DNA of 64,000 nucleotides. It comes from Martinezella lusitana. Lineage in GTDB: Bacteria > Pseudomonadota > Alphaproteobacteria > Rhizobiales > Rhizobiaceae. The stretch covers positions 372,001 to 436,000 of the forward strand of contig NZ_WUEY01000002.1 in assembly GCF_010668395.1 (NCBI RefSeq), given 5' to 3'. Shown piece by piece: positions 1 to 64,000 of the stretch; the first letter of the stretch is position 1, and each line of letters opens with the position of its first letter. A program made the translations under genes and the position numbers. A model generated the notes under the pieces. It saw only the letters and a list, made by a program, of their open reading frames with translations. It had not been told where the DNA came from and ran no database searches.

Positions 1-330
1 CGGCAGATCCACCATGGCATCGACGATGCGCTTGCCGGGAAAACGGTAGCGCACCAGCACCCAGGCCAGAATAAGCCCGAGCACCGCATTGACGAGCGCG
101 GCGATGAAGGCACCGCCAAAGCTCATGCGCAGCGCATAAAGCGTGCGCACATCAAGGGCCAGCGCCCAGAATTTCGACCAGCCGAGAGCGCTGCTTTTCC
201 ACAGCAATCCCGACAGCGGAATGAGAACGATAAAGATGAGCCAAGCCAAGGTAACGCCGAGCGCCAATCCGAAGCCCGGAATGACGCTCGGCTGCCGTAA
301 CCGCCACCGTTTGCGGGTTATAGAATGCAT
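1..330 (-). CDS. cysT: Sulfate/thiosulfate ABC transporter permease CysT, 5' part only
   Basis: This is the first 110 codons of an inner-membrane permease; the rest lies beyond the left edge. The ATG is at 330, six bases after the sbp stop, so the two are almost certainly one transcript. The translation has a basic N-terminus, a hydrophobic helix at about residues 20-45, a second one at about 70-95, and ends in MVDLP, which fits the start of the conserved cytoplasmic region of CysT/CysU permeases. CysT pairs with CysW and the ATPase CysA to import sulfate delivered by the periplasmic binding protein. Family assignment rests on this segment and on the neighbouring sulfate-binding protein gene. 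CysW and CysA would be expected next, outside the window. Confidence 0.85.
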   Translation of the reverse strand, partial: MHSITRKRWRLRQPSVIPGFGLALGVTLAWLIFIVLIPLSGLLWKSSALGWSKFWALALDVRTLYALRMSFGGAFIAALVNAVLGLILAWVLVRYRFPGKRIVDAMVDLP

Positions 331-336
331 TCAGCC

Positions 337-1365
337 TTATTGCCCCGGCTTGTAGACCTGATCGAAGATGCCGCCATCGTCGAAGAACTTCGGCTGAGCT
401 TGAGACCAGCCGCCGAAATCGTCAATGGTTGCCAGCTTCAATGACGGGAAGCGGGCGATATCCTTGGGATCGGCCGCTTCTGGCTTGATCGGCCGGTAGT
501 AATGCTTGGCCGCGATCTTCTGGCCCTCATCCGAGTAGAGATAGTTCAAATAGGCTTCGGCGATCTTGCGCGTGCCCTTTTTGTCGACATTGCCATCAAC
601 GACGGCAACCGGAGGATCTGCGCGGATCGAGAAAGACGGGGTCACGACTTCAAATTTGTCGGGGCCGAGCTCGTCGAGCGAGAGATATGCCTCATTCTCC
701 CAGGCGAGCAGAACATCGCCCAGCCCGCGCTGTACGAACGTCGTCGTCGATCCGCGCGCGCCGGTATCGAGAACCGGCACATGCTTCAGGAGCTGCGTGA
801 GATATTCCTGCGCCTTGACATCGTCGCCGCCATTGGCCTGCTTGGCCCAGGCCCAGGCCGCCAGGATGTTCCAGCGGGCGCCGCCCGATGTCTTCGGGTT
901 CGGCGTGATGACTTCAACGCCATCCTTGACCAGATCCGGCCAGTCCTTGATGCCCTTGGGGTTGCCCTTGCGCACCAGGAAGACGATGGTCGAAGTGTAG
1001 GGAACGGAATTGTTCGGGAACTTGGTCTTCCAGTCGGCAGGGATCTTGTGCGTCGCCTTGGCGATCGCGTCGATATCGCCTTCAAGAGCCAGCGTCACGA
1101 CATCGGCGTCGAGACCGTCGATGACCGAGCGGGCCTGCGCGCCCGAGCCACCATGCGACGCCTTGATGTCGATGGTTTCGCCGGTGTCCTTCTTCCACTT
1201 CGCGGCAAATACCGCGTTGAAATCCTTGTATAACTCTCGTGTCGGATCGTAGGAAACATTGAGAAGCGTCTTGTCCGCCGCCCAAGTCGGCGCAATCGCC
1301 GCGACAGAGAAACTGCCGATCAGAACCGCGGTGGCGAGAAGCCGGGAAAGCTTTATCGTCTGCAT
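337..1365 (-). CDS. sbp: Periplasmic sulfate-binding protein
   Basis: A 342-residue binding protein for sulfate or thiosulfate. It has a Sec signal peptide (residues 1-29, cleavage likely after PTWA), then the family start of mature Sbp/CysP proteins ([17 protein letters not shown]). Other conserved family blocks are [26 protein letters not shown] text around residues 85-97, [10 protein letters not shown] near 155-165, and [20 protein letters not shown] near 205-225. Length is normal for the family. It is followed after six bases by cysT, as in typical sulfate import operons. Transcription is probably induced by sulfur limitation; a small palindrome upstream (1398-1408) could be the control site. 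Whether sulfate or thiosulfate is preferred cannot be told. Confidence 0.95.
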
Positions 1366-1397
1366 GGATGCACCCCCTTCGTTTGTCCTTAAACCCT

Positions 1398-1408
1398 ACC
1401 AACTTGGT
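1398..1408. promoter_or_regulatory. Operator-like palindrome upstream of sbp
   Basis: ACCAACTTGGT is a perfect 11-base palindrome 33 bases upstream of the sbp start. Its place in a short promoter region suggests a repressor or activator site for sulfur control. I do not recognise the cognate regulator, so this is inference from symmetry and position only. Confidence 0.3.
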
Positions 1409-1525
1409 CGTATAAAGTAACGAAGACTGTTCCCGTTTTCAGCAGCCTCGGAGAACAGCATCCCATAGAATCCGGAAAAGTGAAATCACATTCCCGAACA
1501 ACAATCCATGGGCGACAGACCCGAT

Positions 1526-1981
1526 TCAGACAATGGCTTCGGACATGAAGACCGAATAGAGCTCGGCGGCGGTCTTTGCTTGCCGCATCGCCTTAAGGAC
1601 GCCTTCCGTTCGCAATCGTCTGGCGATCGCGGCGAGAACGTTCAGATAGTCGCTCCGGCCGGCTTCGCCGAACAGCAGCACGAACGCCCATTCCGTCGGC
1701 ACGTCGTCGATGGCCTCGAAGTCCACGGCATGCGCGAAGCGTACCATCAATCCCCGCGGCCGAGTCATGCCGGCAATGGCCGCATGCGGAACGGCAACGC
1801 CATTGCCGATCCCCGTGGTGCCGAGCTTCTCCCGCCCTTCGAGGGCGCGCAGGACCGTTGCTTCGTCGATGCCGAAGCAACTGGCAGCCTTGGATGACAG
1901 CATCTGCAGCGCCCGCCATTTGGTCGGCGCCGGAAGACCGACGAAGACGTGTTCGGGAAGAATGATCGTGGAAAGGTCCAT
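1526..1981 (-). CDS. ptsN: PTS EIIA (fructose/nitrogen type) protein, PtsN paralogue
   Basis: A 151-residue single-domain EIIA protein of the PtsN/fructose type. The phosphorylatable histidine is visible as His66 in GIGNGVAVPHAA, and RPRGLMVRFAHAVDFEAID followed by a VLLFGEAG strand matches the rest of the domain. No EIIB or EIIC domain is fused, so it is a regulatory phosphoprotein rather than a sugar transporter part. The usual rhizobial ptsN sits next to rpoN, so this copy by kdpE is probably a second, dedicated paralogue. It starts 103 bases after the kdpE stop in the same direction. In E. coli and in Rhizobium, EIIA-Ntr is known to affect potassium uptake through KdpD/Kdp; the location supports such a role here (inference). 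Confidence 0.85.
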   Translation of the reverse strand: MDLSTIILPEHVFVGLPAPTKWRALQMLSSKAASCFGIDEATVLRALEGREKLGTTGIGNGVAVPHAAIAGMTRPRGLMVRFAHAVDFEAIDDVPTEWAFVLLFGEAGRSDYLNVLAAIARRLRTEGVLKAMRQAKTAAELYSVFMSEAIV

Positions 1982-2084
1982 GGTCTCACTCAGGGGTCGA
2001 GCAATCGATAGTTATGGAGCGGTTTTCATTGCCGCGGGATCGAGACGAGGTCACACCGATAATCGGCTGGAAGTCCCTGCCGCC

Positions 2085-2777
2085 TCAATCGGGCTCGCGC
2101 AGCCGATAGCCGACGCCCGTCTCGGTCGTGATATATTGCGGCTGATCGGGAATCTCCTCGATCTTCTGCCGGAGCTGGCGAACGTAGACGCGCAGATACT
2201 GCACATCGGCGGCCGGTCCCCAGATCTGCTTCAACAGGAACTGATGCGTCAGCACCTTGCCGGCATGCTGGGCGAGCACGCGCAGGATGTCGTATTCCTT
2301 CGGCGAAAGCTTGATCTCCCTGCCATCCACCTTGACGATCCGCTTGACGAGATCGATGGAGAGGCCGCCTGTCTGGAAAATCGCCCTCTCGCCCTGCTGC
2401 TGCAGGCGATGGCGTAGCGCCACGCGGATCCGGGCTGCCAGTTCGTTGACGCCGAAGGGCTTGGTCACATAGTCGTCCGCCCCGCTTTCCAGCGCCTTGA
2501 CGATCCCTGCTTCATCGGTACGGCTCGACAGAATGACGACCGGGATCTGCACCCCATCCTCGCGCCATTCCAGGAGCAGGTCCTGGCCCGATTTGTCGGG
2601 CAGGCCGAGATCGAGCACGATCAGGTCGGGCTGGTCCTCGACCACCGATGCGTGGGCCGATGCGGCATTCTGGGCCTCGTTGACGACGTAGCCCTGGGCG
2701 CCGAGGCCGACACGCAGCAGCTTCCGGATCGGCGGCTCATCATCGACGACGAGTATCTTGACGGCAGTGGTGTTCAT
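2085..2777 (-). CDS. kdpE: Kdp operon response regulator KdpE
   Basis: A 230-residue OmpR-type response regulator. The receiver domain (residues 5-120) carries the acidic pair DDE near residue 12, the phospho-acceptor Asp56 in LIVLDLGLP and the switch Lys in VTKPF near 105. The C-terminal winged helix (about 130-228) includes LSPKEYDILRVLAQHAGKVL and RVYVRQLRQKIE. KdpD phosphorylates KdpE, which then activates the kdp promoter when potassium is scarce. The start overlaps the kdpD stop by four bases (2774-2777), so translation is coupled to KdpD. Confidence 0.96.
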   Translation of the reverse strand: MNTTAVKILVVDDEPPIRKLLRVGLGAQGYVVNEAQNAASAHASVVEDQPDLIVLDLGLPDKSGQDLLLEWREDGVQIPVVILSSRTDEAGIVKALESGADDYVTKPFGVNELAARIRVALRHRLQQQGERAIFQTGGLSIDLVKRIVKVDGREIKLSPKEYDILRVLAQHAGKVLTHQFLLKQIWGPAADVQYLRVYVRQLRQKIEEIPDQPQYITTETGVGYRLREPD

Positions 2778-5485
2778 TTCAGTTCATCCAGCTTCGGGAT
2801 ATCCGTTGGTTTCGGCAGGCGAATGGTGAAAACCGCCCCCTGCCGATCCGTTCTGTTGCCGGCCGCGATCGTGCCGCCCATCGCCTCGATGAAACCGCGG
2901 CAGATGGAGAGACCGAGACCGGTGCCGGCGCGCACCTGATCTCCCTTGCGTACGCGATAGAACGTGTCGAAGACGCGCTCGAGATCGGCGGGAGGAATGC
3001 CCGGCCCCTCGTCCATCACCCGGAAGACGATGTTGTCGATATCCGCCCAGGCCTCCAGGCGGATGGCCGACTCCTCGGGTGCGTATTTCGCGGCATTGTC
3101 GAGCAGGTTGAACAGGACCTGTTCGAACAGGACCGGATCGACCTTCACCATCGGCAGATCGACGGGCATCTGCACATCGACGCGATGATGGGTCAGGATC
3201 TTTGACGCCCGCCGCAACGCGCTGCCGACAATATCGCCGGCATAGTGCAGGGCATAGTTCGGCTCCATCGCGCCGGACTCGATCTTGGTCATGTCGAGCA
3301 GGTTGGCGATGAAGCGGTTGAGGCGCTCGGATTCGTCGATGACGGTCGAAAGGAGGTCGACACGATCCTCCTCTGGCAGCGTTTCCAGGTAATCCCGCAA
3401 CATTCCCGCAGCACCCAGGATGGCCGCAAGCGGCGTCTTCAGATCGTGTGAAATGGATGTCAGCAGCGCGGAACGCAGCCGATCCGCCTCGACGGCCAGC
3501 TTGGCCCGATCGACGTCGGCGACCAGCTGCACGCGCTCGATGGCAAGCGCCGCCTGGTCGGCAAGAGCGTCGAGCAGCCGCTGCTGCTCCGGCGTCAGCA
3601 GCGGGCCGTCGCGGCGATCACTGTCGAGACCGATGACGCCGACGGCGGTGCGGCCGGTGCGCAGCGGAACATAGAGACGCTTGGCGCCCGGCAGGGTATC
3701 GGCACCGCGGCCGGCGGCATGATTGTGCTCCCAGGCCCAGCGCGCCGCCGCGATATCGGCGTCATCGAGCGTGTCGTCGGGCGGATAGCCGGCTCGGACA
3801 GCGATCGTGCCGTGCTCCGGCAAGAGCAGCACGACCCGCAGCTTCAGCATGGAGGCAAGCTGAAAAGCCGTTGCCCAGAGCACATCGTCGAGCGTACCGG
3901 TCCCGGCGAGCTTCTTGGAAAAGAGATAGAGATCTTCCGTGGTTCGGGCCCGCTGCCGCGCCGCGACAGCCTGACGCTGCACTGTCGCCGTCAGATTGCT
4001 TGCGATCACCGCGACGCCGAGGAAGAAGAAGAAGGCGAGCACGCTTTCCGGATCGCTGATCGTCAGCGTGTAGCGCGGCGGCAGGAAGAAGAAGTTGAAC
4101 GCAAGCGCACCGAGAAAACAGGAATAAAGCGCCGGGCGCAAACCCTGCGTTACCGCGCTGGCGAGGACCGCCATCAGAAAGACGAGCGCCAGATTGCGCA
4201 CGTCCAGCACCTGGTCGAGGATGACGCAAAAACCGAGCGCAATGGCGACATAGAGCGTCGCCAGAACATAGCCGCGCAGCTGGAAAGGAGGCGGCGAAGG
4301 TGCGACCTTGACGCCGCGGGTCGCGGGCTGACCATCCGCATCGCTACCGGAAATGACGTGAACGCTGATCTCGCCGGCCCTGCGGATGAGATCGTAGGAA
4401 ACCGAACGGCGAGACCAATCGCGCCACGATCCGATCTTCGGCGAACCGATGACGATATGGGTGACATTGTTGCTGGCGGAGTGACGAATCAGCTCCTCCG
4501 CCACTTCCCGCCCCGGAATGGTGATAGCCTCGCCGCCAAGTTGCTCGGCAAGCCTCAGCGTTGCGGCAATCGTGTCGCGCTGTGCTTCCGTCAGGCTGAT
4601 GGAGCGGTTGGTTTCGACATAGACGGCAGCCCAGGGAGCGCGCAGGCGCGACGCCATGCGCGACGCATAGCGCACCAGCGAGGCCGAGCGTGGATGATGG
4701 TCGATGGAGACGAGCACGCGCTCGCCTGCCGCCCACGGCCCCTGGATCGCGTGCGCCTGCATATGGGTCAGCAACTGGTCGTCGACGCGTTGCGCCGTAC
4801 GCCTCAGCGCCAGCTCGCGCAGCGCCGTCAGATTGCCGGGCGTGAAATAGTTGGTCAGCGCCCTCTCGGCGGTCTTCGACACATAGACCTTGCCGTCATG
4901 CAGCCGCTTGATGAGATCATCCGGCGTCAGGTCGATAATCTCGACGTCGTCGGCAAGATCGATGACGGAATCCGGTACGGTCTCGCGCACGCGGATGCGG
5001 GTAATCTGCGAGACGACGTCGTTCAGGCTTTCGACATGCTGGATATTCAGCGTCGTATAGACATCGATCCCGCGCTCGAGAAGCTCCTTGACGTCGAGAT
5101 AACGCTTCGGATGGCGGCTGCCCTGCGCATTGGTGTGGGCGAGCTCATCGACCAGCACCAGCTCCGGCCGGCGCTTCAGGATGGCATCGAGATCCATCTC
5201 CTCAAGCGCACGTCCCTTGTAATCGACATTGACGCGCGGAATGATCTCGAAGCCGTCAAGCAGGGCCTGCGTCTCTCGGCGGCCATGGGTCTCGACGACA
5301 CCGACAACGACGTCAACGCCGTCCGCGACCTTCGCCTTGCCCGACATCAGCATCTCATAGGTCTTGCCGACGCCCGGCGCCGCGCCCAGAAAGATCTTCA
5401 GCCGCCCGCGCGTCTCTGCCCTCGCCTTTTCAAGAAGCGCATCGGGCGAAGGCCTGTTCAGCATGTCGCGACTGTCGTCTGCCAT
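2774..5485 (-). CDS. kdpD: Potassium-sensing histidine kinase KdpD
   Basis: A 903-residue membrane sensor kinase of full length. Order of domains: the cytoplasmic KdpD domain with a Walker A (GAAPGVGKT, about residues 33-41) and the LVDELAHTNAQGSRHPKRY block; a universal-stress-protein-like domain (about 250-380); four membrane helices (about 400-500); a GAF-like region (about 520-660); then HisKA with the phospho-accepting His in SISHDLKTPLAAI and an HATPase domain with N (LLDNAAKYA), G1 (DEGPGIPP) and G2 (GTGLGLSI) boxes. It senses potassium limitation and phosphorylates KdpE. It follows kdpC by 59 bases and overlaps kdpE by four. Confidence 0.97.
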   Translation of the reverse strand: MADDSRDMLNRPSPDALLEKARAETRGRLKIFLGAAPGVGKTYEMLMSGKAKVADGVDVVVGVVETHGRRETQALLDGFEIIPRVNVDYKGRALEEMDLDAILKRRPELVLVDELAHTNAQGSRHPKRYLDVKELLERGIDVYTTLNIQHVESLNDVVSQITRIRVRETVPDSVIDLADDVEIIDLTPDDLIKRLHDGKVYVSKTAERALTNYFTPGNLTALRELALRRTAQRVDDQLLTHMQAHAIQGPWAAGERVLVSIDHHPRSASLVRYASRMASRLRAPWAAVYVETNRSISLTEAQRDTIAATLRLAEQLGGEAITIPGREVAEELIRHSASNNVTHIVIGSPKIGSWRDWSRRSVSYDLIRRAGEISVHVISGSDADGQPATRGVKVAPSPPPFQLRGYVLATLYVAIALGFCVILDQVLDVRNLALVFLMAVLASAVTQGLRPALYSCFLGALAFNFFFLPPRYTLTISDPESVLAFFFFLGVAVIASNLTATVQRQAVAARQRARTTEDLYLFSKKLAGTGTLDDVLWATAFQLASMLKLRVVLLLPEHGTIAVRAGYPPDDTLDDADIAAARWAWEHNHAAGRGADTLPGAKRLYVPLRTGRTAVGVIGLDSDRRDGPLLTPEQQRLLDALADQAALAIERVQLVADVDRAKLAVEADRLRSALLTSISHDLKTPLAAILGAAGMLRDYLETLPEEDRVDLLSTVIDESERLNRFIANLLDMTKIESGAMEPNYALHYAGDIVGSALRRASKILTHHRVDVQMPVDLPMVKVDPVLFEQVLFNLLDNAAKYAPEESAIRLEAWADIDNIVFRVMDEGPGIPPADLERVFDTFYRVRKGDQVRAGTGLGLSICRGFIEAMGGTIAAGNRTDRQGAVFTIRLPKPTDIPKLDELK

Positions 5486-5544
5486 CAGCGGATCGTCTTT
5501 CCTGACAAGGTCGAGACGGCGGCAACCGTCTCAACCCCTTCAAC

Positions 5545-6150
5545 TTATTGACTCATAGAAGCATCAAGTGCCTGGTTCAATGCCAGCACATTGACCACCG
5601 GCTCGCCGAGAACGCCAAGCTCGCGCGGCTCGACGGCGGCATCGACGAGCGACCGCACCTTGGCCTCATCCATGCTGCGGGCCTTGGCGACGCGAGGGAC
5701 CTGGAAATAGGCATCGTCCGGCGAGATATGCGGATCGAGACCGCTGCCCGACGTGGTGACCATGTCGATCGGAACCGGCATGTTGGGGTTCTGCGCCTGC
5801 AGCGCCGCCGCGTCGCCCTTGATGCGGGTAATCAGGCTCGAACTGGTCGGGCCGAGATTGGAGCCCATGGAATTGACAGCATTATAGGGTGCTGCAACCG
5901 TCTTGGTGGCGTCATTCGGGTCCGTTCCGGTCGTGGCCGACGGACGGCCATGGAAATACCGGTCGGTCGTGAAACTCTGGCCGATGAGGCTGGAACCGAT
6001 AATCTTGCCGTCCTTTTCCACCAGGCTGCCGTTTGCCTGGCGAGGGAAGAGCGCCTGGGCGGCGCCCGTCATGGCAAGAGGATAGGCAAGACCGGTCAGA
6101 ACGGTCGTGGCGACGATCATGACGATTGCGGGTCTGATTTGTTTCAACAT
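5545..6150 (-). CDS. kdpC: Potassium-transporting ATPase subunit C
   Basis: A 201-residue KdpC with one N-terminal membrane helix (residues 8-32, including [19 protein letters not shown]) and a periplasmic or peripheral domain. Family signatures include [41 protein letters not shown] and [11 protein letters not shown] at the C-terminus. KdpC stabilises the KdpA-KdpB complex and helps nucleotide binding. It starts 12 bases after the kdpB stop, with a GGAG ribosome site before the ATG. Confidence 0.97.
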
Positions 6151-6162
6151 GAGAGAAACTCC

Positions 6163-8250
6163 TTAGGCGAGACCGATGGCGGTAATCGCCATATCGATGG
6201 CCTTGATGCCGATGAAGGGGACGATGATGCCGCCGAGGCCATAGATCAGCAGGTTGCGGCTGAGCAGCGCGCCGGCGCCGATCGGGCGATAGCGAACCCC
6301 CTTCAGCGACAGCGGGATCAGCGCGACGATGATGAGCGCATTGAAGATGATGGCCGAGAGAATGGCGCTCTGCGGCGTCGCCAGCCCCATGATGTTCAGC
6401 ATCTTCAGCTGCGGATAGAAGGCAATGAACATCGCCGGGATGATGGCGAAATACTTGGCGATATCGTTGGCGATGGAGAAGGTGGTGAGCGCACCGCGGG
6501 TCATCAGCAGCTGCTTGCCGATTTCGACGATTTCGATCAGCTTCGTCGGATCGCTGTCGAGATCGACCATGTTGCCGGCCTCGCGGGCGGCGACCGTACC
6601 GGTGTTCATGGCAACGCCGACATCGGCCTGGGCGAGTGCGGGCGCATCGTTGGTGCCGTCGCCGCACATGGCGACGAGCTTGCCCTGCGCCTGCTCCTGG
6701 CGCATCAACGCCAGCTTCATTTCCGGCGTCGCCTGGGCGAGGAAGTCGTCGACGCCGGCCTCCGCAGCGATGGCAGCGGCCGTCAGCGGATTGTCGCCCG
6801 TAATCATCACCGTGCGGATGCCCATGCGGCGCAGCTCGGCGAAGCGTTCGCGGATGCCGCCCTTGACGATGTCCTTGAGATGGATGACGCCGAGAAGGCG
6901 GCCGTCGCGGGCAACGGCGAGCGGCGTACCGCCGGCCTTGGCGATCTCGTCGGCGATCGACTGCAGCTCGCGGAGCGTCTCGCTGGTCGTGCGGGACATG
7001 ACAGCCGTGCCTTCGGCGGTGCCATTGGCCGCACCTTCGACATAGGCGACAACGGCATCGACGGCGCCCTTGCGGATCGAGGAGCCTTCGAGGTCGACGC
7101 CGCTCATGCGCGTCTGGGCCGTGAAGGGCACGAAAGTCGCCTTCAGGCTCGTCATATCGCGGCCGCGGATCGCATATTTCTCCTTGGCAAGCACGACGAT
7201 GGAGCGGCCTTCCGGCGTCTCATCGGCAAGCGAGGCAAGTTGGGCGGCATCGGCGAGATCCTGCTCGCTGATCCCCCGAACCGGGCGAAACGCCGTCGCC
7301 TGGCGGTTGCCGAGAGTGATCGTACCGGTCTTGTCGAGGAGCAGCGTGTCGACGTCGCCCGCGGCTTCGACGGCGCGGCCCGACATGGCAAGCACGTTGA
7401 AGCGCACCAGGCGGTCCATGCCGGCAATACCGATTGCCGACAGCAGCGCGCCGATGGTGGTCGGGATCAGCGTTACGAACAGCGCAACCAGCACGACCGT
7501 CTGGATCGAGCCGCCGGCATAGGCGGCAAAGCTCGGGATCGTGACGGTGGCCAAGACGAAGATCAGCGTCATGCCGGCGAGCAGGATGTTCAGCGCGATT
7601 TCGTTCGGCGTCTTCTGCCGCTCGGCGCCTTCCACCAGCGCGATCATGCGGTCGATGAAGGTCGAACCGGCGGCGGCGGTGATGCGAACGCGGATTTCAT
7701 CCGACAGAACCTGCGTGCCGCCGGTCACGGCCGAGCGGTCGCCGCCCGACTCGCGGATGACAGGAGCGGATTCGCCTGTGATCGCGGCTTCGTTGACGGA
7801 GGCCACGCCTTCGATCACTTCACCGTCCGAGGGGATGATGTCGCCGGCTTCGACGAGCACGACGTCGCCGACTTTCAGGCTGGTGCCAGGCACCAGCCTG
7901 AAATCGGTGCGACTGTTGCCGGCCAGAAGCTTCGCCTGGGTTTCGGTGCGCGACTTGCGCAGCGAATCCGCCTGCGCCTTGCCGCGGCCTTCGGCGACGG
8001 CCTCGGCAAAATTGGCAAACAGCACCGTGAACCACAGCCAGATATTGATCTGCAGCGAAAAGCCGAGATTGCCGCCGCCGGTGACGAGGTCGCGCAGGAG
8101 GAGAACGGTCGTGAGTGCCGATACGACGGCGACCACGAACATGACGGGGTTCTTGGCAAGCGTGCGCGGGTTCAGCTTCTTGAAAGCAGCGCCGACCGCC
8201 GGAACGAGGATGCGAGAATCCAGAATACTCGCTGATTTTAACTGGCTCAT
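6163..8250 (-). CDS. kdpB: Potassium-transporting P-type ATPase subunit B
   Basis: A 695-residue P-type ATPase subunit that hydrolyses ATP for potassium import. Visible motifs: the TGES loop at 158-161 (its Ser is the residue phosphorylated to inhibit the E. coli enzyme), the phosphorylated Asp306 in [10 protein letters not shown], the nucleotide-domain region around 340-460, [10 protein letters not shown] and the hinge motif [17 protein letters not shown]. Membrane helices occur near 34-55, 66-85, 220-240, 250-275 and in the last 120 residues. Length is normal. It is separated from kdpA by 221 bases that hold a predicted 53-residue membrane protein, which is unusual for kdp operons. Confidence 0.98.
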
Positions 8251-8297
8251 AAGAGGCTCCAGCGTGAAGAGGAAAACGTCAGATCGGAACGCACCGA

Positions 8298-8459
8298 TCA
8301 GCCGATTAGAAATCCGAAGACAACAAGACCGAGGAACAGCGTGACCATCGCCAACAGAATGGCGTCGGAGGCACAGGTCGTTCCGGCCGGGCCACGCCCC
8401 CTGTCGAAGGGGCGTGGATCGATGACTTTTCTAAGCTTGCTCAGAAGCGGTTGGCTCAT
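8298..8459 (-). CDS. Predicted 53-residue membrane protein between kdpA and kdpB
   Basis: An open frame of 53 codons, ATG at 8459 and TGA at 8298-8300, between kdpA and kdpB. It begins 12 bases after the kdpA stop behind a good ribosome site (AAGGAATGAGG). The N-terminal half is polar and basic ([18 protein letters not shown]); the C-terminal half is one hydrophobic helix ([20 protein letters not shown], residues 33-52) running almost to the end. Position, ribosome site and helix argue for a real single-pass protein working with the Kdp complex, perhaps like KdpF, which is separately present upstream. I do not recognise a named family. A hairpin lies inside the frame (8392-8417), so the region could also act in mRNA processing. 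Confidence 0.6.
8392..8417 (-). promoter_or_regulatory. RNA hairpin between kdpA and kdpB
   Basis: CCACGCCCC and GGGGCGTGG form a perfect 9-bp stem around an 8-base loop. No T-run follows on either strand, so it is not a standard terminator. It lies inside the 53-codon frame and could set the kdpA/kdpB mRNA ratio or slow translation of that frame. Confidence 0.45.
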
Positions 8460-8471
8460 GGCCCTCATTCC

Positions 8472-10175
8472 TTAGAAGGTCTGGCCCGCGATCATCGACA
8501 GGTGTTCGACGATCGGCCCAAGCGCGAGCGCCGGGAAGAAAGTCAGGCCACCGACGATCAGGATCGTGCCGACCAGCAGGCCGACGAAGAGCGGGCCGTC
8601 CGTCGGGAAGGTGCCGGCGGAGGCGGGAACCGTCTTCTTGGCAATCAGGGAGCCGGCTATCGCGAGAGCCGGTACGATGACCAGGAAGCGGCCGATCAGC
8701 ATGACGATACCGAGCGTGATGTTGTACCAGCTGGTATTGCCGGTCAGGCCACCAAAGGCCGAGCCGTTGTTTGCCGCTGCCGACGAGTAGGCGTAGAGGA
8801 TTTCGGAGAAGCCATGCGGACCGGAATTGCCGACCGAGGCCACTGCCGACGGCAGCACGACGGAGATCGCCGTGAAGATCAGCATGCCGAAGGGCAGGCA
8901 AAGCACGGCAAGCATGGCCATCTTCACTTCCTTGGCCTCGATCTTCTTGCCGAGATATTCCGGCGTGCGGCCGACCATCAGGCCCGCCACGAAGATGGCG
9001 ATGATGACGAACATCAGGATGCCGTAGAAACCGGCACCGACACCGCCGACGATGACTTCGCCGAGTTGCAGGTTGATGAGCGGGATCAGGCCGCCAATGG
9101 CGGTGAAGCTGTCCAACATGCCATTGACCGCGCCGCAGGATGCGGCCGTGGTGATGACGGCAAACAGCGAGGAGGCAGCGATGCCGAAGCGGACTTCCTT
9201 GCCTTCCATATTGCCGCCCTGGAGACCAAGCGCGTGGATCAGCGGATTGCCGGCGGCTTCAGCCCAATAGGTGACGATCACGCCCGCAATGAACAGAGTG
9301 CCCATGGCAGCCAGGATGGCCCAACCCTGCCGCTGGCTGCCGACCATGCGGCCGAAGACGTTGGTCAATGCCGCGCCGACGACGAAGATCGCCAGCATCT
9401 GCAGCAGATTGGAAATCGCGTCCGGATTTTCGAAAGGATGCGCCGAGTTGGCGTTGAAGAAGCCGCCGCCGTTCGTGCCGAGCATCTTGATGGCAAGCTG
9501 TGAGGCGACCGGACCGACGGCAATCGTCTGCTGCGCGCCTTCGAGCGTCGTCGCGTCGACGTAAGGGCCGAGCGTCTGCGGCACGCCGAGATAGACGAAA
9601 GCCAGTGTCAGGACAATGCAGATCGGCAGGAGCACATAGAGCGTCGCTCTCGTCATATCGACCCAGAAATTACCGATCGCCTTGCCCGAAGCGCGCGCAA
9701 AGGCGCGGATCAACGCAATGGCGATGGCAATGCCGGTTGCGGCGGACACGAAGTTCTGCACCGTCAGGCCGGCCATCTGCACGAGATAGGACATCGTGCT
9801 TTCGCCGCCGTAGTTCTGCCAATTGGTGTTGGTGACGAAGCTGGTGGCGGTATTGAAGGACAGTTCCGGCCCGACTGCGGTCATGCCGGCGGGGTTGTAC
9901 GGCAAGCTGCCTTGCAGCCGCTGCAGGGCGTAGAGAACGAGGAAGCCGGCCAGGCTGAACAGCAGCATGGAGACCGAATAGGTCGTCCAGTGCTGTTCTT
10001 CGCGTTCGTCCGTGCCGGCCAAACGATAAAGCCCGCGTTCCACAGGACGGAGGACGAAGGAGAGGAAGGTGCGCTCGCCGGTAAAGACACGCGTCATGTA
10101 GCCGCCGAGCGGTTTGACGAGCAGAAGAAGGATCCCGACGTAAATGAGGATCTGAAGCCATCCGTTGAAGGTCAT
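8472..10175 (-). CDS. kdpA: Potassium-transporting ATPase subunit A
   Basis: A 567-residue, roughly ten-helix protein related to potassium channels/Trk proteins; it holds the selectivity filter and moves K+ across the inner membrane. The four filter-type repeats are recognisable, for example [15 protein letters not shown] near residue 110-125, [21 protein letters not shown] near 230-250, [12 protein letters not shown] near 345 and [18 protein letters not shown] near 465. Length matches the family (about 560). It starts 27 bases after kdpF and is the first large gene of the operon. Confidence 0.98.
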
Positions 10176-10202
10176 GGAGGTAACTTTCCCTATCCAGCGC
10201 TG

Positions 10203-10292
10203 TTAGAAGCGCTCGGGGCGAATGAGAGCGTAGACCAGGTAGACGGTGAGAAAGAGCGTCACGCCGCCACCGAGAATGTAATCGAGAAGCAT
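10203..10292 (-). CDS. kdpF: KdpF, small stabilising subunit of the Kdp ATPase
   Basis: A 29-residue protein, ATG at 10292 and TAA at 10203-10205. It is one hydrophobic helix (DYILGGGVTLFLTVYLVYAL) ending in IRPERF, which is the hallmark KdpF C-terminus. KdpF binds at the KdpA-KdpB interface and stabilises the complex. It has a GGAGAGAC ribosome site and lies 27 bases before kdpA, its normal place. Confidence 0.93.
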   Translation of the reverse strand: MLLDYILGGGVTLFLTVYLVYALIRPERF

Positions 10293-10306
10293 TGTCGTCT
10301 CTCCGG

Positions 10307-10387
10307 CTAGAGGCTGTCGCAGGCCTTGGTGTAGGCGACGCAAAGGAGGAAGAATAAAACGCCGATCCCGACAAGAATAATGTCCAT
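10307..10387 (-). CDS. Tiny predicted membrane protein leading the kdp operon
   Basis: A 26-codon frame with two adjacent ATGs (10390 and 10387) and TAG at 10307-10309. AAGGAA lies about eight bases upstream. The product is a single helix (MDIILVGIGVLFFLLCVAY) with a short tail TKACDSL. It sits 14 bases before kdpF, so it would be the first gene of the kdp transcript. My recollection is that similar tiny frames precede kdpF in other proteobacteria, but I cannot confirm it here. Its function is unknown. Confidence 0.65.
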   Translation of the reverse strand: MDIILVGIGVLFFLLCVAYTKACDSL

Positions 10388-10560
10388 CATCGATCGCGAT
10401 TCCTTGATTGTTATTGTTGAATGCAGAAATGATGGAGAGCGCCCTTACGCAGAGCGCCTCTTTTTTCCTGCCGACGAGGAAGATCACTTGGGATGCATCT
10501 TCCACACGCAATATGCGACCGAACCGCATTAAGGTTCGAGACGGCGCGAAAGCGGAAGAT

Positions 10561-10576
10561 ATAAAAATCTTATAAA
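10561..10576 (-). promoter_or_regulatory. Possible KdpE binding site
   Basis: On the minus strand this reads TTTATAAGATTTTTAT, similar to the start of the E. coli KdpE site (TTTATAC followed by a T-run). It is 173 bases upstream of the first kdp reading frame. Similarity to one known site plus position is the only support. Confidence 0.4.
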
Positions 10577-10730
10577 TGCCGATGGGGTCGCGGGAGGCTG
10601 CGGCAGCGCCCGTTCGCCGCATAAAAAACCAACGGACGTCCATGACCACAGCGACGTCGCGATATTAATTTCTCAGCGTATCAAATTGATTTTAAATATG
10701 AAATTAGGCATAGTCATCAACACGCCCCCT

Positions 10731-10747
10731 GCCGCATCAAATGCGGC
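10731..10747. promoter_or_regulatory. Palindrome upstream of the lacI gene
   Basis: GCCGCAT and ATGCGGC form a perfect 7-bp inverted repeat around CAA, 183 bases before the GTG start of the regulator gene. It may be an operator or a small hairpin; there is no T-run. Confidence 0.25.
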
Positions 10748-10930
10748 CGATGACCGGACGGCAACCGTGGGGGTGCGCTTCCTATGCTGGGGCGGCATGA
10801 GGGGGATATAAATAGCGTCCATCACGCTTGATGCCGCATCCCGGCGGTGATTTAGTCCAGGCTGGGAATGGATGGAGTTTTGCAGCTCGCCTCATGACCA
10901 TTCGGCGGCCAGACAAAGAAATGCGAGCAA

Positions 10931-11950
10931 GTGACGACCAGTATCAGACATATCGCCAAACTCGCAGGAACATCGGTCTCGTCAGTCTCGCGCGTCCTCA
11001 ACAATAGCGGCTATGCCTCTCCGGACCTGCGAGAGCGCGTGGAGGCCGCCATTCGCGCGCTCAACTACACACCGAGCAAGGGCGCGCGCATGTTGCGGGG
11101 GGCGCCGAGCCGGATGATCGGGCTGATGCTGCCGTCGATCGACGTGCCCTTCTTCGGCATCCTTGCCCATGCCATCGAGCAGGAATTGTTCCGGCGCGGC
11201 TATCAGACGCTGATCTGCAGCACCGCCGAAAACATGGATCACGAGGCGCGCTACATTTCCATGCTGCTGTCCCAACGCGTCGACGGCGTCATCGTGGCAA
11301 GCGCTTTCGGCAGCACGAAGCACTTCGAGGCGCTGCGCGACGCTGGTATCCCGATCGTCGCAATCGACCGCGAACTCACTGGCATCGCGGATGATGCGGT
11401 CATGGCCGATCACGAGGAAGGCGGACGGCTGATGGCCCGGCATCTAATCGGGCTCGGCCATCGCGCAATCGGCATCGTCGGTGCCCCCGCCCATAGCCAG
11501 CCCGTCCAGCTTCGCCTTCAAGGCATCGCGGTGGAGATGGCGGAAAACGGTCTCGCGCCCGCCGCCGTCAGCATGGCCGGGGAGCACAGCTTTGCGGCCG
11601 CCTATCCGCTTGCCAAGGAACTGGTGGCCTCCCGGCCCGAAATGACGGCGATCATCGGCACGACCGATATTTCCGCGATTGCCGCAATCCACGCCGTTCA
11701 GGATCACGGCTTTGCCGTGCCCCGCGACTATTCGGTCATCGGCTTCGACGATCTGCCTGAGGCGGCCTATGTCTTTCCACGGCTGACGACCGTCGCACAG
11801 CCGATCCGCAGTGTCGGCGAACAGGCGGCACGGCGATTGGAGACGCTGATCGAAGAACAGGCAGAAGGCCAAGAACCTGCGGAAGACGCGGTCATCAAGG
11901 TGCCCGTCACGTTGATCGTACGCGACTCCACCGGCCCCATCCGCAGATGA
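10931..11950 (+). CDS. LacI-family transcriptional regulator of the sugar operon at 11975-16817
   Basis: A 339-residue LacI/GalR repressor. The N-terminal helix-turn-helix (IRHIAKLAGTSVSSVSRVLNNSGY, about residues 5-28) and hinge are followed by a periplasmic-binding-protein-like sensor domain (60-335) with the usual VPFFGILAHAIEQELF and VIGFDDLPEA blocks. The start is GTG at 10931. It converges on the dehydrogenase gene (24 bases between stops) and is the nearest regulator to the sugar operon. A LacI-type operator precedes that operon at 16832-16849, so repression relieved by a sugar or sugar phosphate is likely. The effector is unknown. Confidence 0.9.
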   Translation: MTTSIRHIAKLAGTSVSSVSRVLNNSGYASPDLRERVEAAIRALNYTPSKGARMLRGAPSRMIGLMLPSIDVPFFGILAHAIEQELFRRGYQTLICSTAENMDHEARYISMLLSQRVDGVIVASAFGSTKHFEALRDAGIPIVAIDRELTGIADDAVMADHEEGGRLMARHLIGLGHRAIGIVGAPAHSQPVQLRLQGIAVEMAENGLAPAAVSMAGEHSFAAAYPLAKELVASRPEMTAIIGTTDISAIAAIHAVQDHGFAVPRDYSVIGFDDLPEAAYVFPRLTTVAQPIRSVGEQAARRLETLIEEQAEGQEPAEDAVIKVPVTLIVRDSTGPIRR

Positions 11951-11974
11951 ATTGACGCCGCCTGCCGGCGCAAT

Positions 11975-12985
11975 TCAGGGCCGGACGATGACCTTGATCT
12001 CGCCGGCCAATGGCGCACTGCCGACCACGCTCGCCACCTCATCGAGGCCTATCGTCTTCGTGACAAGCGAATCCAGCTCCAGAACACCGCTCGCCACCAA
12101 GGCCGCAGCCCGTGAGTGGGTGAAGGGATTGAGATAGGCCGGCCGGATCTCCACTTCGTTGAAAAGCAGATCGAATGGCAGAACAGGAACTTCGAGAGCC
12201 GCCGGCGTCACTCCGAACAGCACGAAGGCGCCGCCGCGTCGCACCATCCGCACGCCGGTCTGGAAGGTTTCGGGCACACCGGCGCATTCGATGACGACAT
12301 CCGCACCGCCATCGGTCAAATCCCTCACAGCGGCAACCGCATCGGTCGCCGTCGGATCGAGGGCCTGCGTCGCACCCAGCCGCAATGCCGCCTCGCGCCG
12401 CGACAGCTGCCGGGTAATCAGGATAATCCGATCCGCGCCGGCAAGGCGCGCCAGTTGCACCATCAGCAGGCCGATCACGCCGCCGCCCAATATGACAACG
12501 CTGTCGCCCGGACGAATCTGTGCCTTGTCGATCGCGTGGATGCAGCAGGCAATCGGCTCGCAAAAGGCGCCATGAACGGGATCGAGATCCGCAGGCAGGG
12601 TATATGCCTGGCCGCAGGGAAGCGCCACATATTCGGCAAAGCCGCCATCCCTGGTCACGCCGATGGCCTTCAGATTGGCGCACAGGTTCGGTCGTCCACG
12701 ACGACAGGCCGGGCAGGTGCCGCAGGCAATATTCGGGTCCACCGTGACAAGCTCTCCGCCAACGAATGACGAAACGCCCTCTCCCGCTTCCTCGACGAGG
12801 CCGCAGAACTCATGGCCCAAGGTCACCGGGATCGCCGTCGGATATTCGCCTTTGAACATATGACGGTCGGATCCGCAAATGCCGGCGGCCAGAACCCGGA
12901 CGATGATTTCCCCCGGTCCCGCCCTCGGCTTTTCGACCAAGCTCATAATCATGGATCCGACTGATTCCAAACGGACTGCCCTCAT
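11975..12985 (-). CDS. Zinc-dependent medium-chain alcohol/polyol dehydrogenase
   Basis: A 336-residue MDR-family oxidoreductase related to sorbitol and threonine dehydrogenases. The catalytic zinc site is seen as Cys37 (AGICGSD) with His58-Glu59 (GHEF); the structural zinc cysteines are 88, 91, 94 and 102. The Rossmann fold has VVILGGGVIGLLMVQLA near 165-181. It would oxidise or reduce a polyol or sugar aldehyde with NAD(P). It is the last gene of the sugar operon, 101 bases after the PfkB kinase gene, with a strong GGAGGAGGAG ribosome site. The exact substrate cannot be read from the sequence. Confidence 0.9.
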   Translation of the reverse strand: MRAVRLESVGSMIMSLVEKPRAGPGEIIVRVLAAGICGSDRHMFKGEYPTAIPVTLGHEFCGLVEEAGEGVSSFVGGELVTVDPNIACGTCPACRRGRPNLCANLKAIGVTRDGGFAEYVALPCGQAYTLPADLDPVHGAFCEPIACCIHAIDKAQIRPGDSVVILGGGVIGLLMVQLARLAGADRIILITRQLSRREAALRLGATQALDPTATDAVAAVRDLTDGGADVVIECAGVPETFQTGVRMVRRGGAFVLFGVTPAALEVPVLPFDLLFNEVEIRPAYLNPFTHSRAAALVASGVLELDSLVTKTIGLDEVASVVGSAPLAGEIKVIVRP

Positions 12986-13086
12986 TCTCCTCCTCCGAGC
13001 ATAGGGGTCGCTTCTGATCCCGCTGCCGACGCCTCAACAGGCACTATAGCATCCAACCATACGCGTTGCCGCCCCGGAACCGGGCG

Positions 13087-14145
13087 CTAGGCGCATGCAG
13101 GCTGTATCTCCATCACATCCTTCAGAAGCGTCGCCATCTCAGGGATGCCGTCCGTCGCGGTTGCCCCTTTGAGGCAACGGGCGGCAGCGGCATGGGCTGC
13201 GGCGCAGATGCGCTCGGCAGGCCAGTCCTCATGCAAACCGTAGAGCACGGCAGCACAGAAGGCATCGCCGGCGCCGACGGTGCTGACGATGTCGGCCGGA
13301 TCCACCGGTCGAGAGCGCGAAACGATTGCCGGACATCCCGGTGTAAACCAGAAGCAGATTTCCGGGGCATGAATGACCGCCGCCTTGGCAACACCCGCCG
13401 CCAGCAACCCCTCGCCGGCCGTCAGAAGAGCGGCCTCGATCAGTTCGCCCTTTGCATCGCGCACAGCGATACCGGTTGCCCGCCCCGCCTCGATTTCATT
13501 GATGATGAGGAAATCGCAATATGGCAGGGCCGCGCCGACCTTGGCGGCAAACTCGGGATCCTCGCTGGAGACGAAATCGACGCAGGTGGTGAGACCCGCA
13601 TCGCGGGCGGCTTCCAGCAGCCGCGAGGCCCCGGATCGGTCGCCGGCATCGAGCGCGTCGAGACCGGGCAGCAACATCAGATAGCCGAGATAGAACAGAC
13701 GATAGCCGGCCTCCGCAAAGACTGCGGGCGAAACAAGCGCATCCGTCACGGCATCGTTGGCGCCGCCATGGTAGAAGAAGGTACGGTTCTGGCCCGGCAC
13801 ATTCATGACATGGGTATGCGCCGTCGCGCGGTCGGGAAGCTGCCGCAGGCCGCTCACATCGATACCGGCATCCTGAAGGCGCGTCTTGACGATCTCTCCG
13901 TCGATATCCGTGCCGATGCAGCCGGCCGCGGCGAGCTTTCCGGAAAAGCCGAACGAGGCGAGATCGGCAACGACATTGGCCGCCCCTCCGCCGACGCCGA
14001 CATCCTGATGCAGGATATGCGCAAGATTACCCTGCTCGGGCCAGTAGGACAGCGTATGCACGCGGTCGACGATGAAGTTTCCCGCGCAGACAATGCCCCC
14101 CTCGCCTCTCTTTTCGCTGTCGCGAACCTCCTCCCCGGTCCGCAT
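13087..14145 (-). CDS. PfkB-family carbohydrate kinase
   Basis: A ribokinase-fold sugar kinase of 352 residues. The N-terminal glycine motif (GVGGGAANVVADLASFG) and the C-terminal anion-hole/catalytic motif (TVGAGDAFCAAVLYGL) are both present. The start at 14145 is chosen because its ATG shares one base with the TGA of the upstream isomerase gene (TGATG); an in-frame start seven codons earlier is possible. It probably phosphorylates the ketose made by the neighbouring isomerase, giving a substrate for the aldolase in the same operon. The sugar is unknown. Confidence 0.88.
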   Translation of the reverse strand: MRTGEEVRDSEKRGEGGIVCAGNFIVDRVHTLSYWPEQGNLAHILHQDVGVGGGAANVVADLASFGFSGKLAAAGCIGTDIDGEIVKTRLQDAGIDVSGLRQLPDRATAHTHVMNVPGQNRTFFYHGGANDAVTDALVSPAVFAEAGYRLFYLGYLMLLPGLDALDAGDRSGASRLLEAARDAGLTTCVDFVSSEDPEFAAKVGAALPYCDFLIINEIEAGRATGIAVRDAKGELIEAALLTAGEGLLAAGVAKAAVIHAPEICFWFTPGCPAIVSRSRPVDPADIVSTVGAGDAFCAAVLYGLHEDWPAERICAAAHAAAARCLKGATATDGIPEMATLLKDVMEIQPACA

Positions 14146-14816
14146 CAGCCACCAGCCTCGTTCCACAAGGGTCTGAGAGGCGGCTCATCCTCCTCGATCG
14201 CGGCAAAGCGGCCGATCGGCTCCAGGAAGTAGTTGTCGCTCTTGTCATCGTTGACCTGGCTGACTTCACCGACGAACACCGGCCCGCCGCCCTTTCGGCC
14301 GTAGAAACGGTGATAAAGCCCGGTGTGGATCGTCACGCTCTGGCCGGGAGAGAGAATAAGCGGCTCCCATGCGGCAAGCTTTCTCGGCAAGCCATCCACC
14401 GGAACCGTCACATCATCCTGCCGCACATTGCCGTCAGCGTCGGTCGCTGCGAATTCGATCACGAGATCGCCGCCGGCCCTGTTGATGATGTCTTCCATCT
14501 TCGCCTGATGGCGATGGGTCGGCGTCACCTGCCCGTCTTCGACGAAAAGCAGCTTTTCGGCATAGGTGCGCTCGCCTTCGACACCGACAATGCCGTTGCG
14601 CAGGCAAAAGAGCACGAGGCCGCACTCGGCGAACCGGCCGGAGCCGAAGTCCGTGACGTCCCATCCCAGCTGATGGGCGCGCAGATAGCTTGCCGCCTGC
14701 GGACGGGCGGTGAAATCCGCCGCGGTCCAGTGACCCCATTCCGGCAGGGACCATCGCCATTGTTCGAGGGTTTTATTAGCGCGCCTGAGCGCTTCATTGA
14801 TCTCGGAGCGCTTCAT
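14145..14816 (-). CDS. D-lyxose ketol-isomerase-like protein
   Basis: A 223-residue cupin-fold sugar isomerase resembling D-lyxose isomerases. The metal ligands are visible as His101, His103 and Glu108 (THRHQAKMEDIINR) and His169 (HTGLYHRFYG). Known members interconvert D-lyxose and D-xylulose, and D-mannose and D-fructose. It overlaps the Gfo/Idh/MocA gene by four bases and the PfkB kinase gene by one, so the three are translated together. An isomerase followed by a kinase and an aldolase is the classic order for pentose or hexose breakdown. The natural sugar here is not certain. Confidence 0.85.
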   Translation of the reverse strand: MKRSEINEALRRANKTLEQWRWSLPEWGHWTAADFTARPQAASYLRAHQLGWDVTDFGSGRFAECGLVLFCLRNGIVGVEGERTYAEKLLFVEDGQVTPTHRHQAKMEDIINRAGGDLVIEFAATDADGNVRQDDVTVPVDGLPRKLAAWEPLILSPGQSVTIHTGLYHRFYGRKGGGPVFVGEVSQVNDDKSDNYFLEPIGRFAAIEEDEPPLRPLWNEAGG

Positions 14817-15970
14817 CGGGCGGTTGCTCCTTCATAGTCGACCGGCACGACGACATTCTCACGGCCGGATTTGAGTGCGGCCGTCAGCACCGCGTGGTGC
14901 GCCCGGGCCTCTTCGGGCGTGGCGCAACCAAAACCGTTGGCGTTTCCGCCGGCCAGTTCATCGACGAAGGCGGCCCACATCTGCTGAATGGCATCGGCGA
15001 AGCCGAACTCGAAAATCTTGCCTGTTATCGCCGGGAAGAGCGAGCCGTAGCCGAGATCTTCGGTGCTCCAGGCCTGCGTGCCGCCGCTATAGTCCATCCA
15101 CTGCCATTGCCGCGGCGATTTCGTCGTGAAGAAGGCGCTCTTCTTCATGCCGAGAATGCGAATGTACCAGGTATTGGCTTCGCCCGGCGCGATGCGCCAG
15201 GTCTTCAGCACCATCGGAAAATCCTGATCGCCAGCGGTGACACGAGTGCTGATCGTCGCATTGTCCCAGGTGGTGCACGGCGCCATGCCGCCCTTGCCGT
15301 CCGGGCGTTCGGTGATCTTCTTGACCAATTGTGCGTGCAGCGTTTGCGGACGCCAGCCGAGCCGCAGGGGCACATGCAGGACATGCATGCCGAGATCGCC
15401 CATGCAGCCATATTCGCCGTTGATATCGGCCATGCGTTTCCAGTTGATCGGCTTTTGGCGATCGATGTCGGAGGAATGCAGGAAACCCGCCTCGACCTCG
15501 AGAATATCGCCCATCTCGCCGCTTTCGGCGAGCGCGATGACCTTCTGCGCTCCGGGGAAGAACGGCATTTCCGATGAGCAGCGAACCAGAAGCTCGGGAT
15601 GTTCAGCAAGAACCGCCATGATTTCGCGATTCTGCGCCGCATCCATGCCGAAAGGCTTTTCGCCAAGCAGATGCTTTCCGGCCTTCAGGATGTCGATATA
15701 GAATTGCTGGTGAAGCACATGCGGCACGGCGCAATAAACGGCGTCGACATCCGGATTGGCGAGCAGCTCCTTGTAGTCGCCGGTGAACTGCCGGACAGAC
15801 GGCACATTGCCCTTGAACCAGTCCAGAAGGGCCGCATTGGTGTCGCAGACGGCAACGATTTCCGGTCGCGCCCGCGCATCGGCAAGATGCAGCCAGCGCG
15901 CCGCAGCGCTCGCAAATTCGCGCCCCATCAGACCGCAGCCGATGACGCCGAAGCGGAATATTTTCGTCAT
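14813..15970 (-). CDS. Gfo/Idh/MocA-family oxidoreductase
   Basis: A 385-residue NAD(P)-dependent sugar oxidoreductase. It opens with the Rossmann motif FGVIGCGLMGREFA and continues with EKPF (the conserved catalytic Lys region, LLGEKPFGMDA) and a C-terminal substrate domain with GCMGDLGMHVLHVPL. The ATG at 15970 follows GGGGAGGAGAG; a frame extends 22 codons further upstream but lacks such a site. It lies 22 bases after the aldolase gene and overlaps the isomerase gene by four. It may oxidise a sugar or inositol-like ring before isomerisation. Confidence 0.9.
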   Translation of the reverse strand: MTKIFRFGVIGCGLMGREFASAAARWLHLADARARPEIVAVCDTNAALLDWFKGNVPSVRQFTGDYKELLANPDVDAVYCAVPHVLHQQFYIDILKAGKHLLGEKPFGMDAAQNREIMAVLAEHPELLVRCSSEMPFFPGAQKVIALAESGEMGDILEVEAGFLHSSDIDRQKPINWKRMADINGEYGCMGDLGMHVLHVPLRLGWRPQTLHAQLVKKITERPDGKGGMAPCTTWDNATISTRVTAGDQDFPMVLKTWRIAPGEANTWYIRILGMKKSAFFTTKSPRQWQWMDYSGGTQAWSTEDLGYGSLFPAITGKIFEFGFADAIQQMWAAFVDELAGGNANGFGCATPEEARAHHAVLTAALKSGRENVVVPVDYEGATAR

Positions 15971-15992
15971 GCTCTCTCCTCCCCAGGATGCG

Positions 15993-16817
15993 TCAGGCGA
16001 GATGCCGCGAGGCGTCTTCGACGGAAGCTTCCTCATGGACGATCGCCATCAGGGCACGCGTCATGCCGGCGGGATTGTTGTGCTGGATGACGTTGCGGCC
16101 GTAGACGATGCCGCGCGCACCCTGTTCCATCAACTGTTTCGTGCGCGTCAGGATCTCCTGATCCGACACCCGGCCGCCGCCGCGCACGAGCACCGGAAGG
16201 CCCTGCGCGATCTCGATGACGCGATGATAGTCCTGAACATCGTCGCAAGGATCCGCCTTGATGATATCGGCGCCGAGTTCGGCTGCCTGGCGCACCAGCG
16301 GCAGGATCTTGTCGATCGCGCCATCGACCATGTATGCACCCTTGGAATTGTCCTGCATGACCAGCGGCTCGACCATCAGCGGCATGCCGTAGATCTCGCA
16401 TTCGCGCTTCAGGCTATTCACGTTGCGCACGCAGGCGCGATAAACCTCCGGCTGGTTCGGCAGCATCAGGAGATTGACGACGACGCAGGCGGCATCTAGC
16501 GCAATCGCCTGCTCCACGCCCCGGTCGATGATTTCGGAAAACAGCGCCGATGGCAGCGGATTGCCGTAGATATTGGCGATATCCGTCCGCAGGACCAGGG
16601 CCGGACGGTGCTTGCCGGGGATCGCCTGCAGAATGGGCGCCGTGCCCGGCGGAAGCTGGATGGCATCGGGCGCGGCATCCGCGATCACCTTGATGGCCGT
16701 TCTCATATCCTCGATGCCGGCAAGGAAAGTCCGTTCATTGAACATGCCGTGGTCGATGGCGACGTCGAAGCAATTTCCGGACACGCCAAACAGGCGGTTG
16801 AGCCGCGCGGATTTCAT
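15993..16817 (-). CDS. Class I (DeoC/LsrF/FbaB-type) aldolase
   Basis: A 274-residue TIM-barrel aldolase of the LsrF/class I fructose-bisphosphate aldolase group. The Schiff-base lysine is probably Lys187 in LGADIIKADPCDD; FDVAIDHGMFNE near residue 18-29 and LPVLVRGGGRV match the phosphate-binding barrel. The start at 16817 is supported by GGGAGGAAATGG just upstream; an ATG 11 codons earlier lacks a site and lies in the operator. It is the first gene of the five-gene sugar operon. It would cleave the phosphorylated sugar made by the PfkB kinase. Confidence 0.85.
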   Translation of the reverse strand: MKSARLNRLFGVSGNCFDVAIDHGMFNERTFLAGIEDMRTAIKVIADAAPDAIQLPPGTAPILQAIPGKHRPALVLRTDIANIYGNPLPSALFSEIIDRGVEQAIALDAACVVVNLLMLPNQPEVYRACVRNVNSLKRECEIYGMPLMVEPLVMQDNSKGAYMVDGAIDKILPLVRQAAELGADIIKADPCDDVQDYHRVIEIAQGLPVLVRGGGRVSDQEILTRTKQLMEQGARGIVYGRNVIQHNNPAGMTRALMAIVHEEASVEDASRHLA

Positions 16818-16831
16818 CCATTTCCTCCCGA

Positions 16832-16849
16832 TGTGGTAACGTTTCCACA
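16832..16849. promoter_or_regulatory. LacI-type operator before the sugar operon
   Basis: TGTGGTAACGTTTCCACA is an 18-base near-perfect palindrome with the central CG step typical of LacI/GalR operators; only one base pair breaks the symmetry. It is 14 bases upstream of the aldolase start, where bound repressor would block transcription. The regulator at 10931-11950 is the obvious candidate. Confidence 0.7.
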
Positions 16850-17010
16850 CGCGAACATTAACGGATGCATTTACCGAGTCAAGGCGGATGGGGATATCGC
16901 TTCCACATCGCCTGCTCGTTCGAATTCCGGGTAAATGTCTATGAGCTCGCCGGCCCTATCGCCCGCCCCGACGGTTCGCGGAGCGGGCTTCCGGCAATAC
17001 CAGTTCCCGC

Positions 17011-18003
17011 TTAGTGGGTACCAGTCCCCTGGATGGCTGACAGTACCCAGTCGGAGCCCGGCTTGCGCACGAAGGTCCAGAGTTCGGTCGTTTCCGATGG
17101 ATTGCGGTCGTCGCCGTCGACGAGCTTTCCGGTCGCACGGTCGACCACGGCGTCGATGCTCGAATAGCGCATCGCGAGCGTCGCGTATTCGCTGTCGCCC
17201 TCGCGCCAGGCTTCGGCAATGTCGCCCTGCAGAAGACGGACATCGGAGACGCTGTTGCGCACGCCATGGGTGGCGTTCTCACCGAACTCCTCCGCCAGGT
17301 AGGACATGGCTTCAGGCGTGGTCAGGCGTCGCAGCGTCGCATAGTCCTCCGCGCCATAGGCCGACTGGATTTCGGTCAGCAGGTGCTCGAAGCGATCGAG
17401 ATCGGCCTGCTGCAGCCCGATTTCGTCATTGGCCTGCCGCGCTTTCTGCGAAGCTGCCGTCCCGCCGCCAATGGACGGGATGGAGAAGGAGGGACGAGGC
17501 GACGCATTCGCGTTGTTCATGGCGCTGTTGTTGTAGGACGCGCCCGGCCCTGCATATTGCGTGCGCTGACGATTTGCGAAAAACCGCATGGCAAAGCTGA
17601 TTGCCAGCATGATCAGGCCGATCTGCAGCAGCAAGCCCAGGAAGCCGAAGCCGCCGCCGAAACCATGGCCGAGCATCATGCCGAGGAGACCGCCGGCGAT
17701 CAGGCCGCCGATCATCGATCCGCCGAAACCACCGAAGAAGCCGGGACGCTGCTGTGCGCCGAGTGGCGGCTGGGCCGCGGGTTGCTGCTGCGGCCGCGGC
17801 GTCATAGTCCGGTCGATCGGGGCCGCCTGCGTGGGAGCCGTCCGCGTTATGGCAGGCGTGTCGAAGGTGCGCATACCCCGGCTTCCGAACCCACTGGATC
17901 CGGCCCGGCGGGCATCGGCAATGTCAAAGGTCGCCAAAGAGGCGGCGGCGGCAAGGACGACGACGGCTGCGATCTTGGCAAAACGCGGTACTGCACTCAG
18001 CAT
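17011..18003 (-). CDS. Tim44-like domain protein with membrane anchor
   Basis: A 330-residue protein with an N-terminal signal or anchor (residues 6-30), a Pro/Gln-rich linker, a glycine-rich membrane stretch (GGFGGSMIGGLIAGGLLGMM and a following helix ending AISFAMRFF, about 90-140) and a C-terminal Tim44-like domain (about 190-330; ending ELWTFVRKPGSDWVLSAIQG). Bacterial Tim44-like proteins of this layout are membrane proteins of unclear role. The start at 18003 has GGAGAGCC before it; a second ATG five codons upstream is less likely. It appears to be a single-gene transcript. Confidence 0.8.
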   Translation of the reverse strand: MLSAVPRFAKIAAVVVLAAAASLATFDIADARRAGSSGFGSRGMRTFDTPAITRTAPTQAAPIDRTMTPRPQQQPAAQPPLGAQQRPGFFGGFGGSMIGGLIAGGLLGMMLGHGFGGGFGFLGLLLQIGLIMLAISFAMRFFANRQRTQYAGPGASYNNSAMNNANASPRPSFSIPSIGGGTAASQKARQANDEIGLQQADLDRFEHLLTEIQSAYGAEDYATLRRLTTPEAMSYLAEEFGENATHGVRNSVSDVRLLQGDIAEAWREGDSEYATLAMRYSSIDAVVDRATGKLVDGDDRNPSETTELWTFVRKPGSDWVLSAIQGTGTH

Positions 18004-18211
18004 TGGCTCTCCTGTCATAGGGCAGAAAGACTGTTTCCGCCCTATATGGGGATGCCAGTTTGCGATTGTAAGACCACCATTTTAGATTGTCTCTATGTCA
18101 AGGCACAATCCTGAGGAAGCGACACCCTATCCAAGCCGGGAGTTTCCTCTGTGAAAAGCCGATGGAGCGCTCAAGCGCAGGCTTCCCCTGTTTGATCGAA
18201 CAGCGATGCGC

Positions 18212-18433
18212 CTAGTCTTCGTCGATCGTTTCCAGCAGCCCATCGTAAACTTCCATCAGCGCGTTGGTGATTGCCTGTCCAAGCGCATTGCCTGCCGCTC
18301 GGACATCCTCATCCGTGCCGTCCCGCGCCGCCTTTGCCAGCTCGAAGCCCTGCTCACTGATGATCTGTTTTGCAACTTCGATGGCCCAGAGACCGAAGTC
18401 GCCGCGATTGTCTACATGGATCGGATCTACCAT
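18212..18433 (-). CDS. Small hypothetical protein, 73 residues
   Basis: An acidic, soluble, mostly helical 73-residue protein (MVDPIHVDNRGDFGLWAIEV, ending LLETIDED). There is no signal peptide, membrane helix or cysteine motif. A GGGGAGAAGC ribosome site precedes the ATG. The frame has the codon bias of its neighbours, which argues for a true gene. I do not recognise a family. Confidence 0.65.
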   Translation of the reverse strand: MVDPIHVDNRGDFGLWAIEVAKQIISEQGFELAKAARDGTDEDVRAAGNALGQAITNALMEVYDGLLETIDED

Positions 18434-18773
18434 TGCTTCTCCCCATCATTCGTCACGATCACGCCACTATACGCTCATCCGGCGGAAGGCCAGCGCTGAT
18501 TGCGCGATCACATTGCACATAGCTCTCCACGCCATAAGGTTGAAGCTTGTGGAGTGGATTCGGGCTGTTTTGGCAAGGCGTGCCCCTCTACTCCCTACCA
18601 GCGTTGCCGACGGCGCAATTTCAGAAATCACCCGCTGAAGGCGTGCCAAGCCGCCTCCATGCGTCGGAAATTGTGGAAATGCAGACTTTCCGGGCCTTTC
18701 CGGCCGAGACTCAGGTGACAATGGGCATCCGCAATGGAAATGATTCCGGCGTCATCAATGCGGGGGAAGCCTC
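18434..18773. other. Intergenic region upstream of the HU gene
   Basis: 340 bases between the divergent small hypothetical gene and the HU gene. I see no convincing frame, RNA gene or strong palindrome; the promoter of the HU gene should lie in its last 100 bases. Confidence 0.5.
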
Positions 18774-19052
18774 ATGACCACTACAAACGAAATCGCAGAC
18801 AAGATTGCCGAAGAGCACAAGCTCACCAAAGTTCAGAGCAAGGCAGTCGTCGAAGCCGTCTTTGCAGCCATCACCTCAGCCGCAACGTCCGGCGCAGAAA
18901 CCTCGATACCCGGCTTTGGCAAGTTCAAGGTCAAGGATACGCCGGAGCGCGAAGCACGCAATCCGGGAACAGGCGCAACCATCAAGGTTGCAGCGTCCAA
19001 GAAGCTGACCTTCACGCCGGCAAAGGCACTGAAGGACGCGCTCAACAAGTAA
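18774..19052 (+). CDS. HU-family DNA-binding protein
   Basis: A 92-residue histone-like protein. The two N-terminal helices (TTTNEIADKIAEEHKLTKVQ, then AVVEAVFAAITSAA) are followed by the beta-arm region with GFGKFKVKDTPEREARNPGTG (about 46-68) and the C-terminal helix FTPAKALKDAL. HU dimers bend and compact DNA. A good GGGGAAGCC ribosome site precedes the start, and a strong terminator follows. It is clearly a single-gene unit. Rhizobia carry several HU paralogues; this one is slightly divergent at its N-terminus from the common HupB type. Confidence 0.93.
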   Translation: MTTTNEIADKIAEEHKLTKVQSKAVVEAVFAAITSAATSGAETSIPGFGKFKVKDTPEREARNPGTGATIKVAASKKLTFTPAKALKDALNK

Positions 19053-19084
19053 GAGCCTTTTGGCTCTAAAAGCCACCTGACAGT

Positions 19085-19124
19085 AGAAATGCCGGCCCGT
19101 TGAAAGGCCGGCATTTCTGTTTTT
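19085..19124 (+). terminator. Rho-independent terminator after the HU gene
   Basis: AGAAATGCCGGCC and GGCCGGCATTTCT form a perfect 13-bp stem with an 8-base loop, followed by GTTTTT. A smaller hairpin (AGAGCC/GGCTCT, 19052-19067) overlaps the stop codon just before it. Confidence 0.95.
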
Positions 19125-19488
19125 GTCATCAGGTCGATATCTCGCTTTGCATCGGCTGATGTAACCGTTAAGGCAACAACGCCCCAGCCCCCAACGCCAC
19201 CGGATTACGATCAAGAGCAGCCGGGACGTTCCGGTCTTCGTCTTCGGTGACGACCGTCCTGCCGATCAGGCAGGACGCGCGGCAGCGGACAAAAGGCCTC
19301 AGCTTTCACACGTCCTCCACGATCGCGCCGGAAGAACCGCGGATTGGCGTTGCCCGCCTTGCCGCGGCAGCATCTCGCTACCGAAGTTCATCCGTCCCTT
19401 GTTTGTATCGCAACTCGCGGTGACGCTTGACACCGGCTAAATGGGCTTTTATTGATACGTATAACTAATACGTATAAGCAAACGAGCA
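19125..19488. other. Intergenic region upstream of the second lacI gene, with its promoter
   Basis: 364 bases without a gene. A perfect 8-bp hairpin GTCCTGCC/GGCAGGAC lies at 19256-19276, without T-run. A likely promoter for the lacI gene has TTGACA at 19427-19432, a 17-base spacer and a weak minus-10 (TATTGA, 19450-19455) that runs into the operator repeats. Confidence 0.5.
19455..19477. promoter_or_regulatory. Tandem ATACGTATAA repeats, probable autoregulatory operator
   Basis: ATACGTATAA occurs twice (19455-19464 and 19468-19477), 13 bases apart and each centred on the palindrome TACGTA. The pair overlaps the predicted minus-10 and ends 11 bases before the lacI start codon. This fits repression by the LacI protein encoded immediately downstream. 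Confidence 0.55.
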
Positions 19489-20502
19489 ATGATAAACGGA
19501 CGAGCAACGCAAAAGGATGTCGCGAAAGCGGCCGGGGTCTCTCAGGCAACCGTTTCCATGGTGCTGAGCGGCGGCGGCGCGTCGATCCCGGCGGAGACAT
19601 GGGAACGGATCACCAAGGCGGCGAAAGATCTCGGCTACGTACCGAACCGCTTCGCGCAAGCGCTCAAGACGAGCCGCTCGATGACCATTGCCTGCATCGT
19701 GCCCGATATCACCAACCCCTTCTACCCATCGCTGATCCGCGGCATCCAATCGGTGGCGGACGGGCTGAACTACGATGTCATCACCGTCAATACGGACGGC
19801 ACGCCCGAGCGCGAGCGCCACTTTCTGGATTGGGCGCGGCAGGGGCGCGTCGATGGCGTGATCGGCGTCTTCTTCTCGCTGAATGCGCGGGATCTCAGCC
19901 CATTGGTCGAGGCAGGTGTTCCGGTGGTGCGAATTGAATCGTCCAAGAAGCGCGGCGGGGACATCCCGGTCGATGACATCTACGTCGATAGCCGCGCGGC
20001 CGCGCAGGCGGTGACGGAATATTTGCTGGGCCTCGGCCATAGCCGTATCGCCCTCGTTGCCGGCCGCGGCGGCCCGCAGGCCCACCGGATCGAAGGCTAT
20101 CGCACGGCGCTTGCAAAGCTCGGCCATCCCGATCACGTCGTCATCGACGACGAATTTTCCGAAATGGGCGGCATACGTGCGGCCGAAAACATCCTCGGCG
20201 GCGATTTTCGCCCCACCGCGATCTTCGCCGCAAACGACCTGATGGCGATTGGCGTGATGCAGTCGCTGCGCGAACGGCGCATCCGCATCCCCGACGACAT
20301 CGCCGTCGTCGGCTTCGATGACATTTCGGCGGCCAAGCTGGTCACTCCGACCCTGACCACGGTCGCGCAGTTTCAATGGAAAATGGGAGAACGTGCCGCG
20401 CAGACCCTGATGGATCGTCTGCGGGGAGAGAAGACAGGTGCAGGAACTGCAGTCGAAATGCCCTTCGACCTCGTCGTCAGGGGCTCAACGAGCAACGAAT
20501 AA
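19489..20502 (+). CDS. LacI-family regulator of the ABC operon at 20524-26812
   Basis: A 337-residue LacI/GalR regulator. The helix-turn-helix is at residues 6-30 (TQKDVAKAAGVSQATVSMVL), then the hinge helix (YVPNRFAQALKT) and a sugar-binding-protein-like sensor domain with IACIVPDITNPFYPSLIRGI and AVVGFDDISAA. It is the first gene of its transcript; the substrate-binding protein gene begins 21 bases after its stop. It probably controls its own operon through the tandem repeats at 19455-19477. The inducer is not known but should be the imported sugar or a derivative. Confidence 0.92.
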   Translation: MINGRATQKDVAKAAGVSQATVSMVLSGGGASIPAETWERITKAAKDLGYVPNRFAQALKTSRSMTIACIVPDITNPFYPSLIRGIQSVADGLNYDVITVNTDGTPERERHFLDWARQGRVDGVIGVFFSLNARDLSPLVEAGVPVVRIESSKKRGGDIPVDDIYVDSRAAAQAVTEYLLGLGHSRIALVAGRGGPQAHRIEGYRTALAKLGHPDHVVIDDEFSEMGGIRAAENILGGDFRPTAIFAANDLMAIGVMQSLRERRIRIPDDIAVVGFDDISAAKLVTPTLTTVAQFQWKMGERAAQTLMDRLRGEKTGAGTAVEMPFDLVVRGSTSNE

Positions 20503-20523
20503 AAGCAAAATTGGAGGAGACCT

Positions 20524-21843
20524 ATGCACAGACGTACCGTTTTGAAGGCAGGCCTCGGCCTGGCCACCTTGCCGCTCATGTCCCGCTTCGCATCCGCGGC
20601 GGATCAGAAACCCATATCCTTCTGGTATGAATCCGCTTCGCCGGAGAACCAGGACAACCTGAAAAACATCCTGATCGACCCGTTCAATGCAGCGCACCCC
20701 GACGAGCTTCTGAGCATCGACTTCCGCGGCTCCGATCTCGACAAGCAATTGCGCATTGCGATGGTGGCGGGCACCGGTCCCGATGTCGTCTTCACGGCCG
20801 GTCCGAGCTATGTCGCGGCGATGGCCCAGGCCGGTCAGCTTCTGCCGCTGGATGATTACGCCAAGAAATATGGCTGGAACGAGCGGGTGCTGCCGCTCTT
20901 CCTCGATCTCGGCCGCTACAACGGCAAGCTCTACGCTCTGGCGAAGACCTACGAAACGCTCGGCCTCTTCTACAACAAGACCCTGTTCGACCAGAACAAA
21001 TGGAAGGTGCCGACGACGATACCTGATTTCGAAGCACTTGCCGACGAGATGAAGGCCAAGGGCCTCGCTCCGTTCGGCGCGGGCAACGCCGACTGGCGCC
21101 CGGCGAACGAGCACTACGTCTCGATCGCCTTCAACTCGATCGCAGGGCCGGAGAACGTCTACAAGGCGCTGACGGGCGCCATTCCGTGGACCGATCCCGC
21201 CTTCGTCCACTCGATCGACAAGCTCGCGGAGTGGTGGGACAAGGGCTACTTCGGCGACAACTATTTCTCGCTGACGCTCGAGCAGGCTTTTGCGCAGATC
21301 GCCAGCGGCCAGGCCGGCATGGCGCCGACCGGCACCTGGAACTTCACCAACGTCCAGACCTATTTCCCGCAGAACAATGCGGAGCCGGGCTTCGTCGGCT
21401 TCCCGAGCGAGAAAGGCGATCCGATCTTCGCGCTTGGCATCGGCTCGACATTGTCGATCAACGCCAAATCAAGCAACACCGATGGCGCCGCAGCCGTTCT
21501 CGACTACATGTTCACGGACGACTACTACAGCAAGATGAACTCCGTCTGGCAGGGCGAATGGAACCTGCCGCTGGCCGATCTTTCCAAGGTCAAGCTGTCG
21601 GACAAGGTGCTGCCTCTCTACGAGGATGCGATGAAGCAGCTGGCCGGCGCGGTCGGCGCAGGTAAATATGGCTACACGACCTGGACTTTCCTGCCGCCTG
21701 CCACGGACACCTATCTGGTCAGCGGCATGGAGGAAGTCTGGCTCAAAAAGACGAAGTCGGCCGACTTCCTCAAGAAGCTCGACGAGACTTTCAAGCAGGA
21801 ACGCGATGCCGGCAAGGCGCCGGCGGTTCCACCCCGCGCCTGA
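20524..21843 (+). CDS. Sugar-type ABC transporter substrate-binding protein
   Basis: A 439-residue family 1 extracellular solute-binding protein. The N-terminus looks like a Tat signal (RRTVLK then a hydrophobic stretch, cleavage near SAADQ), so it may be exported folded. Mature-domain signs are FRGSDLDKQLRIAMVAGTGPDVV near residues 65-90 and GQAGMAPTGTWNF near 260. It delivers its ligand to the permeases encoded next. GGAGGAG lies before the ATG, and a hairpin follows the gene. The closest relatives by layout are oligosaccharide/sugar binders; the ligand is unknown. Confidence 0.9.
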   Translation: MHRRTVLKAGLGLATLPLMSRFASAADQKPISFWYESASPENQDNLKNILIDPFNAAHPDELLSIDFRGSDLDKQLRIAMVAGTGPDVVFTAGPSYVAAMAQAGQLLPLDDYAKKYGWNERVLPLFLDLGRYNGKLYALAKTYETLGLFYNKTLFDQNKWKVPTTIPDFEALADEMKAKGLAPFGAGNADWRPANEHYVSIAFNSIAGPENVYKALTGAIPWTDPAFVHSIDKLAEWWDKGYFGDNYFSLTLEQAFAQIASGQAGMAPTGTWNFTNVQTYFPQNNAEPGFVGFPSEKGDPIFALGIGSTLSINAKSSNTDGAAAVLDYMFTDDYYSKMNSVWQGEWNLPLADLSKVKLSDKVLPLYEDAMKQLAGAVGAGKYGYTTWTFLPPATDTYLVSGMEEVWLKKTKSADFLKKLDETFKQERDAGKAPAVPPRA

Positions 21844-21852
21844 CGGACCGCC

Positions 21853-21882
21853 GCAGGGCGGCGCCAAAAGCGCCGTCCCTGC
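21853..21882 (+). promoter_or_regulatory. Intercistronic hairpin after the binding-protein gene
   Basis: GCAGGGCGGCGC pairs with GCGCCGTCCCTGC (one bulged base) around a 5-base loop. There is no T-run. Such hairpins commonly protect the binding-protein mRNA and lower expression of the permease genes. Confidence 0.6.
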
Positions 21883-21894
21883 CCGGAGGATATT

Positions 21895-22740
21895 ATGCAC
21901 CGACTCTATCTCGTCCCGACGATGATCATCAATGTCATCATCGTCCTCGTTCCCGCGTTGCTGACGGTGGCGCTCGCCTTCTGCAGCTGGGACGGCATCT
22001 CCTCGCCCACCTTTGCGGGCCTCGACAATTTTCGCGCGCTTGCCGACGATCGCGTTTTCTGGCTGGCGCTTGGCAACAACATCATCTGGACGGCCGTTTT
22101 CCTGACCGTGCCGATCCTCATGGGATTGCTGGCCGCTTCCATGCTGCTGATCGTGCGTCGCGGCAGCAATTTCTTCCAGGTCGTCTACTTCCTGCCCGTC
22201 GTCATCGCCACCGCAATCACGGCCCGCATCTGGCAGGGCATGATCTACAGCCCGGTCACCGGCGTCTTCGGCCTCCTCAAGAAATATGGGCTGCCGATCC
22301 CCAATCCGTTGACCCAGCCGCCGATCGCGCTCTTCGGGGTCGCTACCGTCGACCTCTGGCATTGGTGGGGGTTTCTCTGCGTCATCTTCTTCGCCGCACT
22401 TCGGCAGGTGTCGCAGGAGCAGATCGAAGCCGCCCGCATCGAAGGCGCGACCTATTTCCAGATGATGCGCTACGTGCTGCTGCCCGGCATCCGGCCAACC
22501 ATCACGCTGATGATGATTATGACCGTCATCTGGTCGTTCCTCGCCTTCGATTTCGTCTACATCCTCACGCAGGGCGGCCCCGCCTTCTCGAGCGAACTGC
22601 TCTCGACGCTCGCCTACCGCAAGGCATTCTATGATCTGAACGTCGGACAAGCGGCAGCGGCGGCGCTTGTCATCAGCCTGTTCGGGCTCGTCGGCACGTT
22701 CTTCTACGTTCGTATCCAGACCAGGGAGGGCGAGCAATGA
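21895..22740 (+). CDS. ABC transporter permease, MalF/UgpA type
   Basis: A 281-residue inner-membrane permease with about six helices. The cytoplasmic EAA loop that docks on the ATPase is visible as EQIEAARIEGATYFQMMRYV near residues 180-200. It starts after GGAGGAT and overlaps the next permease gene by four bases (ATGA). With its partner it forms the translocation channel for the sugar-type substrate. Confidence 0.93.
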   Translation: MHRLYLVPTMIINVIIVLVPALLTVALAFCSWDGISSPTFAGLDNFRALADDRVFWLALGNNIIWTAVFLTVPILMGLLAASMLLIVRRGSNFFQVVYFLPVVIATAITARIWQGMIYSPVTGVFGLLKKYGLPIPNPLTQPPIALFGVATVDLWHWWGFLCVIFFAALRQVSQEQIEAARIEGATYFQMMRYVLLPGIRPTITLMMIMTVIWSFLAFDFVYILTQGGPAFSSELLSTLAYRKAFYDLNVGQAAAAALVISLFGLVGTFFYVRIQTREGEQ

Positions 22741-23570
22741 GGCTCGTGGAAAGCCGTCTGACCCTTTGGGTCTGCTATATCCTTCTGGGCATCTTCGCCT
22801 TCCTCGCGCTCTTCCCGATCGCCCTTCTGGTGCTGAATTCGCTGAAGCCCGCCGCCCAGATCGTCCAGAATCCGCTTGGATTGCCGCAGCCGATCCGATG
22901 GCAGAATTTCGTCAATGCCTGGAACCACGCGAAGTTCTCGAAGACCTTCATCAATTCGGTGATCGTGTCCGGCACGACCATCGCGCTCGTCTGCACGACA
23001 TCGTCGCTGACGGCCTATGTGATCGCCCGCCGCAAGATCAAAAGCTGGAAGATCTTCACCTTCTATCTTCTGGCAACGACGACGGCGCCGATCCAGCTCT
23101 ATATCTTCCCGCTCTATTTCGGCTTTGCGAAGCTCGGCCTCATCAACAATATCTTCGGCGTGGCGCTGATCTATACCGCACTCTACAGCCCCTTCGCCGT
23201 GATGCTGCTCAGGACCTACTTCCTCGCTGTCCCGAAGGAGCTCGAAGAGGCCGCGATCGTCGACGGCGCGACGCACTGGCAGGTGTTCTGGCGGGTGATG
23301 CTGCCGATCGTCTCGCCCGGCATCCTCACCGTGGCGCTGATCATCGGGCTGAATTCGTGGAACGAGTTCCTCATCGCCACAACCTTCCTGCAGAAGCAGG
23401 AGAATATGACGGCCGTCATCGCCTTCTTCCTGCTGTCCGGCCAGTACAGCTCCGACTGGGGCGAGATCATGGCGGCGGCACTCATCATCGTCGTGCCCGT
23501 CGTTGCCCTCTTCGTCTTCATGCAGAAGCGCTTCATCGAGGGCATGGCCGGCGGCTCGGTCAAGGGTTGA
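22737..23570 (+). CDS. ABC transporter permease, MalG/UgpE type
   Basis: A 277-residue partner permease with six predicted helices. The EAA loop reads ELEEAAIVDGATHWQVFWRV near residues 168-187, and the C-terminus has the typical MQKRFIEGMAGGSVKG ending of MalG-type proteins. Translation is coupled to the previous permease by a four-base overlap. The glycohydrolase-family gene begins 30 bases after its stop. Confidence 0.94.
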   Translation: MRLVESRLTLWVCYILLGIFAFLALFPIALLVLNSLKPAAQIVQNPLGLPQPIRWQNFVNAWNHAKFSKTFINSVIVSGTTIALVCTTSSLTAYVIARRKIKSWKIFTFYLLATTTAPIQLYIFPLYFGFAKLGLINNIFGVALIYTALYSPFAVMLLRTYFLAVPKELEEAAIVDGATHWQVFWRVMLPIVSPGILTVALIIGLNSWNEFLIATTFLQKQENMTAVIAFFLLSGQYSSDWGEIMAAALIIVVPVVALFVFMQKRFIEGMAGGSVKG

Positions 23571-23600
23571 ACGATTTTTCAAATATACATGGAGTGAATG

Positions 23601-25709
23601 ATGCAGCTTCCGAACGACTATCTCGAACGTGTCTATGCCGGCGTCCTGGGCAAGCTCGTCGGCGTCTATCTGGGCCGCCCTTTCGAGGGATGGACCTATC
23701 AGAAGATCATGGAGGAACTCGGGCCCATCGAGTATTACGTCCATGAGCGCCTGAACCAGCCTCTGGTCGTCACCGACGACGATGTCGCCGGCACCTTCAC
23801 CTTCATCCGCGCCCTTGAGGACTACGGCATCAAGCCGGATCTCTCGGCCGAAGAAATCGGCAAGGCCTGGCTCAACTATATCGTCGAGGAGCGGTCGATC
23901 CTCTGGTGGGGCGGCAACGGCAATTCGACCGAACACACGGCTTGGCTCAACCTCAAGAAGGGCGTGCCTGCGCCGCATTCCGGCTCGATCGCCACCAACG
24001 GCCAGGGTGTGGCCGAGCAGATCGGCGCCCAGATCTTCATCGACGGATGGGCCATGGTTGCCCCCGGCCAGCCGGAACTGGCAGCCAGGCTCGCCGAACA
24101 GGCCGGCAAGGTCAGCCATGACGGCGAATCCGTCTATGCCGCCATGCTCTGGGCCGCGATGGAGGCTGAAGCGTTCGTCGCCTCCGACATCGATCACCTC
24201 ATCGATACCGGCCTGAAGCTGATCCCGCGCGACAGCCTGATTGCCAGGCTGATTGCCGACATTCGCAGCTGGCACAAGGCGCATCCCGATTGGCGCGACA
24301 CGCGCCAGAAGATCCAGGACAACTACGGCTACGACAGATATCCCGGCAATTGCCATGTCATACCCAATCACGCCCTGATGATCATGACGGTGCTTTACGC
24401 GCCGCACGATTTCCAGAAGGCGCAGATGATCGTCAACACCTCCGGCTGGGACACGGACTGCAATGCCGGCAATGTCGGCTGCCTGCTCGGCATCATGAAC
24501 GGTCTCGACGGCCTTGCAGAGGGCCCGGATTTCCGGGGGCCCATCGCCGACCGCATGCTGATCTCTTCGGCCGACGGCGGCAACTCCATCAACGATGCCG
24601 TGCGCCAGGCATACTTCCTCACCAATCTCGGTCTCCAGCTCGCCGGCCACCAGTCGCTCGGCGCGCCGAAGAACGGCGCGCAATTTCACTTCTCGCTTCC
24701 CGGCAGCCAGCAAGGCTTCCGCCCGCAGACCGGTCTCGACACGGCAAGCGGCGTGCGCGTCGGCAATACCGAATTCGAGAGTGGCCGCGCGTTGACGATC
24801 GACTACGAATCCCTTGGACCCGCCCAAAGCGCCGTCGTGACGACGCCGACCTTTTCGCCGCGTGAAATGCTCGACATGCGCACCTATGACCTGATGGCGA
24901 CGCCGCTCGTCTATGCCGGCCAGGTGGTGAAGGCACACGTCAAGGCCGATCAGCAGAACCGGGGCGCGATCGAAGCGCGCCTGCGCATTCGTGTCTATGA
25001 CGAGCGCGACCAGCTCCGCGATATCGACTCCGATCCGGTTGCCCTCCAGCCCGGTGCCGAAGCCATCCTCGAATGGACGCTTCCCGACACGGATGGCCAG
25101 CCGATCGCCGAAATCGGCATCGCCGTAAACGGCACCGGCAGACGTGCCGATGGCCGGCTGCTCGTCGACTATCTCCGTTGGGACGGGGCACCGAGGCTTA
25201 CCCTCAAGCGCCCGGCCGGCGATAGCGATTTCTGGCGCATGGCCTGGGTGAACGGCGCGAGCTTCTTCTCCAAGCGCTTCCCGGCCGCCTTCCGGATCTC
25301 GCAAAACCAAGGCGAAGGCATCATCATTCACGGCACCCGCCAATGGACGGACTACCAGGCCTCCGGTCAGGTGATGATTCATCTCGGCAACTATGGCGGC
25401 CTTGCCGTCCGTGCCCAGGGCCTGCGCCGCTACTATGGCGCCCGCGTGACGCGCGACGGCAAGATGCAGATCGTCAAGGTCCGTGACGAGGATACCAAGG
25501 TCCTTGCCGAGACGGCCTTCAAGACCGAGTTCGACAAGCACATTGCGATGAAGGTCACGGCAAAGGGGAGGCAGATCACCTTCGAAGCCGACGGAGTTTC
25601 CGTGACGGCGGAGGACACCGCCGCGGATGCCTTCCGTGACGGCGGCATTGGCCTGCTTGTCCATGAAGGCGCCCTTTCGTCCAACGAGATCCGGATCGGA
25701 GGGGCATGA
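23601..25709 (+). CDS. ADP-ribosylglycohydrolase-family protein with C-terminal beta-sandwich region
   Basis: A 702-residue protein. Residues about 1-340 match the ADP-ribosylglycohydrolase (ARH/DraG) fold: GKLVGVYLGRPFEGW at the N-terminus, the metal-binding acidic cluster VTDDDVAGT near 55 and the second metal motif GWDTDCNAGNVGCLLG near 285-300. Residues about 380-702 look like beta-sandwich modules; the last 130 resemble laminin-G/DUF1080-like folds (GLAVRAQGLRRYYGARVTRD). No signal peptide is seen, so it should act in the cytoplasm on the imported compound. The ATG at 23601 is six bases after GGAG; an adjacent ATG at 23598 is possible. It lies between permease and ATPase genes and overlaps the ATPase start by four bases, which ties it to transport. 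An N-glycoside or ribosylated substrate is a reasonable guess. Confidence 0.82.
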   Translation: MQLPNDYLERVYAGVLGKLVGVYLGRPFEGWTYQKIMEELGPIEYYVHERLNQPLVVTDDDVAGTFTFIRALEDYGIKPDLSAEEIGKAWLNYIVEERSILWWGGNGNSTEHTAWLNLKKGVPAPHSGSIATNGQGVAEQIGAQIFIDGWAMVAPGQPELAARLAEQAGKVSHDGESVYAAMLWAAMEAEAFVASDIDHLIDTGLKLIPRDSLIARLIADIRSWHKAHPDWRDTRQKIQDNYGYDRYPGNCHVIPNHALMIMTVLYAPHDFQKAQMIVNTSGWDTDCNAGNVGCLLGIMNGLDGLAEGPDFRGPIADRMLISSADGGNSINDAVRQAYFLTNLGLQLAGHQSLGAPKNGAQFHFSLPGSQQGFRPQTGLDTASGVRVGNTEFESGRALTIDYESLGPAQSAVVTTPTFSPREMLDMRTYDLMATPLVYAGQVVKAHVKADQQNRGAIEARLRIRVYDERDQLRDIDSDPVALQPGAEAILEWTLPDTDGQPIAEIGIAVNGTGRRADGRLLVDYLRWDGAPRLTLKRPAGDSDFWRMAWVNGASFFSKRFPAAFRISQNQGEGIIIHGTRQWTDYQASGQVMIHLGNYGGLAVRAQGLRRYYGARVTRDGKMQIVKVRDEDTKVLAETAFKTEFDKHIAMKVTAKGRQITFEADGVSVTAEDTAADAFRDGGIGLLVHEGALSSNEIRIGGA

Positions 25710-26812
25710 TGGCCACCGTTACCATAGACAAGGCCCGCAAGGCCTACGGCGCCGTGGAAATCCTCCACGGCGTCTCCGTCGATATCGCCGACGGCGAATT
25801 CGTCGTCCTGGTCGGACCGTCGGGCTGCGGAAAATCCACCCTTCTCCGAATGATTGCGGGCCTCGAGGACATCACCGGCGGCACGGTCAGCATCGGCGGG
25901 CGCGTGGTCAACGACTTGCCGCCCAAGGAGCGCGACATTTCCATGGTCTTCCAGAATTATGCGCTCTATCCGCATATGACGGTCGCCGAAAACATGGCTT
26001 TTTCGCTGACGCTCGCCGGAGCCCCGAAAGAGGAGAAGCAGAAGCGCGTGGCGCATGCCGCGCAGATTCTCGGTCTCACCGACCTGCTCGGGCGTTATCC
26101 CCGCCAGCTTTCAGGCGGCCAGCGGCAGCGCGTCGCCATGGGCCGCTCGATCGTTCGCGATCCGCAGGTCTTCCTGTTCGACGAGCCTCTATCCAACCTC
26201 GATGCGAAACTTCGGGTGGCCATGCGCGCCGAGATCAAAAGCCTGCATCGGCGTCTTGCGACGACGACGGTCTACGTGACCCATGACCAGGTCGAGGCGA
26301 TGACCATGGCCGACCGGATCGTGGTCATGAACGGCGGCCATATCGAGCAGATCGGCCGGCCGCTCGAGCTCTACGACAATCCGCAAAGCACGTTCGTTGC
26401 CGCCTTCATCGGCTCTCCGGCGATGAACCTCCTGAACGGGCGCTTCGACAGCGCCGGTGGCCGACCCGTCTTCAAAACGAATGACGGCATCCTGTTGCCC
26501 CTGCCCGACGATGCTCCGAAGCTCGCCAGCGTGGAGGGGATATACGGCATTCGCCCGGAATATTTCACCCTGTCGGCCGCCAATGTCGGCATTCCGGCGC
26601 GTGTGGTGGTGGTCGAGCCGCTCGGTTCGGAAACGCATGTGACGGCGACGGTGGGCGAACAGACGATCGTGACCGTCTTCCACGAACGGCTGAATATCGA
26701 ACCGGAACAGACGATCTGGCTACAGCCGCGGACGGAGCGCATCTGCATGTTCGATGCAGGCGGGCGACGGCTGAACGAAAAAGCTGCCGAGCGAAATCTG
26801 CAGCATACGTAA
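25706..26812 (+). CDS. ABC transporter ATP-binding protein, MalK/UgpC type
   Basis: A 368-residue ATPase. Walker A is GPSGCGKST (about residues 39-47), the signature is LSGGQRQRVAMGRSIV near 135-150, Walker B VFLFDEPLSNLD follows, and the switch His is in VYVTHDQVEAMTMADRI. The C-terminal third is the TOBE/regulatory domain of MalK-type proteins (GIRPEYFTLS). Its ATG overlaps the glycohydrolase stop (ATGA). It powers the two permeases encoded upstream and is the last gene of the operon. Confidence 0.95.
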   Translation: MMATVTIDKARKAYGAVEILHGVSVDIADGEFVVLVGPSGCGKSTLLRMIAGLEDITGGTVSIGGRVVNDLPPKERDISMVFQNYALYPHMTVAENMAFSLTLAGAPKEEKQKRVAHAAQILGLTDLLGRYPRQLSGGQRQRVAMGRSIVRDPQVFLFDEPLSNLDAKLRVAMRAEIKSLHRRLATTTVYVTHDQVEAMTMADRIVVMNGGHIEQIGRPLELYDNPQSTFVAAFIGSPAMNLLNGRFDSAGGRPVFKTNDGILLPLPDDAPKLASVEGIYGIRPEYFTLSAANVGIPARVVVVEPLGSETHVTATVGEQTIVTVFHERLNIEPEQTIWLQPRTERICMFDAGGRRLNEKAAERNLQHT

Positions 26813-26820
26813 GGCCAACG

Positions 26821-26840
26821 GCGCCGCCGCACGGCGGCGC
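26821..26840 (+). terminator. GC-rich hairpin at the end of the ABC operon
   Basis: GCGCCGCCG and CGGCGGCGC form a perfect 9-bp stem around CA, nine bases after the ATPase stop. There is no T-run, so it may stabilise the 3' end or aid factor-dependent termination rather than act alone. Confidence 0.5.
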
Positions 26841-26993
26841 ATCACGCCCTGAGCTCGCTTGATGATGACGCCTTTCCGATCTGTTGATCGGCCCGGCCAC
26901 TCCAATCCCGACTACCATATCGGCAAGCCTGTCCCGATGTTCGGATGAAACCATCCGGGCAGGTGATTGCCTTGAGGATCAGCAGGCCCCTCT

Positions 26994-28091
26994 TCAACTG
27001 ACCTTGCTTTCGCGAATGCGGTCGGCAAGATCCAGAAAGTTCTGGTGCATACGGCGTAGTGTGAAATCGAGACCGAACAGGCGTCCGGTCTCGCTGAATC
27101 CCATGGATTGAGCCGCCTCGGAATTCTGAAGAGCGCTGAAGGCGGCTTCGAAGGCCTTATCGCCTGCCGACAGCACGTCGGGATCGATGTCCGTGCCCGT
27201 GCGAAGCGCCCCGCCGCACACTTCGGCGAAGCGCGCCTGGGCTTCCAGCACCCCTGCGGCCTGCAGTCCGATCGCTTCAACGATTGCCGGCGGAAAAGGC
27301 GTTTCGACGATATGGCTCACATAGGTCATGTCGTTGCGAATTCGCCAGAGCGAACGCGGGATGGCCTCCGAAATTCCCTGTCTCGACAACCAGAAGGCGC
27401 GCTCGCGCTGGGCGTCGGTCAAAAGCGCCTCTGTCGCCATCAGGGACTGACGAAGCGCGATATTGGCTTCCGTGGCCGAGACCGGCTCGCCCTTTTCGAC
27501 CGCGGACGCAAGCGTTCGCAGTATCTGCGCCATGACGTCGAGCGCCGATCCGAACCGATCGAGCACCATGGTCCGCGATCGCGTCGGCAGAATGAAGAGG
27601 CTGGCGAGCACGCCGACGACACCCCCGAGCGTGATTTCCGCGATGCGGTCGAGCACGAAGACCTCGACGGGAACGGAGGCGGAATGGGTCAGCATGACGA
27701 TCGCGGCCGTAAGCCCGGCATTGCGCAGGCGAAGCACGCGTGCCGCGGCGAAGCTGGACAGTCCGACGACGAAGATCAGCGAGATGCCGATCGCGAGCGG
27801 CTCCCGCGGCGTCAGCAGGACCGCGATGCCTCCGAGCACGGCGCCCGCAACCGTTGCAACCAGCCGGTCGGCGGCGGCCCCAGCCGTCGCGCCGACCGAT
27901 GCCTGCATGACGATCAGTACCGTGAATACGGCCCAATAGCCCTGCTGAAGATGGAGAAGCTGGGAGACGGCATAGGTGATCGTGCACGCGATCATCACCC
28001 GCAGCGCCTGCACCGCCGCGCGCTTGGTCTGGACGAGGGATGCCTTCGGCTTTGACGCGGGTTCGCCTTGACGAGGTACGGGCTCGGTCAT
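26994..28091 (-). CDS. FUSC-family (aromatic acid exporter-like) membrane protein
   Basis: A 365-residue protein with an N-terminal membrane half of about six helices (residues 20-175, with LLHLQQGYWAVFTVLIVMQASVG-type text) and a soluble helical C-terminal half. This layout is that of FUSC/ArAE-type proteins, some of which export aromatic acids or stress metabolites. The start at 28091 begins MTEPVPRQGEP; the frame is open for 65 codons more but that part has poor composition. No linked membrane-fusion protein gene is present, so an exporter role is uncertain. Confidence 0.75.
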   Translation of the reverse strand: MTEPVPRQGEPASKPKASLVQTKRAAVQALRVMIACTITYAVSQLLHLQQGYWAVFTVLIVMQASVGATAGAAADRLVATVAGAVLGGIAVLLTPREPLAIGISLIFVVGLSSFAAARVLRLRNAGLTAAIVMLTHSASVPVEVFVLDRIAEITLGGVVGVLASLFILPTRSRTMVLDRFGSALDVMAQILRTLASAVEKGEPVSATEANIALRQSLMATEALLTDAQRERAFWLSRQGISEAIPRSLWRIRNDMTYVSHIVETPFPPAIVEAIGLQAAGVLEAQARFAEVCGGALRTGTDIDPDVLSAGDKAFEAAFSALQNSEAAQSMGFSETGRLFGLDFTLRRMHQNFLDLADRIRESKVS

Positions 28092-28321
28092 CGCGCAACT
28101 TTTCGTCTGGAAACGTATGCTGACAACGGCCGTTCGGGTCTTGCCCCTCCCCCTGCTGCAACGCCATCGATCACTGGATGGACCGACGCGTAGGATGGCA
28201 GCATTCCTCGCGATATGGAAGGCGCGTGAACTGCCGCGAGCGGGCTCGTTCATCAGTCTCCGGCCGCGCTTCCTGTGCGGAAGCACGGCCTATAGCGGAC
28301 CGTTGCTACCCGAATCCTCCG

Positions 28322-28876
28322 TCAAACCGTAGCGGAGGTCGCGGATGCTCCGGCTGAAGATGGCGATGTCTCGTCAACAAGAACCTGCCGCAGCCGTGTT
28401 TCCTGATCGGGTGAAAGCGAGGTGCGCAGCAACCGCGCATGCTCGCCCTTGAACTCGGCGAGAACCTTCTCGGGCTGAACCTTGCGGATCAGCAGGAAAA
28501 GCGCGGAGCTGTTTGTCGGAATGGTCTCGGCAAGCTTCTCGATGAGACCGTCATCGATGCCGTAATCCGCCATCGATCCGGCAAGAGCGCCCGATCCGGC
28601 GCCGATGGCGCCGCCGACGACCAAGCCTGCGAGCGGATTGAGGAACAATAGTCCCACCAGCGAACCCCATAGCGCGCCCGAGAGGCCGCCACTCGCGGCA
28701 CCGGCCGCGGTCAGATTGACGCTCTGCTTGAGGCGGACCTTCCCGGTCTCGTCGCGAACGGCGATCACGGCGTCTTCCAGATCGATCAGATATTCCTTCT
28801 CGAGCTGGACGAGGCGGTTGAGAACGGCGTCCGCTTTGTCGGCATTATCGAAACCAAGCACTATGAGTTCTGACAT
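28322..28876 (-). CDS. DUF1269-family membrane protein
   Basis: A 184-residue protein. A ferredoxin-like N-terminal part (MSELIVLGFDNADKADAVLN, residues 1-50) is followed by a glycine-rich hydrophobic hairpin (ALWGSLVGLLFLNPLAGLVV and GGAIGAGSGALAG, about 70-100) and a short soluble tail. This is the DUF1269 pattern; the function is unknown, with reports mainly in stress-related contexts. It is a single gene with GGAGGAT before the ATG. Confidence 0.85.
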   Translation of the reverse strand: MSELIVLGFDNADKADAVLNRLVQLEKEYLIDLEDAVIAVRDETGKVRLKQSVNLTAAGAASGGLSGALWGSLVGLLFLNPLAGLVVGGAIGAGSGALAGSMADYGIDDGLIEKLAETIPTNSSALFLLIRKVQPEKVLAEFKGEHARLLRTSLSPDQETRLRQVLVDETSPSSAGASATSATV

Positions 28877-28926
28877 CGAAATCCTCCGGGTCGTGTTGTC
28901 GGGATAGAAGTAGGGCGTCGAGCCGA

Positions 28927-29217
28927 TTAGTGAACAGCTGTGCTAATCAACCGATAGGGATGAGTAGCATTGAACTGCGAGATCATTGCGACAGCCTGTT
29001 GCAGCAGTATTTCCGCATTTTCGGGATCGTCGCGGGCAAGTTCGTCGGCGTTGATGCGGATCGCTTCCGCCATATTGGTCGAAAGCGCCGCAAACTGCTG
29101 GTTGCCCTCGACGAAGGCCTCGCGGGCGTTGCCTTCCAGCGTCCTGGCAATATCGATGAGAATTTCCTCGCGCTCTTCGACGCTGAGGTCTTCGATGGTT
29201 TTTGTCTTGTCTTCCAT
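28927..29217 (-). CDS. Small helical hypothetical protein, 96 residues
   Basis: An acidic, all-helical protein (MEDKTKTIEDLSVEEREEIL). It has no membrane segment. The ATG at 29217 is chosen; a GTG three codons upstream is equally open and neither has a strong ribosome site. It lies 50 bases before the DUF1269 gene in the same direction, so the two may be co-transcribed. I do not recognise a family. Confidence 0.6.
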   Translation of the reverse strand: MEDKTKTIEDLSVEEREEILIDIARTLEGNAREAFVEGNQQFAALSTNMAEAIRINADELARDDPENAEILLQQAVAMISQFNATHPYRLISTAVH

Positions 29218-29380
29218 TTTGGTCACTCACTCGTAATAGACGTGATTTGCACCGAGCTCATGAAGCCTCGGCTGCTACTGACGTAAGAAGACGGAAATTC
29301 AGGTTCAAGGTCCGGCTGGTTCAGCCACTCGCTGCCACCGCATTCGCTGGCCGCTGCGATCGGCGAACGAGCCGCAAAAC

Positions 29381-31012
29381 TCACCCCGCATAGCGCGCTT
29401 CCAGCAAGTCCAGTTCCCGCACGAGCTTCATTGCGATCTCGTTGCCGAGCTGCTTTGCCCGCAGCTTGCGAAAAATCTCCTTGCGCTCCGCCCGAACAGC
29501 TGCCAGTCGCAATTCCAACTCGATGCCCATCGTGCGCCTGGAGAGCGCGACCTCTTCGTCGCCGCCGGTCTGGTTGCGGATGCGCTCGCGATAAAGCTCC
29601 ATCACCCGTGACGCTGCGTCCACATAGAGATCCGCGTCCTCCCGCCCCTTGGAAAGCGAATGCTGAAGGCGTGCGACCTCCGTGATGGCCGCCTTTGCCG
29701 CGTCGACCCGCGCCGCGACCTCGTCCTCCTCATGCTTCGTATCCTTCGGGAGTTCGAGATTTTTCAGCAGCGGCGGCAGGAAAAGCGTCGCCAGGATCAA
29801 CGACATGATGATGACGCCCATTGCCAGGCAGATCGCCAGATCGCGCGCGGGAAAAGGCGAGCCGTCGTTCAGGGTGAAGGGCAAGGTGAGCACACCGGCA
29901 AGCGTAATCGCGCCGCGAACGCCGGCAAAAGAGAATGCCGCAAGAATACGCCAGTTCGGCGAGGTCTGTCGCCGCCGTCTCTGGCGAAACAGCGTCAGAT
30001 GAAGCGATAGCCAGACCCAGATGAAGCGCAATGCGACAAGACCGAAGGTGAGGCCAACGACATAGGCGGCCAGCCACCAGAATTCGTGATGACCCGTCAC
30101 CTGCACCGTGGCGGACGCTTTTCCCACGATCGACGGAAGTTGTTCGCCGAGCAGGACGAAGATCGTGCCGTTCGCGGCGAACTGGATCATGTCCCAGACC
30201 GTGCTTCGGCGCACACGGGTCGCCGCCATGGCCCGCCCCGAGCTTTCGGCGACGCTCATGGTCGTTCCAGCCGATACGGCCGCGAGAATGCCGGAGCAAT
30301 GGAGATGCTCGGCGATGAGATAGGCCGCGAAAGGGATGAGGATGCTGACGAGGATCTCCGAGCCGCTTTCCTCGCCATAGCGAAGCGATACGCGCGTGCT
30401 CAGCCATGTAATGACCCACGTCACGCTCACGCCGATCGCAAGGCCGCCGAGTGCCGTCCACAGGAAGCTGAGCGTCGCGTCATAGAGCGAGAAGCTGCCC
30501 GTCAATGCCGCGGCGATCGCGAATCTCAAGCACACGAGGCCAGATGCGTCGTTCAGAAGGGATTCGCCTTCGAGTATGTGCATCATCCGGGGCGGGATGG
30601 GCACCCTTTGCGCAATAGCAGACACGGCGATGGGATCGGTCGGCGAAATGACGGCCGCCAGGGCGAAGGCGACGGCAAGCGGCATCGCGGGGATCATCCA
30701 GTGGACGAGCAGCCCGGCTCCCAGGACAGTGAAGACGACAAGCCCCAGGGCCAGTTCGACAACAATGTTCATATCCTGCCGGATTTCGTCGGCCGGAATC
30801 CGCCATCCATCCAGGAAGAGCAGCGGCGGCAGGAACAGCAGGAAGAAAATCTCGGGATCCAGCCGCACGCTGAGATCGGCCGAGAGACCGACGACCGCTC
30901 CGAGCGCGATCTGGATCAGCGGCAGCGGCAGCACGATGGGTATCGCCCGGGAAATCGTTCCACTGACGACGATGGCAAGCAAAAGTACCAGGGTCGTGGT
31001 GATGATCTCCAT
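29381..31012 (-). CDS. Na+/H+ antiporter, CPA1 (NhaP) family
   Basis: A 543-residue transporter with about 12 membrane helices (residues 5-415) and a cytoplasmic tail of about 125 residues rich in charged helices. CPA1 signs include FLLFLPPLLFLDGWRIP near 55-75, AAVISPTDPIAVSAIA with the transport Asp near 120, EGESLLNDASGLV near 150 and the conserved Arg region FAGVRGAITLAGVLTLP near 370. It exchanges cytoplasmic Na+ (or K+) for protons. The start MEIITTTL at 31012 gives a proper first helix; a frame runs 26 codons further upstream. Together with Kdp it would serve ion balance, but the two are not linked. Confidence 0.92.
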   Translation of the reverse strand: MEIITTTLVLLLAIVVSGTISRAIPIVLPLPLIQIALGAVVGLSADLSVRLDPEIFFLLFLPPLLFLDGWRIPADEIRQDMNIVVELALGLVVFTVLGAGLLVHWMIPAMPLAVAFALAAVISPTDPIAVSAIAQRVPIPPRMMHILEGESLLNDASGLVCLRFAIAAALTGSFSLYDATLSFLWTALGGLAIGVSVTWVITWLSTRVSLRYGEESGSEILVSILIPFAAYLIAEHLHCSGILAAVSAGTTMSVAESSGRAMAATRVRRSTVWDMIQFAANGTIFVLLGEQLPSIVGKASATVQVTGHHEFWWLAAYVVGLTFGLVALRFIWVWLSLHLTLFRQRRRRQTSPNWRILAAFSFAGVRGAITLAGVLTLPFTLNDGSPFPARDLAICLAMGVIIMSLILATLFLPPLLKNLELPKDTKHEEDEVAARVDAAKAAITEVARLQHSLSKGREDADLYVDAASRVMELYRERIRNQTGGDEEVALSRRTMGIELELRLAAVRAERKEIFRKLRAKQLGNEIAMKLVRELDLLEARYAG

Positions 31013-31267
31013 TGTCCTGCCTTTCGCTTCGCATGTCCTGGTGGTCTCAAGGTCGCTAATGCCGACGGTTGCGACCTTAGCCTCAGGCAACCTTTAAAAC
31101 AAACTTGGCCGAAAATGAGAAGGGCGTCGGCAGCCAATCACCCGCCCATCGGGTGGAGGCGTGAGACGGCTCCCTTCAAGCGGGAACATCCAGCCTGTCG
31201 CAGGGTTTAACCGATGCCGCCGGCACAATGGCGAGCTTTGCGATCCAGGCAGAACGAGGAGAAAGCC

Positions 31268-31747
31268 ATGACGTACCTTGATGAAAATGCTCGCGTCTGG
31301 GAGCTGATCGAGAAGATCGGCTTCTGCATGCTGACCACCCAGATATCGGGCAGCCTGCGCGCGAGACCCATGGCCGCTCATGCCGAGCCTATAGAAAACG
31401 CGGTCTATTTTCTGACCGATGTCGCAGGGCACAAGGATGACGAGATCGCCCGCTTCCCGAATGTATGCCTGGCGTTCGCCGACACCAAAGGCCAGAAATA
31501 CGTTTCGATATCCGGCATCGCCGAAATCGCCAACGATCGCGAGCGCGTCAGGGAACTCTGGACCACGGGTGCCAGGGCATGGTGGCACAGCGCCGACGAT
31601 CCTGCCATTCGCGTCTTGAAAGTCACGCCGTCTTTCGCCGAATACTGGGATAGCCCGGGCACCATCATCAGCTGCATCAAGATGGCGGCCGCCGCGATCT
31701 CGAATTCGAAACCCGATATGGGTGAGAATGCGAAGGTCGAACTATAG
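31268..31747 (+). CDS. Pyridoxamine 5'-phosphate oxidase-fold general stress protein
   Basis: A 159-residue split-barrel flavin-binding protein of the general stress protein 26 type. Typical features are CMLTTQISGSLRARPM near residues 18-35, YFLTDVAGHKDDEIARFPNVCLAF near 50-75 and YVSISGIAEIANDRE near 80-95, with the late motif KVTPSFAEYWD. The ATG at 31268 follows GAGGAGAAAG; an in-frame start 18 codons earlier is less likely. These proteins bind FMN or F420-like cofactors; the substrate is unknown. It is a single gene. Confidence 0.88.
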   Translation: MTYLDENARVWELIEKIGFCMLTTQISGSLRARPMAAHAEPIENAVYFLTDVAGHKDDEIARFPNVCLAFADTKGQKYVSISGIAEIANDRERVRELWTTGARAWWHSADDPAIRVLKVTPSFAEYWDSPGTIISCIKMAAAAISNSKPDMGENAKVEL

Positions 31748-31808
31748 ACCCGCAGGCATGGGCGAGCCGGCAAAGGGATGCCTGGCTTACAGGGCCGCCC
31801 GATCGGAT

Positions 31809-32039
31809 CTATTCTTCCCAGTCCTCTTGATCGGTCGAAAGCAGATCCACCAGCGCCGCCACCGTGCCGGCGGGCAGATGGCGGCCTTCTCCGATCAGCG
31901 CCTCGTCGCTGTTGATCCAGGCCCAGGCCCAGGCCTCGGAGAGTTCCGTTGGCGTCGCGCCTGTGGCAACGATCTCGGCAAGCAACGCCTCGTCCACAGG
32001 GCCGAGTACGGCGGTAACGTCGTGCGAGGTCAAAGTCAT
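31809..32039 (-). CDS. Small hypothetical protein, 76 residues
   Basis: An acidic protein (MTLTSHDVTAVLGPVDEALL, ending LLSTDQEDWEE) with a Trp/Ala-rich centre (AWAWAWINSDEAL). No membrane helix or signal. The ATG at 32039 has AGAGGAGCAGGAC before it; the frame is open upstream but without a better start. I associate proteins of this kind with rhizobia but know no function. Confidence 0.65.
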   Translation of the reverse strand: MTLTSHDVTAVLGPVDEALLAEIVATGATPTELSEAWAWAWINSDEALIGEGRHLPAGTVAALVDLLSTDQEDWEE

Positions 32040-32339
32040 GTCCTGCTCCTCTTCCCGTTTGTCAGACCATGAACCTCGTCGGTATATAGAAACTTGCCGA
32101 TGGACGTCCACCCGCGACGGCACGACTGAAGCGTCGGGGAATCCAGTTAATTCATTGAATCAAATAGATAAAATTTGCCTTCTCCGTTGCACGAAAATGA
32201 TCGCGCCCAGAGGCGTCTCCTGAAGACGGGCCTTTGAATCTCGCATGGCAAAAGCTGCCGCGGATCGGAGAAATCGAAGCGGATGGCAATACGGGATTTC
32301 GGTCAGGCTAGCCTGGAATCACACAGGTCAACCGGCCGA
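32040..32339. other. Intergenic region between two small minus-strand genes
   Basis: 300 bases. It includes an AT-rich stretch near 32145-32175 that may be promoter DNA. I see no convincing frame or hairpin. Confidence 0.4.
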
Positions 32340-32507
32340 TCAGAATGTCGGGCCGGCTGCCCCGCCTTTCAGCGTGAAGTAAGCAAACGCTGCTACGAAA
32401 AATGCGATGACGGCCAGGATCGCCAGCAGACGCTTCAGCCAGGGAGGGGTCTGCCTCGGCGGCTTGGGCTTCGGGCGACGTTCAAACTTGATGACATTAT
32501 CGGACAT
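32340..32507 (-). CDS. Small single-pass membrane protein, 55 residues
   Basis: An ATG at 32507 and TGA at 32340-32342 give a 55-residue protein. The first 25 residues are basic and proline-rich (MSDNVIKFERRPKPKPPR), then a Trp-Leu-Lys boundary and one helix (LLAILAVIAFFVAAFAYFTL, about 27-46). The layout is typical of conserved tail-anchored or single-pass proteins in rhizobia. Function is unknown. Confidence 0.7.
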   Translation of the reverse strand: MSDNVIKFERRPKPKPPRQTPPWLKRLLAILAVIAFFVAAFAYFTLKGGAAGPTF

Positions 32508-32688
32508 GACAATCGATTAGCGAAGATCAAACGGTTTGCCAATCCGGTCCGAACGTCAGGGCGCGACGTTTCCGCCATCAGCCGGCCGGAATGCTCAATT
32601 CACCCAAATTATCAATCTCGCCCACGACCCCTCGGGGCTGCGGCGCCGGTGGCTATCCGAACGGATCGACAAACCTCGAAGGTGCCTC

Positions 32689-33453
32689 TTGAATATCCTG
32701 AACAAAATTCGCCCCTGGACTGCCCAACAGCGTGCCTTAATCGTCCCGTTCCCGACAGACCAAGATCTGCCGGAACGCAAATCCAAGGCAGCGGCCGTCG
32801 ATGGTCCCGTCGTGGCGTTTTTCACCGAGGGCAGTTTTTACGAACGGGAGAAGGAGCGCATGGCCCGCTCAGCGGAGCGAATTGGACTGAAGGTCCATGC
32901 GACGGCATTACCGAACGCCGGCAGCTGGGTGCTGAACGCCGGCTTGAAGCCCGGTTTCCTGTTGCAGGAAAGGGCGAAGCTGCGCGGCCCACTGCTTTAC
33001 GTCGATGTCGATGCCGTCTTCCACCGCAATCCCTGGCCGGAACTTCGCGGGCTGGATTGCGATATCGCCGTCTACTACGAAGCCGATGGCAGTCTGGTCA
33101 GCGCAACCATTCTCATCAATGACACGCCGGAGGCGGCCCATCTGCTGGAGCTTTGGCGGCAGGGATGTCTCGCCAGTCCCGATATGTGGGATCAGCTCGT
33201 TCTCCAGCAGATCATTGCGGAGGATGCAGGAAGCACCCGCCCGCAGTTCCGCGTCATCCGGTTGCCCGTATCGTTCTGCTGGATTTTCGATCGGGTCGAA
33301 AACGAGCCTGTCAGCGAGGTCTTCATTGAGCAGCTCCAGGCAAGCCGTGAGGCCACGAAGCGCAAACGCTGGTTCGGCCGCATCGGCAAGCGCCTGCAAC
33401 GTCGTCGCGACCGGGTGGACGAGATAGAACGCATCCTGAACGCGGCCCGTTGA
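32689..33453 (+). CDS. Glycosyltransferase-like (nucleotide-diphospho-sugar transferase fold) protein
   Basis: About 254 residues from a TTG at 32689, which has GAAGG six bases before it; the frame stays open to a TTG at 32536, so the start is uncertain. A central strand ending in LLYVDVDAVFHRNPWPEL gives a DxD motif as in GT-A fold transferases that bind nucleotide sugars through a metal. LVSATILINDTPEAAHLLELW downstream also fits that fold. The C-terminus is very basic (KRKRWFGRIGKRLQRRRDR), perhaps for membrane contact. The sugar and acceptor are unknown. Confidence 0.65.
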   Translation: MNILNKIRPWTAQQRALIVPFPTDQDLPERKSKAAAVDGPVVAFFTEGSFYEREKERMARSAERIGLKVHATALPNAGSWVLNAGLKPGFLLQERAKLRGPLLYVDVDAVFHRNPWPELRGLDCDIAVYYEADGSLVSATILINDTPEAAHLLELWRQGCLASPDMWDQLVLQQIIAEDAGSTRPQFRVIRLPVSFCWIFDRVENEPVSEVFIEQLQASREATKRKRWFGRIGKRLQRRRDRVDEIERILNAAR

Positions 33454-33487
33454 TGACTGCACTGGACGGCATCCCGCGACAAGATCG

Positions 33488-34417
33488 TCACAACATGTCG
33501 CCGAGCGTCCAATGGTTGTTCCAGCGGGCATCGATCTCGTCCTCGACATTCTGATATCGGATGTCGGTGGACAGACGCAGCCGGTGCTGCCTGTCCTGAT
33601 TGGTGGTCGAAGCGTGGATCATGAACGGCGAATGGAGCATGACGTCGCCGGCTTCATAATCCGCCACCAGCCAGCGCGTGTCGAAACGCTCCGCCATGTC
33701 GGGCAGATCCTTGGAAACCCAACCGCCTTCCGTCATGTTGCGATTGAAGGCGCTGACACGCTCTTCGGGGCTCAGATCCTCGTTTTTTTCGGCAAATTCC
33801 CGTTCCATGTCGACACCGATGGCGTGCGATCCTTCCAGATAGGTCAGACCGCCCATTTCGACGGGGATATCGCCGATCGGAATCCAGGCCGTGACGATCC
33901 TGCTGGTGCCGCCGCGAAGATAGACGAGATCGTAATGGGCTGGCGTTGCCGTCGTCGTCCCTGGCCGGACATGGCGCATGATCTTGCGCTTGTGCAGATA
34001 GGAAATACCCGAGAGCAATTCGTCCATGAAGCGAGAGATGCGGGGTTGGGCGCAGAAACCCTCATAGGCGACCGAGCGCACGAGAGACATCAGGCAGCGA
34101 TCAACGTCCCTTCCTTCGAGCGCTGCGGCAGATGCGATCCCATCCCTGGGGTCTGTTCCCTCCGCAATCAGTCCCGTTTTCGCCATATGGCCGAAGACCC
34201 AGCCGCGGAAGTCGATGACATCGTTGCGCGGCAGGAATCCCTTCAGCCACACGTAGCCGTTCTCTTCGTAGAGACGACGGATCGCATCGATGCCGATGGC
34301 CGGATCGGTGGGGGTGAGAAAGCCAAGCCGGTTGGACGCCGTGGAGAGAACCTTGCCGTTGGCAACAAGGTTGAGGTCGCCTTGGCCGGATTGCTTCGCT
34401 TGTACGGAAATCGACAT
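33488..34417 (-). CDS. Phytanoyl-CoA dioxygenase (PhyH)-family Fe(II)/2-oxoglutarate oxygenase
   Basis: A 309-residue non-haem iron oxygenase. The iron-binding HxD is seen in TPAHYDLVYLRGG near residue 160, and the distal His and 2-oxoglutarate-binding Arg in FMIHASTTNQDRQHRLRLS near 270-288. Length fits the family. It is divergent from an AraC regulator gene, 97 bases apart, which makes that regulator its likely control. Family members hydroxylate lipids, amino acids or plant metabolites; the substrate is not evident. Confidence 0.88.
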   Translation of the reverse strand: MSISVQAKQSGQGDLNLVANGKVLSTASNRLGFLTPTDPAIGIDAIRRLYEENGYVWLKGFLPRNDVIDFRGWVFGHMAKTGLIAEGTDPRDGIASAAALEGRDVDRCLMSLVRSVAYEGFCAQPRISRFMDELLSGISYLHKRKIMRHVRPGTTTATPAHYDLVYLRGGTSRIVTAWIPIGDIPVEMGGLTYLEGSHAIGVDMEREFAEKNEDLSPEERVSAFNRNMTEGGWVSKDLPDMAERFDTRWLVADYEAGDVMLHSPFMIHASTTNQDRQHRLRLSTDIRYQNVEDEIDARWNNHWTLGDML

Positions 34418-34514
34418 TTCACTCGCCTATGACCTGTGTTGATTACCGGTTGAATCTAGCGGGCATGAATGGTTCACTCCATGGACGAAAACCATACTGG
34501 ACTTTTCGCTCACC

Positions 34515-35339
34515 ATGAGAGCAACGGATGCCATCTATCGATCGCCGCTTGCAGCCGCCGCGGGCCTGGCCGTCACCGGCAGCGGCAGGCAGCACGCCAT
34601 GCAAGCCGTCAGGGCACGAAAGCTGCCGAGCTATGCGGTGGTTCTTGTGGAGAAAGGCCAGGGCTTTCTCGAAACCGAGGTCGGCGGCTGCCTGGGCGTG
34701 AAGGGCCCGGCCCTCTTCTGGCTCTTTCCCAACCGCCAGCACTCATATGGTCCCGATGCCGAGGGGTGGAGCGAGCGCTGGGCGCTGTTCGAGGGTTCGC
34801 TGGTACGCGATTTCCTCCGTCTGCGCCTCATCAACGAGCAGAACCCGGTTATCGATCTGCGCAACCTCGATCGCGTCCAGCGCCTTTTCGGCAGCATTCA
34901 CGCCGATCTCCTCGAGGATACGAACCTTGCAAGGGCTTCGGCCGCCGCCTCTCTGCACCAGATCGTCATCCTGGCGGCGCAACAGGCCAGCCAGGCCAGA
35001 CCCTTGGTTCCGGAAGGCCCGGATATGGCCGCAATCGTCGAGGTCCTCCGCCGCAGAGCGACGCAACCCCTCGATATGGCCGCCTTTGCCGCCGAATACG
35101 GAATGTCGCCCGCGACGCTGCGCCGAAGGGTTACGGCCGAAGTTGGGTTGCCGCCGAAGGGTTTTCAGCTCCGCATACGGATAGATCACGCCAAAGAACT
35201 GCTGGCGACGACAGACGACAAGATCGAAACTATCGCGTCGAAAATCGGCTTCGAAGACGCTTTCTATTTTTCACGGCTGTTCCATGAGCGTGAAAACTGC
35301 ACGCCGCGCGAGTTTCGCGCGCGGTACAGAAGAACTTGA
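34515..35339 (+). CDS. AraC-family regulator, divergent from the PhyH-type gene
   Basis: A 274-residue protein. The N-terminal half resembles a cupin-like effector domain; the C-terminal 100 residues are the AraC double helix-turn-helix, with MAAFAAEYGMSPATLRRRVTAEVG and IETIASKIGFEDAFYFSRLFH near residues 195-260. It likely controls the oxygenase gene facing it. No other target is suggested by context. Confidence 0.88.
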   Translation: MRATDAIYRSPLAAAAGLAVTGSGRQHAMQAVRARKLPSYAVVLVEKGQGFLETEVGGCLGVKGPALFWLFPNRQHSYGPDAEGWSERWALFEGSLVRDFLRLRLINEQNPVIDLRNLDRVQRLFGSIHADLLEDTNLARASAAASLHQIVILAAQQASQARPLVPEGPDMAAIVEVLRRRATQPLDMAAFAAEYGMSPATLRRRVTAEVGLPPKGFQLRIRIDHAKELLATTDDKIETIASKIGFEDAFYFSRLFHERENCTPREFRARYRRT

Positions 35340-35395
35340 AGTCAGGCGGGTTCGGAGCTGGGTTTTTTCCGCCGATACTCCCGAATGCTGGCCAT

Positions 35396-36292
35396 TCAGT
35401 GGGCAGCCGCGCGGCCGGAAGGATCTCGCTCCAGGTTCCGCCGCCGCCAGGCGGCCGGTGCCTCACCCATCCGCTTGCGGAAAAAACGAGAGAAATAAGC
35501 GGGATCCTCGAAACCAACCTCGCGGCCGATATCCTCGACAGAGCGAATGGTGAACATCAGCAGGCGCTTGGCCTCCAGCAGGCGTCGATCCAGCAGCATT
35601 TCCTTGACCGTATGCCCGAACACCTCGCGCGCCGCCTTGTCGAGCAGGTGCGGTGTCGTGGCGAGCAAGTCCACATAGTTGCCGACGGGCCAATCGCTCT
35701 TGTAGTGCCGGTCAACGGCGCTGCGCAAAGCCAAGGCAAGAGCCACGGTCGGCGATGCCGTCGGCAATGCCGCGCTGCCGCCGAGCCGGTTCATCAGCGA
35801 CAGCACCACACCGATCAATCCCAGCATGACCTTTTCGCTTTGCCCGCCGCGCTCGCGGTATTCCTCGCTCACCATCCCGAGAAGCGTGTCGATTTTTTGC
35901 CAGGAAGGATCTTCCGGGCGCCCCGTCAGGAAGGTCGGCACATCGAGGCCGAGATCGGCATGCGGCGCAAGCGCCTTCAGCGTATCGTCCGATATCGAGA
36001 CGACGATGGCATCCGACTGATCGTCCACCTCGAATCCGTGGATGATATTGCTCGGTACGAAGCCGATCGTCGGAGCGGAAAAATTCCAAGTCCGGTCCTC
36101 TATGCGATAGCGGCCGCCGCCTTTGTACCAATAGGTGATCTGCCCCATCAGCGGATGTTTGTGGGATGCGACATGCCCGAAATGCAGCGTCTTGCGGTCC
36201 ATGACCGTTTCCACATGCAGGAAACCGACATCGAGCGTCCGGCTCGGCTCGCCATAAACGAAAAAATTCGGGATCTCATTCTTCTGGGACAT
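35396..36292 (-). CDS. hpaA: AraC-family activator of hpaBC (HpaA/PobR-like)
   Basis: A 298-residue AraC regulator whose N-terminal cupin domain (HKHPLMGQITYWYKGGGRYRI-like block, residues about 40-85) and overall layout resemble HpaA and PobR, activators that respond to 4-hydroxyphenylacetate or 4-hydroxybenzoate. The C-terminal helix-turn-helix includes SVEDIGREVGFEDPAYFSRF near 255-275. The start MSQKNEIPNFF at 36292 is 95 bases from the divergent hpaB start; an upstream extension of 45 codons has poor composition and enters hpaB DNA. Effector assignment is by similarity and position. Confidence 0.85.
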   Translation of the reverse strand: MSQKNEIPNFFVYGEPSRTLDVGFLHVETVMDRKTLHFGHVASHKHPLMGQITYWYKGGGRYRIEDRTWNFSAPTIGFVPSNIIHGFEVDDQSDAIVVSISDDTLKALAPHADLGLDVPTFLTGRPEDPSWQKIDTLLGMVSEEYRERGGQSEKVMLGLIGVVLSLMNRLGGSAALPTASPTVALALALRSAVDRHYKSDWPVGNYVDLLATTPHLLDKAAREVFGHTVKEMLLDRRLLEAKRLLMFTIRSVEDIGREVGFEDPAYFSRFFRKRMGEAPAAWRRRNLERDPSGRAAAH

Positions 36293-36387
36293 GCCGGAAA
36301 AAGTACCAGCGAATTGCCCCCTTTGTCCATGGCCCGAACGACGCGCCGGACGTAGCATCGGGCATGATCTCAAGGGAGGAATACGAG

Positions 36388-37950
36388 ATGCGAGCTGAAG
36401 ATTACCGCAGCGACAAGACCCGTCCATTTACCGGCGCCGAATATCTGGAAAGCCTGCGCGACGGCCGTGAGGTCTATATCAACGGCGAACGCATCGCCGA
36501 TGTGACGTCTCATCCCTCGATGCGCAATTCCGCTCGCTCGATCGCGCGTATGTACGATGCGCTGCATGACGAAAAGACCAGGGATCGCCTGACCTCGCCG
36601 ACCGATACCGGCTCGGGCGGCTATACGCACAAATACTTCCGGGTCGCGAAATCCTCCGCCGAACTCGTCGCCCAGCAGGGCGCCATCGCCGATTGGGCGC
36701 GCATGTCCTATGGCTGGATGGGCCGCACGGCCGATTACAAGGCCGCCCTCATGAACACGCTCGGCGCCAATGCCGACTGGTACGGTCCGTTCAAGGACAA
36801 TGCCCTCTCCTGGCACAAGCGCGCGCAGGAATCCGTGCTCTTCATGAACCATGCGATCGTCAATCCGCCGATCGACCGTCACAAGCCGGCCGATGCCGTC
36901 AAGGACGTCTTCGTCCACATCACCAAGGAGACCGACGCGGGCATCTATGTCTCCGGCGCCAAGGTGGTGGCGACGTCCTCGGCCCTCACCCACTACAATT
37001 TTCTCGCCCAGAGCTCGGCAACGGTGACGGAAGACCCGTCGCTGTCGGTCATGTTCATCGTTCCGATGAATGCGCCCGGGATCAAGATGTTCTGCCGCGT
37101 CTCCTATGAGCAGACCGCCAATACGGTGGGCCAGCCTTTCGACTATCCGCTGTCGTCGCGCTTCGACGAGAACGATGCGATCCTGGTGCTCGACAACGTC
37201 TTCGTGCCCTGGGAGGACGTGCTCGTGCTGCGCGATGCGGCGAAGATCCTCTCCTTCCATCCGGCCTCCGGCTTCATGCACGGCTACTGCTTCCAGGGCT
37301 GCACGCGTTTCGCCGTCAAGCTCGACTTCATTGCCGGGCTGCTGGCAAAGGCACTGCGCGCGACCGGCGGCGATGCCTTCCGCGGCAATCAGGCGTCGCT
37401 CGGCGAAGTCATCGCGCTTCGCCACATGTTCTGGTCCTTCTCCAACGCCATGGCCTATAACCCGCAGCCCTGGGCAAACGGCGCGGTGCTGCCGAACATG
37501 GAGGCCGCCCTTTCGTACCGTACCTTCATGTCGGAAGCCTATCCGCGCGTCATCGAAACCGTGCGCAAGGTCGTCGCCTCCGGCCTCATCTACCTGCCCT
37601 CCTCGGCCAAGGATTTCGGCAATCCGGAAATCGACCGCTACCTCGCCCAATATGTGCGCGGCTCCAACGACATGGGCCACATCGAGCGCATCAAGATCAT
37701 GAAGCTGCTATGGGACGCGACCGGCACCGAATTTGGCGGCCGGCATGCGCTCTACGAGCTCAATTATGCCGGTGCGCCGGAGGAAGTCCGCCTGCAGGTG
37801 CTGAAGGGCGCGGAGCGCGGTGGCCGGTTGAAGGAAATGGAAGCCCTGGTCGATCGTTGCATGAGCGACTACGACGAAAACGGCTGGACCGGCGACACCT
37901 GGCTTCCGCCGCTTGGGCAAACCTCCCCCATCCGCAACGCCGCCGAGTGA
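36388..37950 (+). CDS. hpaB: 4-Hydroxyphenylacetate 3-monooxygenase, oxygenase component
   Basis: A 520-residue flavin-dependent oxygenase of the HpaB/acyl-CoA-dehydrogenase-like fold. It hydroxylates 4-hydroxyphenylacetate to 3,4-dihydroxyphenylacetate using reduced flavin from HpaC. Typical blocks are the N-terminal TGAEYLESLRDGREVYINGE, KVVATSSALTHYNF near 195-210, FVPWEDVLVLRD near 275 and the GSNDMGHIERIKIMKLLWDA region near 430. The ATG at 36388 follows AGGGAGGA; an in-frame start eight codons earlier lies on that site. hpaC follows after ten bases. Length is normal. Confidence 0.95.
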   Translation: MRAEDYRSDKTRPFTGAEYLESLRDGREVYINGERIADVTSHPSMRNSARSIARMYDALHDEKTRDRLTSPTDTGSGGYTHKYFRVAKSSAELVAQQGAIADWARMSYGWMGRTADYKAALMNTLGANADWYGPFKDNALSWHKRAQESVLFMNHAIVNPPIDRHKPADAVKDVFVHITKETDAGIYVSGAKVVATSSALTHYNFLAQSSATVTEDPSLSVMFIVPMNAPGIKMFCRVSYEQTANTVGQPFDYPLSSRFDENDAILVLDNVFVPWEDVLVLRDAAKILSFHPASGFMHGYCFQGCTRFAVKLDFIAGLLAKALRATGGDAFRGNQASLGEVIALRHMFWSFSNAMAYNPQPWANGAVLPNMEAALSYRTFMSEAYPRVIETVRKVVASGLIYLPSSAKDFGNPEIDRYLAQYVRGSNDMGHIERIKIMKLLWDATGTEFGGRHALYELNYAGAPEEVRLQVLKGAERGGRLKEMEALVDRCMSDYDENGWTGDTWLPPLGQTSPIRNAAE

Positions 37951-37960
37951 GGCCGTCGCC

Positions 37961-38473
37961 ATGGAGGAGCAACTCTCGAAAACCGAATTTCGCAATGCGA
38001 TGGCGCGGGTCTGCGCGCCGGTCAACGTGATCACCACCAACGGCCCCGCGGGCCGCGGCGGCTTCACCGCGACGGCCATGTGCAGCGTCACCGACGAACC
38101 GCCGACACTGCTGGTCTGCATGAACAGCCGCTCGGCGCAAACAGCCCTCTTTTTGGAAAACCGTCGTTTCTGCGTCAACGTGCTGACGCAGGAACACAAG
38201 GAACTGGCCGGCTATTTCGCCGGTCAGCGCGCGGAAATGGAGGAGCGCTATGCTGCGGCGGATTGGATCGATTTCCGCTCCGGCAGCCAGGCGCTTTCCG
38301 ATGCCATCGTCTCTTTCGATTGCCGCCTGACGGAAGCGCGCCTCGTCGGCACGCACCATATCTTCATCGGCGAGGTGATGGACATTCGCAGCCGCAAGGA
38401 TGGGCACGCCCTCCTCTATTTCGACCGCAACTATGTGCACGTACCGACCCAGGCGGGCAGCTTCGGCGGCTAG
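37961..38473 (+). CDS. hpaC: Flavin reductase component of the 4-HPA monooxygenase
   Basis: A 170-residue flavin reductase-domain protein that supplies FADH2 or FMNH2 to HpaB using NAD(P)H. Features: FRNAMARVCAPVNVITTNGPAGRGG at the start, GFTATAMCSVTDEPPTLLVCMN near 35-57, and NRRFCVNVLTQEHKELAGYFAG near 67-90. It starts ten bases after hpaB. The ATG at 37961 is chosen; the frame also opens inside the hpaB end. A mosaic repeat begins at its stop codon. Confidence 0.92.
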   Translation: MEEQLSKTEFRNAMARVCAPVNVITTNGPAGRGGFTATAMCSVTDEPPTLLVCMNSRSAQTALFLENRRFCVNVLTQEHKELAGYFAGQRAEMEERYAAADWIDFRSGSQALSDAIVSFDCRLTEARLVGTHHIFIGEVMDIRSRKDGHALLYFDRNYVHVPTQAGSFGG

Positions 38474-38590
38474 AGCCTTTCTGCTTCTCCTCGGAATCGC
38501 GAAAACGCTCTATCCTTTTGTTTTTACGCAATTCCGGGCGGAAAACCGCTATCCACTTTTCCTGGAATTGCTCCGCGCTCCAGAGTGTCC
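38474..38590. repeat. Rhizobial intergenic mosaic element (RIME-like), two palindromes
   Basis: A non-coding stretch right after the hpaC stop. One palindromic block begins AGAGC (38472-38476) and ends GCTCT (38507-38511). The second has GCAATTCC at 38528-38535 and GGAATTGC at 38564-38571 around GGGCGGAAAACCGC and ACTTTTCC. This matches the RIME-type repeats scattered between genes of rhizobial genomes (from memory of the family). It may fold in RNA downstream of hpaC. Confidence 0.75.
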
Positions 38591-38602
38591 AAAGGCCAAA
38601 AG

Positions 38603-38635
38603 AAAGGGGATGCCTTCATAGATCGCATCCCCTTT
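38603..38635. terminator. Bidirectional terminator between hpaC and livF
   Basis: AAAGGGGATGC and GCATCCCCTTT form a perfect 11-bp stem with an 11-base loop between convergent genes. A/T ends on both sides of the stem allow use in both directions. Confidence 0.8.
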
Positions 38636-38661
38636 CGTTATTGCAGAGCGCCGTTGTATCG

Positions 38662-39363
38662 TCAGGCAGCGGCATCGCCGAGATAGAGGCGATGAAGCTG
38701 CGCCGGATCGTTGGCAAGCGTGGTGCAATCGCCGTCATAGACGATGGCGCCTCGTCGCAGCACATAGGCGCGGTTGCCGATCGCAAGGGCAAGGGCGGCG
38801 AACTGCTCGACCAGAATGACCGCCATGCCGGCGTCGGCCAGTTGCCTGACGGCCCGCATCAGGCGGCTGACGATGACTGGCGCCAGACCGGAGGACATCT
38901 CGTCGATCATGACGACCTTCGGTCTCGTCAGGAGCGAGCGGGCGATAACGACCATCTGCTGCTCGCCGCCCGACAGCATGCCGGCCTTGATATTGCGCCG
39001 CTGGAGCAGTTCCGGAAACAGGTCGTAGGCCTCCTGCAGATCCGCGGCCGGATCGAGCGCCACCTTGAGATTCTCCTCAGTGGTCATGTCCGGAAAGACC
39101 GTTCGCCCCTGCTCGACATGGCTGATGCCGGCTCGGGCGCGCAAGCCTGCGCGCAGCTTCAGCAGTTCCGCGCCGTCCATCGTGACCGAGCCGGACGCGG
39201 CCGGGATGATCCCCGAAAGGCTTTCGAGCAGCGTTGTCTTGCCGGCCCCGTTCGAACCGAGAAGGACACTGATCTCGCCGCTCGAGACCGTGAGATCCAC
39301 GCCGCGAACGACCGGAATCCCCGAGCGATTGACGACGAGACCCTTGATGGAAAGCGCAGTCAT
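38662..39363 (-). CDS. livF: Branched-chain amino acid-type ABC ATPase (LivF)
   Basis: A 233-residue ATPase. Walker A is GSNGAGKTT near residue 34-42, the signature LSGGEQQMVVIARSL near 135-150 and Walker B VVMIDEMSSGL near 157. It works with the fused LivM-LivG protein, whose 3' end it overlaps by four bases, and LivH. It is the last gene of the operon that begins with the amidohydrolase. The normal role is import of branched-chain amino acids or related compounds, including amides and aromatic acids in other bacteria. Confidence 0.93.
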   Translation of the reverse strand: MTALSIKGLVVNRSGIPVVRGVDLTVSSGEISVLLGSNGAGKTTLLESLSGIIPAASGSVTMDGAELLKLRAGLRARAGISHVEQGRTVFPDMTTEENLKVALDPAADLQEAYDLFPELLQRRNIKAGMLSGGEQQMVVIARSLLTRPKVVMIDEMSSGLAPVIVSRLMRAVRQLADAGMAVILVEQFAALALAIGNRAYVLRRGAIVYDGDCTTLANDPAQLHRLYLGDAAA

Positions 39364-41075
39364 TCGGCAGCCTCCTCGAGTTCGATGCCCATGTAGGCTT
39401 TCTGAACGATCGGCATGGCGAGCACGCTTTGCGGATCACCACTGGCGATCACGCGCCCGAAATCGAACACGGTGATCGCCGAGCAGGCCCGCCGCACGAG
39501 ATCCATGTCATGCTCGATCAGAAGCACGGCGCTGCCGAAAGTCTCCGGAATTGCAGCAATCCGCTCGCCCAGCTTCACCGCGTCGGCATAGGACTGGCCG
39601 GCCGCCGGCTCATCGAGAAGGATGACAGGCGCGCGCGACGCGACGACACCGGCGACATCGAGCAGGCGGCGCGTGCCGGCATCGACGGAGGCGATCGGCG
39701 TATCGGCCGGCGGGCAGTCGAACCATTGCAGAATGGCGGAAAGCTCGTCGTCGCTGATGGTGCCCGCGGCAAGCCGCATATAGTTTCCGACACTCAGTTC
39801 CGGCGCGATGCGTGTCGTCTGCCAAGTGCGGCGGATGCCCAGCCGGGCGCGGCCGGTGGCGGAGAAGCCTTCCAAGGGCTTGCCGTTCAACTTGATCGAG
39901 CCGTCATAGCGGGCCAGAAACCCGGCGATCGCGTCGACCATGGTCGACTTCCCGGCGCCGTTCGGTCCGACCAGGCCGACGACCGTGCCGGCGGGCACCT
40001 TCAGGTTGACCTTGTCGAGCGCGACGACGGCACCGTAACGGACCGTCAGGTCGCTGACCTCCAGCGCCAGTCCCTGCTCATGGGCGGCGGCGGCCGGAAG
40101 ATGGCCTGATTGCCTGTGGGTGAATGCGCCCGAACGTTTTGGAAGCAGCTTGCCCGCCAGCCGTGCCCAGGTCTCGCTGATGGTTTCGCCGGAGGAAAGA
40201 GCATGCACGGCGCCGATGGCGAAGAAGACATTGCCGACATCCTGCGGCAGGTTGAGCCTGCGCAGGAGTTCCGGAAACAACGTGATCAGCATCCCGCCTA
40301 TCACGGCCCCGAGCGTGAAATGCGCGCCGACCATGGTCGCAACGGCAAAGAGCGCCAGCGACTGCATCATCGAGAAGTTTTCCGAGACCAGTGTCCCGAG
40401 ATAGCCGGCCAGCAGACCACCCGACACGCCGGAAACGAAGGCGCTGATGGCAAAGGCACTGAGCTTTGCGCGGGGGATCGAGACCCCATGCGCCGCTGCC
40501 GCCCGTTCCGAATGCCGGACGGCAAGCCAGGAAGCGCCAAGCCGGGAGCGGCTGACGAATTCGAGAGCCACCGCGATCACGCCGTAGACGACGAGCACGA
40601 AGACGAAGAAGCCGTAATCACCCTCGAAGAGCGAGGGCCGCACGACTTGCGTGAACGTGGTCTGTCCCGGAAATGTGATCGTCGCCAGCACCGTGTCGAA
40701 CGCCGCGGCGAAGCCGAGGGTAACGATCGCCAGATTGATGCCGCGCAGGCGCAGCGCCGGCAGGCCGATGGCGATACCGACGGGCACGGCCGCAAGACCG
40801 CCGACGATCATCCAGACGACAAGACCGCCCGGCGCCTCGATGACATTCAGGTATCCGGTCACCCAGGCGCCGACGCCGGCAAAGGACATTTGGCAGAGCG
40901 AAATCATGCCGGTGCGTCCGGCGACCAGGCCGAGGCTCTGCAACGCGATGCCGGTGATGAAAACCGCCGTGAGCAGGAATACCCAGTATTTGGGCAGAAG
41001 CAGAAGAATAAGGGCGCCGACGGCCGCAAGCGACAGGGCCGTCACAATGGCTGCGCGGAAACTAGCGTGCTTCAT
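39360..41075 (-). CDS. Fused LivM permease and LivG ATPase
   Basis: A 571-residue fusion. Residues about 1-315 are a LivM-type permease with about nine helices (for example GLVAGRTGMISLCQMSFAGV near 50); residues about 335-571 are a LivG-type ATPase with Walker A GPNGAGKST and Walker B VILLDEPAAGQ. The ABC signature is degenerate: where LivG has a YGQQRRLEIARAL-like motif, this has SVDAGTRRLLDVAGVVAS. The start at 41075 overlaps the livH stop by 14 bases and has AGAGGAGC before it. LivM-LivG fusions are known; the weak signature is odd but LivF retains a full one. Confidence 0.9.
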   Translation of the reverse strand: MKHASFRAAIVTALSLAAVGALILLLLPKYWVFLLTAVFITGIALQSLGLVAGRTGMISLCQMSFAGVGAWVTGYLNVIEAPGGLVVWMIVGGLAAVPVGIAIGLPALRLRGINLAIVTLGFAAAFDTVLATITFPGQTTFTQVVRPSLFEGDYGFFVFVLVVYGVIAVALEFVSRSRLGASWLAVRHSERAAAAHGVSIPRAKLSAFAISAFVSGVSGGLLAGYLGTLVSENFSMMQSLALFAVATMVGAHFTLGAVIGGMLITLFPELLRRLNLPQDVGNVFFAIGAVHALSSGETISETWARLAGKLLPKRSGAFTHRQSGHLPAAAAHEQGLALEVSDLTVRYGAVVALDKVNLKVPAGTVVGLVGPNGAGKSTMVDAIAGFLARYDGSIKLNGKPLEGFSATGRARLGIRRTWQTTRIAPELSVGNYMRLAAGTISDDELSAILQWFDCPPADTPIASVDAGTRRLLDVAGVVASRAPVILLDEPAAGQSYADAVKLGERIAAIPETFGSAVLLIEHDMDLVRRACSAITVFDFGRVIASGDPQSVLAMPIVQKAYMGIELEEAAE

Positions 41076-41931
41076 CCCAGCGGGCTCCTCTTTGCGACCA
41101 CAGAAGGACGGCAAGAATGACGATAAAGGGAACGGTGCTGCGATACTGGCTGACGAAATCGATCGCGCTGACGGCGCCTTCCAACACGCCGATCGTCATG
41201 CCGCCGAGAAGAGCGGCCCGAAAGCTGGCGAAGGCGCCGATCAGGGCCGCGGCCAATGCCGGCACGACGAGCAGGCTCAATGAGGCAAAATCCGGCGAGC
41301 GCAGTGGCGCAATGATCATCAGTGCGAAGGAGGTCACGGCCCCCGTCACCGCCCAGACGCCGAGCGCCAGCAGCCGCACCCGAATGCCGATCAGCTCCGC
41401 CGCCATCGGCCGCTGGGACAGCGCCCGCAATTGCAGACCGATGCGGGTCCGAGCCAGGAATTGCTCCGTCGCTATGGTGAAGACGACGGAAAGAATAAGC
41501 GTGGTGACGGCCGCCCAGGTCACCTCGACACCGGCGAGGCGGAAAGCCGACCCGGCGATGATCTCCGGGAAAGAATGCGGATGCTGTCCGCCGGAAAGGC
41601 GCAGACCGATGGCAATGATGCCGACCAGCAGCGCGGCAGTCACCGCCGCCTTGGTGGACGCATTGGTATTGGCAAACCAGGTCGTCATGACGAGACCGAT
41701 CAGGATACCGCTGACGGCGCCGGCGGCGATGCCCAGCAGGGCGGCCGGCAGCAACGGCACGCCGGCCTCATGCAGCGCGACCATGATGAAGGTGCCGGTG
41801 GCACCGATCGCGGCGCCGGTAAAATTCACGACGGCCACCAGACGATAGGTGAAAATCGCGCAGACACCCAGGATGGCATAGGCACCACCTGCGGAAAGAC
41901 CAGCCACAGCGGCTGTGAAGAGAGCGTTCAT
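41062..41931 (-). CDS. livH: Branched-chain-type ABC permease LivH
   Basis: A 289-residue inner-membrane permease with about eight helices. The LivH pattern is clear: GLSAGGAYAILGVCAIFTYR near residues 10-30 and GAVTSFALMIIAPLRSP near 195. It forms the channel with the LivM half of the fusion. A strong hairpin separates it from the upstream livK gene. Confidence 0.92.
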   Translation of the reverse strand: MNALFTAAVAGLSAGGAYAILGVCAIFTYRLVAVVNFTGAAIGATGTFIMVALHEAGVPLLPAALLGIAAGAVSGILIGLVMTTWFANTNASTKAAVTAALLVGIIAIGLRLSGGQHPHSFPEIIAGSAFRLAGVEVTWAAVTTLILSVVFTIATEQFLARTRIGLQLRALSQRPMAAELIGIRVRLLALGVWAVTGAVTSFALMIIAPLRSPDFASLSLLVVPALAAALIGAFASFRAALLGGMTIGVLEGAVSAIDFVSQYRSTVPFIVILAVLLWSQRGARWDEAR

Positions 41932-41991
41932 TGCGGAACTCCGGAGACGGGCACGTCGTGCCTCGCCAGATCAGATCATCGCGTCGGGCCG

Positions 41992-42029
41992 GTGCCCGGC
42001 CCTGCCGTCGAAAGGACAGGGCCGGGCAC
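41992..42029 (-). promoter_or_regulatory. Intercistronic hairpin between livK and livH
   Basis: GTGCCCGGCCCTG and CAGGGCCGGGCAC form a perfect 13-bp stem with a 12-base loop, just after the livK stop. No T-run follows, so it probably protects livK mRNA and allows partial read-through. Confidence 0.7.
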
Positions 42030-42037
42030 ACGCGCCA

Positions 42038-43219
42038 TTACTTGGCCTTCGCCAGCGTGTACCAATCCGGCGTCTTGACAGTCCACTTGCCATCGACGAG
42101 CTGCATGATCTTGGTGGCCTTCATCGGCGAGTGAGCCCGGGCGTCACCGAAGACATAGGGGCTGCCGGCCAGCGAATAATGCAGCTCCTTGCCTTCCTTC
42201 AGCGCGGATGTCACCGCATCGCGGCTCACTTCGCCATCGATGCCGGAGATCGTGTCGATCATGACCTTGGCGGCGAGATAGCCGCCCTGCGAAAAGGCAG
42301 TCTTCGGCAGACCGGCCTTGTCCATGGTCTTGATCCAGTCGGCGTTCGCGTCGTTGTTTTCCGTATAGGGCTCCCATTCGGTTCCGACATAGATCGGCTG
42401 CTTGCTGTCGGCCAGCGCCTTGGCGACGCCTTCGGTGTAGCCGGGTGCTAGGAACAGCCAGTTGATGCCGGAAATCTTCTGGGCATCGGCGGTCTTCACC
42501 CATTGCACGACGCCCGGCTCGACCTGATTGGTGAGCACGGCATCGCAACCGGCGTCACGCGCCTTGATGACATAAGGCGTCAGATCACCCTGCGGCGGCA
42601 GGGTCATGTCGACCAGGCCGACATTGTTGCCGCTCATCTTCTGCCATGCCGCGACCGCGTTGCCATAGGCTTCCTGCGTGCCGCCGAGGATCAGGAAGAA
42701 AGCGCAGACCTTCTTTGCCCCGAGGTTCTTCGTCGCATAATCGAGCATGACCGTGGTCAGCGTAAAGGGGCCGACGTTCACGGGCGAGATGCTCGGTGCG
42801 TTGAAGCAGAGGGGATCGACGCCGACACCCTGAACCGAGAGCACGTCGTTGCGGTTGTACGTTCCCGCATTGACGGCGCAGTCGAGCAGGCTCGCGCCGC
42901 CCGCGAGCGCCACGACGCCCTTGTTGTCGATGAGGTCGCGTGCGGCCTGGGCTGCCACCTGCGGATCACCCTTGTCGTCGGCGAGCGAGTATTCGATCTT
43001 GCAGCCGTTGATGCCGCCCGCGTCGTTCAACTGCTCGAAGACAGCCTTGGTGGCCTTCGGCGCGTCGGAAAAGTCGACCACGCCCGTAACGGTCGAGACG
43101 GCCCCGATCTTGATCGGCCCGTCCTTGCAGGTCGGGCCGGCCGCAAAGGCGGACGATCCCGTAAATGCCAGGCCGGCGGCCGCCAGCCCCAGAGCAATGA
43201 ATGCTGATCTCAATTTCAT
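42038..43219 (-). CDS. livK: Periplasmic LivK-type binding protein
   Basis: A 393-residue type I periplasmic binding protein with a Sec signal peptide (cleavage likely after SSAFA, residue 26). The mature part starts with IKIGAVSTVTGVVDF and has the two-lobe pattern of branched-chain/amide binding proteins; C-terminal DGKWTVKTPDWY. The ligand is not evident: the co-transcribed amidohydrolase suggests an amide or N-acyl amine rather than leucine. It lies 50 bases after the amidohydrolase gene. Confidence 0.9.
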   Translation of the reverse strand: MKLRSAFIALGLAAAGLAFTGSSAFAAGPTCKDGPIKIGAVSTVTGVVDFSDAPKATKAVFEQLNDAGGINGCKIEYSLADDKGDPQVAAQAARDLIDNKGVVALAGGASLLDCAVNAGTYNRNDVLSVQGVGVDPLCFNAPSISPVNVGPFTLTTVMLDYATKNLGAKKVCAFFLILGGTQEAYGNAVAAWQKMSGNNVGLVDMTLPPQGDLTPYVIKARDAGCDAVLTNQVEPGVVQWVKTADAQKISGINWLFLAPGYTEGVAKALADSKQPIYVGTEWEPYTENNDANADWIKTMDKAGLPKTAFSQGGYLAAKVMIDTISGIDGEVSRDAVTSALKEGKELHYSLAGSPYVFGDARAHSPMKATKIMQLVDGKWTVKTPDWYTLAKAK

Positions 43220-43269
43220 TTCTGTTCCCTTTCCCTTTTATGTGCGGCGCTTCCTCTTCGCCGCGCCCT

Positions 43270-44931
43270 CTAGCGCTGGTAGACGGCTTGACCTGCGAAA
43301 TAGGTGGTCAATACTTTCGTGTCGGCGATGCGATCGGCCGGCACCTCGAAGACGTTCTGATCGAGCACGATGACGTCCGCGGACTTGCCTACGGCAAGCG
43401 AACCCGTTTCAGCGTCGATCCGCATCGCCTTTGCCGAATTGAGCGTGTAGATCTCGATCGCCGAGGCCAGATCGATTGCCTGCTCGGCCCAGAGCGAGAC
43501 GCCCGGAAAGGCGCCGGATGGATTCTGGCGCGTCACCATCCCCTCGATGCCGTTCCAGGGATCCGGGATCGGAATGACCGGCCAGTCGGACCCGCCGGCC
43601 AGCAGCGCCCCGGTGGCCTTCAGGCTCGCGATCGGCCAGAAGCGCGTGGCACGCTCTTCGCCCATCGCCTCCTTGTGGCCCTCGAGGAAGGTCGTCGGAT
43701 ACCAGATCATCGGGCAGAGATCGGCGACGACGCCGAGCGGGCCGAAACGGCCGACATCCTCATCCCGGATGTAGCTCGCATGGGCGATATGATGCTTGAT
43801 ATCGGTCGGACCGTTGAAATGTCTGACCGCCTCGACCGCATCGAGCATCTCGGTCACGGAATAGTCGCCCGTGCAGTGGATCTTCAATCCCATGCCGAGC
43901 TTTTCGGACTTGTCGATGTGGCGAACCAGATCGGGATAGCTGACCAGCACCTCGCCGCGATGACCTTCAGGATGCGCGGCATCCGCAACATAGGGATCAT
44001 GGAAGGCGGCCGTGCGCGCGCCGGGAACGCCGTCCAGAAAGATCTTGGTGAAATTCGGCTTTACATGCGCGCTGCGGAATTCGTCCCGCAGGGCCAGCAG
44101 GGCATCGCCGGAAAGACCGAACATGAAGCTCGGCTCGATCAGCGGCAGTGAGGTCACAGCCCAGGCGGTCAGCGTGCCCTTGATATCGAGATGCTTGAGC
44201 GCCTTCAGGATCGGCAGCACCGAGGCGGCGTCCTGGAAAGCCGTCACGCCGTAGGAATTGACGATCTCGTTGGCGCGCGCAACCGCGGCCTCGCCCATCT
44301 CTTCCGTGAATGCCTCGGCGGCGGTCCGTTCGACGATGCCGGCGGCGGATTCGATCAGCAGACCTGTCAGCCTGCCGGTGGCGGGATCGCGCCCGAAGGA
44401 ACCCTGCGGCGGATCGGGCTGGTTGTCGGAGATGCCGGCAAGCCGCATCGCCTCGCTGTTGACCCAGCGGTTATGCATGGTCTCGTCGCGCAGAAGGACG
44501 GGATGCCCAAGGCTGGCTTCGTCGAGTTTCGTGAGCGAGGCTTCGCTATTGAGCGCCGTGATCATGTCGGCGCCCCATTGATTGGCGACGATCCACTGCC
44601 CTTGCGGCGCGATCTCGGCCTGCGCGCGGACATGGGCGCAGATCGCATCGACCGATGCGCCGGCGGGAAGCTGGGTTTCGAACAGGTCGGCCTGCCCGCC
44701 CATCATGATGTGGTTGTGGATATCGACGAAGCCCGGCATCGCCATCTTGCCGGCAAGGTCGACCACTTTCGTATCCGCGCCCTTCAGCGCTTCGATTTCG
44801 ACCCTGCTTCCGACGGCCATGATGCGGCCGTCCTTGATGGCAAGAGCCTCCACCCAAGGGTGGGCCGGCTCGACAGTATAGATTCGTCCATTGGTCAGAA
44901 TGAGGTCGGCGGAGCCGAGCATGGTGGTCAT
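43270..44931 (-). CDS. YtcJ-like amidohydrolase (amidohydrolase 3 family)
   Basis: A 553-residue metal-dependent hydrolase. The N-terminal metal site is FVDIHNHIMMGG (HxH), later metal-binding residues are in LKIHCTGDYSV and DIKHHIAHASY, and the final Asp in LLAGGSDWPV. The C-terminus returns to the small beta domain (SLAVGKSADVIVLDQNVF). Known relatives include N-substituted formamide deformylases, so cleavage of an N-acyl amine is plausible. The start MTTMLGSADL at 44931 is 18 bases from a promoter module shared with the permease operon. It is the first gene of the liv operon. Confidence 0.85.
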   Translation of the reverse strand: MTTMLGSADLILTNGRIYTVEPAHPWVEALAIKDGRIMAVGSRVEIEALKGADTKVVDLAGKMAMPGFVDIHNHIMMGGQADLFETQLPAGASVDAICAHVRAQAEIAPQGQWIVANQWGADMITALNSEASLTKLDEASLGHPVLLRDETMHNRWVNSEAMRLAGISDNQPDPPQGSFGRDPATGRLTGLLIESAAGIVERTAAEAFTEEMGEAAVARANEIVNSYGVTAFQDAASVLPILKALKHLDIKGTLTAWAVTSLPLIEPSFMFGLSGDALLALRDEFRSAHVKPNFTKIFLDGVPGARTAAFHDPYVADAAHPEGHRGEVLVSYPDLVRHIDKSEKLGMGLKIHCTGDYSVTEMLDAVEAVRHFNGPTDIKHHIAHASYIRDEDVGRFGPLGVVADLCPMIWYPTTFLEGHKEAMGEERATRFWPIASLKATGALLAGGSDWPVIPIPDPWNGIEGMVTRQNPSGAFPGVSLWAEQAIDLASAIEIYTLNSAKAMRIDAETGSLAVGKSADVIVLDQNVFEVPADRIADTKVLTTYFAGQAVYQR

Positions 44932-45306
44932 TGATCTGTTCCCGCTTCGGTTCATTATTCGAACCACTTATTCAAATATTAGGGTGATGCAGACCGACAC
45001 GTTTGTCAATATAGTTCACACGTTAATTATATCGGCGACGATGGCAATCGACTGTGGAAATCCGATCGAATATGCCCAACGACGGTCGAGACTTCGAAGC
45101 CGGAGCACGCGCAACTGACAAGACAGCCACCATCGGCACCGACAGCCATCGGGCGGCAGCCCATGAAATCCGTCGTCTGAGGAAGCGTCCTCATTGTCAT
45201 ATGTCTGGCGTCGGTGACGAAGGGCCGTATAAATGCCGGTGAGCCGGTCGACGGGCTTGTTCGCAAAGCCCCGTAAATCAGGCCGGCAGCTCGCCGAGGA
45301 GTTTCC
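44932..45306. other. Divergent intergenic region, amidohydrolase and NIPSNAP genes
   Basis: 375 bases. The left part holds the shared promoter module (44949-45026). On the right, from about 45040 to 45306, I see no frame or strong palindrome; the promoter of the NIPSNAP gene should be there. Confidence 0.5.
44949..45026 (-). promoter_or_regulatory. Shared two-part control module upstream of the amidohydrolase-liv operon
   Basis: Element A at 44949-44966 reads GGTTCATTATTCGAACCA, followed four bases on by TTCAAATAT (44971-44979). Element B at 45015-45026 is TTAACGTGTGAA on the minus strand. Exactly 35 bases separate them, with TTGACA on the minus strand five bases after B. The same arrangement occurs at 52823-52900. 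Confidence 0.7.
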
Positions 45307-45666
45307 ATGTCCACCAGCCCCGTGATTTGCGAAGTTCGCTATTTCATCGACCAAAATGCAATGGACGAATTCAAAGCCTATGCCCGGACGTGGATGATGC
45401 TGATCGAGCGTTACGGCGGGACGCACTACGGATACTTCATTTCTCGCGAGGGTCCGGCCGGGTCCGCCGTAAGCTTCCCTGGAATGGGCAGGGATGGCGC
45501 CAGCGACATCGCCATAGCGCGGTTCACTTTTCCGGATGACGCAGCCTATTTCCGATATCGTGAAGAAGCGGCCAGAGACGCGGACGGTGTCGAGGCGAAT
45601 TCACGATATGGCAATAACCCGCCATTTCGGAGCTACGAGCGTGTCTTTCTCGAGCGGCTTCTGTGA
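45307..45666 (+). CDS. NIPSNAP-family protein
   Basis: A 119-residue dimeric alpha/beta-barrel-type protein of the NIPSNAP family: ICEVRYFIDQNAMDEFKAYAR at the start, WMMLIERYGGTHYGYFISREG near 30-50, and IAIARFTFPDDAAYFRYREE near 68-90. Function in bacteria is unknown. It is divergent from the amidohydrolase operon and could be part of that regulon, but this is only positional. GCCGAGGAG lies before the ATG. Confidence 0.85.
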   Translation: MSTSPVICEVRYFIDQNAMDEFKAYARTWMMLIERYGGTHYGYFISREGPAGSAVSFPGMGRDGASDIAIARFTFPDDAAYFRYREEAARDADGVEANSRYGNNPPFRSYERVFLERLL

Positions 45667-45945
45667 ACGGCACGCCATGTCTCTTATCGGGTAAGACATC
45701 CACCTCTCACAAGGTTTGGCCAGACAACGACATCGAGGTTCCGCAAGCGAATCCTGCAAGGCTCATGCCTGATATGACCGGCTGAAAATTCTGTTCCGCA
45801 TCTCTTGGATACTTTGCTCATTGCATCGTTGCCGGGAACAAGGCAGCATATTCTTCCTTGGTGCAATTGCAGACCAATAGATCTCTGTATTTTCCGAATT
45901 GCTGCTTGTTGCCGAGGGATGCGGGGCAAAAGGACTGACACCGCA

Positions 45946-48117
45946 ATGGTGACGCGTGCGCAGCAAGTTGGCGTCGTTATCGGCCTGGCCATCGTTACAG
46001 CACTGACGATCCTGCGGGCAAGCGATCCTCAGTTGCTGAGGCTCGCCCGCGATCTGACATTCGACCAGTATCAGCGCCTGGTGCCCCGGACCTTCGAGAA
46101 CCAGCCCGTCCGGGTGATCGACATAGACGAGGCGTCGCTACGCGAGTTCGGTCAATGGCCTTGGCCGAGAAACCGGATTGCCGCCCTTGTGGACAGGCTT
46201 TCCGATATGGGCGCGTCCGCCATCGCTTTCGATATTCTCTTTGCCGAGCCCGATCGCCTGTCTCCCAGCAATGTCGTTCGCGATGTCACCGGCATCGACC
46301 CCTCGCTGCTGGGCAAGCTGCCGGATAATGACGAGATTTTTTCGCAATCGCTGTCGGGAAGACCGGTGGTCCTGGGCTTCGGCCTGTCCAACGAAGGAAG
46401 CTATCTGCCGCCGGTCAAGGCGGGCTTTGCCTATACGGGCGAAAGTCCCTTCGATGCACCGCCGGCAATCAAGGCAGCAACGCCGCTGCAGCCGAAACTG
46501 GAGGCCAACGCCGCCGGTCTCGGTCATATCAGCCTCAATCCTGGCGCATCGTCGGCGGTGGTGCGCTCGGTGCCGCTTTTTCTCAGCAGCGGCAAGCAGC
46601 TTTACCCCAGTCTTGCGCTCGAGGCGCTCCGCGTCGCACAAGGGGCCTCCACCTACATACTCGACGCGGCGCCGGACACGCCGAATACGCTCACCCGGGT
46701 CAAGATCGGGAATTTCGTGGTGCCGGTAACGGCGGCCGGAGAGCTCTGGCTCTATATCAGCCCCGATACGCCGGAACGGTATATTTCGGCAAGCAAGGTG
46801 CTTGCGGCAGGAGGCGCCTCCGCCGATATCAGAACCGCCATCGAGGGCAGCATCGTGTTCGTCGGAACCTCTGCGTCCGGCCTCCAGGATGTCCGCACGA
46901 CAGCCCTTGGTGAAAACGTGCCGGGTGTTTCCATCCATGCGCAGATCCTCGAGCAGATCCTTTCAGGCCGCTTCCTTTCCCGGCCGGATTGGGCAGACGG
47001 GCTGGAAATCCTGTCCATTGCCGTATTGGGCAGCCTGCTGGTGATCCTTACCACCTTCGTCAATCCGGCCGTTGCGCTTGGCTGCGGCCTGCTGATTACC
47101 TTTTTTGCTCTTGTGGCCTCCTGGCTCGCCTTCCTTTACGGTGGCCTTCTCTTCGACCCGCTGGCGCCCATTGTCGCCGGATCGATCACGCATTTCGCGG
47201 CGACGGCATTCCGCTTTCTGGTGACCGATCGGGAGCGACGCGACGTGCGGCGGGCTTTCGGCCACTATCTCTCGCCATCGCTGCTCTACCGCATCGAGCA
47301 TACGCGCAATGCCCTTCGCCTTGGAGGAGATGAGCGCGAGCTGACCGTCATGTTCGTCGACGTGCGAAACTTCACCCAGATCAGCGAGGAGTTGACACCC
47401 AGCGCCGTCGTCGCGTTTCTCAACACGCTGCTCGATGCGCTGAGCCACCATGTCATTGCCAACGATGGCACGCTCGACAAGTTCATCGGGGATTCGATCA
47501 TGGCCTTCTGGAACGCTCCCGTGGATGTCTCCGACCATGCCGGCAAGGCCGTGCGGGCGGCCCTGGGCATGCGGGAAACGCTCAGCCGCCTCAACAGCGA
47601 CGATGCATTCGGTTTCGGAGACGCGCGGCGGGTCGGAATAGGAATCGGCATACATACGGGGCTTGCATGCGTCGGCAACATGGGCGCCGAGACACGCTTC
47701 AACTACACGGCGGTCGGCGATGCCGTGAACATTGCCGCACGCATCGAATCGGCCTGCAAGGACATCAGCTTCGATATTCTCGTGTCGGAACCGACAGCCA
47801 GCCTGCTGCCCGATTGCGCCCTGCTCGAGGCCGGAGCGCTGACGCTGAAGGGCAAGAGTATGCGAACCAAGCTCTTTGCTGTGGTCGGCGATGCGCGCCT
47901 GGCAAAGGCCGCTGATTTTACCGAGCTTCAGGCCATGCACAGGCGGCTTGTCGCTGCCCTGCAAATACGGTCGCCGAGCAGCCGCAAACTTCTCGGTGCC
48001 ACAAAACTCAAGGCGGAGGTCGCAACGACTGGGCTGCTGCGGGAGTTTTACAGTCAGATTTCGCGCCGAGCCGGACACTTTGTCGACGAACCTGCCAAAA
48101 AAGCGGCCGACCTCTAG
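45946..48117 (+). CDS. CHASE2-domain adenylate cyclase
   Basis: A 723-residue membrane signalling enzyme that makes cAMP (or cGMP). A first helix near residues 5-24 leads into a periplasmic CHASE2 sensor domain (about 35-350; FDQYQRLVPRTFENQPVRVID, then WPWPRNRIAALVDRL). Three helices (about 345-425) are followed by a class III cyclase domain with the metal Asp region ELTVMFVDVRNFTQISEEL, FIGDSIMAFW and NYTAVGDAVNIAARIE. The ATG at 45946 is my choice; one at 45919 is also possible. It converges on a FecR-domain gene. CHASE2-cyclase and FecR genes are often neighbours, suggesting a common envelope signalling role. Confidence 0.9.
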   Translation: MVTRAQQVGVVIGLAIVTALTILRASDPQLLRLARDLTFDQYQRLVPRTFENQPVRVIDIDEASLREFGQWPWPRNRIAALVDRLSDMGASAIAFDILFAEPDRLSPSNVVRDVTGIDPSLLGKLPDNDEIFSQSLSGRPVVLGFGLSNEGSYLPPVKAGFAYTGESPFDAPPAIKAATPLQPKLEANAAGLGHISLNPGASSAVVRSVPLFLSSGKQLYPSLALEALRVAQGASTYILDAAPDTPNTLTRVKIGNFVVPVTAAGELWLYISPDTPERYISASKVLAAGGASADIRTAIEGSIVFVGTSASGLQDVRTTALGENVPGVSIHAQILEQILSGRFLSRPDWADGLEILSIAVLGSLLVILTTFVNPAVALGCGLLITFFALVASWLAFLYGGLLFDPLAPIVAGSITHFAATAFRFLVTDRERRDVRRAFGHYLSPSLLYRIEHTRNALRLGGDERELTVMFVDVRNFTQISEELTPSAVVAFLNTLLDALSHHVIANDGTLDKFIGDSIMAFWNAPVDVSDHAGKAVRAALGMRETLSRLNSDDAFGFGDARRVGIGIGIHTGLACVGNMGAETRFNYTAVGDAVNIAARIESACKDISFDILVSEPTASLLPDCALLEAGALTLKGKSMRTKLFAVVGDARLAKAADFTELQAMHRRLVAALQIRSPSSRKLLGATKLKAEVATTGLLREFYSQISRRAGHFVDEPAKKAADL

Positions 48118-48152
48118 CTGATCCCGCAACCGCCGCCCTCGTCTCCTGTCTC

Positions 48153-49202
48153 CTACCGGCGATGATGCCCCTGGTCGTGAGTGTCATGATCGCCGTCATC
48201 GCCATCGCTGTTCCGGTTGCTCCAGTCATGGTGGCCCCAGCCGTGGTCGCCTCTGCCATGATGATGGTCATGATGATCGTGGTGATCGTGATGGTCATGA
48301 TGGTGGTGATGCTCGCCTTCGCCGCCGCCGTGCTTGGGTGGCTTGCCGGGCGTGCTCGGCGGATTTGGGACATTCGGCGTGCTGGGAGTTTCGGACGTGT
48401 CCGGTGCTGTGGTGCTCGGCGATTGCTGTGTGCTGGGTACGTTCGGCGTGTTGGGCTGGGTCGGAGCGGGATTATTGGCCGGAACGCTGCGCGGCGATGT
48501 GCCGCTCGGCTGATCTTTCATCGCCGTCGACAGACCGCATCCGCCACCGCCGGCAAAGCCCATTCGTCCTGAAAGTTGTTGATCTCCGGATAGAAACGGC
48601 AGGGCTCGCTGGTTGCCGAGCGTCTTGAGAATGTCGCGGTTGACCCGGCGAGGATCGCTTATCTGACCGTTGCGGTTGGCAACGACGCAGTCGCATTGCT
48701 GCTTCAACTGCCTGCAGCCACCCGCGCCGCAGAACTGAGCGGCTCCATTCAAGAGAACGACAGCCGTCGTGCCGTTCGCTCCGACATAGAAATCAAACAC
48801 CGTCCCGCGCACGCCGATCGTTCCGGCGGGCGTGACGATTTGATAGGCCGAGGACTTTGAATTTCCGCTTATCCAGCGAAAGGTCCCCTTCGCGGCATTT
48901 ATGGTAAGCTTTTTCACCGAACCCGAGTCATCGAAGACGAATTTGTCGATGACCACGGACGAGCCGGCTCCGACAGCCAATTTCGTACCATCTCGAAATG
49001 TGAACTGTCCGAGGCCGGAAAGGGACGTGCGAATTTTCTCGTCCCGGTGGACGGGATCATCGACGGCCAGCGGACCGCCGGCACCCGTCACTTCGGTCTT
49101 GATCAGCACCGCCTGGCCGACCGCCTCGGCGGCTTCTGAAGACAACGGCGCGAGCAGCGTCGCGCTCAGCACAGCGATCGCGGCGTCACGCAGAGACAAC
49201 AT
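48153..49202 (-). CDS. FecR-domain exported protein with His-rich C-terminal tail
   Basis: A 349-residue exported protein. A signal peptide (LSLRDAAIAVLSATLLAPLSS, cut near EAAEA) precedes a FecR domain (about 50-150, with DGTKLAVGAGSSVVIDKFVFD and TPAGTIGVRGTVFDF). Next come a Cys-containing region, a Pro/Ser/Thr-rich linker (about 210-290) and a tail of about 50 residues made almost only of His, Asp, Gly and Trp (HHHHHDHHDHHDHHDHHHG). The tail should bind metals such as zinc, nickel or copper. Start at 49202 behind GGAGGGTGGG. It is convergent with the CHASE2 cyclase gene, 35 bases apart. It is not an anti-sigma factor of the classical FecR kind: there is no cytoplasmic domain. Confidence 0.85.
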   Translation of the reverse strand: MLSLRDAAIAVLSATLLAPLSSEAAEAVGQAVLIKTEVTGAGGPLAVDDPVHRDEKIRTSLSGLGQFTFRDGTKLAVGAGSSVVIDKFVFDDSGSVKKLTINAAKGTFRWISGNSKSSAYQIVTPAGTIGVRGTVFDFYVGANGTTAVVLLNGAAQFCGAGGCRQLKQQCDCVVANRNGQISDPRRVNRDILKTLGNQRALPFLSGDQQLSGRMGFAGGGGCGLSTAMKDQPSGTSPRSVPANNPAPTQPNTPNVPSTQQSPSTTAPDTSETPSTPNVPNPPSTPGKPPKHGGGEGEHHHHHDHHDHHDHHDHHHGRGDHGWGHHDWSNRNSDGDDGDHDTHDQGHHRR

Positions 49203-49686
49203 CCCACCCTCCAAGATTATTTCCATTTTACCATGGGATAATCCCGGATGTCCCATCATCCTTTCTGAGTATAGGCGATGAAGGCAGAGCTATTGCCGCA
49301 TTGGGCCCGGCGATAACCGGACACAATCCATGGTGTGTGTTCTCGACAAAACTTCACGAAGACCGTTCGGCAAGACCTATACGACATTCCGGCTTGCTCG
49401 AATTCTTCAATATGACCGCCTGCCACTCCAACCTCACCCATCAAAATTGACCGGATATTATCGGAGCGCGGTATTGAACCGATCTTCGAAGGAACTCGTC
49501 GCCTGACACGGCTTTATCGCAGAAGTGGCGTGACACCATTGAGCATATATAGCTCTAACTATATGTTTTAAAATATTTTTATGGAATATATCAAGGCGCG
49601 TCCATCACGCGTCGCTCGCAGAACGAACATCTGCGAGACGCGGTGTCGGCCGGCGTCAGACCGGCCGATGTCGGGAGAGGACAGCT
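49203..49686. other. Intergenic region with an AT-rich palindromic core
   Basis: 484 bases with no convincing gene. At 49541-49605 the DNA is unusually AT-rich and contains ATATAG (49547-49552) and CTATAT (49559-49564) as an inverted repeat around CTCTAA. The left part carries the fecR-gene promoter; the right part is the 3' side of the aldehyde dehydrogenase gene. Confidence 0.5.
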
Positions 49687-51165
49687 TCAGAGCTGGATCC
49701 ATGCCGTCTTCAGGTCGACATACTTATCGAGCGCGTGCAGCGACTTGTCGTGGCCGTTGCCGGATTGCTTGACGCCACCGAGCGGCACGCTGTTATCGGC
49801 GCCGCCATAGGTGTTGACATGCACCACGCCGGCGCGGATCCCACGCACCATCCGGTGGGCGCGCGACAGGTTGGACGTCCACACGGCCGAGGCCAGGCCG
49901 TATTCCGTGGCATTGGCGATCTGCAAGGCCTCCGCCTCCGTCTCGAAAGGTATGATCGACAGGATCGGCCCGAACACCTCTTCGCGTGCCAGGGTCATGG
50001 ATTGCGTCACCTCAAACACCGCAGGCCGCATGTAGTAGCCGCCGGTCTCCTCGAGAATGCGCGAACCGCCGGTGCGCAGCGACGCGCCCTCCGACACCGC
50101 CTGCGAGATAAAGCCGAGATCCTTCTTCAGCTGGATCTCGCTGGAAATGGCACCTGCTTCCGTCGTCAGCTGCAGCGGGTCTCCGACCTTCATGCTCTCG
50201 GCGATGCGAGCGACCTTCTCGGAGAAGGCGGCGTGGATCGACTTTTCGACGAGCAGCCGCGAACCGGCGACACAAACCTGCCCGGAATTGCGGAAGATAC
50301 CATAGGCCGACACCTTGGCCGCCTGATCGAGATCGGGCGCATCGGCAAAGACGATGTTCGGAGACTTGCCGCCAAGCTCCAGATAGACGCGCTTCAGGTT
50401 CGAGCGCGCCGAATACTCCAGAAGCCGGCGTCCGACGGGGCCGGAGCCGGTGAAGGCGAGGACGTCGACTTCCATATGCAGTCCGAGCGCCTCGCCGCAG
50501 ACCGCGCCGCGCCCGGTGACGACGTTGAGTACGCCTTCAGGCAAGCCGGCTTCCGTGCAAATTTCGGCAAGCCGCAGCAGCGTCAGCGACGCGCCTTCGG
50601 CGGGTTTCAGCACCACGGAATTGCCGGCGGCAAGCGCCGGGGCAATCTTCCAGGCGCCGATCATCATCGGGAAATTCCATGGCACGATGGCGGCCACGAC
50701 GCCGATAGGCTCGCGATGGACGAGACCCAGAATATTCTGCGCCGTCGGTGCGATCTCTCCATAGACCTTGTCGATCGCCTCGGCATAGTAGCGGAAGGTG
50801 CCTGCGGCACTGCCGGGTTCGGCCTTCAGCGCCATCGAGATTTCCGTGCCATTGTCCCTTACGCCGAGCACGGCCAGTTCGAGCGCGTTCTTCTCGATCA
50901 GTTCGGCAATCTTCAACAGAACTTTCTTGCGCTCCGCCGGAGCGGCTTTCGACCAGCTGCCCTTTTCGAAGGCATGACGTGACGCCTTGACGGCAAGATC
51001 GACATCTTCGGTGCCGGCATCGGCAATCGTGGTCAGCCTCGTTCCGTCGATCGGCGAAATGACATCCATGGCAGCGCCGCTGACCGGCTGGCGCCAGGCG
51101 CCGCCGATGAACAATGCCTGCGGGGCAACGGATAATGTCCGGAGCTGGTCGATCTTGTCCTGCAT
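49687..51165 (-). CDS. Aldehyde dehydrogenase, PuuC-like
   Basis: A 492-residue NAD(P)-dependent aldehyde dehydrogenase. Catalytic Cys lies in NSGQVCVAGSRLL near 300 and the general-base Glu in YLELGGKSPNIVF near 265; VPWNFPMMIGAWKIAPALAAG near 155-175 is the cofactor-binding region. Similar enzymes oxidise gamma-glutamyl-aminobutyraldehyde, other amine-derived aldehydes and phenylacetaldehydes. It follows an amine-type permease gene by 75 bases and has a shared regulator, so a role in oxidising the aldehyde made from the imported amine (for example 4-hydroxyphenylacetaldehyde) is likely but inferred. Confidence 0.88.
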   Translation of the reverse strand: MQDKIDQLRTLSVAPQALFIGGAWRQPVSGAAMDVISPIDGTRLTTIADAGTEDVDLAVKASRHAFEKGSWSKAAPAERKKVLLKIAELIEKNALELAVLGVRDNGTEISMALKAEPGSAAGTFRYYAEAIDKVYGEIAPTAQNILGLVHREPIGVVAAIVPWNFPMMIGAWKIAPALAAGNSVVLKPAEGASLTLLRLAEICTEAGLPEGVLNVVTGRGAVCGEALGLHMEVDVLAFTGSGPVGRRLLEYSARSNLKRVYLELGGKSPNIVFADAPDLDQAAKVSAYGIFRNSGQVCVAGSRLLVEKSIHAAFSEKVARIAESMKVGDPLQLTTEAGAISSEIQLKKDLGFISQAVSEGASLRTGGSRILEETGGYYMRPAVFEVTQSMTLAREEVFGPILSIIPFETEAEALQIANATEYGLASAVWTSNLSRAHRMVRGIRAGVVHVNTYGGADNSVPLGGVKQSGNGHDKSLHALDKYVDLKTAWIQL

Positions 51166-51201
51166 CTCATTCTCTCACAAAGAGGGTGGCTCTTACGAAG
51201 A

Positions 51202-51226
51202 GGGTGGCGGGTCCTCCCCGCCACCC
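51202..51226 (-). promoter_or_regulatory. Hairpin between permease and aldehyde dehydrogenase genes
   Basis: GGGTGGCGGG and CCCGCCACCC make a perfect 10-bp stem with a 5-base loop. AGAGGGTGGC is also repeated just beside it (51181-51190 and 51199-51208). With no T-run, it is more likely an mRNA-stability or attenuation element than a terminator. Confidence 0.5.
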
Positions 51227-51240
51227 CGATTGGAACTGGC

Positions 51241-52695
51241 TCAGGCTTCCTGGCCGGCACCGAGGCGGGCATAGCTTGCCGCATCCGACGACTTCAGGCG
51301 AGCCGCGGCGATAAATCCGACGATCGCCGCGATCAGCACGAGCCCCGGCAACACTACGGCAAGCGCGCCATTGGCACCGGCAATAGCGCCGAAGTTCGCC
51401 GAGATATAGTAGACGAGCGCGAGAAGGATCAGACCCGTTACGATCGGCAACACCTTGATCGCCAGCACGTTGCGCTCAAGCCCCGGATTGCGGCTGAAGA
51501 ACGCCACGATCGAGAAGGCGGTGAACGCCATCAGCAGGATGATTGCCAGCGTGGCGACATTGGTGAGCCAGGAGAAGAGCGCCAGCACCGGATCCTGACC
51601 CGTCACCGCAAACAGCGTAACCACCAGCACGGCGATGACGGTCTGAATGATCGAACCGACATGCGGGCTCTGGAAGATCGGATGCGTGACGCCGACCGAC
51701 TTCGGCAGCAAGCCCTCGCGACCGGCGACATACATGTAACGCGCCACGCCATTGTGGAAGGCGAGGATGCCGGCAAACAGGCTGGTGATGAAAAGAACGC
51801 TCATCACGACGGTGATCCAGTGGCCGACATAGCGCTCGGCAAGGCCGAAGAGGAAGGTCGTCGGATCGGCAAGGCCCTGCAGGGTCGGAACGAGCTTGTC
51901 GACGCCGGCGCCGGCCACCATCAGCCAGGAGGTCAGCATATAAAAGAGGCCGATGATGAGAACGGAAATGTAGGTCGCGCGCGGCACGGTCTTTTCCGGC
52001 TCACGAGCCTCCTCGCTGTAGATGGTCGTTGCCTCGAAGCCGATGAAGGCAGCAAAGCAGAAGAGGAGACCGATGGCCGGCGTTCCGCTCCAGAAGGCCG
52101 TAGGCGTGAAGGGCGCGGCAGAAAGACCTGCATCGCCGCCCTTCACGAAAATAGCAGCGTCGATGACGAGCACGACGACATATTCAAGAATGACGAGCAC
52201 CGTCAGCACCTTCGCCGATAGATCGACCCGACGGTAGCCGAAAACGGCGACGAAGGCGACGCCGATATAGCTCCAGACCCACCAGGGGAGATCGATGCCG
52301 AGCTGATCGGCAAAGAACCCCTTGGTTGCCGCGCCAAAGAGCCCGAGAACGCCGACCTGCATGGCATTATAGGCAAGGATGGCGATCAGGGCGGCCGCGC
52401 CGCCCATGAGGCCGCCAAGGCCTTGAGCCGTGTAGGCATAGAAGGCGCCGGCATTGCGGATATGGCGAGCCATGGCGACATAGCCGACCGCAAACAGCAA
52501 CAGAATGCCCGTCACCAACAGGAAGGTGAGCGGTATGCCCGGTCCATTGCCGAGCATCATGGAGAGCGGCACGCCGCCGGCAACCGCCGTCAGCGGCGCT
52601 GCGGCCGAAACGACCAGAAAGGTCACGGCACCCACGCCGAGACTGTTCTTGCGCAGCTGGTTTTCAGCCGCGCCTTGCGAATTTTGTGTGTTCAT
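51241..52695 (-). CDS. APC-family amino acid/amine permease
   Basis: A 484-residue transporter with 12 or more predicted helices, of the amino acid-polyamine-organocation superfamily. Conserved text: LGVGAVTFLVVSAAAPLTAVAGGVP at residues 20-45, GAFYAYTAQGLGGLMGGAAAL near 85-105, and the motif CFAAFIGFEATTIYSEEAREPEKTVPRATY near 218-245. It imports an amine or amino acid by proton symport. Its promoter module is the same as that of the amidohydrolase-liv operon and lies next to the IclR gene. The substrate is not set by the sequence. Confidence 0.92.
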   Translation of the reverse strand: MNTQNSQGAAENQLRKNSLGVGAVTFLVVSAAAPLTAVAGGVPLSMMLGNGPGIPLTFLLVTGILLLFAVGYVAMARHIRNAGAFYAYTAQGLGGLMGGAAALIAILAYNAMQVGVLGLFGAATKGFFADQLGIDLPWWVWSYIGVAFVAVFGYRRVDLSAKVLTVLVILEYVVVLVIDAAIFVKGGDAGLSAAPFTPTAFWSGTPAIGLLFCFAAFIGFEATTIYSEEAREPEKTVPRATYISVLIIGLFYMLTSWLMVAGAGVDKLVPTLQGLADPTTFLFGLAERYVGHWITVVMSVLFITSLFAGILAFHNGVARYMYVAGREGLLPKSVGVTHPIFQSPHVGSIIQTVIAVLVVTLFAVTGQDPVLALFSWLTNVATLAIILLMAFTAFSIVAFFSRNPGLERNVLAIKVLPIVTGLILLALVYYISANFGAIAGANGALAVVLPGLVLIAAIVGFIAAARLKSSDAASYARLGAGQEA

Positions 52696-53012
52696 CTGCG
52701 TTGGTTCCCCTTGTTTAAGAACATCCGATCATCGCTGCGACGGTGCGCAGGCGACCTCCACCAAAACCGGACTGACGAGCGGGGTTTATGCTTTTGTTGA
52801 TTTTGCCGTCGTCAGCGCTTACGGTTCATTATTTGAACCACAGCTTCAAATATAGACTTGCAAACATTCCTGACCTCTGTCAAGTTATTTCGCATGTTAA
52901 GTATCTTGGGTCGCTGCTATCGTGCTGCGGCGCAGGGTCAGCGACCTGATTTGACGAAAGGCCCCGGCTGGACGCACAAAATCGGAAGCTGACCAACCCA
53001 AGAGGAGGAACG
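52696..53012. other. Divergent control region between permease and IclR genes
   Basis: 317 bases, AT-rich from 52820 to 52905. It holds the second copy of the shared module. Outside this I see a ribosome site (AGAGGAGGAACG) before the IclR gene and no frame. Confidence 0.6.
52823..52900 (-). promoter_or_regulatory. Shared two-part control module upstream of the permease operon
   Basis: Element A at 52823-52840 is GGTTCATTATTTGAACCA (perfect arms GGTTCA and TGAACC), with TTCAAATAT four bases on (52845-52853). Element B at 52889-52900 is TTAACATGCGAA on the minus strand. The gap is 35 bases, exactly as at 44949-45026, and again TTGACA follows B by five bases. Confidence 0.75.
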
Positions 53013-53798
53013 ATGAGCACGATCGGAAAGGCGCTTGCATTGCTGGACACCCTGTCACGGCTGGACAAGGAGGCGGGTCTGACCGACATCGCCCGCCTGT
53101 GCGCGCTGGACAAGGCGACGGCACGCCGCTTTCTGGTGGAGCTGGAAAAGTACGGCTTCGTCGAGCAGGATCTGGAGACGCGCCGATATCGCATCGGCTC
53201 TGCGCCGGTTCGCCTCGCACGCATCCGCGAAGCCCGCTTTCCGCTGCTGCGGATTGCCATCCCCTTTATCAGGACGCTCGCCGAATCATCGACGGAGACC
53301 GTGCATCTCTCGGAATTCTCGGGTGGACGGCTTTCGACCGTTCATGTGGAGGATTCGCCGCGCGCCCACCGCATCATCGTCGATGTCGGCAGCCTTCTGC
53401 CCCTTCACGCCACTGCATCCGGCCTTGCATTCCTCGCCTTCTGCCCACAGGCGGAGATCGAGGAAGCGCTTGGAAAGCCGCTCGAGCAATTTACCGACCA
53501 CACCGTCGTCGATCCGCAGCTGCTGCGCGCGATGCTCGATGAGACGGCGGCACGCGGCTTTTCCATCAGCCATCAGGGCCTCGAGGCCGGCGTCATCAGC
53601 ACGGCCGCGCCGGTGCGCACGCCCAATGGCCATCCGATTGGCTGCGTGGCGATTGCCGCCCCTCTCTCCCGCACCTCGAAGACGGCCATCCAGGAACTGG
53701 GCGCGCAGGCCGTCGCCGCGGCCAATGCGATCTCAGAAAAATATTATGGGTCGGAAAGACCCATGGGAACCATTCCAAAAATCAGGAGGACAGATTGA
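53013..53798 (+). CDS. IclR-family transcriptional regulator of the amine/HPA region
   Basis: A 261-residue IclR protein: winged helix-turn-helix at residues 1-70 (LTDIARLCALDKATARRFLVEL) and the ligand-binding domain with LLPLHATASGLAFLAFCP near 130-147 and GVISTAAPVRTPNGHPIGCVAIA near 190-212. It is divergent from the permease operon and first in the operon that continues with the Tm-1-like gene, whose ATG overlaps its TGA by one base. Elements B and A in the shared region are its likely target sites. IclR proteins can activate or repress; the ligand is probably an aromatic acid or aldehyde of the pathway (inference). Confidence 0.9.
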   Translation: MSTIGKALALLDTLSRLDKEAGLTDIARLCALDKATARRFLVELEKYGFVEQDLETRRYRIGSAPVRLARIREARFPLLRIAIPFIRTLAESSTETVHLSEFSGGRLSTVHVEDSPRAHRIIVDVGSLLPLHATASGLAFLAFCPQAEIEEALGKPLEQFTDHTVVDPQLLRAMLDETAARGFSISHQGLEAGVISTAAPVRTPNGHPIGCVAIAAPLSRTSKTAIQELGAQAVAAANAISEKYYGSERPMGTIPKIRRTD

Positions 53799-55051
53799 TG
53801 AGCCCTGAGGCTTCCCTGCCGAGGATACTCGTCATCGGAACCGGTGACACCAAATGCGACGAACTGCAATTCATGGCATCCGTCATAGAGGAAGCCGGCG
53901 GCCAGCCGGTCATGATGGATGTCAGCATTCTCGGCGATCCACCCTACACTCCCGATTATTCCAAGCATGATATAGCCAAGGCCGCCGCGACCACCATCGG
54001 GGAAATCACCGAAAGCGGCGATGAAAACAGCGCCATGGCAGCCATGGCGAAGGGCGCATCGGCTCTGACCCGGCGTCTCTATGAGGACGGACAGGTCGAC
54101 GGCGTGATCGTGCTCGGCGGCTCGATGGGCACGGATCTGGCGCTCGATGTCGCCGCGGTCCTGCCGCTCGGCGTCCCGAAATTCGTGGTCTCCACCATCG
54201 CCTACTCCCATCTCATTCCACCCGAACGTATCGCCCCGGACCTGATGATGATCCTGTGGGCCGGCGGTCTCTATGGTCTGAACAGTATCTGCCGTTCTGT
54301 CCTGTCGCAGGCCTGCGGCGCGGTCGTAGGAGCGGCAAAGCATGGCAGCAGGCCCGATCACAAGCGCCCGCTCGTCGGCATGACCTCGCTCGGCTCGTCC
54401 TGCCTGAAATACATGAAATATCTGCGGCCCGAGCTTGAAAAGCGCGGTTATGACGTTGCCGTGTTCCACTCCACCGGCATGGGCGGACGAGCCTACGAAG
54501 CGATCGCCTCCCAGGGCGGCTTTGCTGCCGTCTTCGACTTCTGCATCCAGGAAGTCAGCAATCATCACTACGGCTCCGTGGTCACCTCCGGACCGGACAG
54601 ACTCGAGAATGCCGCCCGCGCCGGCATTCCGCAGATCGTCGCGCCCGGCGCAGTCGACATGGTCGATCTTCAGGCTTGGCAGGCACTCCCGGAGATTTTC
54701 GCCGACCGTCCGTATCACGCCCATAACCGGCTGATCGGATCGGTAACGACATCGCCGGAGGGGCGCCGCGAAGTCGCCCGCTTGATCGGACAGAAGCTCG
54801 CACGCTCCGACGCGAGGATCGCCTTCCTGCTGCCGACCGAAGGGTTGCAGGAATGGGACAAGCCGGATGAGCCGCTGCATGACCCGGAAGGCCTCGACGC
54901 TTTTCTCGATGAGATGCGGCACGCCATTCCATCCTCCGTCGCCCTGCAGGAAGTCGATGCCCATATCAACGCGCCGGCCTTCTCCGCCGCCGCACTCGCC
55001 ATCTTCGACACCTGGGTCGCAGAGGGCGTCATTCCGGAGGGACGGCCATGA
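53798..55051 (+). CDS. Tm-1-like ATP-binding domain protein (UPF0261)
   Basis: A 417-residue protein of the UPF0261/Tm-1-like family. Family text: LVIGTGDTKCDELQFMASVIEEAGG at the start, VIVLGGSMGTDLALDVAAVLPLGVPKFVVST near 105-135, and GMTSLGSSCLKYM near 192-205. In plants the N-terminal Tm-1 domain binds viral replicase; in bacteria the role is unknown. The usual bacterial partner, a TIM-barrel protein, is not present here. Its start overlaps the iclR stop by one base and its end overlaps the HAD gene by four, so all three are coupled. Confidence 0.85.
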   Translation: MSPEASLPRILVIGTGDTKCDELQFMASVIEEAGGQPVMMDVSILGDPPYTPDYSKHDIAKAAATTIGEITESGDENSAMAAMAKGASALTRRLYEDGQVDGVIVLGGSMGTDLALDVAAVLPLGVPKFVVSTIAYSHLIPPERIAPDLMMILWAGGLYGLNSICRSVLSQACGAVVGAAKHGSRPDHKRPLVGMTSLGSSCLKYMKYLRPELEKRGYDVAVFHSTGMGGRAYEAIASQGGFAAVFDFCIQEVSNHHYGSVVTSGPDRLENAARAGIPQIVAPGAVDMVDLQAWQALPEIFADRPYHAHNRLIGSVTTSPEGRREVARLIGQKLARSDARIAFLLPTEGLQEWDKPDEPLHDPEGLDAFLDEMRHAIPSSVALQEVDAHINAPAFSAAALAIFDTWVAEGVIPEGRP

Positions 55052-55698
55052 CAAAGGAACGTGCTCTTATCCTCGACTTCGGCGGCGTCGTCACCCGCAC
55101 CCTGTTCGAAACGCACGACATCACCGAACGCACGCTCGGACTTCCGAAGGGGTCGCTGACCTGGCTCGGACCGTTCGATACGACGACGGACCCGCTCTGG
55201 GTCGCGATGCAGAACCGCGAGATCACCGAACGGGACTATTGGCTGACGCGCACCGGCGAGGTCGGCAAAATGGTCGGCGAAAACTGGACCGACATGCAGA
55301 CCTTCGTGCGCCGGGCGCGCGGCGCCGAGCCGGAACTGGTTCTGCGTCCCGAAGCCCGCGACGCCATCCTGCGCGCCAAGGAGGCCGGTCTCAAGCTCGC
55401 CATCCTGTCGAACGAACTCGACCTGTTCTACGGCGTCGAGTTCCGCGAGCGTTTTCCGCTGATCGACCTTTTCGACGTCATCGTCGATGCCACCTACACG
55501 AAGATCCTCAAGCCCGATCCGCGCGCCTACGAACTCGTTCTTTCCGAGCTCGACCTGCCGCGCGAGGCCTGCGTCTTCGTGGACGACCAGAAGAAGAACA
55601 TCGAAGGCGCCGAAGCCGTCAATCTGCCCTATGTGCATTTCGACGTGACCCGACCTGCCGAAAGCTATGCCCGCGCACTTGCCCTGCTGGGGCTCTGA
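55048..55698 (+). CDS. HAD-superfamily hydrolase
   Basis: A 216-residue HAD phosphatase/dehalogenase-type protein. Motif I is LILDFGGVV (nucleophile Asp, with Gly in place of the second Asp as in YihX-type enzymes), motif II SNELDLFYG, motif III Lys in ILKPDPRAYEL, motif IV VDDQKKNIEGAEA. It may dephosphorylate a phosphorylated intermediate made by the kinase in this operon, or recycle a dead-end product. Coupled to the Tm-1-like gene by a four-base overlap. Confidence 0.88.
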   Translation: MTKERALILDFGGVVTRTLFETHDITERTLGLPKGSLTWLGPFDTTTDPLWVAMQNREITERDYWLTRTGEVGKMVGENWTDMQTFVRRARGAEPELVLRPEARDAILRAKEAGLKLAILSNELDLFYGVEFRERFPLIDLFDVIVDATYTKILKPDPRAYELVLSELDLPREACVFVDDQKKNIEGAEAVNLPYVHFDVTRPAESYARALALLGL

Positions 55699-55714
55699 AC
55701 CAAGAGGAATCGAC

Positions 55715-57070
55715 ATGCGTGAAACCAATTTCATCATCGAAAACAATGCCCGCCACCTGTGGCACCCGATGGCTCACCCGGCCGAAATGCAGGCACATCC
55801 GCCGCGCATCGTCAATTCCGGCGAAGGCGTCGAGATCGTCGATATTCAAGGCAAGAAGGTGCTGGACGCCGTCGGCGGCCTGTGGAACGTCAATCTCGGC
55901 TACTCCTGTGAACCGGTAAAGAAGGCAATCCGCGACCAGCTCGACGAGCTTCCTTATTATTCGACCTTCCGCGGCACGACGAACTCGCCGCTGATCGAAC
56001 TGTCCTACGAGCTTGCCGAATGGTTCAAGCCGGATGGATTGAGCCGTTCCTTCTTCACCTCGGGCGGTTCGGATTCGGTCGAGACCTGCCTGCGGCTGGC
56101 GCGCCAGTACCACAAGGTCAACGGCCAGCCGGAGCGCACCAAGTTCGTCGCGCTGAAGAAGGGCTATCACGGCACGCATTTCGGTGGCGCCTCCGTAAAC
56201 GGCAACCAGAATTTCCGCCGCAACTACGAGCCGCTGCTTCCGGGCGTCATCCACCTGCCCGCCCCGTTCACCTACCGCAACCCGTTCAACACCACCGACG
56301 GCGCGGAGATTGCCGCTGCCATCGGCAGGCTCTTCGAGGATGAAATCGCCTTCCAGGGCGCCGACACCATCGCCGCGTTGATCGTCGAACCGGTGCTGGG
56401 TGCCGGTGGAGTCATCGTCCCGCACGAGACCTTCCTGCCGCTGATGCGCGAGATCTGCGATCGTCACGGCATCCTGCTGATCGCCGACGAGGTCATCACC
56501 GCCTTCGGCCGCACCGGTGCCTGGACCGGATCGCGCCTCTGGGGTGTCAAGCCGGACATGATGTCGACTGCGAAGGCCATCACCAACGGCTATTTCCCCT
56601 TCGGCGCCGTGATGATCTCCGACAAGGTCGCCGAGGCCTTCGAGAGCAACAAGAACTCGGTCGGCAACATCGGCCACGGTTACACCTATTCCGGCCATCC
56701 GGTGGGCGCCGCCGCAGCGCTTGCGACATTGAAGGAAACCAGGAAGCTCGACGTGGCCGCCAATGCCGCTGCCCGCGGAGAAGAGCTGCTGGCCGGATTG
56801 AAGGCGTTGCAGAACAAGCATGAATTGATCGGCGACGTGCGCGGCAAGGGCCTGATGTGCGCCATCGAACTCGTCAGCGACCGGGCGAAGAAGAGCGGAG
56901 CTGCCAAGGACGTCGTCCAGAAAGTCCATGACGCGACGTATGAGGCCGGCGTCATGGTCCGCACGTCCGGCGCCAACGTCATCATGTCGCCGCCGCTGAT
57001 CGTGACGGCCGGGGATGTCCAGACGATCCTGACCGCGCTCGACGCAGGTCTCGCCGCCGCGAGGGCCTGA
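55715..57070 (+). CDS. Class III PLP-dependent aminotransferase
   Basis: A 451-residue omega-aminotransferase-type enzyme. The PLP lysine is Lys287 in MSTAKAITNGYFPFG and the cofactor Asp is in LIADEVITAFGRTG near 255-269. The family moves an amino group from an amine or omega-amino acid to pyruvate or 2-oxoglutarate. In this operon it could deaminate a simple phenylethylamine such as tyramine, or a related amine, to the aldehyde. Start at 55715 behind AAGAGGAAT. It is followed with a one-base overlap (TGATG) by a second PLP enzyme. Confidence 0.9.
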   Translation: MRETNFIIENNARHLWHPMAHPAEMQAHPPRIVNSGEGVEIVDIQGKKVLDAVGGLWNVNLGYSCEPVKKAIRDQLDELPYYSTFRGTTNSPLIELSYELAEWFKPDGLSRSFFTSGGSDSVETCLRLARQYHKVNGQPERTKFVALKKGYHGTHFGGASVNGNQNFRRNYEPLLPGVIHLPAPFTYRNPFNTTDGAEIAAAIGRLFEDEIAFQGADTIAALIVEPVLGAGGVIVPHETFLPLMREICDRHGILLIADEVITAFGRTGAWTGSRLWGVKPDMMSTAKAITNGYFPFGAVMISDKVAEAFESNKNSVGNIGHGYTYSGHPVGAAAALATLKETRKLDVAANAAARGEELLAGLKALQNKHELIGDVRGKGLMCAIELVSDRAKKSGAAKDVVQKVHDATYEAGVMVRTSGANVIMSPPLIVTAGDVQTILTALDAGLAAARA

Positions 57071-58356
57071 TGATGTCCGACAATGCAACCCTTATCGCGC
57101 GACGCGAGCGGCTTCTCGGCCGGAACATGTCGCTCTTCTACGACGACCCGGTGCATCTGGTGCGCGGCGAAGGCGTCTGGCTCTGGGACGCCGATGGCCG
57201 CAAGTATCTGGACTGCTACAACAATGTGCCGCATGTCGGCCATTGCCATCCCCGCGTGGTCGAGGCGATCACGCGGCAGGCCTCGACGCTCAACACGCAT
57301 ACCCGCTACCTGCATGAAGGCATTCTCGACTACGTCGAGCGGCTGACGGCGACCTTCGACAAGAGCCTCAATGCCGCGATCCTGACCTGCACGGGCAGCG
57401 AGGCGAACGACGTGGCCTTGCGCATGGCGCAGGCGGTGACCGGCAAGACGGGCGTCATCGCCACCAACCACACCTACCACGGCAATACGGCCGCGGTGTC
57501 GCAACTGTCGACCCGCATGCCCCCGGTCGGAGGCTTTGGCGGCCATGTCCGGCATGTGCCGGCGCCGGATAGCTACCGTCCGCTCGGCGGTGAAGGCGGA
57601 GACGCCTTCACCACGGCTTTCGCAGCCGAAGTCGAGAAGGCGATCGCCTCGCTTCAGGACAGCCCGCACGGCTTTTCGGCCATCATCATCGATCCGTTCT
57701 TCGCCAATGAGGGCTTCCCGGATCTGCCGCCGGGCTTTCTGGACAAGACAGTCGCAGCCGTCCGCAAGGCGGGTGGCCTCGTGATTACCGACGAGGTGCA
57801 GCCTGGTTTCGGCCGCACCGGCTCGCATATGTGGGGCCATCAGCACGCCGGCATCGTCCCCGACATCGTGACGCTCGGCAAGCCGATGGCCAACGGCCAT
57901 CCGGTCGGCGGCGTCATTGCCAATGTCGATACGATAAACGCCTTCCGCAAGGCGTTCCGCTACTTCAACACCTTCGGCGGCAATCCGGTCTCCTGCGCGG
58001 CGGCCATGGCTGTGCTCGACGTGATCGAAGACGAAAACCTTCTCGAGAACGCCCGCAACGTCGGCGAGTACACGCGCGACGCGTTCGATCGGCTTGCCGA
58101 AAAGCATTCGATCATCGGCGACGTGCGCGGCAGCGGCCTCTTCATGGGCACCGAATTCGTGCTGGACAGGCAGACGAAGGAACCGGCCGCCGCACAGGCG
58201 ACCAGGATCGTCAATGAAATGCGCGAACGCGGCGTGCTGATGGGCAAGATCGGCATTCACCAATGCGCCACGAAGATCCGCCCGCCCATGCCGTTCACCA
58301 GGGAGAATGCCGACTTCATGTTGTCGATTTTCGACGACGTCCTGTCCGGCCTGTGA
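57070..58356 (+). CDS. Class III PLP enzyme, likely amino-alcohol-phosphate phospho-lyase
   Basis: A 428-residue PLP enzyme. Lys271 lies in VTLGKPMANGHPVGGV and the cofactor Asp region is VITDEVQPGFGRTGSHMWGH, a combination close to AGXT2 and to ethanolamine-phosphate and phosphohydroxylysine phospho-lyases. N-terminal text (DCYNNVPHVGHCHPRVVEAI) also fits that branch. Those enzymes remove phosphate and ammonia from an O-phosphorylated amino alcohol, giving an aldehyde. An APH-fold kinase gene follows after seven bases, exactly the partner such an enzyme needs. Plain transamination cannot be ruled out. ATG at 57070 or 57073. Confidence 0.75.
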   Translation: MMSDNATLIARRERLLGRNMSLFYDDPVHLVRGEGVWLWDADGRKYLDCYNNVPHVGHCHPRVVEAITRQASTLNTHTRYLHEGILDYVERLTATFDKSLNAAILTCTGSEANDVALRMAQAVTGKTGVIATNHTYHGNTAAVSQLSTRMPPVGGFGGHVRHVPAPDSYRPLGGEGGDAFTTAFAAEVEKAIASLQDSPHGFSAIIIDPFFANEGFPDLPPGFLDKTVAAVRKAGGLVITDEVQPGFGRTGSHMWGHQHAGIVPDIVTLGKPMANGHPVGGVIANVDTINAFRKAFRYFNTFGGNPVSCAAAMAVLDVIEDENLLENARNVGEYTRDAFDRLAEKHSIIGDVRGSGLFMGTEFVLDRQTKEPAAAQATRIVNEMRERGVLMGKIGIHQCATKIRPPMPFTRENADFMLSIFDDVLSGL

Positions 58357-58363
58357 GGCAAGC

Positions 58364-59383
58364 ATGGCTGATCAGTTGCCGCAGACCATCCGCGACGCTC
58401 TGCAGAAGCGTGCGCTGGAGGCACTCGACCATTGGCCGGTAAAGGCCGACGAACCTGTCCTGATGAAATATCGGGAGAATGCCGTCTTTCGCATTACGCT
58501 CGCGGACGGACAGTTCGCGGCGCTCAGGCTGCATCGGCCGGGCTACCACGACGAGACGAGCCTGCGCTCGGAACTGCATTTCATGGCCGCCCTCAAGCTC
58601 GGCGGCCTCGATGTGCCGAGTCCGGTGCCGACGAGCGACCGGCAGAGCCTCGTCCGCCTTCCGGCCAACAGGCATTTCGCCGAACAGCATGCCGACGTGG
58701 TGAGCTGGATCGATGGCGTTCCGCTCGGGCAGAGCGGGACACCGCTCTCGCAATCGGCTGACATGCAGACAAGGGTCTTCTTCCGCATCGGTCACAGCAT
58801 GGCCACCATGCATGAGCTTGCCGACGCCTGGAGACCGCCGGAGCGGTTTCGCCGCCCGGCATGGAACACCGAAGGCCTGGTGGGAGAGAAGCCGCTTTGG
58901 GGACGGTTCTGGGATTGCCAAGGCCTTTCGCCCGATAACGCCGCCGCGCTCTCGGCATTGCGCGGCGAGCTGCGCCGCGCCCTTGCGAACGCGGACAGCC
59001 GAAACCTCGACTATGGGCTGATCCATGCCGATCTCGTGCGGGAAAACATCTTCCTGACGGGAAATGACAGCAATGTCGCCTTCATCGATTTCGACGATGC
59101 GGGGCATGGCTTCCGCCTGTTCGATCTCGCGACGACCTTGCTCAAGAACCGCAGGGAACCCGCCTATCCGGCAATCGAGGAGGCGCTGATATCTGGTTAT
59201 CGCAGCCGCCGTGCGCTCTCCGACGCTGCCTTGGCAAGCCTGCCGCTCTTCATGGTGCTGAGAAGCCTCACCTATATCGGATGGCTCGCCGAGCGCCCGG
59301 AAATTCCGGACGCCGCGGAACGCCTGTCGCGCTACGTCGACGAAAGTCTGGAGATGGCAAGAAAGCTCGATACGGCTGCTTGA
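58364..59383 (+). CDS. APH/hydroxylysine-kinase-like phosphotransferase
   Basis: A 339-residue protein kinase-like-fold small-molecule kinase. Catalytic loop: LIHADLVRENIFL with His221, Asp223 and Asn228; the metal Asp is in AFIDFDDAGHGF near 242-244. In this family are homoserine, choline, ethanolamine and hydroxylysine kinases. Next to a phospho-lyase-like PLP enzyme it probably phosphorylates the hydroxyl of an amino alcohol with ATP. Its ATG at 58364 lies seven bases after the PLP enzyme's stop. It ends the operon; the hpa genes begin 54 bases later with their own control site. Confidence 0.85.
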   Translation: MADQLPQTIRDALQKRALEALDHWPVKADEPVLMKYRENAVFRITLADGQFAALRLHRPGYHDETSLRSELHFMAALKLGGLDVPSPVPTSDRQSLVRLPANRHFAEQHADVVSWIDGVPLGQSGTPLSQSADMQTRVFFRIGHSMATMHELADAWRPPERFRRPAWNTEGLVGEKPLWGRFWDCQGLSPDNAAALSALRGELRRALANADSRNLDYGLIHADLVRENIFLTGNDSNVAFIDFDDAGHGFRLFDLATTLLKNRREPAYPAIEEALISGYRSRRALSDAALASLPLFMVLRSLTYIGWLAERPEIPDAAERLSRYVDESLEMARKLDTAA

Positions 59384-59400
59384 CATCTTTCGTATAATTG

Positions 59401-59412
59401 TTAACGTGTTAA
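59401..59412. promoter_or_regulatory. Operator-like TTAACGTGTTAA before hpaF, third copy of element B
   Basis: A TTAAC/GTTAA inverted repeat 25 bases before the hpaF start, the same core as element B at 45015-45026 and 52889-52900. TATAAT (59393-59398) lies just upstream, so a protein bound here could block the promoter. Confidence 0.6.
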
Positions 59413-59437
59413 GTAAATAAGGGATCGGGAGGACTCA

Positions 59438-59824
59438 ATGCCACATCTCGCCATCGAGTATTCGGCCAATCTGGAAGGCCGCGCCGATATCGGCGCGCTC
59501 TGCGAGCGGCTGTTGAAGACGGTTCTGGAGACCGGCCTTTTCGAGGTCGGCGCCGTGCGTGTTCGCGCCTTTCGCGCCGATCATTATGCCATCGCCGACA
59601 GGCTGCCCGAGAATGCGTTCGTCGATCTGAACTTCCGCATCGGGAAAGGCCGAACAGACGATGAGAAAAAGCGCACCGGCGAAGCAATTTTCGCCGCGGC
59701 CATCGACGTTCTGAGCCCGCTCTTCGAGACGCCGCATTTCGCCCTGTCGCTGGAAATCCGCGAGATCGACGCGGAGCTGAGCTGGAAGAAGAACGCCATC
59801 CATCCGCGGCTGCGCGGCAAGTGA
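59438..59824 (+). CDS. hpaF: 5-Carboxymethyl-2-hydroxymuconate isomerase
   Basis: A 128-residue tautomerase-superfamily enzyme. It has the catalytic N-terminal Pro (after Met removal, PHLAIEYSANL), and SADH-like family text FVDLNFRIGKGRTDDEKK near 68-85. It isomerises 5-carboxymethyl-2-hydroxymuconate in the homoprotocatechuate pathway. GGGAGGACT precedes the ATG. First gene of the meta-cleavage operon; hpaE follows after 43 bases. Confidence 0.9.
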   Translation: MPHLAIEYSANLEGRADIGALCERLLKTVLETGLFEVGAVRVRAFRADHYAIADRLPENAFVDLNFRIGKGRTDDEKKRTGEAIFAAAIDVLSPLFETPHFALSLEIREIDAELSWKKNAIHPRLRGK

Positions 59825-59867
59825 CACCTCCCCTTGGCGGGACGACATAACACCAAAGGAATAGACG

Positions 59868-61385
<1,518 letters not shown>

Positions 61386-61425
61386 GCCGCCAATATAGAT
61401 AAAGACGCATAAAGAGGAGGAACCC

Positions 61426-62406
61426 ATGCCCCTGCCGAAACCCAATCTCTATCCGCCCTTCAACATCGTGCGCCTCAGCCATGTCGAATTCGGCGTCACC
61501 GATCTTGCCAAATCGCGCGCCTTCTATGTCGACACGCTCGGCCTGCAGGTGACGGACGAGACCGCCGATACCATCTACCTTCGGGCACTCGAGGAACGCG
61601 GCCACCATTGCATCGTGCTGAAGAAGTCCGACAAGGCGGAAGCCCGCGACCTCGGCTTCAAGGTGTTCGGCGACGAAGACCTCGACAAGGCGGCGCATTT
61701 CTTCAAGGGCAAGGACCTGCCGGTCGAATGGGTCGAGCGCCCGTACCAGGCGCGGACGTTCCGCACCCGCGATCCGCACGGCATACCGCTTGAATTCTAT
61801 TCGAAGATGGACCGGCTGCCGCCGATCCATCAGAAATACGCCCTCTACAAAGGCGTGAAGCCGCTGCGCATCGACCACTTCAACTGCTTCTCGACCAATG
61901 TCGACGAGAGTGTCACCTTCTACAACGAACTCGGCTTCCGCGTCACCGAATACACCGAGGACGCAGAAACGGGTCGTCTCTGGGCTGCCTGGACGCATCG
62001 CAAGGGCGGCGTCCACGATATCGCCTTCACCAACGGCCGCGGGCCGCGCCTGCACCACACCGCATTCTGGGTGCCGACGCCGCTGAACATCATCGACCTG
62101 CTCGACCTGATGGCGACCACCGGCTGGGTTTCCAACATCGAGCGCGGACCGGGGCGCCACGGCATCTCCAACGCCTTCTTCCTCTATATCCTCGATCCGG
62201 ACGGCCACCGCATCGAAATCTACTGCTCGGACTATCAGACGGTCGATCCCGATCTGGAGCCGATCAAATGGGATCTCAAGGACCCGCAGCGCCAGACACT
62301 TTGGGGCGCACCCGCTCCCAAATCCTGGTTCGAACATGGTAGCGTGTTTTCCGGTGCGGAAGTGGCGGAGCCTGACCTGAAGGCACAGCCGATTATCGCG
62401 CCTTAA
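61426..62406 (+). CDS. hpaD: 3,4-Dihydroxyphenylacetate 2,3-dioxygenase
   Basis: A 326-residue type I extradiol dioxygenase with two vicinal-oxygen-chelate domains (about 15-130 and 145-270). Metal ligands are His151 (RIDHFNCF), His210 or 211 (LHHTAFW) and Glu264 (HRIEIYC), as in the Brevibacterium/Arthrobacter homoprotocatechuate enzymes. It opens the ring of 3,4-dihydroxyphenylacetate beside the two hydroxyls. This is the VOC-type enzyme, not the type II form seen in enteric HpaD. GAGGAGGAACCC before the ATG. Confidence 0.93.
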   Translation: MPLPKPNLYPPFNIVRLSHVEFGVTDLAKSRAFYVDTLGLQVTDETADTIYLRALEERGHHCIVLKKSDKAEARDLGFKVFGDEDLDKAAHFFKGKDLPVEWVERPYQARTFRTRDPHGIPLEFYSKMDRLPPIHQKYALYKGVKPLRIDHFNCFSTNVDESVTFYNELGFRVTEYTEDAETGRLWAAWTHRKGGVHDIAFTNGRGPRLHHTAFWVPTPLNIIDLLDLMATTGWVSNIERGPGRHGISNAFFLYILDPDGHRIEIYCSDYQTVDPDLEPIKWDLKDPQRQTLWGAPAPKSWFEHGSVFSGAEVAEPDLKAQPIIAP

Positions 62407-62474
62407 GCGTTACCCTTGAGAGCGGGCGAGAAACGCCCGCTCCTCATCAACGTTCGCGAGGCGAGGAGGCATTC

Positions 62475-63929
62475 ATGCATTTGAAAGACGCAACATTGTT
62501 CCGGCAGGCAGCATTGGTCGGGGGCGAGTGGATCGAGGCCGATCCCTCTCATGCGATCAAGGTCGACAATCCGGCAACCGGCGAGATCATCGGGCTTGTT
62601 CCCAATCTGGGTGCCGCCGAGACGAAAAAGGCGATTGCCGCGGCCGAGATCGCCCAGAAGGAATGGGCCGCCCGCACCGCCAAGGAGCGCTCCGGCATCC
62701 TCCGGCGCTGGTTCGAGCTGATGATGGAGAACCAGGACGATCTCGGGCGCATCCTGACCGCCGAACAGGGCAAGCCGCTTGCCGAGGCCAAGGGCGAGAT
62801 CGCCTATGGTGCGAGCTTCGTCGAATGGTTCGCCGAAGAGGGCCGCCGCGTCTATGGCGACATCATCCCCGGCCACCAGAAGGACAAGCGCATTCTGGTC
62901 ATGAAGCAGCCGATCGGCGTCGTCGCGGCCATCACCCCCTGGAACTTTCCGAATGCGATGATCACCCGCAAGGCCGGCCCTGCCTTTGCCGCCGGCTGCG
63001 CCATGGTGCTGAAGCCGGCCTCGCAGACGCCGTTCTCCGCAATCGCCATCGCCATCCTCGCCGAGCGCGCCGGCCTGCCGAAGGGCTTGTTCAGCGTGAT
63101 CACGGGTTCGGCTCGCGCCATCGGCGCCGAGATGACCGCAAGCCCGGTCGTGCGCAAACTCACCTTCACCGGCTCGACCGAAGTGGGTGCCGAGCTTTAC
63201 AAGCAGAGCGCGCCGACCATCAAGAAGCTGGGCCTCGAGCTCGGCGGCAATGCGCCCTTCATCGTCTTTGACGACGCCGATCTCGATGCCGCCGTCGAAG
63301 GCGCGCTGATCGCCAAGTTCCGCAACAACGGCCAGACCTGCGTCTGCGCCAACCGTCTCTACGTGCAGGACGGCGTCTATGACGCTTTTGCCGAGAAGCT
63401 GTCCAAGGCTGTCGGCTCGCTCAAGACCGGCAACGGCTTCGACGAGGGCATCAATCTCGGCCCGCTGATCGACGAGGCAGCTCTTGCCAAGGTCGAGGAG
63501 CATGTCGCCGACGCCCTTTCCAAGGGCGGCCGCATCGTCGCCGGCGGTCATCGCCACCAGCTCGGCGGACGCTTCTACGAGGCGACCGTGCTCGCCGATG
63601 TCACGCCATCGATGGCCGTCGCCAGGGAAGAGACCTTCGGGCCGGTCGCTCCGCTCTTCCGCTTCAAGGACGAGGCCGATGTCATTACCCAGGCCAACGA
63701 CACCGAGTTCGGCCTTGCCTCCTATTTCTATGCCAAGGATCTCGCCCGCGTCTTCCGGGTCGCCGAGGCGCTGGAATACGGCATGGTCGGGGTCAATACC
63801 GGCCTGATCTCGACGGCCGAAGCCCCCTTCGGCGGCGTCAAGCTCTCCGGCCTCGGCCGCGAGGGGTCCCGCTACGGCATCGAGGAATTCACCGAAATCA
63901 AATATGTCTGCCTCGGCGGCGTCGTCTGA
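62475..63929 (+). CDS. gabD: Succinate-semialdehyde dehydrogenase
   Basis: A 484-residue NAD(P)-dependent aldehyde dehydrogenase of the GabD type. Catalytic Cys is in NNGQTCVCANRLYVQ, Glu in GLELGGNAPFIVF, with TPWNFPNAMITRKAGPAFAAGC as the cofactor region. Succinic semialdehyde is the end product of homoprotocatechuate cleavage, so the gene completes the pathway by making succinate. It follows hpaD after 68 bases in the same direction. The gene symbol is by function; gabD paralogues are common. Confidence 0.9.
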   Translation: MHLKDATLFRQAALVGGEWIEADPSHAIKVDNPATGEIIGLVPNLGAAETKKAIAAAEIAQKEWAARTAKERSGILRRWFELMMENQDDLGRILTAEQGKPLAEAKGEIAYGASFVEWFAEEGRRVYGDIIPGHQKDKRILVMKQPIGVVAAITPWNFPNAMITRKAGPAFAAGCAMVLKPASQTPFSAIAIAILAERAGLPKGLFSVITGSARAIGAEMTASPVVRKLTFTGSTEVGAELYKQSAPTIKKLGLELGGNAPFIVFDDADLDAAVEGALIAKFRNNGQTCVCANRLYVQDGVYDAFAEKLSKAVGSLKTGNGFDEGINLGPLIDEAALAKVEEHVADALSKGGRIVAGGHRHQLGGRFYEATVLADVTPSMAVAREETFGPVAPLFRFKDEADVITQANDTEFGLASYFYAKDLARVFRVAEALEYGMVGVNTGLISTAEAPFGGVKLSGLGREGSRYGIEEFTEIKYVCLGGVV

Positions 63930-63956
63930 GGCTAAGGGAAGGCCCGAGATAAAAGC

Positions 63957-64000
63957 ATGACCCATCCAAGATTCCTGTCTTTTTCGAGAAACGGCCGTCA
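63957..64000 (+). CDS. hpaG: Start of a probable hpaG (fumarylacetoacetate hydrolase family), cut by window edge
   Basis: Only 14 full codons are visible (MTHPRFLSFSRNGR), with AAGGGAAGG upstream. The start resembles rhizobial fumarylacetoacetate hydrolase-family proteins, and HpaG (decarboxylase/isomerase) is the missing next step of the pathway. Assignment depends mainly on context. Confidence 0.45.
   Translation, partial: MTHPRFLSFSRNGR

Follow-up and report, generated by a model that had tools for sequence, protein, structure and literature searches.

Activities that degrade octopamine and synephrine were described decades ago. The dehydratases of octopamine (EC 4.2.1.87) and of synephrine (EC 4.2.1.88) are described as acting by direct dehydration, without ATP, and yield 4-hydroxyphenylacetaldehyde together with ammonia or methylamine; we know of no genes assigned to either EC number. 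The monoamine regulon of Klebsiella contains moaEF. Aliphatic amino alcohols can be degraded by phosphorylation: in Erwinia, ethanolamine and 1-aminopropan-2-ol are handled by a kinase acting with an amino-alcohol-phosphate phospho-lyase. In the chemistry of AGXT2L2/PHYKPL the carbon that bears the phosphate is substituted and adjoins CH2-NH2, and to our knowledge this enzyme has no link to hpa genes. Hydroxylysine kinase and the 5-phosphohydroxylysine phospho-lyase (AGXT2L2/PHYKPL) are named in the title of a reference in PMC8154272.

Gene layout of the cluster and its predicted regulon

The window, by which we mean the whole stretch of 64,000 nucleotides that was analysed, contains an operon with the gene order IclR, UPF0261, HAD, omega-transaminase, PHL, KIN, hpaF-E-D and gabD, followed by hpaG-H-I beyond the window end. 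It begins on the forward strand with genes for an IclR-family regulator (53013-53798; PF01614, PF09339), a UPF0261/Tm-1-like protein (53795-55051; PF06792, PF23189), a HAD-family hydrolase and possible phosphatase (55048-55698; PF00702, E 1e-18) and an omega-transaminase of the PRK07481 subfamily, predicted to act on tyramine-type amines (55712-57070; NF005683, 779 bits, cut-off 575). The next genes encode a phospho-lyase-like class-III PLP enzyme (PHL, 57070-58356) and an APH-fold kinase (KIN, 58364-59383; PF01636, E 9e-25, 88.2 bits, cut-off 23.2). The original prediction had placed these two in one coupled operon; their positions were confirmed, with a spacing of 7 bases, and the two motifs that it had named in the PLP enzyme, LGKPMANGHPV and DEVQPGFGRTG, are both present.

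Downstream of KIN, on the same strand, lie hpaF (carboxymethyl-hydroxymuconate isomerase, 59438-59824; PF02962, 161 bits; NCBIfam PRK15031, 76.5, cut-off 215), hpaE (CHMS dehydrogenase, 59868-61385; TIGR02299, 783.4 bits, cut-off 638), hpaD (homoprotocatechuate 2,3-dioxygenase, 61426-62406; TIGR02295, 417.5 bits, cut-off 321), the gene of a gabD-type succinate-semialdehyde dehydrogenase (62475-63929; NF008415, 853.2 bits, cut-off 828) and the start of hpaG (63957-64000), as had been proposed for hpaF, E, D and gabD. In locus L009, where window position equals locus position plus 60000, hpaG is followed by hpaH, hpaI and then an SDR gene paired with a MoaF-family gene, and a SnoaL-like (SnoaL_2) gene. 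HpaD, HpaE, HpaH, HpaI and the succinate-semialdehyde dehydrogenase score above the NCBIfam cut-offs, HpaF and the FAH-type HpaG (PF01557) are assigned by Pfam only, and HpaD, E, F, G, H and I together make the homoprotocatechuate set complete. Thus the predicted unit is real but larger than proposed, the second class-III PLP enzyme (the omega-transaminase), UPF0261/Tm-1, HAD and hpaG-H-I having been left out.

The permease and aldehyde dehydrogenase expected beside the operon are present, but they lie outside the range originally assigned to it and on the minus strand, divergent from the operon. They are an APC-family permease, predicted to import the amine (51241-52695; PF13520, E 6e-29), and an aldehyde dehydrogenase predicted to oxidize an arylacetaldehyde (49687-51165; PF00171). 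The closest solved relative of the latter is KauB (E 2.7e-159), not a phenylacetaldehyde dehydrogenase, and it had no match above cut-off among the 25 NCBIfam models listed. The presence of hpaBC in the window was borne out in part: an oxygenase gene of the 4-hydroxyphenylacetate 3-hydroxylase type (36364-37950, forward strand) is followed by an hpaC-like flavin reductase gene (37961-38473, forward strand, start chosen; scanned as 37958-38473, PF01613, E 1.4e-36), but the oxygenase scores 758.7 bits against the TIGR02310 equivalog cut-off of 885.2 and is therefore called HpaB-like.

An IclR box, GGTTCATTATTTGAACC, with the half-site TTCAAATAT is located at 52823-52853 (forward strand), in the gap from which the permease and IclR genes diverge. 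It is conserved across an intergenic alignment of 61 sequences, matches the 17-base palindrome perfectly, as no other site of the genome does, and occurs with at most one mismatch in 63 of the 67 IclR-bearing loci (56 perfect). A second box (44949-44979, forward strand) starts 17 bases upstream of the start of an amidohydrolase gene (Amidohydro_3, 43270-44931, minus strand, start 44931 chosen; scanned as 43270-44928, PF07969, E 5e-87). With this gene begins an operon on the minus strand, which runs on into a branched-chain-type ABC transporter (38662-43219; PF00005, PF02653, PF13458) made up of a binding protein (42038-43219), a permease (41062-41931), a permease/ATPase fusion (39360-41114) and an ATPase (38662-39363). 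The 31-base box, a pattern derived from these same two sites (52823 and 44949), had two genome matches at up to three mismatches, both in the window, and its reversed-pattern control had none. The amidohydrolase gene is present in only 12 stretches of the best 80 of 120 loci, and all 12 have the box upstream of it at no more than one mismatch. In two other loci (L102 and L103) ABC transporter genes adjoin IclR-PHL-KIN. These observations suggest that IclR likely acts through the shared box on two units, the divergent cassette and the amidohydrolase/ABC-transporter operon. Promoter and terminator scans gave matches no commoner than in shuffled sequences.

Family membership of PHL and KIN

Among solved structures PHL was most similar to the bacterial phospholyase 5g4i (4.9e-120, 405 bits) and to human ETNPPL, 6tor (1.3e-107, 364 bits); the next-best solved class-III enzyme scored 2.8e-58 (201 bits), and others less. 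In the tree PHL fell into a 48-row group with 5g4i and other phospho-lyase-like rows (support 100/99), apart from the operon's own transaminase, and within this into a 34-row clade (support 99/97) whose residues T135, N213, P217 and H257 differ from the 5g4i and PHL2 rows. The PHL of Rhizobium tropici CIAT 899 is 95.5% identical to that of the window. The catalytic lysine, Lys271, is kept in all aligned rows. Asn52, Arg79 and His58 are common to PHL and 5g4i and absent from the operon's transaminase; they may be family-defining positions of phospho-lyases. The assignment of the PLP enzyme to the phospho-lyase type is thus upheld by search, tree and residues alike. The motif TCTGSEAND was considered as a signature of the cassette and rejected as not diagnostic, since it is also found in PHL2 enzymes and in the S. 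chiapasense locus L147. In KIN, the motifs HxDxxxxN and IDFDD were found in all ten aligned relatives, with H221, D223, N228, D242 and D244 invariant.

PHL is also a member of Pfam Aminotran_3, and the best NCBIfam match of KIN, a weak one, is homoserine kinase (55.5 bits, cut-off 271), as would be expected if PHL were an ordinary tyramine or dopamine transaminase and the kinase acted on an unrelated sugar or on homoserine. We consider this very unlikely: a true omega-transaminase is already encoded in the operon and lacks the three residues that PHL shares with 5g4i, the nearest relatives are phospho-lyases, and PHL and KIN are paired in 78 of the best 80 of 120 loci. The aromatic nature of the substrate is a different matter. 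It is not deducible from the PHL sequence alone, because 6tor, by its name, and 5g4i are ethanolamine-phosphate enzymes.

Conservation and modules of related loci

The comparison was based on the best 80 of 120 homologous loci, and these are not independent, being a selected set with many close relatives; L228 and L229, from genomes already represented, were left out of the counts. Locus counts rest on tblastn, as the GC3-based ORF picker misses or mislabels some genes (e.g. the kinase in L050, L051 and L102). Among these best 80 of 120, 60 loci carry at least two hpa genes no farther than about 10 kb away, in several gene orders, and the omega-transaminase was found in 74, HAD in 72, UPF0261 in 70, IclR in 67 and the permease in 65. 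Of the other 20 loci in this set, 16 carry hpaE at another place in the genome; hpaE was not found in the genomes of the remaining four, two of which (L096, which has hpaF, and L132) are on short contigs. In the genus table of 37 genomes, 13 had both KIN and hpaE, two hpaE only, 22 neither and none KIN only, so that hpaE occurs in 13/13 KIN-positive and 2/24 KIN-negative genomes (Fisher p 3e-8, relatedness ignored). By these counts the association of the genes exceeds chance.

The arrangement also varies. KIN is followed by hpaF in the window, hpaBC lies between the KIN and hpa parts in four loci (L098, L099, L104, L116), and the hpa genes are on the opposite strand in eight others (L134, L135, L137-L142). 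The link recurs in Shinella (L145) and in Ruegeria AD91A (L148), and a locus from another family of the class (L182) has the minimal operon hpaF-E-D-G-H-I-PHL-KIN-marR-hpaB. The proposed tie between kinase plus phospho-lyase and hydroxyphenylacetate catabolism therefore holds, in varied gene orders, in Rhizobiaceae, Phyllobacteriaceae, Labrys and some Rhodobacterales, and comparative genomics gives the kinase/phospho-lyase/hpa route good support.

Some related copies carry further modules. A decarboxylase gene is present in 21 loci of the best 80 of 120 and in L145; the L145 enzyme has DOPA and tyrosine decarboxylases as its nearest relatives, and the copies of the other loci are 72-92% identical to it. 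These aromatic decarboxylases point to phenethylamines. KIN and PHL of S. fredii NXT3 and Mesorhizobium M8A are accompanied by a dimethylglycine-dehydrogenase-like (DMGDH-like) protein, ETF, folD, purU and an MhaA/HmgA-type (homogentisate) route (PMC3053370). Since KIN/PHL adjoin this route, the acid product seems again to be a hydroxyphenylacetate, cleaved here by a second, unrelated ring route, and we read the copies with N-demethylation genes and the homogentisate route as serving a phenylephrine-like substrate. An N-demethylating dehydrogenase gene is present in L150 and L207, and one Mesorhizobium has three copies, each differently equipped. S. chiapasense (L147), where PHL stands with a DMGDH-like protein, ETF, folD and purU, was examined as an aromatic case and rejected, its kinase being choline-kinase-like and its stretch containing no aromatic genes.

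In a class-wide search 20 stretches were fetched, 12 of which have PHL beside a kinase. Among the 12, hpa genes occur in L182, a DMGDH-like gene in L180 and the transaminase/aldehyde-dehydrogenase/UPF0261 set without hpa in L187; in the other nine, two of them on short contigs, no further gene of the query set was found, bar one weak amidase match. Aromatic neighbours are thus mostly absent from the distant pairs. L181, L185 and L188 as well as L143, L144 and L146 fall inside the 34-row PHL clade, and as some pairs without an aromatic link lie within it, not all of the clade is aromatic. The pairs of L188 and L225-L227 adjoin apparent nicotinate/nicotinamide genes. A pair beside phenylacetyl-CoA (paa) genes (L223, genome G586) was considered as a third ring route and rejected: it is read as an ethanolamine module and not counted as aromatic because its permease is ethanolamine-permease-like (318.9 bits, cut-off 381.75), its regulator EutR-like (101.8 bits, cut-off 319), and its PHL groups with 5g4i (SH-aLRT 82).

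The pairs without aromatic neighbours, the ethanolamine-phosphate relatives of PHL, the amidase and amidohydrolase genes nearby and the G586 pair, whose ethanolamine-type proteins (both below the NCBIfam cut-offs) adjoin paa genes, would all suit a different division of labour, in which KIN and PHL act on ethanolamine, aminopropanol, N-methylethanolamine or the like, an aliphatic amino alcohol freed together with hydroxyphenylacetate from a conjugate, so that one operon deals with two separate molecules. Against this, the G586 enzyme clusters outside the window's clade, eight loci with the other, PHL2-like type of phospho-lyase have no hpaB-I operon nearby (L060 shows only single hpaE-like and DMGDH-like matches at 39-40%), the amidohydrolase is rare in the stretches, as noted above, and the DOPA-decarboxylase-like genes favour phenethylamines. 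Taken together, we regard the aliphatic explanation as unlikely.

Proposed route and comparison with known systems

Because predicted amino-alcohol kinase and phospho-lyase genes stand in one gene run with hydroxyphenylacetate genes, this Rhizobium-type bacterium, whose cluster recurs in many relatives, would likely feed on octopamine-like amines. On the basis of gene content we consider it probable that the operon is catabolic for beta-hydroxylated phenethylamines, with octopamine as first choice. The permease would import the amine, KIN would phosphorylate its benzylic hydroxyl at the expense of ATP, and PHL would release phosphate and ammonia by elimination, leaving 4-hydroxyphenylacetaldehyde. 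Oxidation of this by the aldehyde dehydrogenase would yield 4-hydroxyphenylacetate, HpaBC would form homoprotocatechuate, and HpaD-E-F-G-H-I with GabD would lead to pyruvate and succinate. The omega-transaminase probably provides a parallel entry for the amine that lacks the beta-hydroxyl (tyramine, dopamine), and noradrenaline could enter by the kinase and phospho-lyase, bypassing HpaBC. The genes with their order, conservation and family membership, as well as the box, are observed, whereas we infer octopamine, the noradrenaline alternative, the direction of every step, the reaction order and the regulation. HAD, UPF0261 and the amidohydrolase have no place in this account, and a literature search at the level of titles and abstract openings retrieved no published function for UPF0261.

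Synephrine had also been named as a substrate. A secondary N-methyl amine forms no PLP aldimine before demethylation, no demethylase is among the cluster genes read, and the DMGDH-like proteins of the same genome (31-41% alike) are on other contigs; for the window's copy synephrine is therefore unlikely. The amino-acid-type permease and the branched-chain-type ABC transporter of the likely regulon might suggest a beta-hydroxylated aromatic amino acid of the beta-hydroxytyrosine type instead of an amine. By pathway logic, however, elimination would then yield 4-hydroxyphenylpyruvate, not the aldehyde needed by the aldehyde dehydrogenase and the hpa route, and phosphoethanolamine, on which the solved relatives of PHL act (for 6tor, PMC8154272), lacks an alpha-carboxylate. 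This makes an amino acid substrate extremely improbable.

With belief and doubt about balanced, the octopamine route can be extended to a plug-in system of Alphaproteobacteria from soil, roots and sea for amines of the octopamine/adrenaline/phenylephrine class. Its core would be the kinase and phospho-lyase, converting the benzylic hydroxyl to a phosphate that is then eliminated. The swapped modules would be an IclR-controlled importer with amidohydrolase, an aromatic decarboxylase plus transaminase for tyramine-type feed, tetrahydrofolate N-demethylation for N-methyl amines, and ring cleavage via homoprotocatechuate (para-hydroxyl) or homogentisate (meta-hydroxyl). Such a system would provide a genetic basis for the octopamine and synephrine 'dehydratase' activities.

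If the route is correct, bacteria clear octopamine by ATP-paid phosphorylation and elimination, beside amine oxidases or direct dehydratases, and sister copies do likewise for synephrine-, adrenaline- or phenylephrine-like amines. The small phospho-lyase family, with ethanolamine and hydroxylysine as its substrates of departure, would be widened to aromatic amines of the neurotransmitter type, candidate genes would be at hand for the octopamine- and synephrine-degrading activities, and a way would be suggested in which root-associated rhizobia could use plant amines. The operon, with its predicted regulator box, lends itself to direct testing. In a literature search that covered few subscription papers, no paper joining octopamine with a phospho-lyase was found, and none joining octopamine, 4-hydroxyphenylacetate and homoprotocatechuate. 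The phosphorylation/elimination step for octopamine-like amines is apparently undescribed, an aromatic form of the known amino-alcohol kinase/phospho-lyase route.

Compared with the described systems, the window operon resembles Klebsiella moaEF in the SDR and MoaF-family pair after hpaI, whereas arylsulfatase and amine oxidase are absent among the genes read. With the hpaBC, hpaDEFGHI pathway it has the lower pathway in common, but puts an amine module ahead of it in the same operon. The net products would be those of EC 4.2.1.87 and 4.2.1.88, reached here in two predicted steps, phosphorylation and elimination. AGXT2L2/PHYKPL sets the precedent of a phosphate-bearing, substituted carbon beside CH2-NH2, although its substrate is an aliphatic amino acid. 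The Erwinia route, 5g4i and 6tor share with the window pair a separate kinase beside a class-III PLP enzyme and the expected O-phosphorylation followed by 1,2-elimination to an aldehyde; in contrast to them, the window pair is embedded in hydroxyphenylacetate catabolism, belongs to the 34-row clade and is expected to act on an aromatic substrate.

Operon layout and predicted route

The phospho-lyase-like class-III PLP enzyme PHL (57070-58356) and the adjoining APH-fold kinase KIN (58364-59383) are encoded in a 7.75 Mb genome (window G000:C33:372001-436000) whose nearest named relatives are tropici-group rhizobia. They belong to a plus-strand run reaching from IclR to hpaI, in which neighbouring genes overlap or are at most 68 bases apart: IclR (from 53013), UPF0261 (from 53795), HAD (from 55048), omega-transaminase (from 55712), PHL, KIN, hpaF (from 59438), hpaE (from 59868), hpaD (from 61426), gabD (from 62475) and hpaG (from 63957), then hpaH and hpaI. 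This confirms the place of kinase and PLP enzyme next to hpaF-E-D-gabD that the original prediction had claimed. The APC permease and aldehyde dehydrogenase genes are divergent from the run, and hpaBC is at 36364-38473. Plus-strand genes for SDR, MoaF-like and SnoaL-like proteins, each also found in 17-19 of 80 homologous loci, follow hpaI after a 166-base gap beyond the window end (L009:6617-8600; window position is locus position plus 60000); the SDR and MoaF pair is reminiscent of Klebsiella moaEF. Elsewhere in the window, positions 23598-25709 encode a protein of 703 residues whose N-terminal domain is an ADP-ribosylglycohydrolase, inside an apparent LacI/ABC sugar-uptake cluster (19489-26812, read by eye).

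The two best solved matches of PHL are both phospho-lyases, the bacterial 5g4i (E 4.9e-120) and human ETNPPL, 6tor (E 1.3e-107); the next solved family is dialkylglycine decarboxylase (E 2.8e-58). A tree of 58 rows, cut down from 115, put PHL into a 48-row group (100/99) together with 5g4i and PHL2, a second type of stand-alone phospho-lyase; the omega-transaminase of the operon and the two fused kinase-lyase proteins of the genome fell outside this group. The phospho-lyase-like character proposed for the PLP enzyme is upheld by these matches and this placement. Within the group PHL belongs to a 34-row clade (99/97) that excludes 5g4i; the fork uniting 5g4i with the side of PHL's clade has weaker support (88/84). 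The genome has three further family members, one stand-alone pair (C33:572368, 52%) and two fused proteins of about 1000 residues (C33:479906 and C22:701123).

KIN has intact APH-fold motifs. The best solved match, 6ef6, bears no more specific name than aminoglycoside phosphotransferase, and KIN scored below the cut-off of all six NCBIfam models listed. Identity to the kinases of R. tropici, R. hainanense and R. multihospitium is 86-89%. KIN is more variable than PHL: Rhizobium L053 has PHL at 95% identity but KIN at 58%, a difference that hints at kinase replacement or specificity tuning. The kinases of L053, L050 and L051 are 58-60% identical, against 91-95% for the adjoining PHL, and such swaps could possibly entail a new substrate or stereochemistry.

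Judged from gene presence, order, family and conservation, KIN would phosphorylate octopamine to O-phospho-octopamine, which PHL would convert to 4-hydroxyphenylacetaldehyde, ammonia and phosphate; the aldehyde dehydrogenase would yield 4-hydroxyphenylacetate, and HpaBC homoprotocatechuate for meta-cleavage. Synephrine, also put forward originally, is an unlikely substrate for the window copy, since the cluster has no demethylase.

Conservation and extent of the aromatic link

Genome contigs were scanned with a ten-kinase alignment; 170 stretches matched, 120 encode relatives, and the best 80 were retained, some stopping at contig ends. By tblastn (at least 40% identity, half of the query covered), these best 80 of 120 contained PHL in 78, omega-transaminase in 74, HAD in 72, UPF0261 in 70, aldehyde dehydrogenase and IclR in 67 each, permease in 65, hpaF in 61 and hpaE in 60. 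In 60 loci at least two hpa genes reached 50% identity; in 16 of the other 20, hpaE (85-92% identical) lies at another place in the genome. For four of the 80 (L096, L107, L112, L132) hpaE was not found in the genome; L096, on a short contig, yet carries hpaF there. Among 37 genomes of the genus, all 13 with KIN have hpaE, as do 2 of the 24 lacking KIN (Fisher p 2.9e-8, treating genomes as independent and ignoring kinship). The UPF0261/Tm-1-like protein (53795-55051) also accompanies the cassette in two Ruegeria (L143, L148), and the kinase/phospho-lyase system may offer a route to its role. In L102 and L112 the pair lies near genes resembling cobalamin biosynthesis, with no hpa gene within 10 kb; that of L102 is accompanied by IclR and amidohydrolase/ABC genes.

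Gene order varies between lineages. KIN immediately precedes hpaF in the tropici group; hpaBC stands between them in Sinorhizobium/Ensifer (L098, L099, L104, L116) and Rhizobium L053. Mesorhizobium L134, L135 and L137-L142 carry the hpa genes on the opposite strand, and in Shinella L145 these diverge from UPF0261. In Ruegeria AD91A (L148), hpaD-E-F and hpaR are neighbours of genes for transaminase, TTT transporter, aldehyde dehydrogenase, PHL, KIN and UPF0261. The order in L182 is hpaF-E-D-G-H-I-PHL-KIN-marR-hpaB (marR read by eye), and no transaminase was found in that stretch; the PHL/KIN pair can thus be tied to the hpa route on its own.

At E up to 1e-25 the class-wide search matched KIN in 34 of 385 genomes, and at E up to 1e-35 the phylum-wide search did so in 19 of 398, counting the own genome; 20 stretches were fetched from the first and 9 from the second. 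PHL lay beside the kinase in 12 of the 20 class-wide stretches, L182 being the one with hpa genes. L180 has the pair with a DMGDH-like (dimethylglycine dehydrogenase) gene, UPF0261, TctA and IclR; L187 has it with transaminase, aldehyde dehydrogenase, TctA, IclR and UPF0261, hpa being absent from the stretch. In the remaining nine (L181, L183-L186, L188-L191; two on short contigs) no other gene of the query set was found except a weak amidase match in L191. Two of the phylum-wide stretches were Mesorhizobium already counted; L223 holds the pair of ethanolamine type, L224 has the cassette, hpa being absent, L225-L227 have the pair alone, L230 is PHL2-like and L231 is without PHL. On plasmids, the pair occurs with a transaminase in Ruegeria pomeroyi (L143), Gemmobacter (L144) and Paracoccus (L146; transaminase just 34% alike), and no hpa operon was found in these stretches. 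The aromatic link is thus strong in Rhizobiales and in part of the Rhodobacterales, and many distant pairs show no sign of it. Genes resembling nicotinate phosphoribosyltransferase and nicotinamidase recur, by eye, around L188 and L225-L227, whose pairs possibly have a different role.

As a control, eight loci with PHL2-type phospho-lyases were inspected, and none had an hpa operon nearby (L194 spans just 7 kb); L060 had one hpaE-like and one DMGDH-like match, at 39-40%. The G586 pair (L223) groups with the ethanolamine enzyme and has ethanolamine-type neighbours. This contrast argues that cassette-bearing pairs would have a substrate of their own. The L223 module (kinase, phospho-lyase, permease, EutR-like) adjoins phenylacetyl-CoA (paa) genes.

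A putative IclR box

The palindrome GGTTCA-N5-TGAACC is common to permease/IclR intergenic regions of 61 sequences, and was found with at most one mismatch in 63 of 67 IclR-bearing loci. An extended 31-base pattern, built from two window sites, matched exactly these two in the own genome at up to three mismatches (reversed-pattern control, 0): before the cassette (52823-52853) and, at 44949-44979, 17 bases upstream of the likely amidohydrolase start. The short palindrome is less specific, with 19 genome sites at up to one mismatch (control, 2) and, in the window at up to two, 3 matches against 1.75 expected. Since the box also precedes the amidohydrolase, at up to one mismatch, in all 12 relatives whose stretch includes that gene, the amidohydrolase and its ABC transporter are probably part of the system; import of the amine in N-acylated form would be a guess. 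The amidohydrolase directly adjoins the aldehyde dehydrogenase in some relatives (L063, L070). Between the two operons with boxes (45805-49259) are genes for a CHASE2-adenylate cyclase and a FecR-domain protein with a histidine-rich tail.

Additional modules in relatives

A PLP decarboxylase is close by in 21 of the 80 loci and in L145, where it sits between hpaD and hpaG. Among solved structures the L145 protein is closest to DOPA decarboxylase (6e-116) and tyrosine decarboxylase (2e-100), and the others are 72-92% identical to it. The products would be tyramine or dopamine, giving the omega-transaminase a job. In Rhizobium L050 and L051, KIN is followed by an insertion that encodes an amidase and, by eye, an MFS transporter. 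Cytochrome P450-like genes occur near the cassette in L048, L050, L051, L079, L086, L106, L134, L138, L141 and L142, just past the aldehyde dehydrogenase in L079, L050 and L051 (Pfam basis for L079 alone).

Of the three KIN/PHL copies in Mesorhizobium M8A, one belongs to a full cassette that includes hpaBC-FEDGH, another has a DMGDH-like gene (48%) and hpaF-E-D-G-H 15-20 kb distant, and the third, beside hmgA, resembles the arrangement on plasmid pSfreNXT3a. On this plasmid PHL and KIN are accompanied by ETF, ETF-QO, folD, purU, proteins nearest dimethylglycine dehydrogenase and histamine dehydrogenase, transaminase, HAD, aldehyde dehydrogenase, UPF0261, hmgA, FAH, maiA, acetoacetyl-CoA ligase, and a flavoprotein hydroxylase with a neighbouring 68-residue DUF2783 protein. 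Together, these genes read as a putative route for an N-methyl meta-hydroxyphenylethanolamine, phenylephrine-like. MhaAB, the 3-hydroxyphenylacetate 6-hydroxylase, is described as a flavoprotein and a 60-residue coupling protein encoded near hmg genes (PMC3053370); the plasmid hydroxylase and its DUF2783 neighbour are putatively MhaAB-like on this description.
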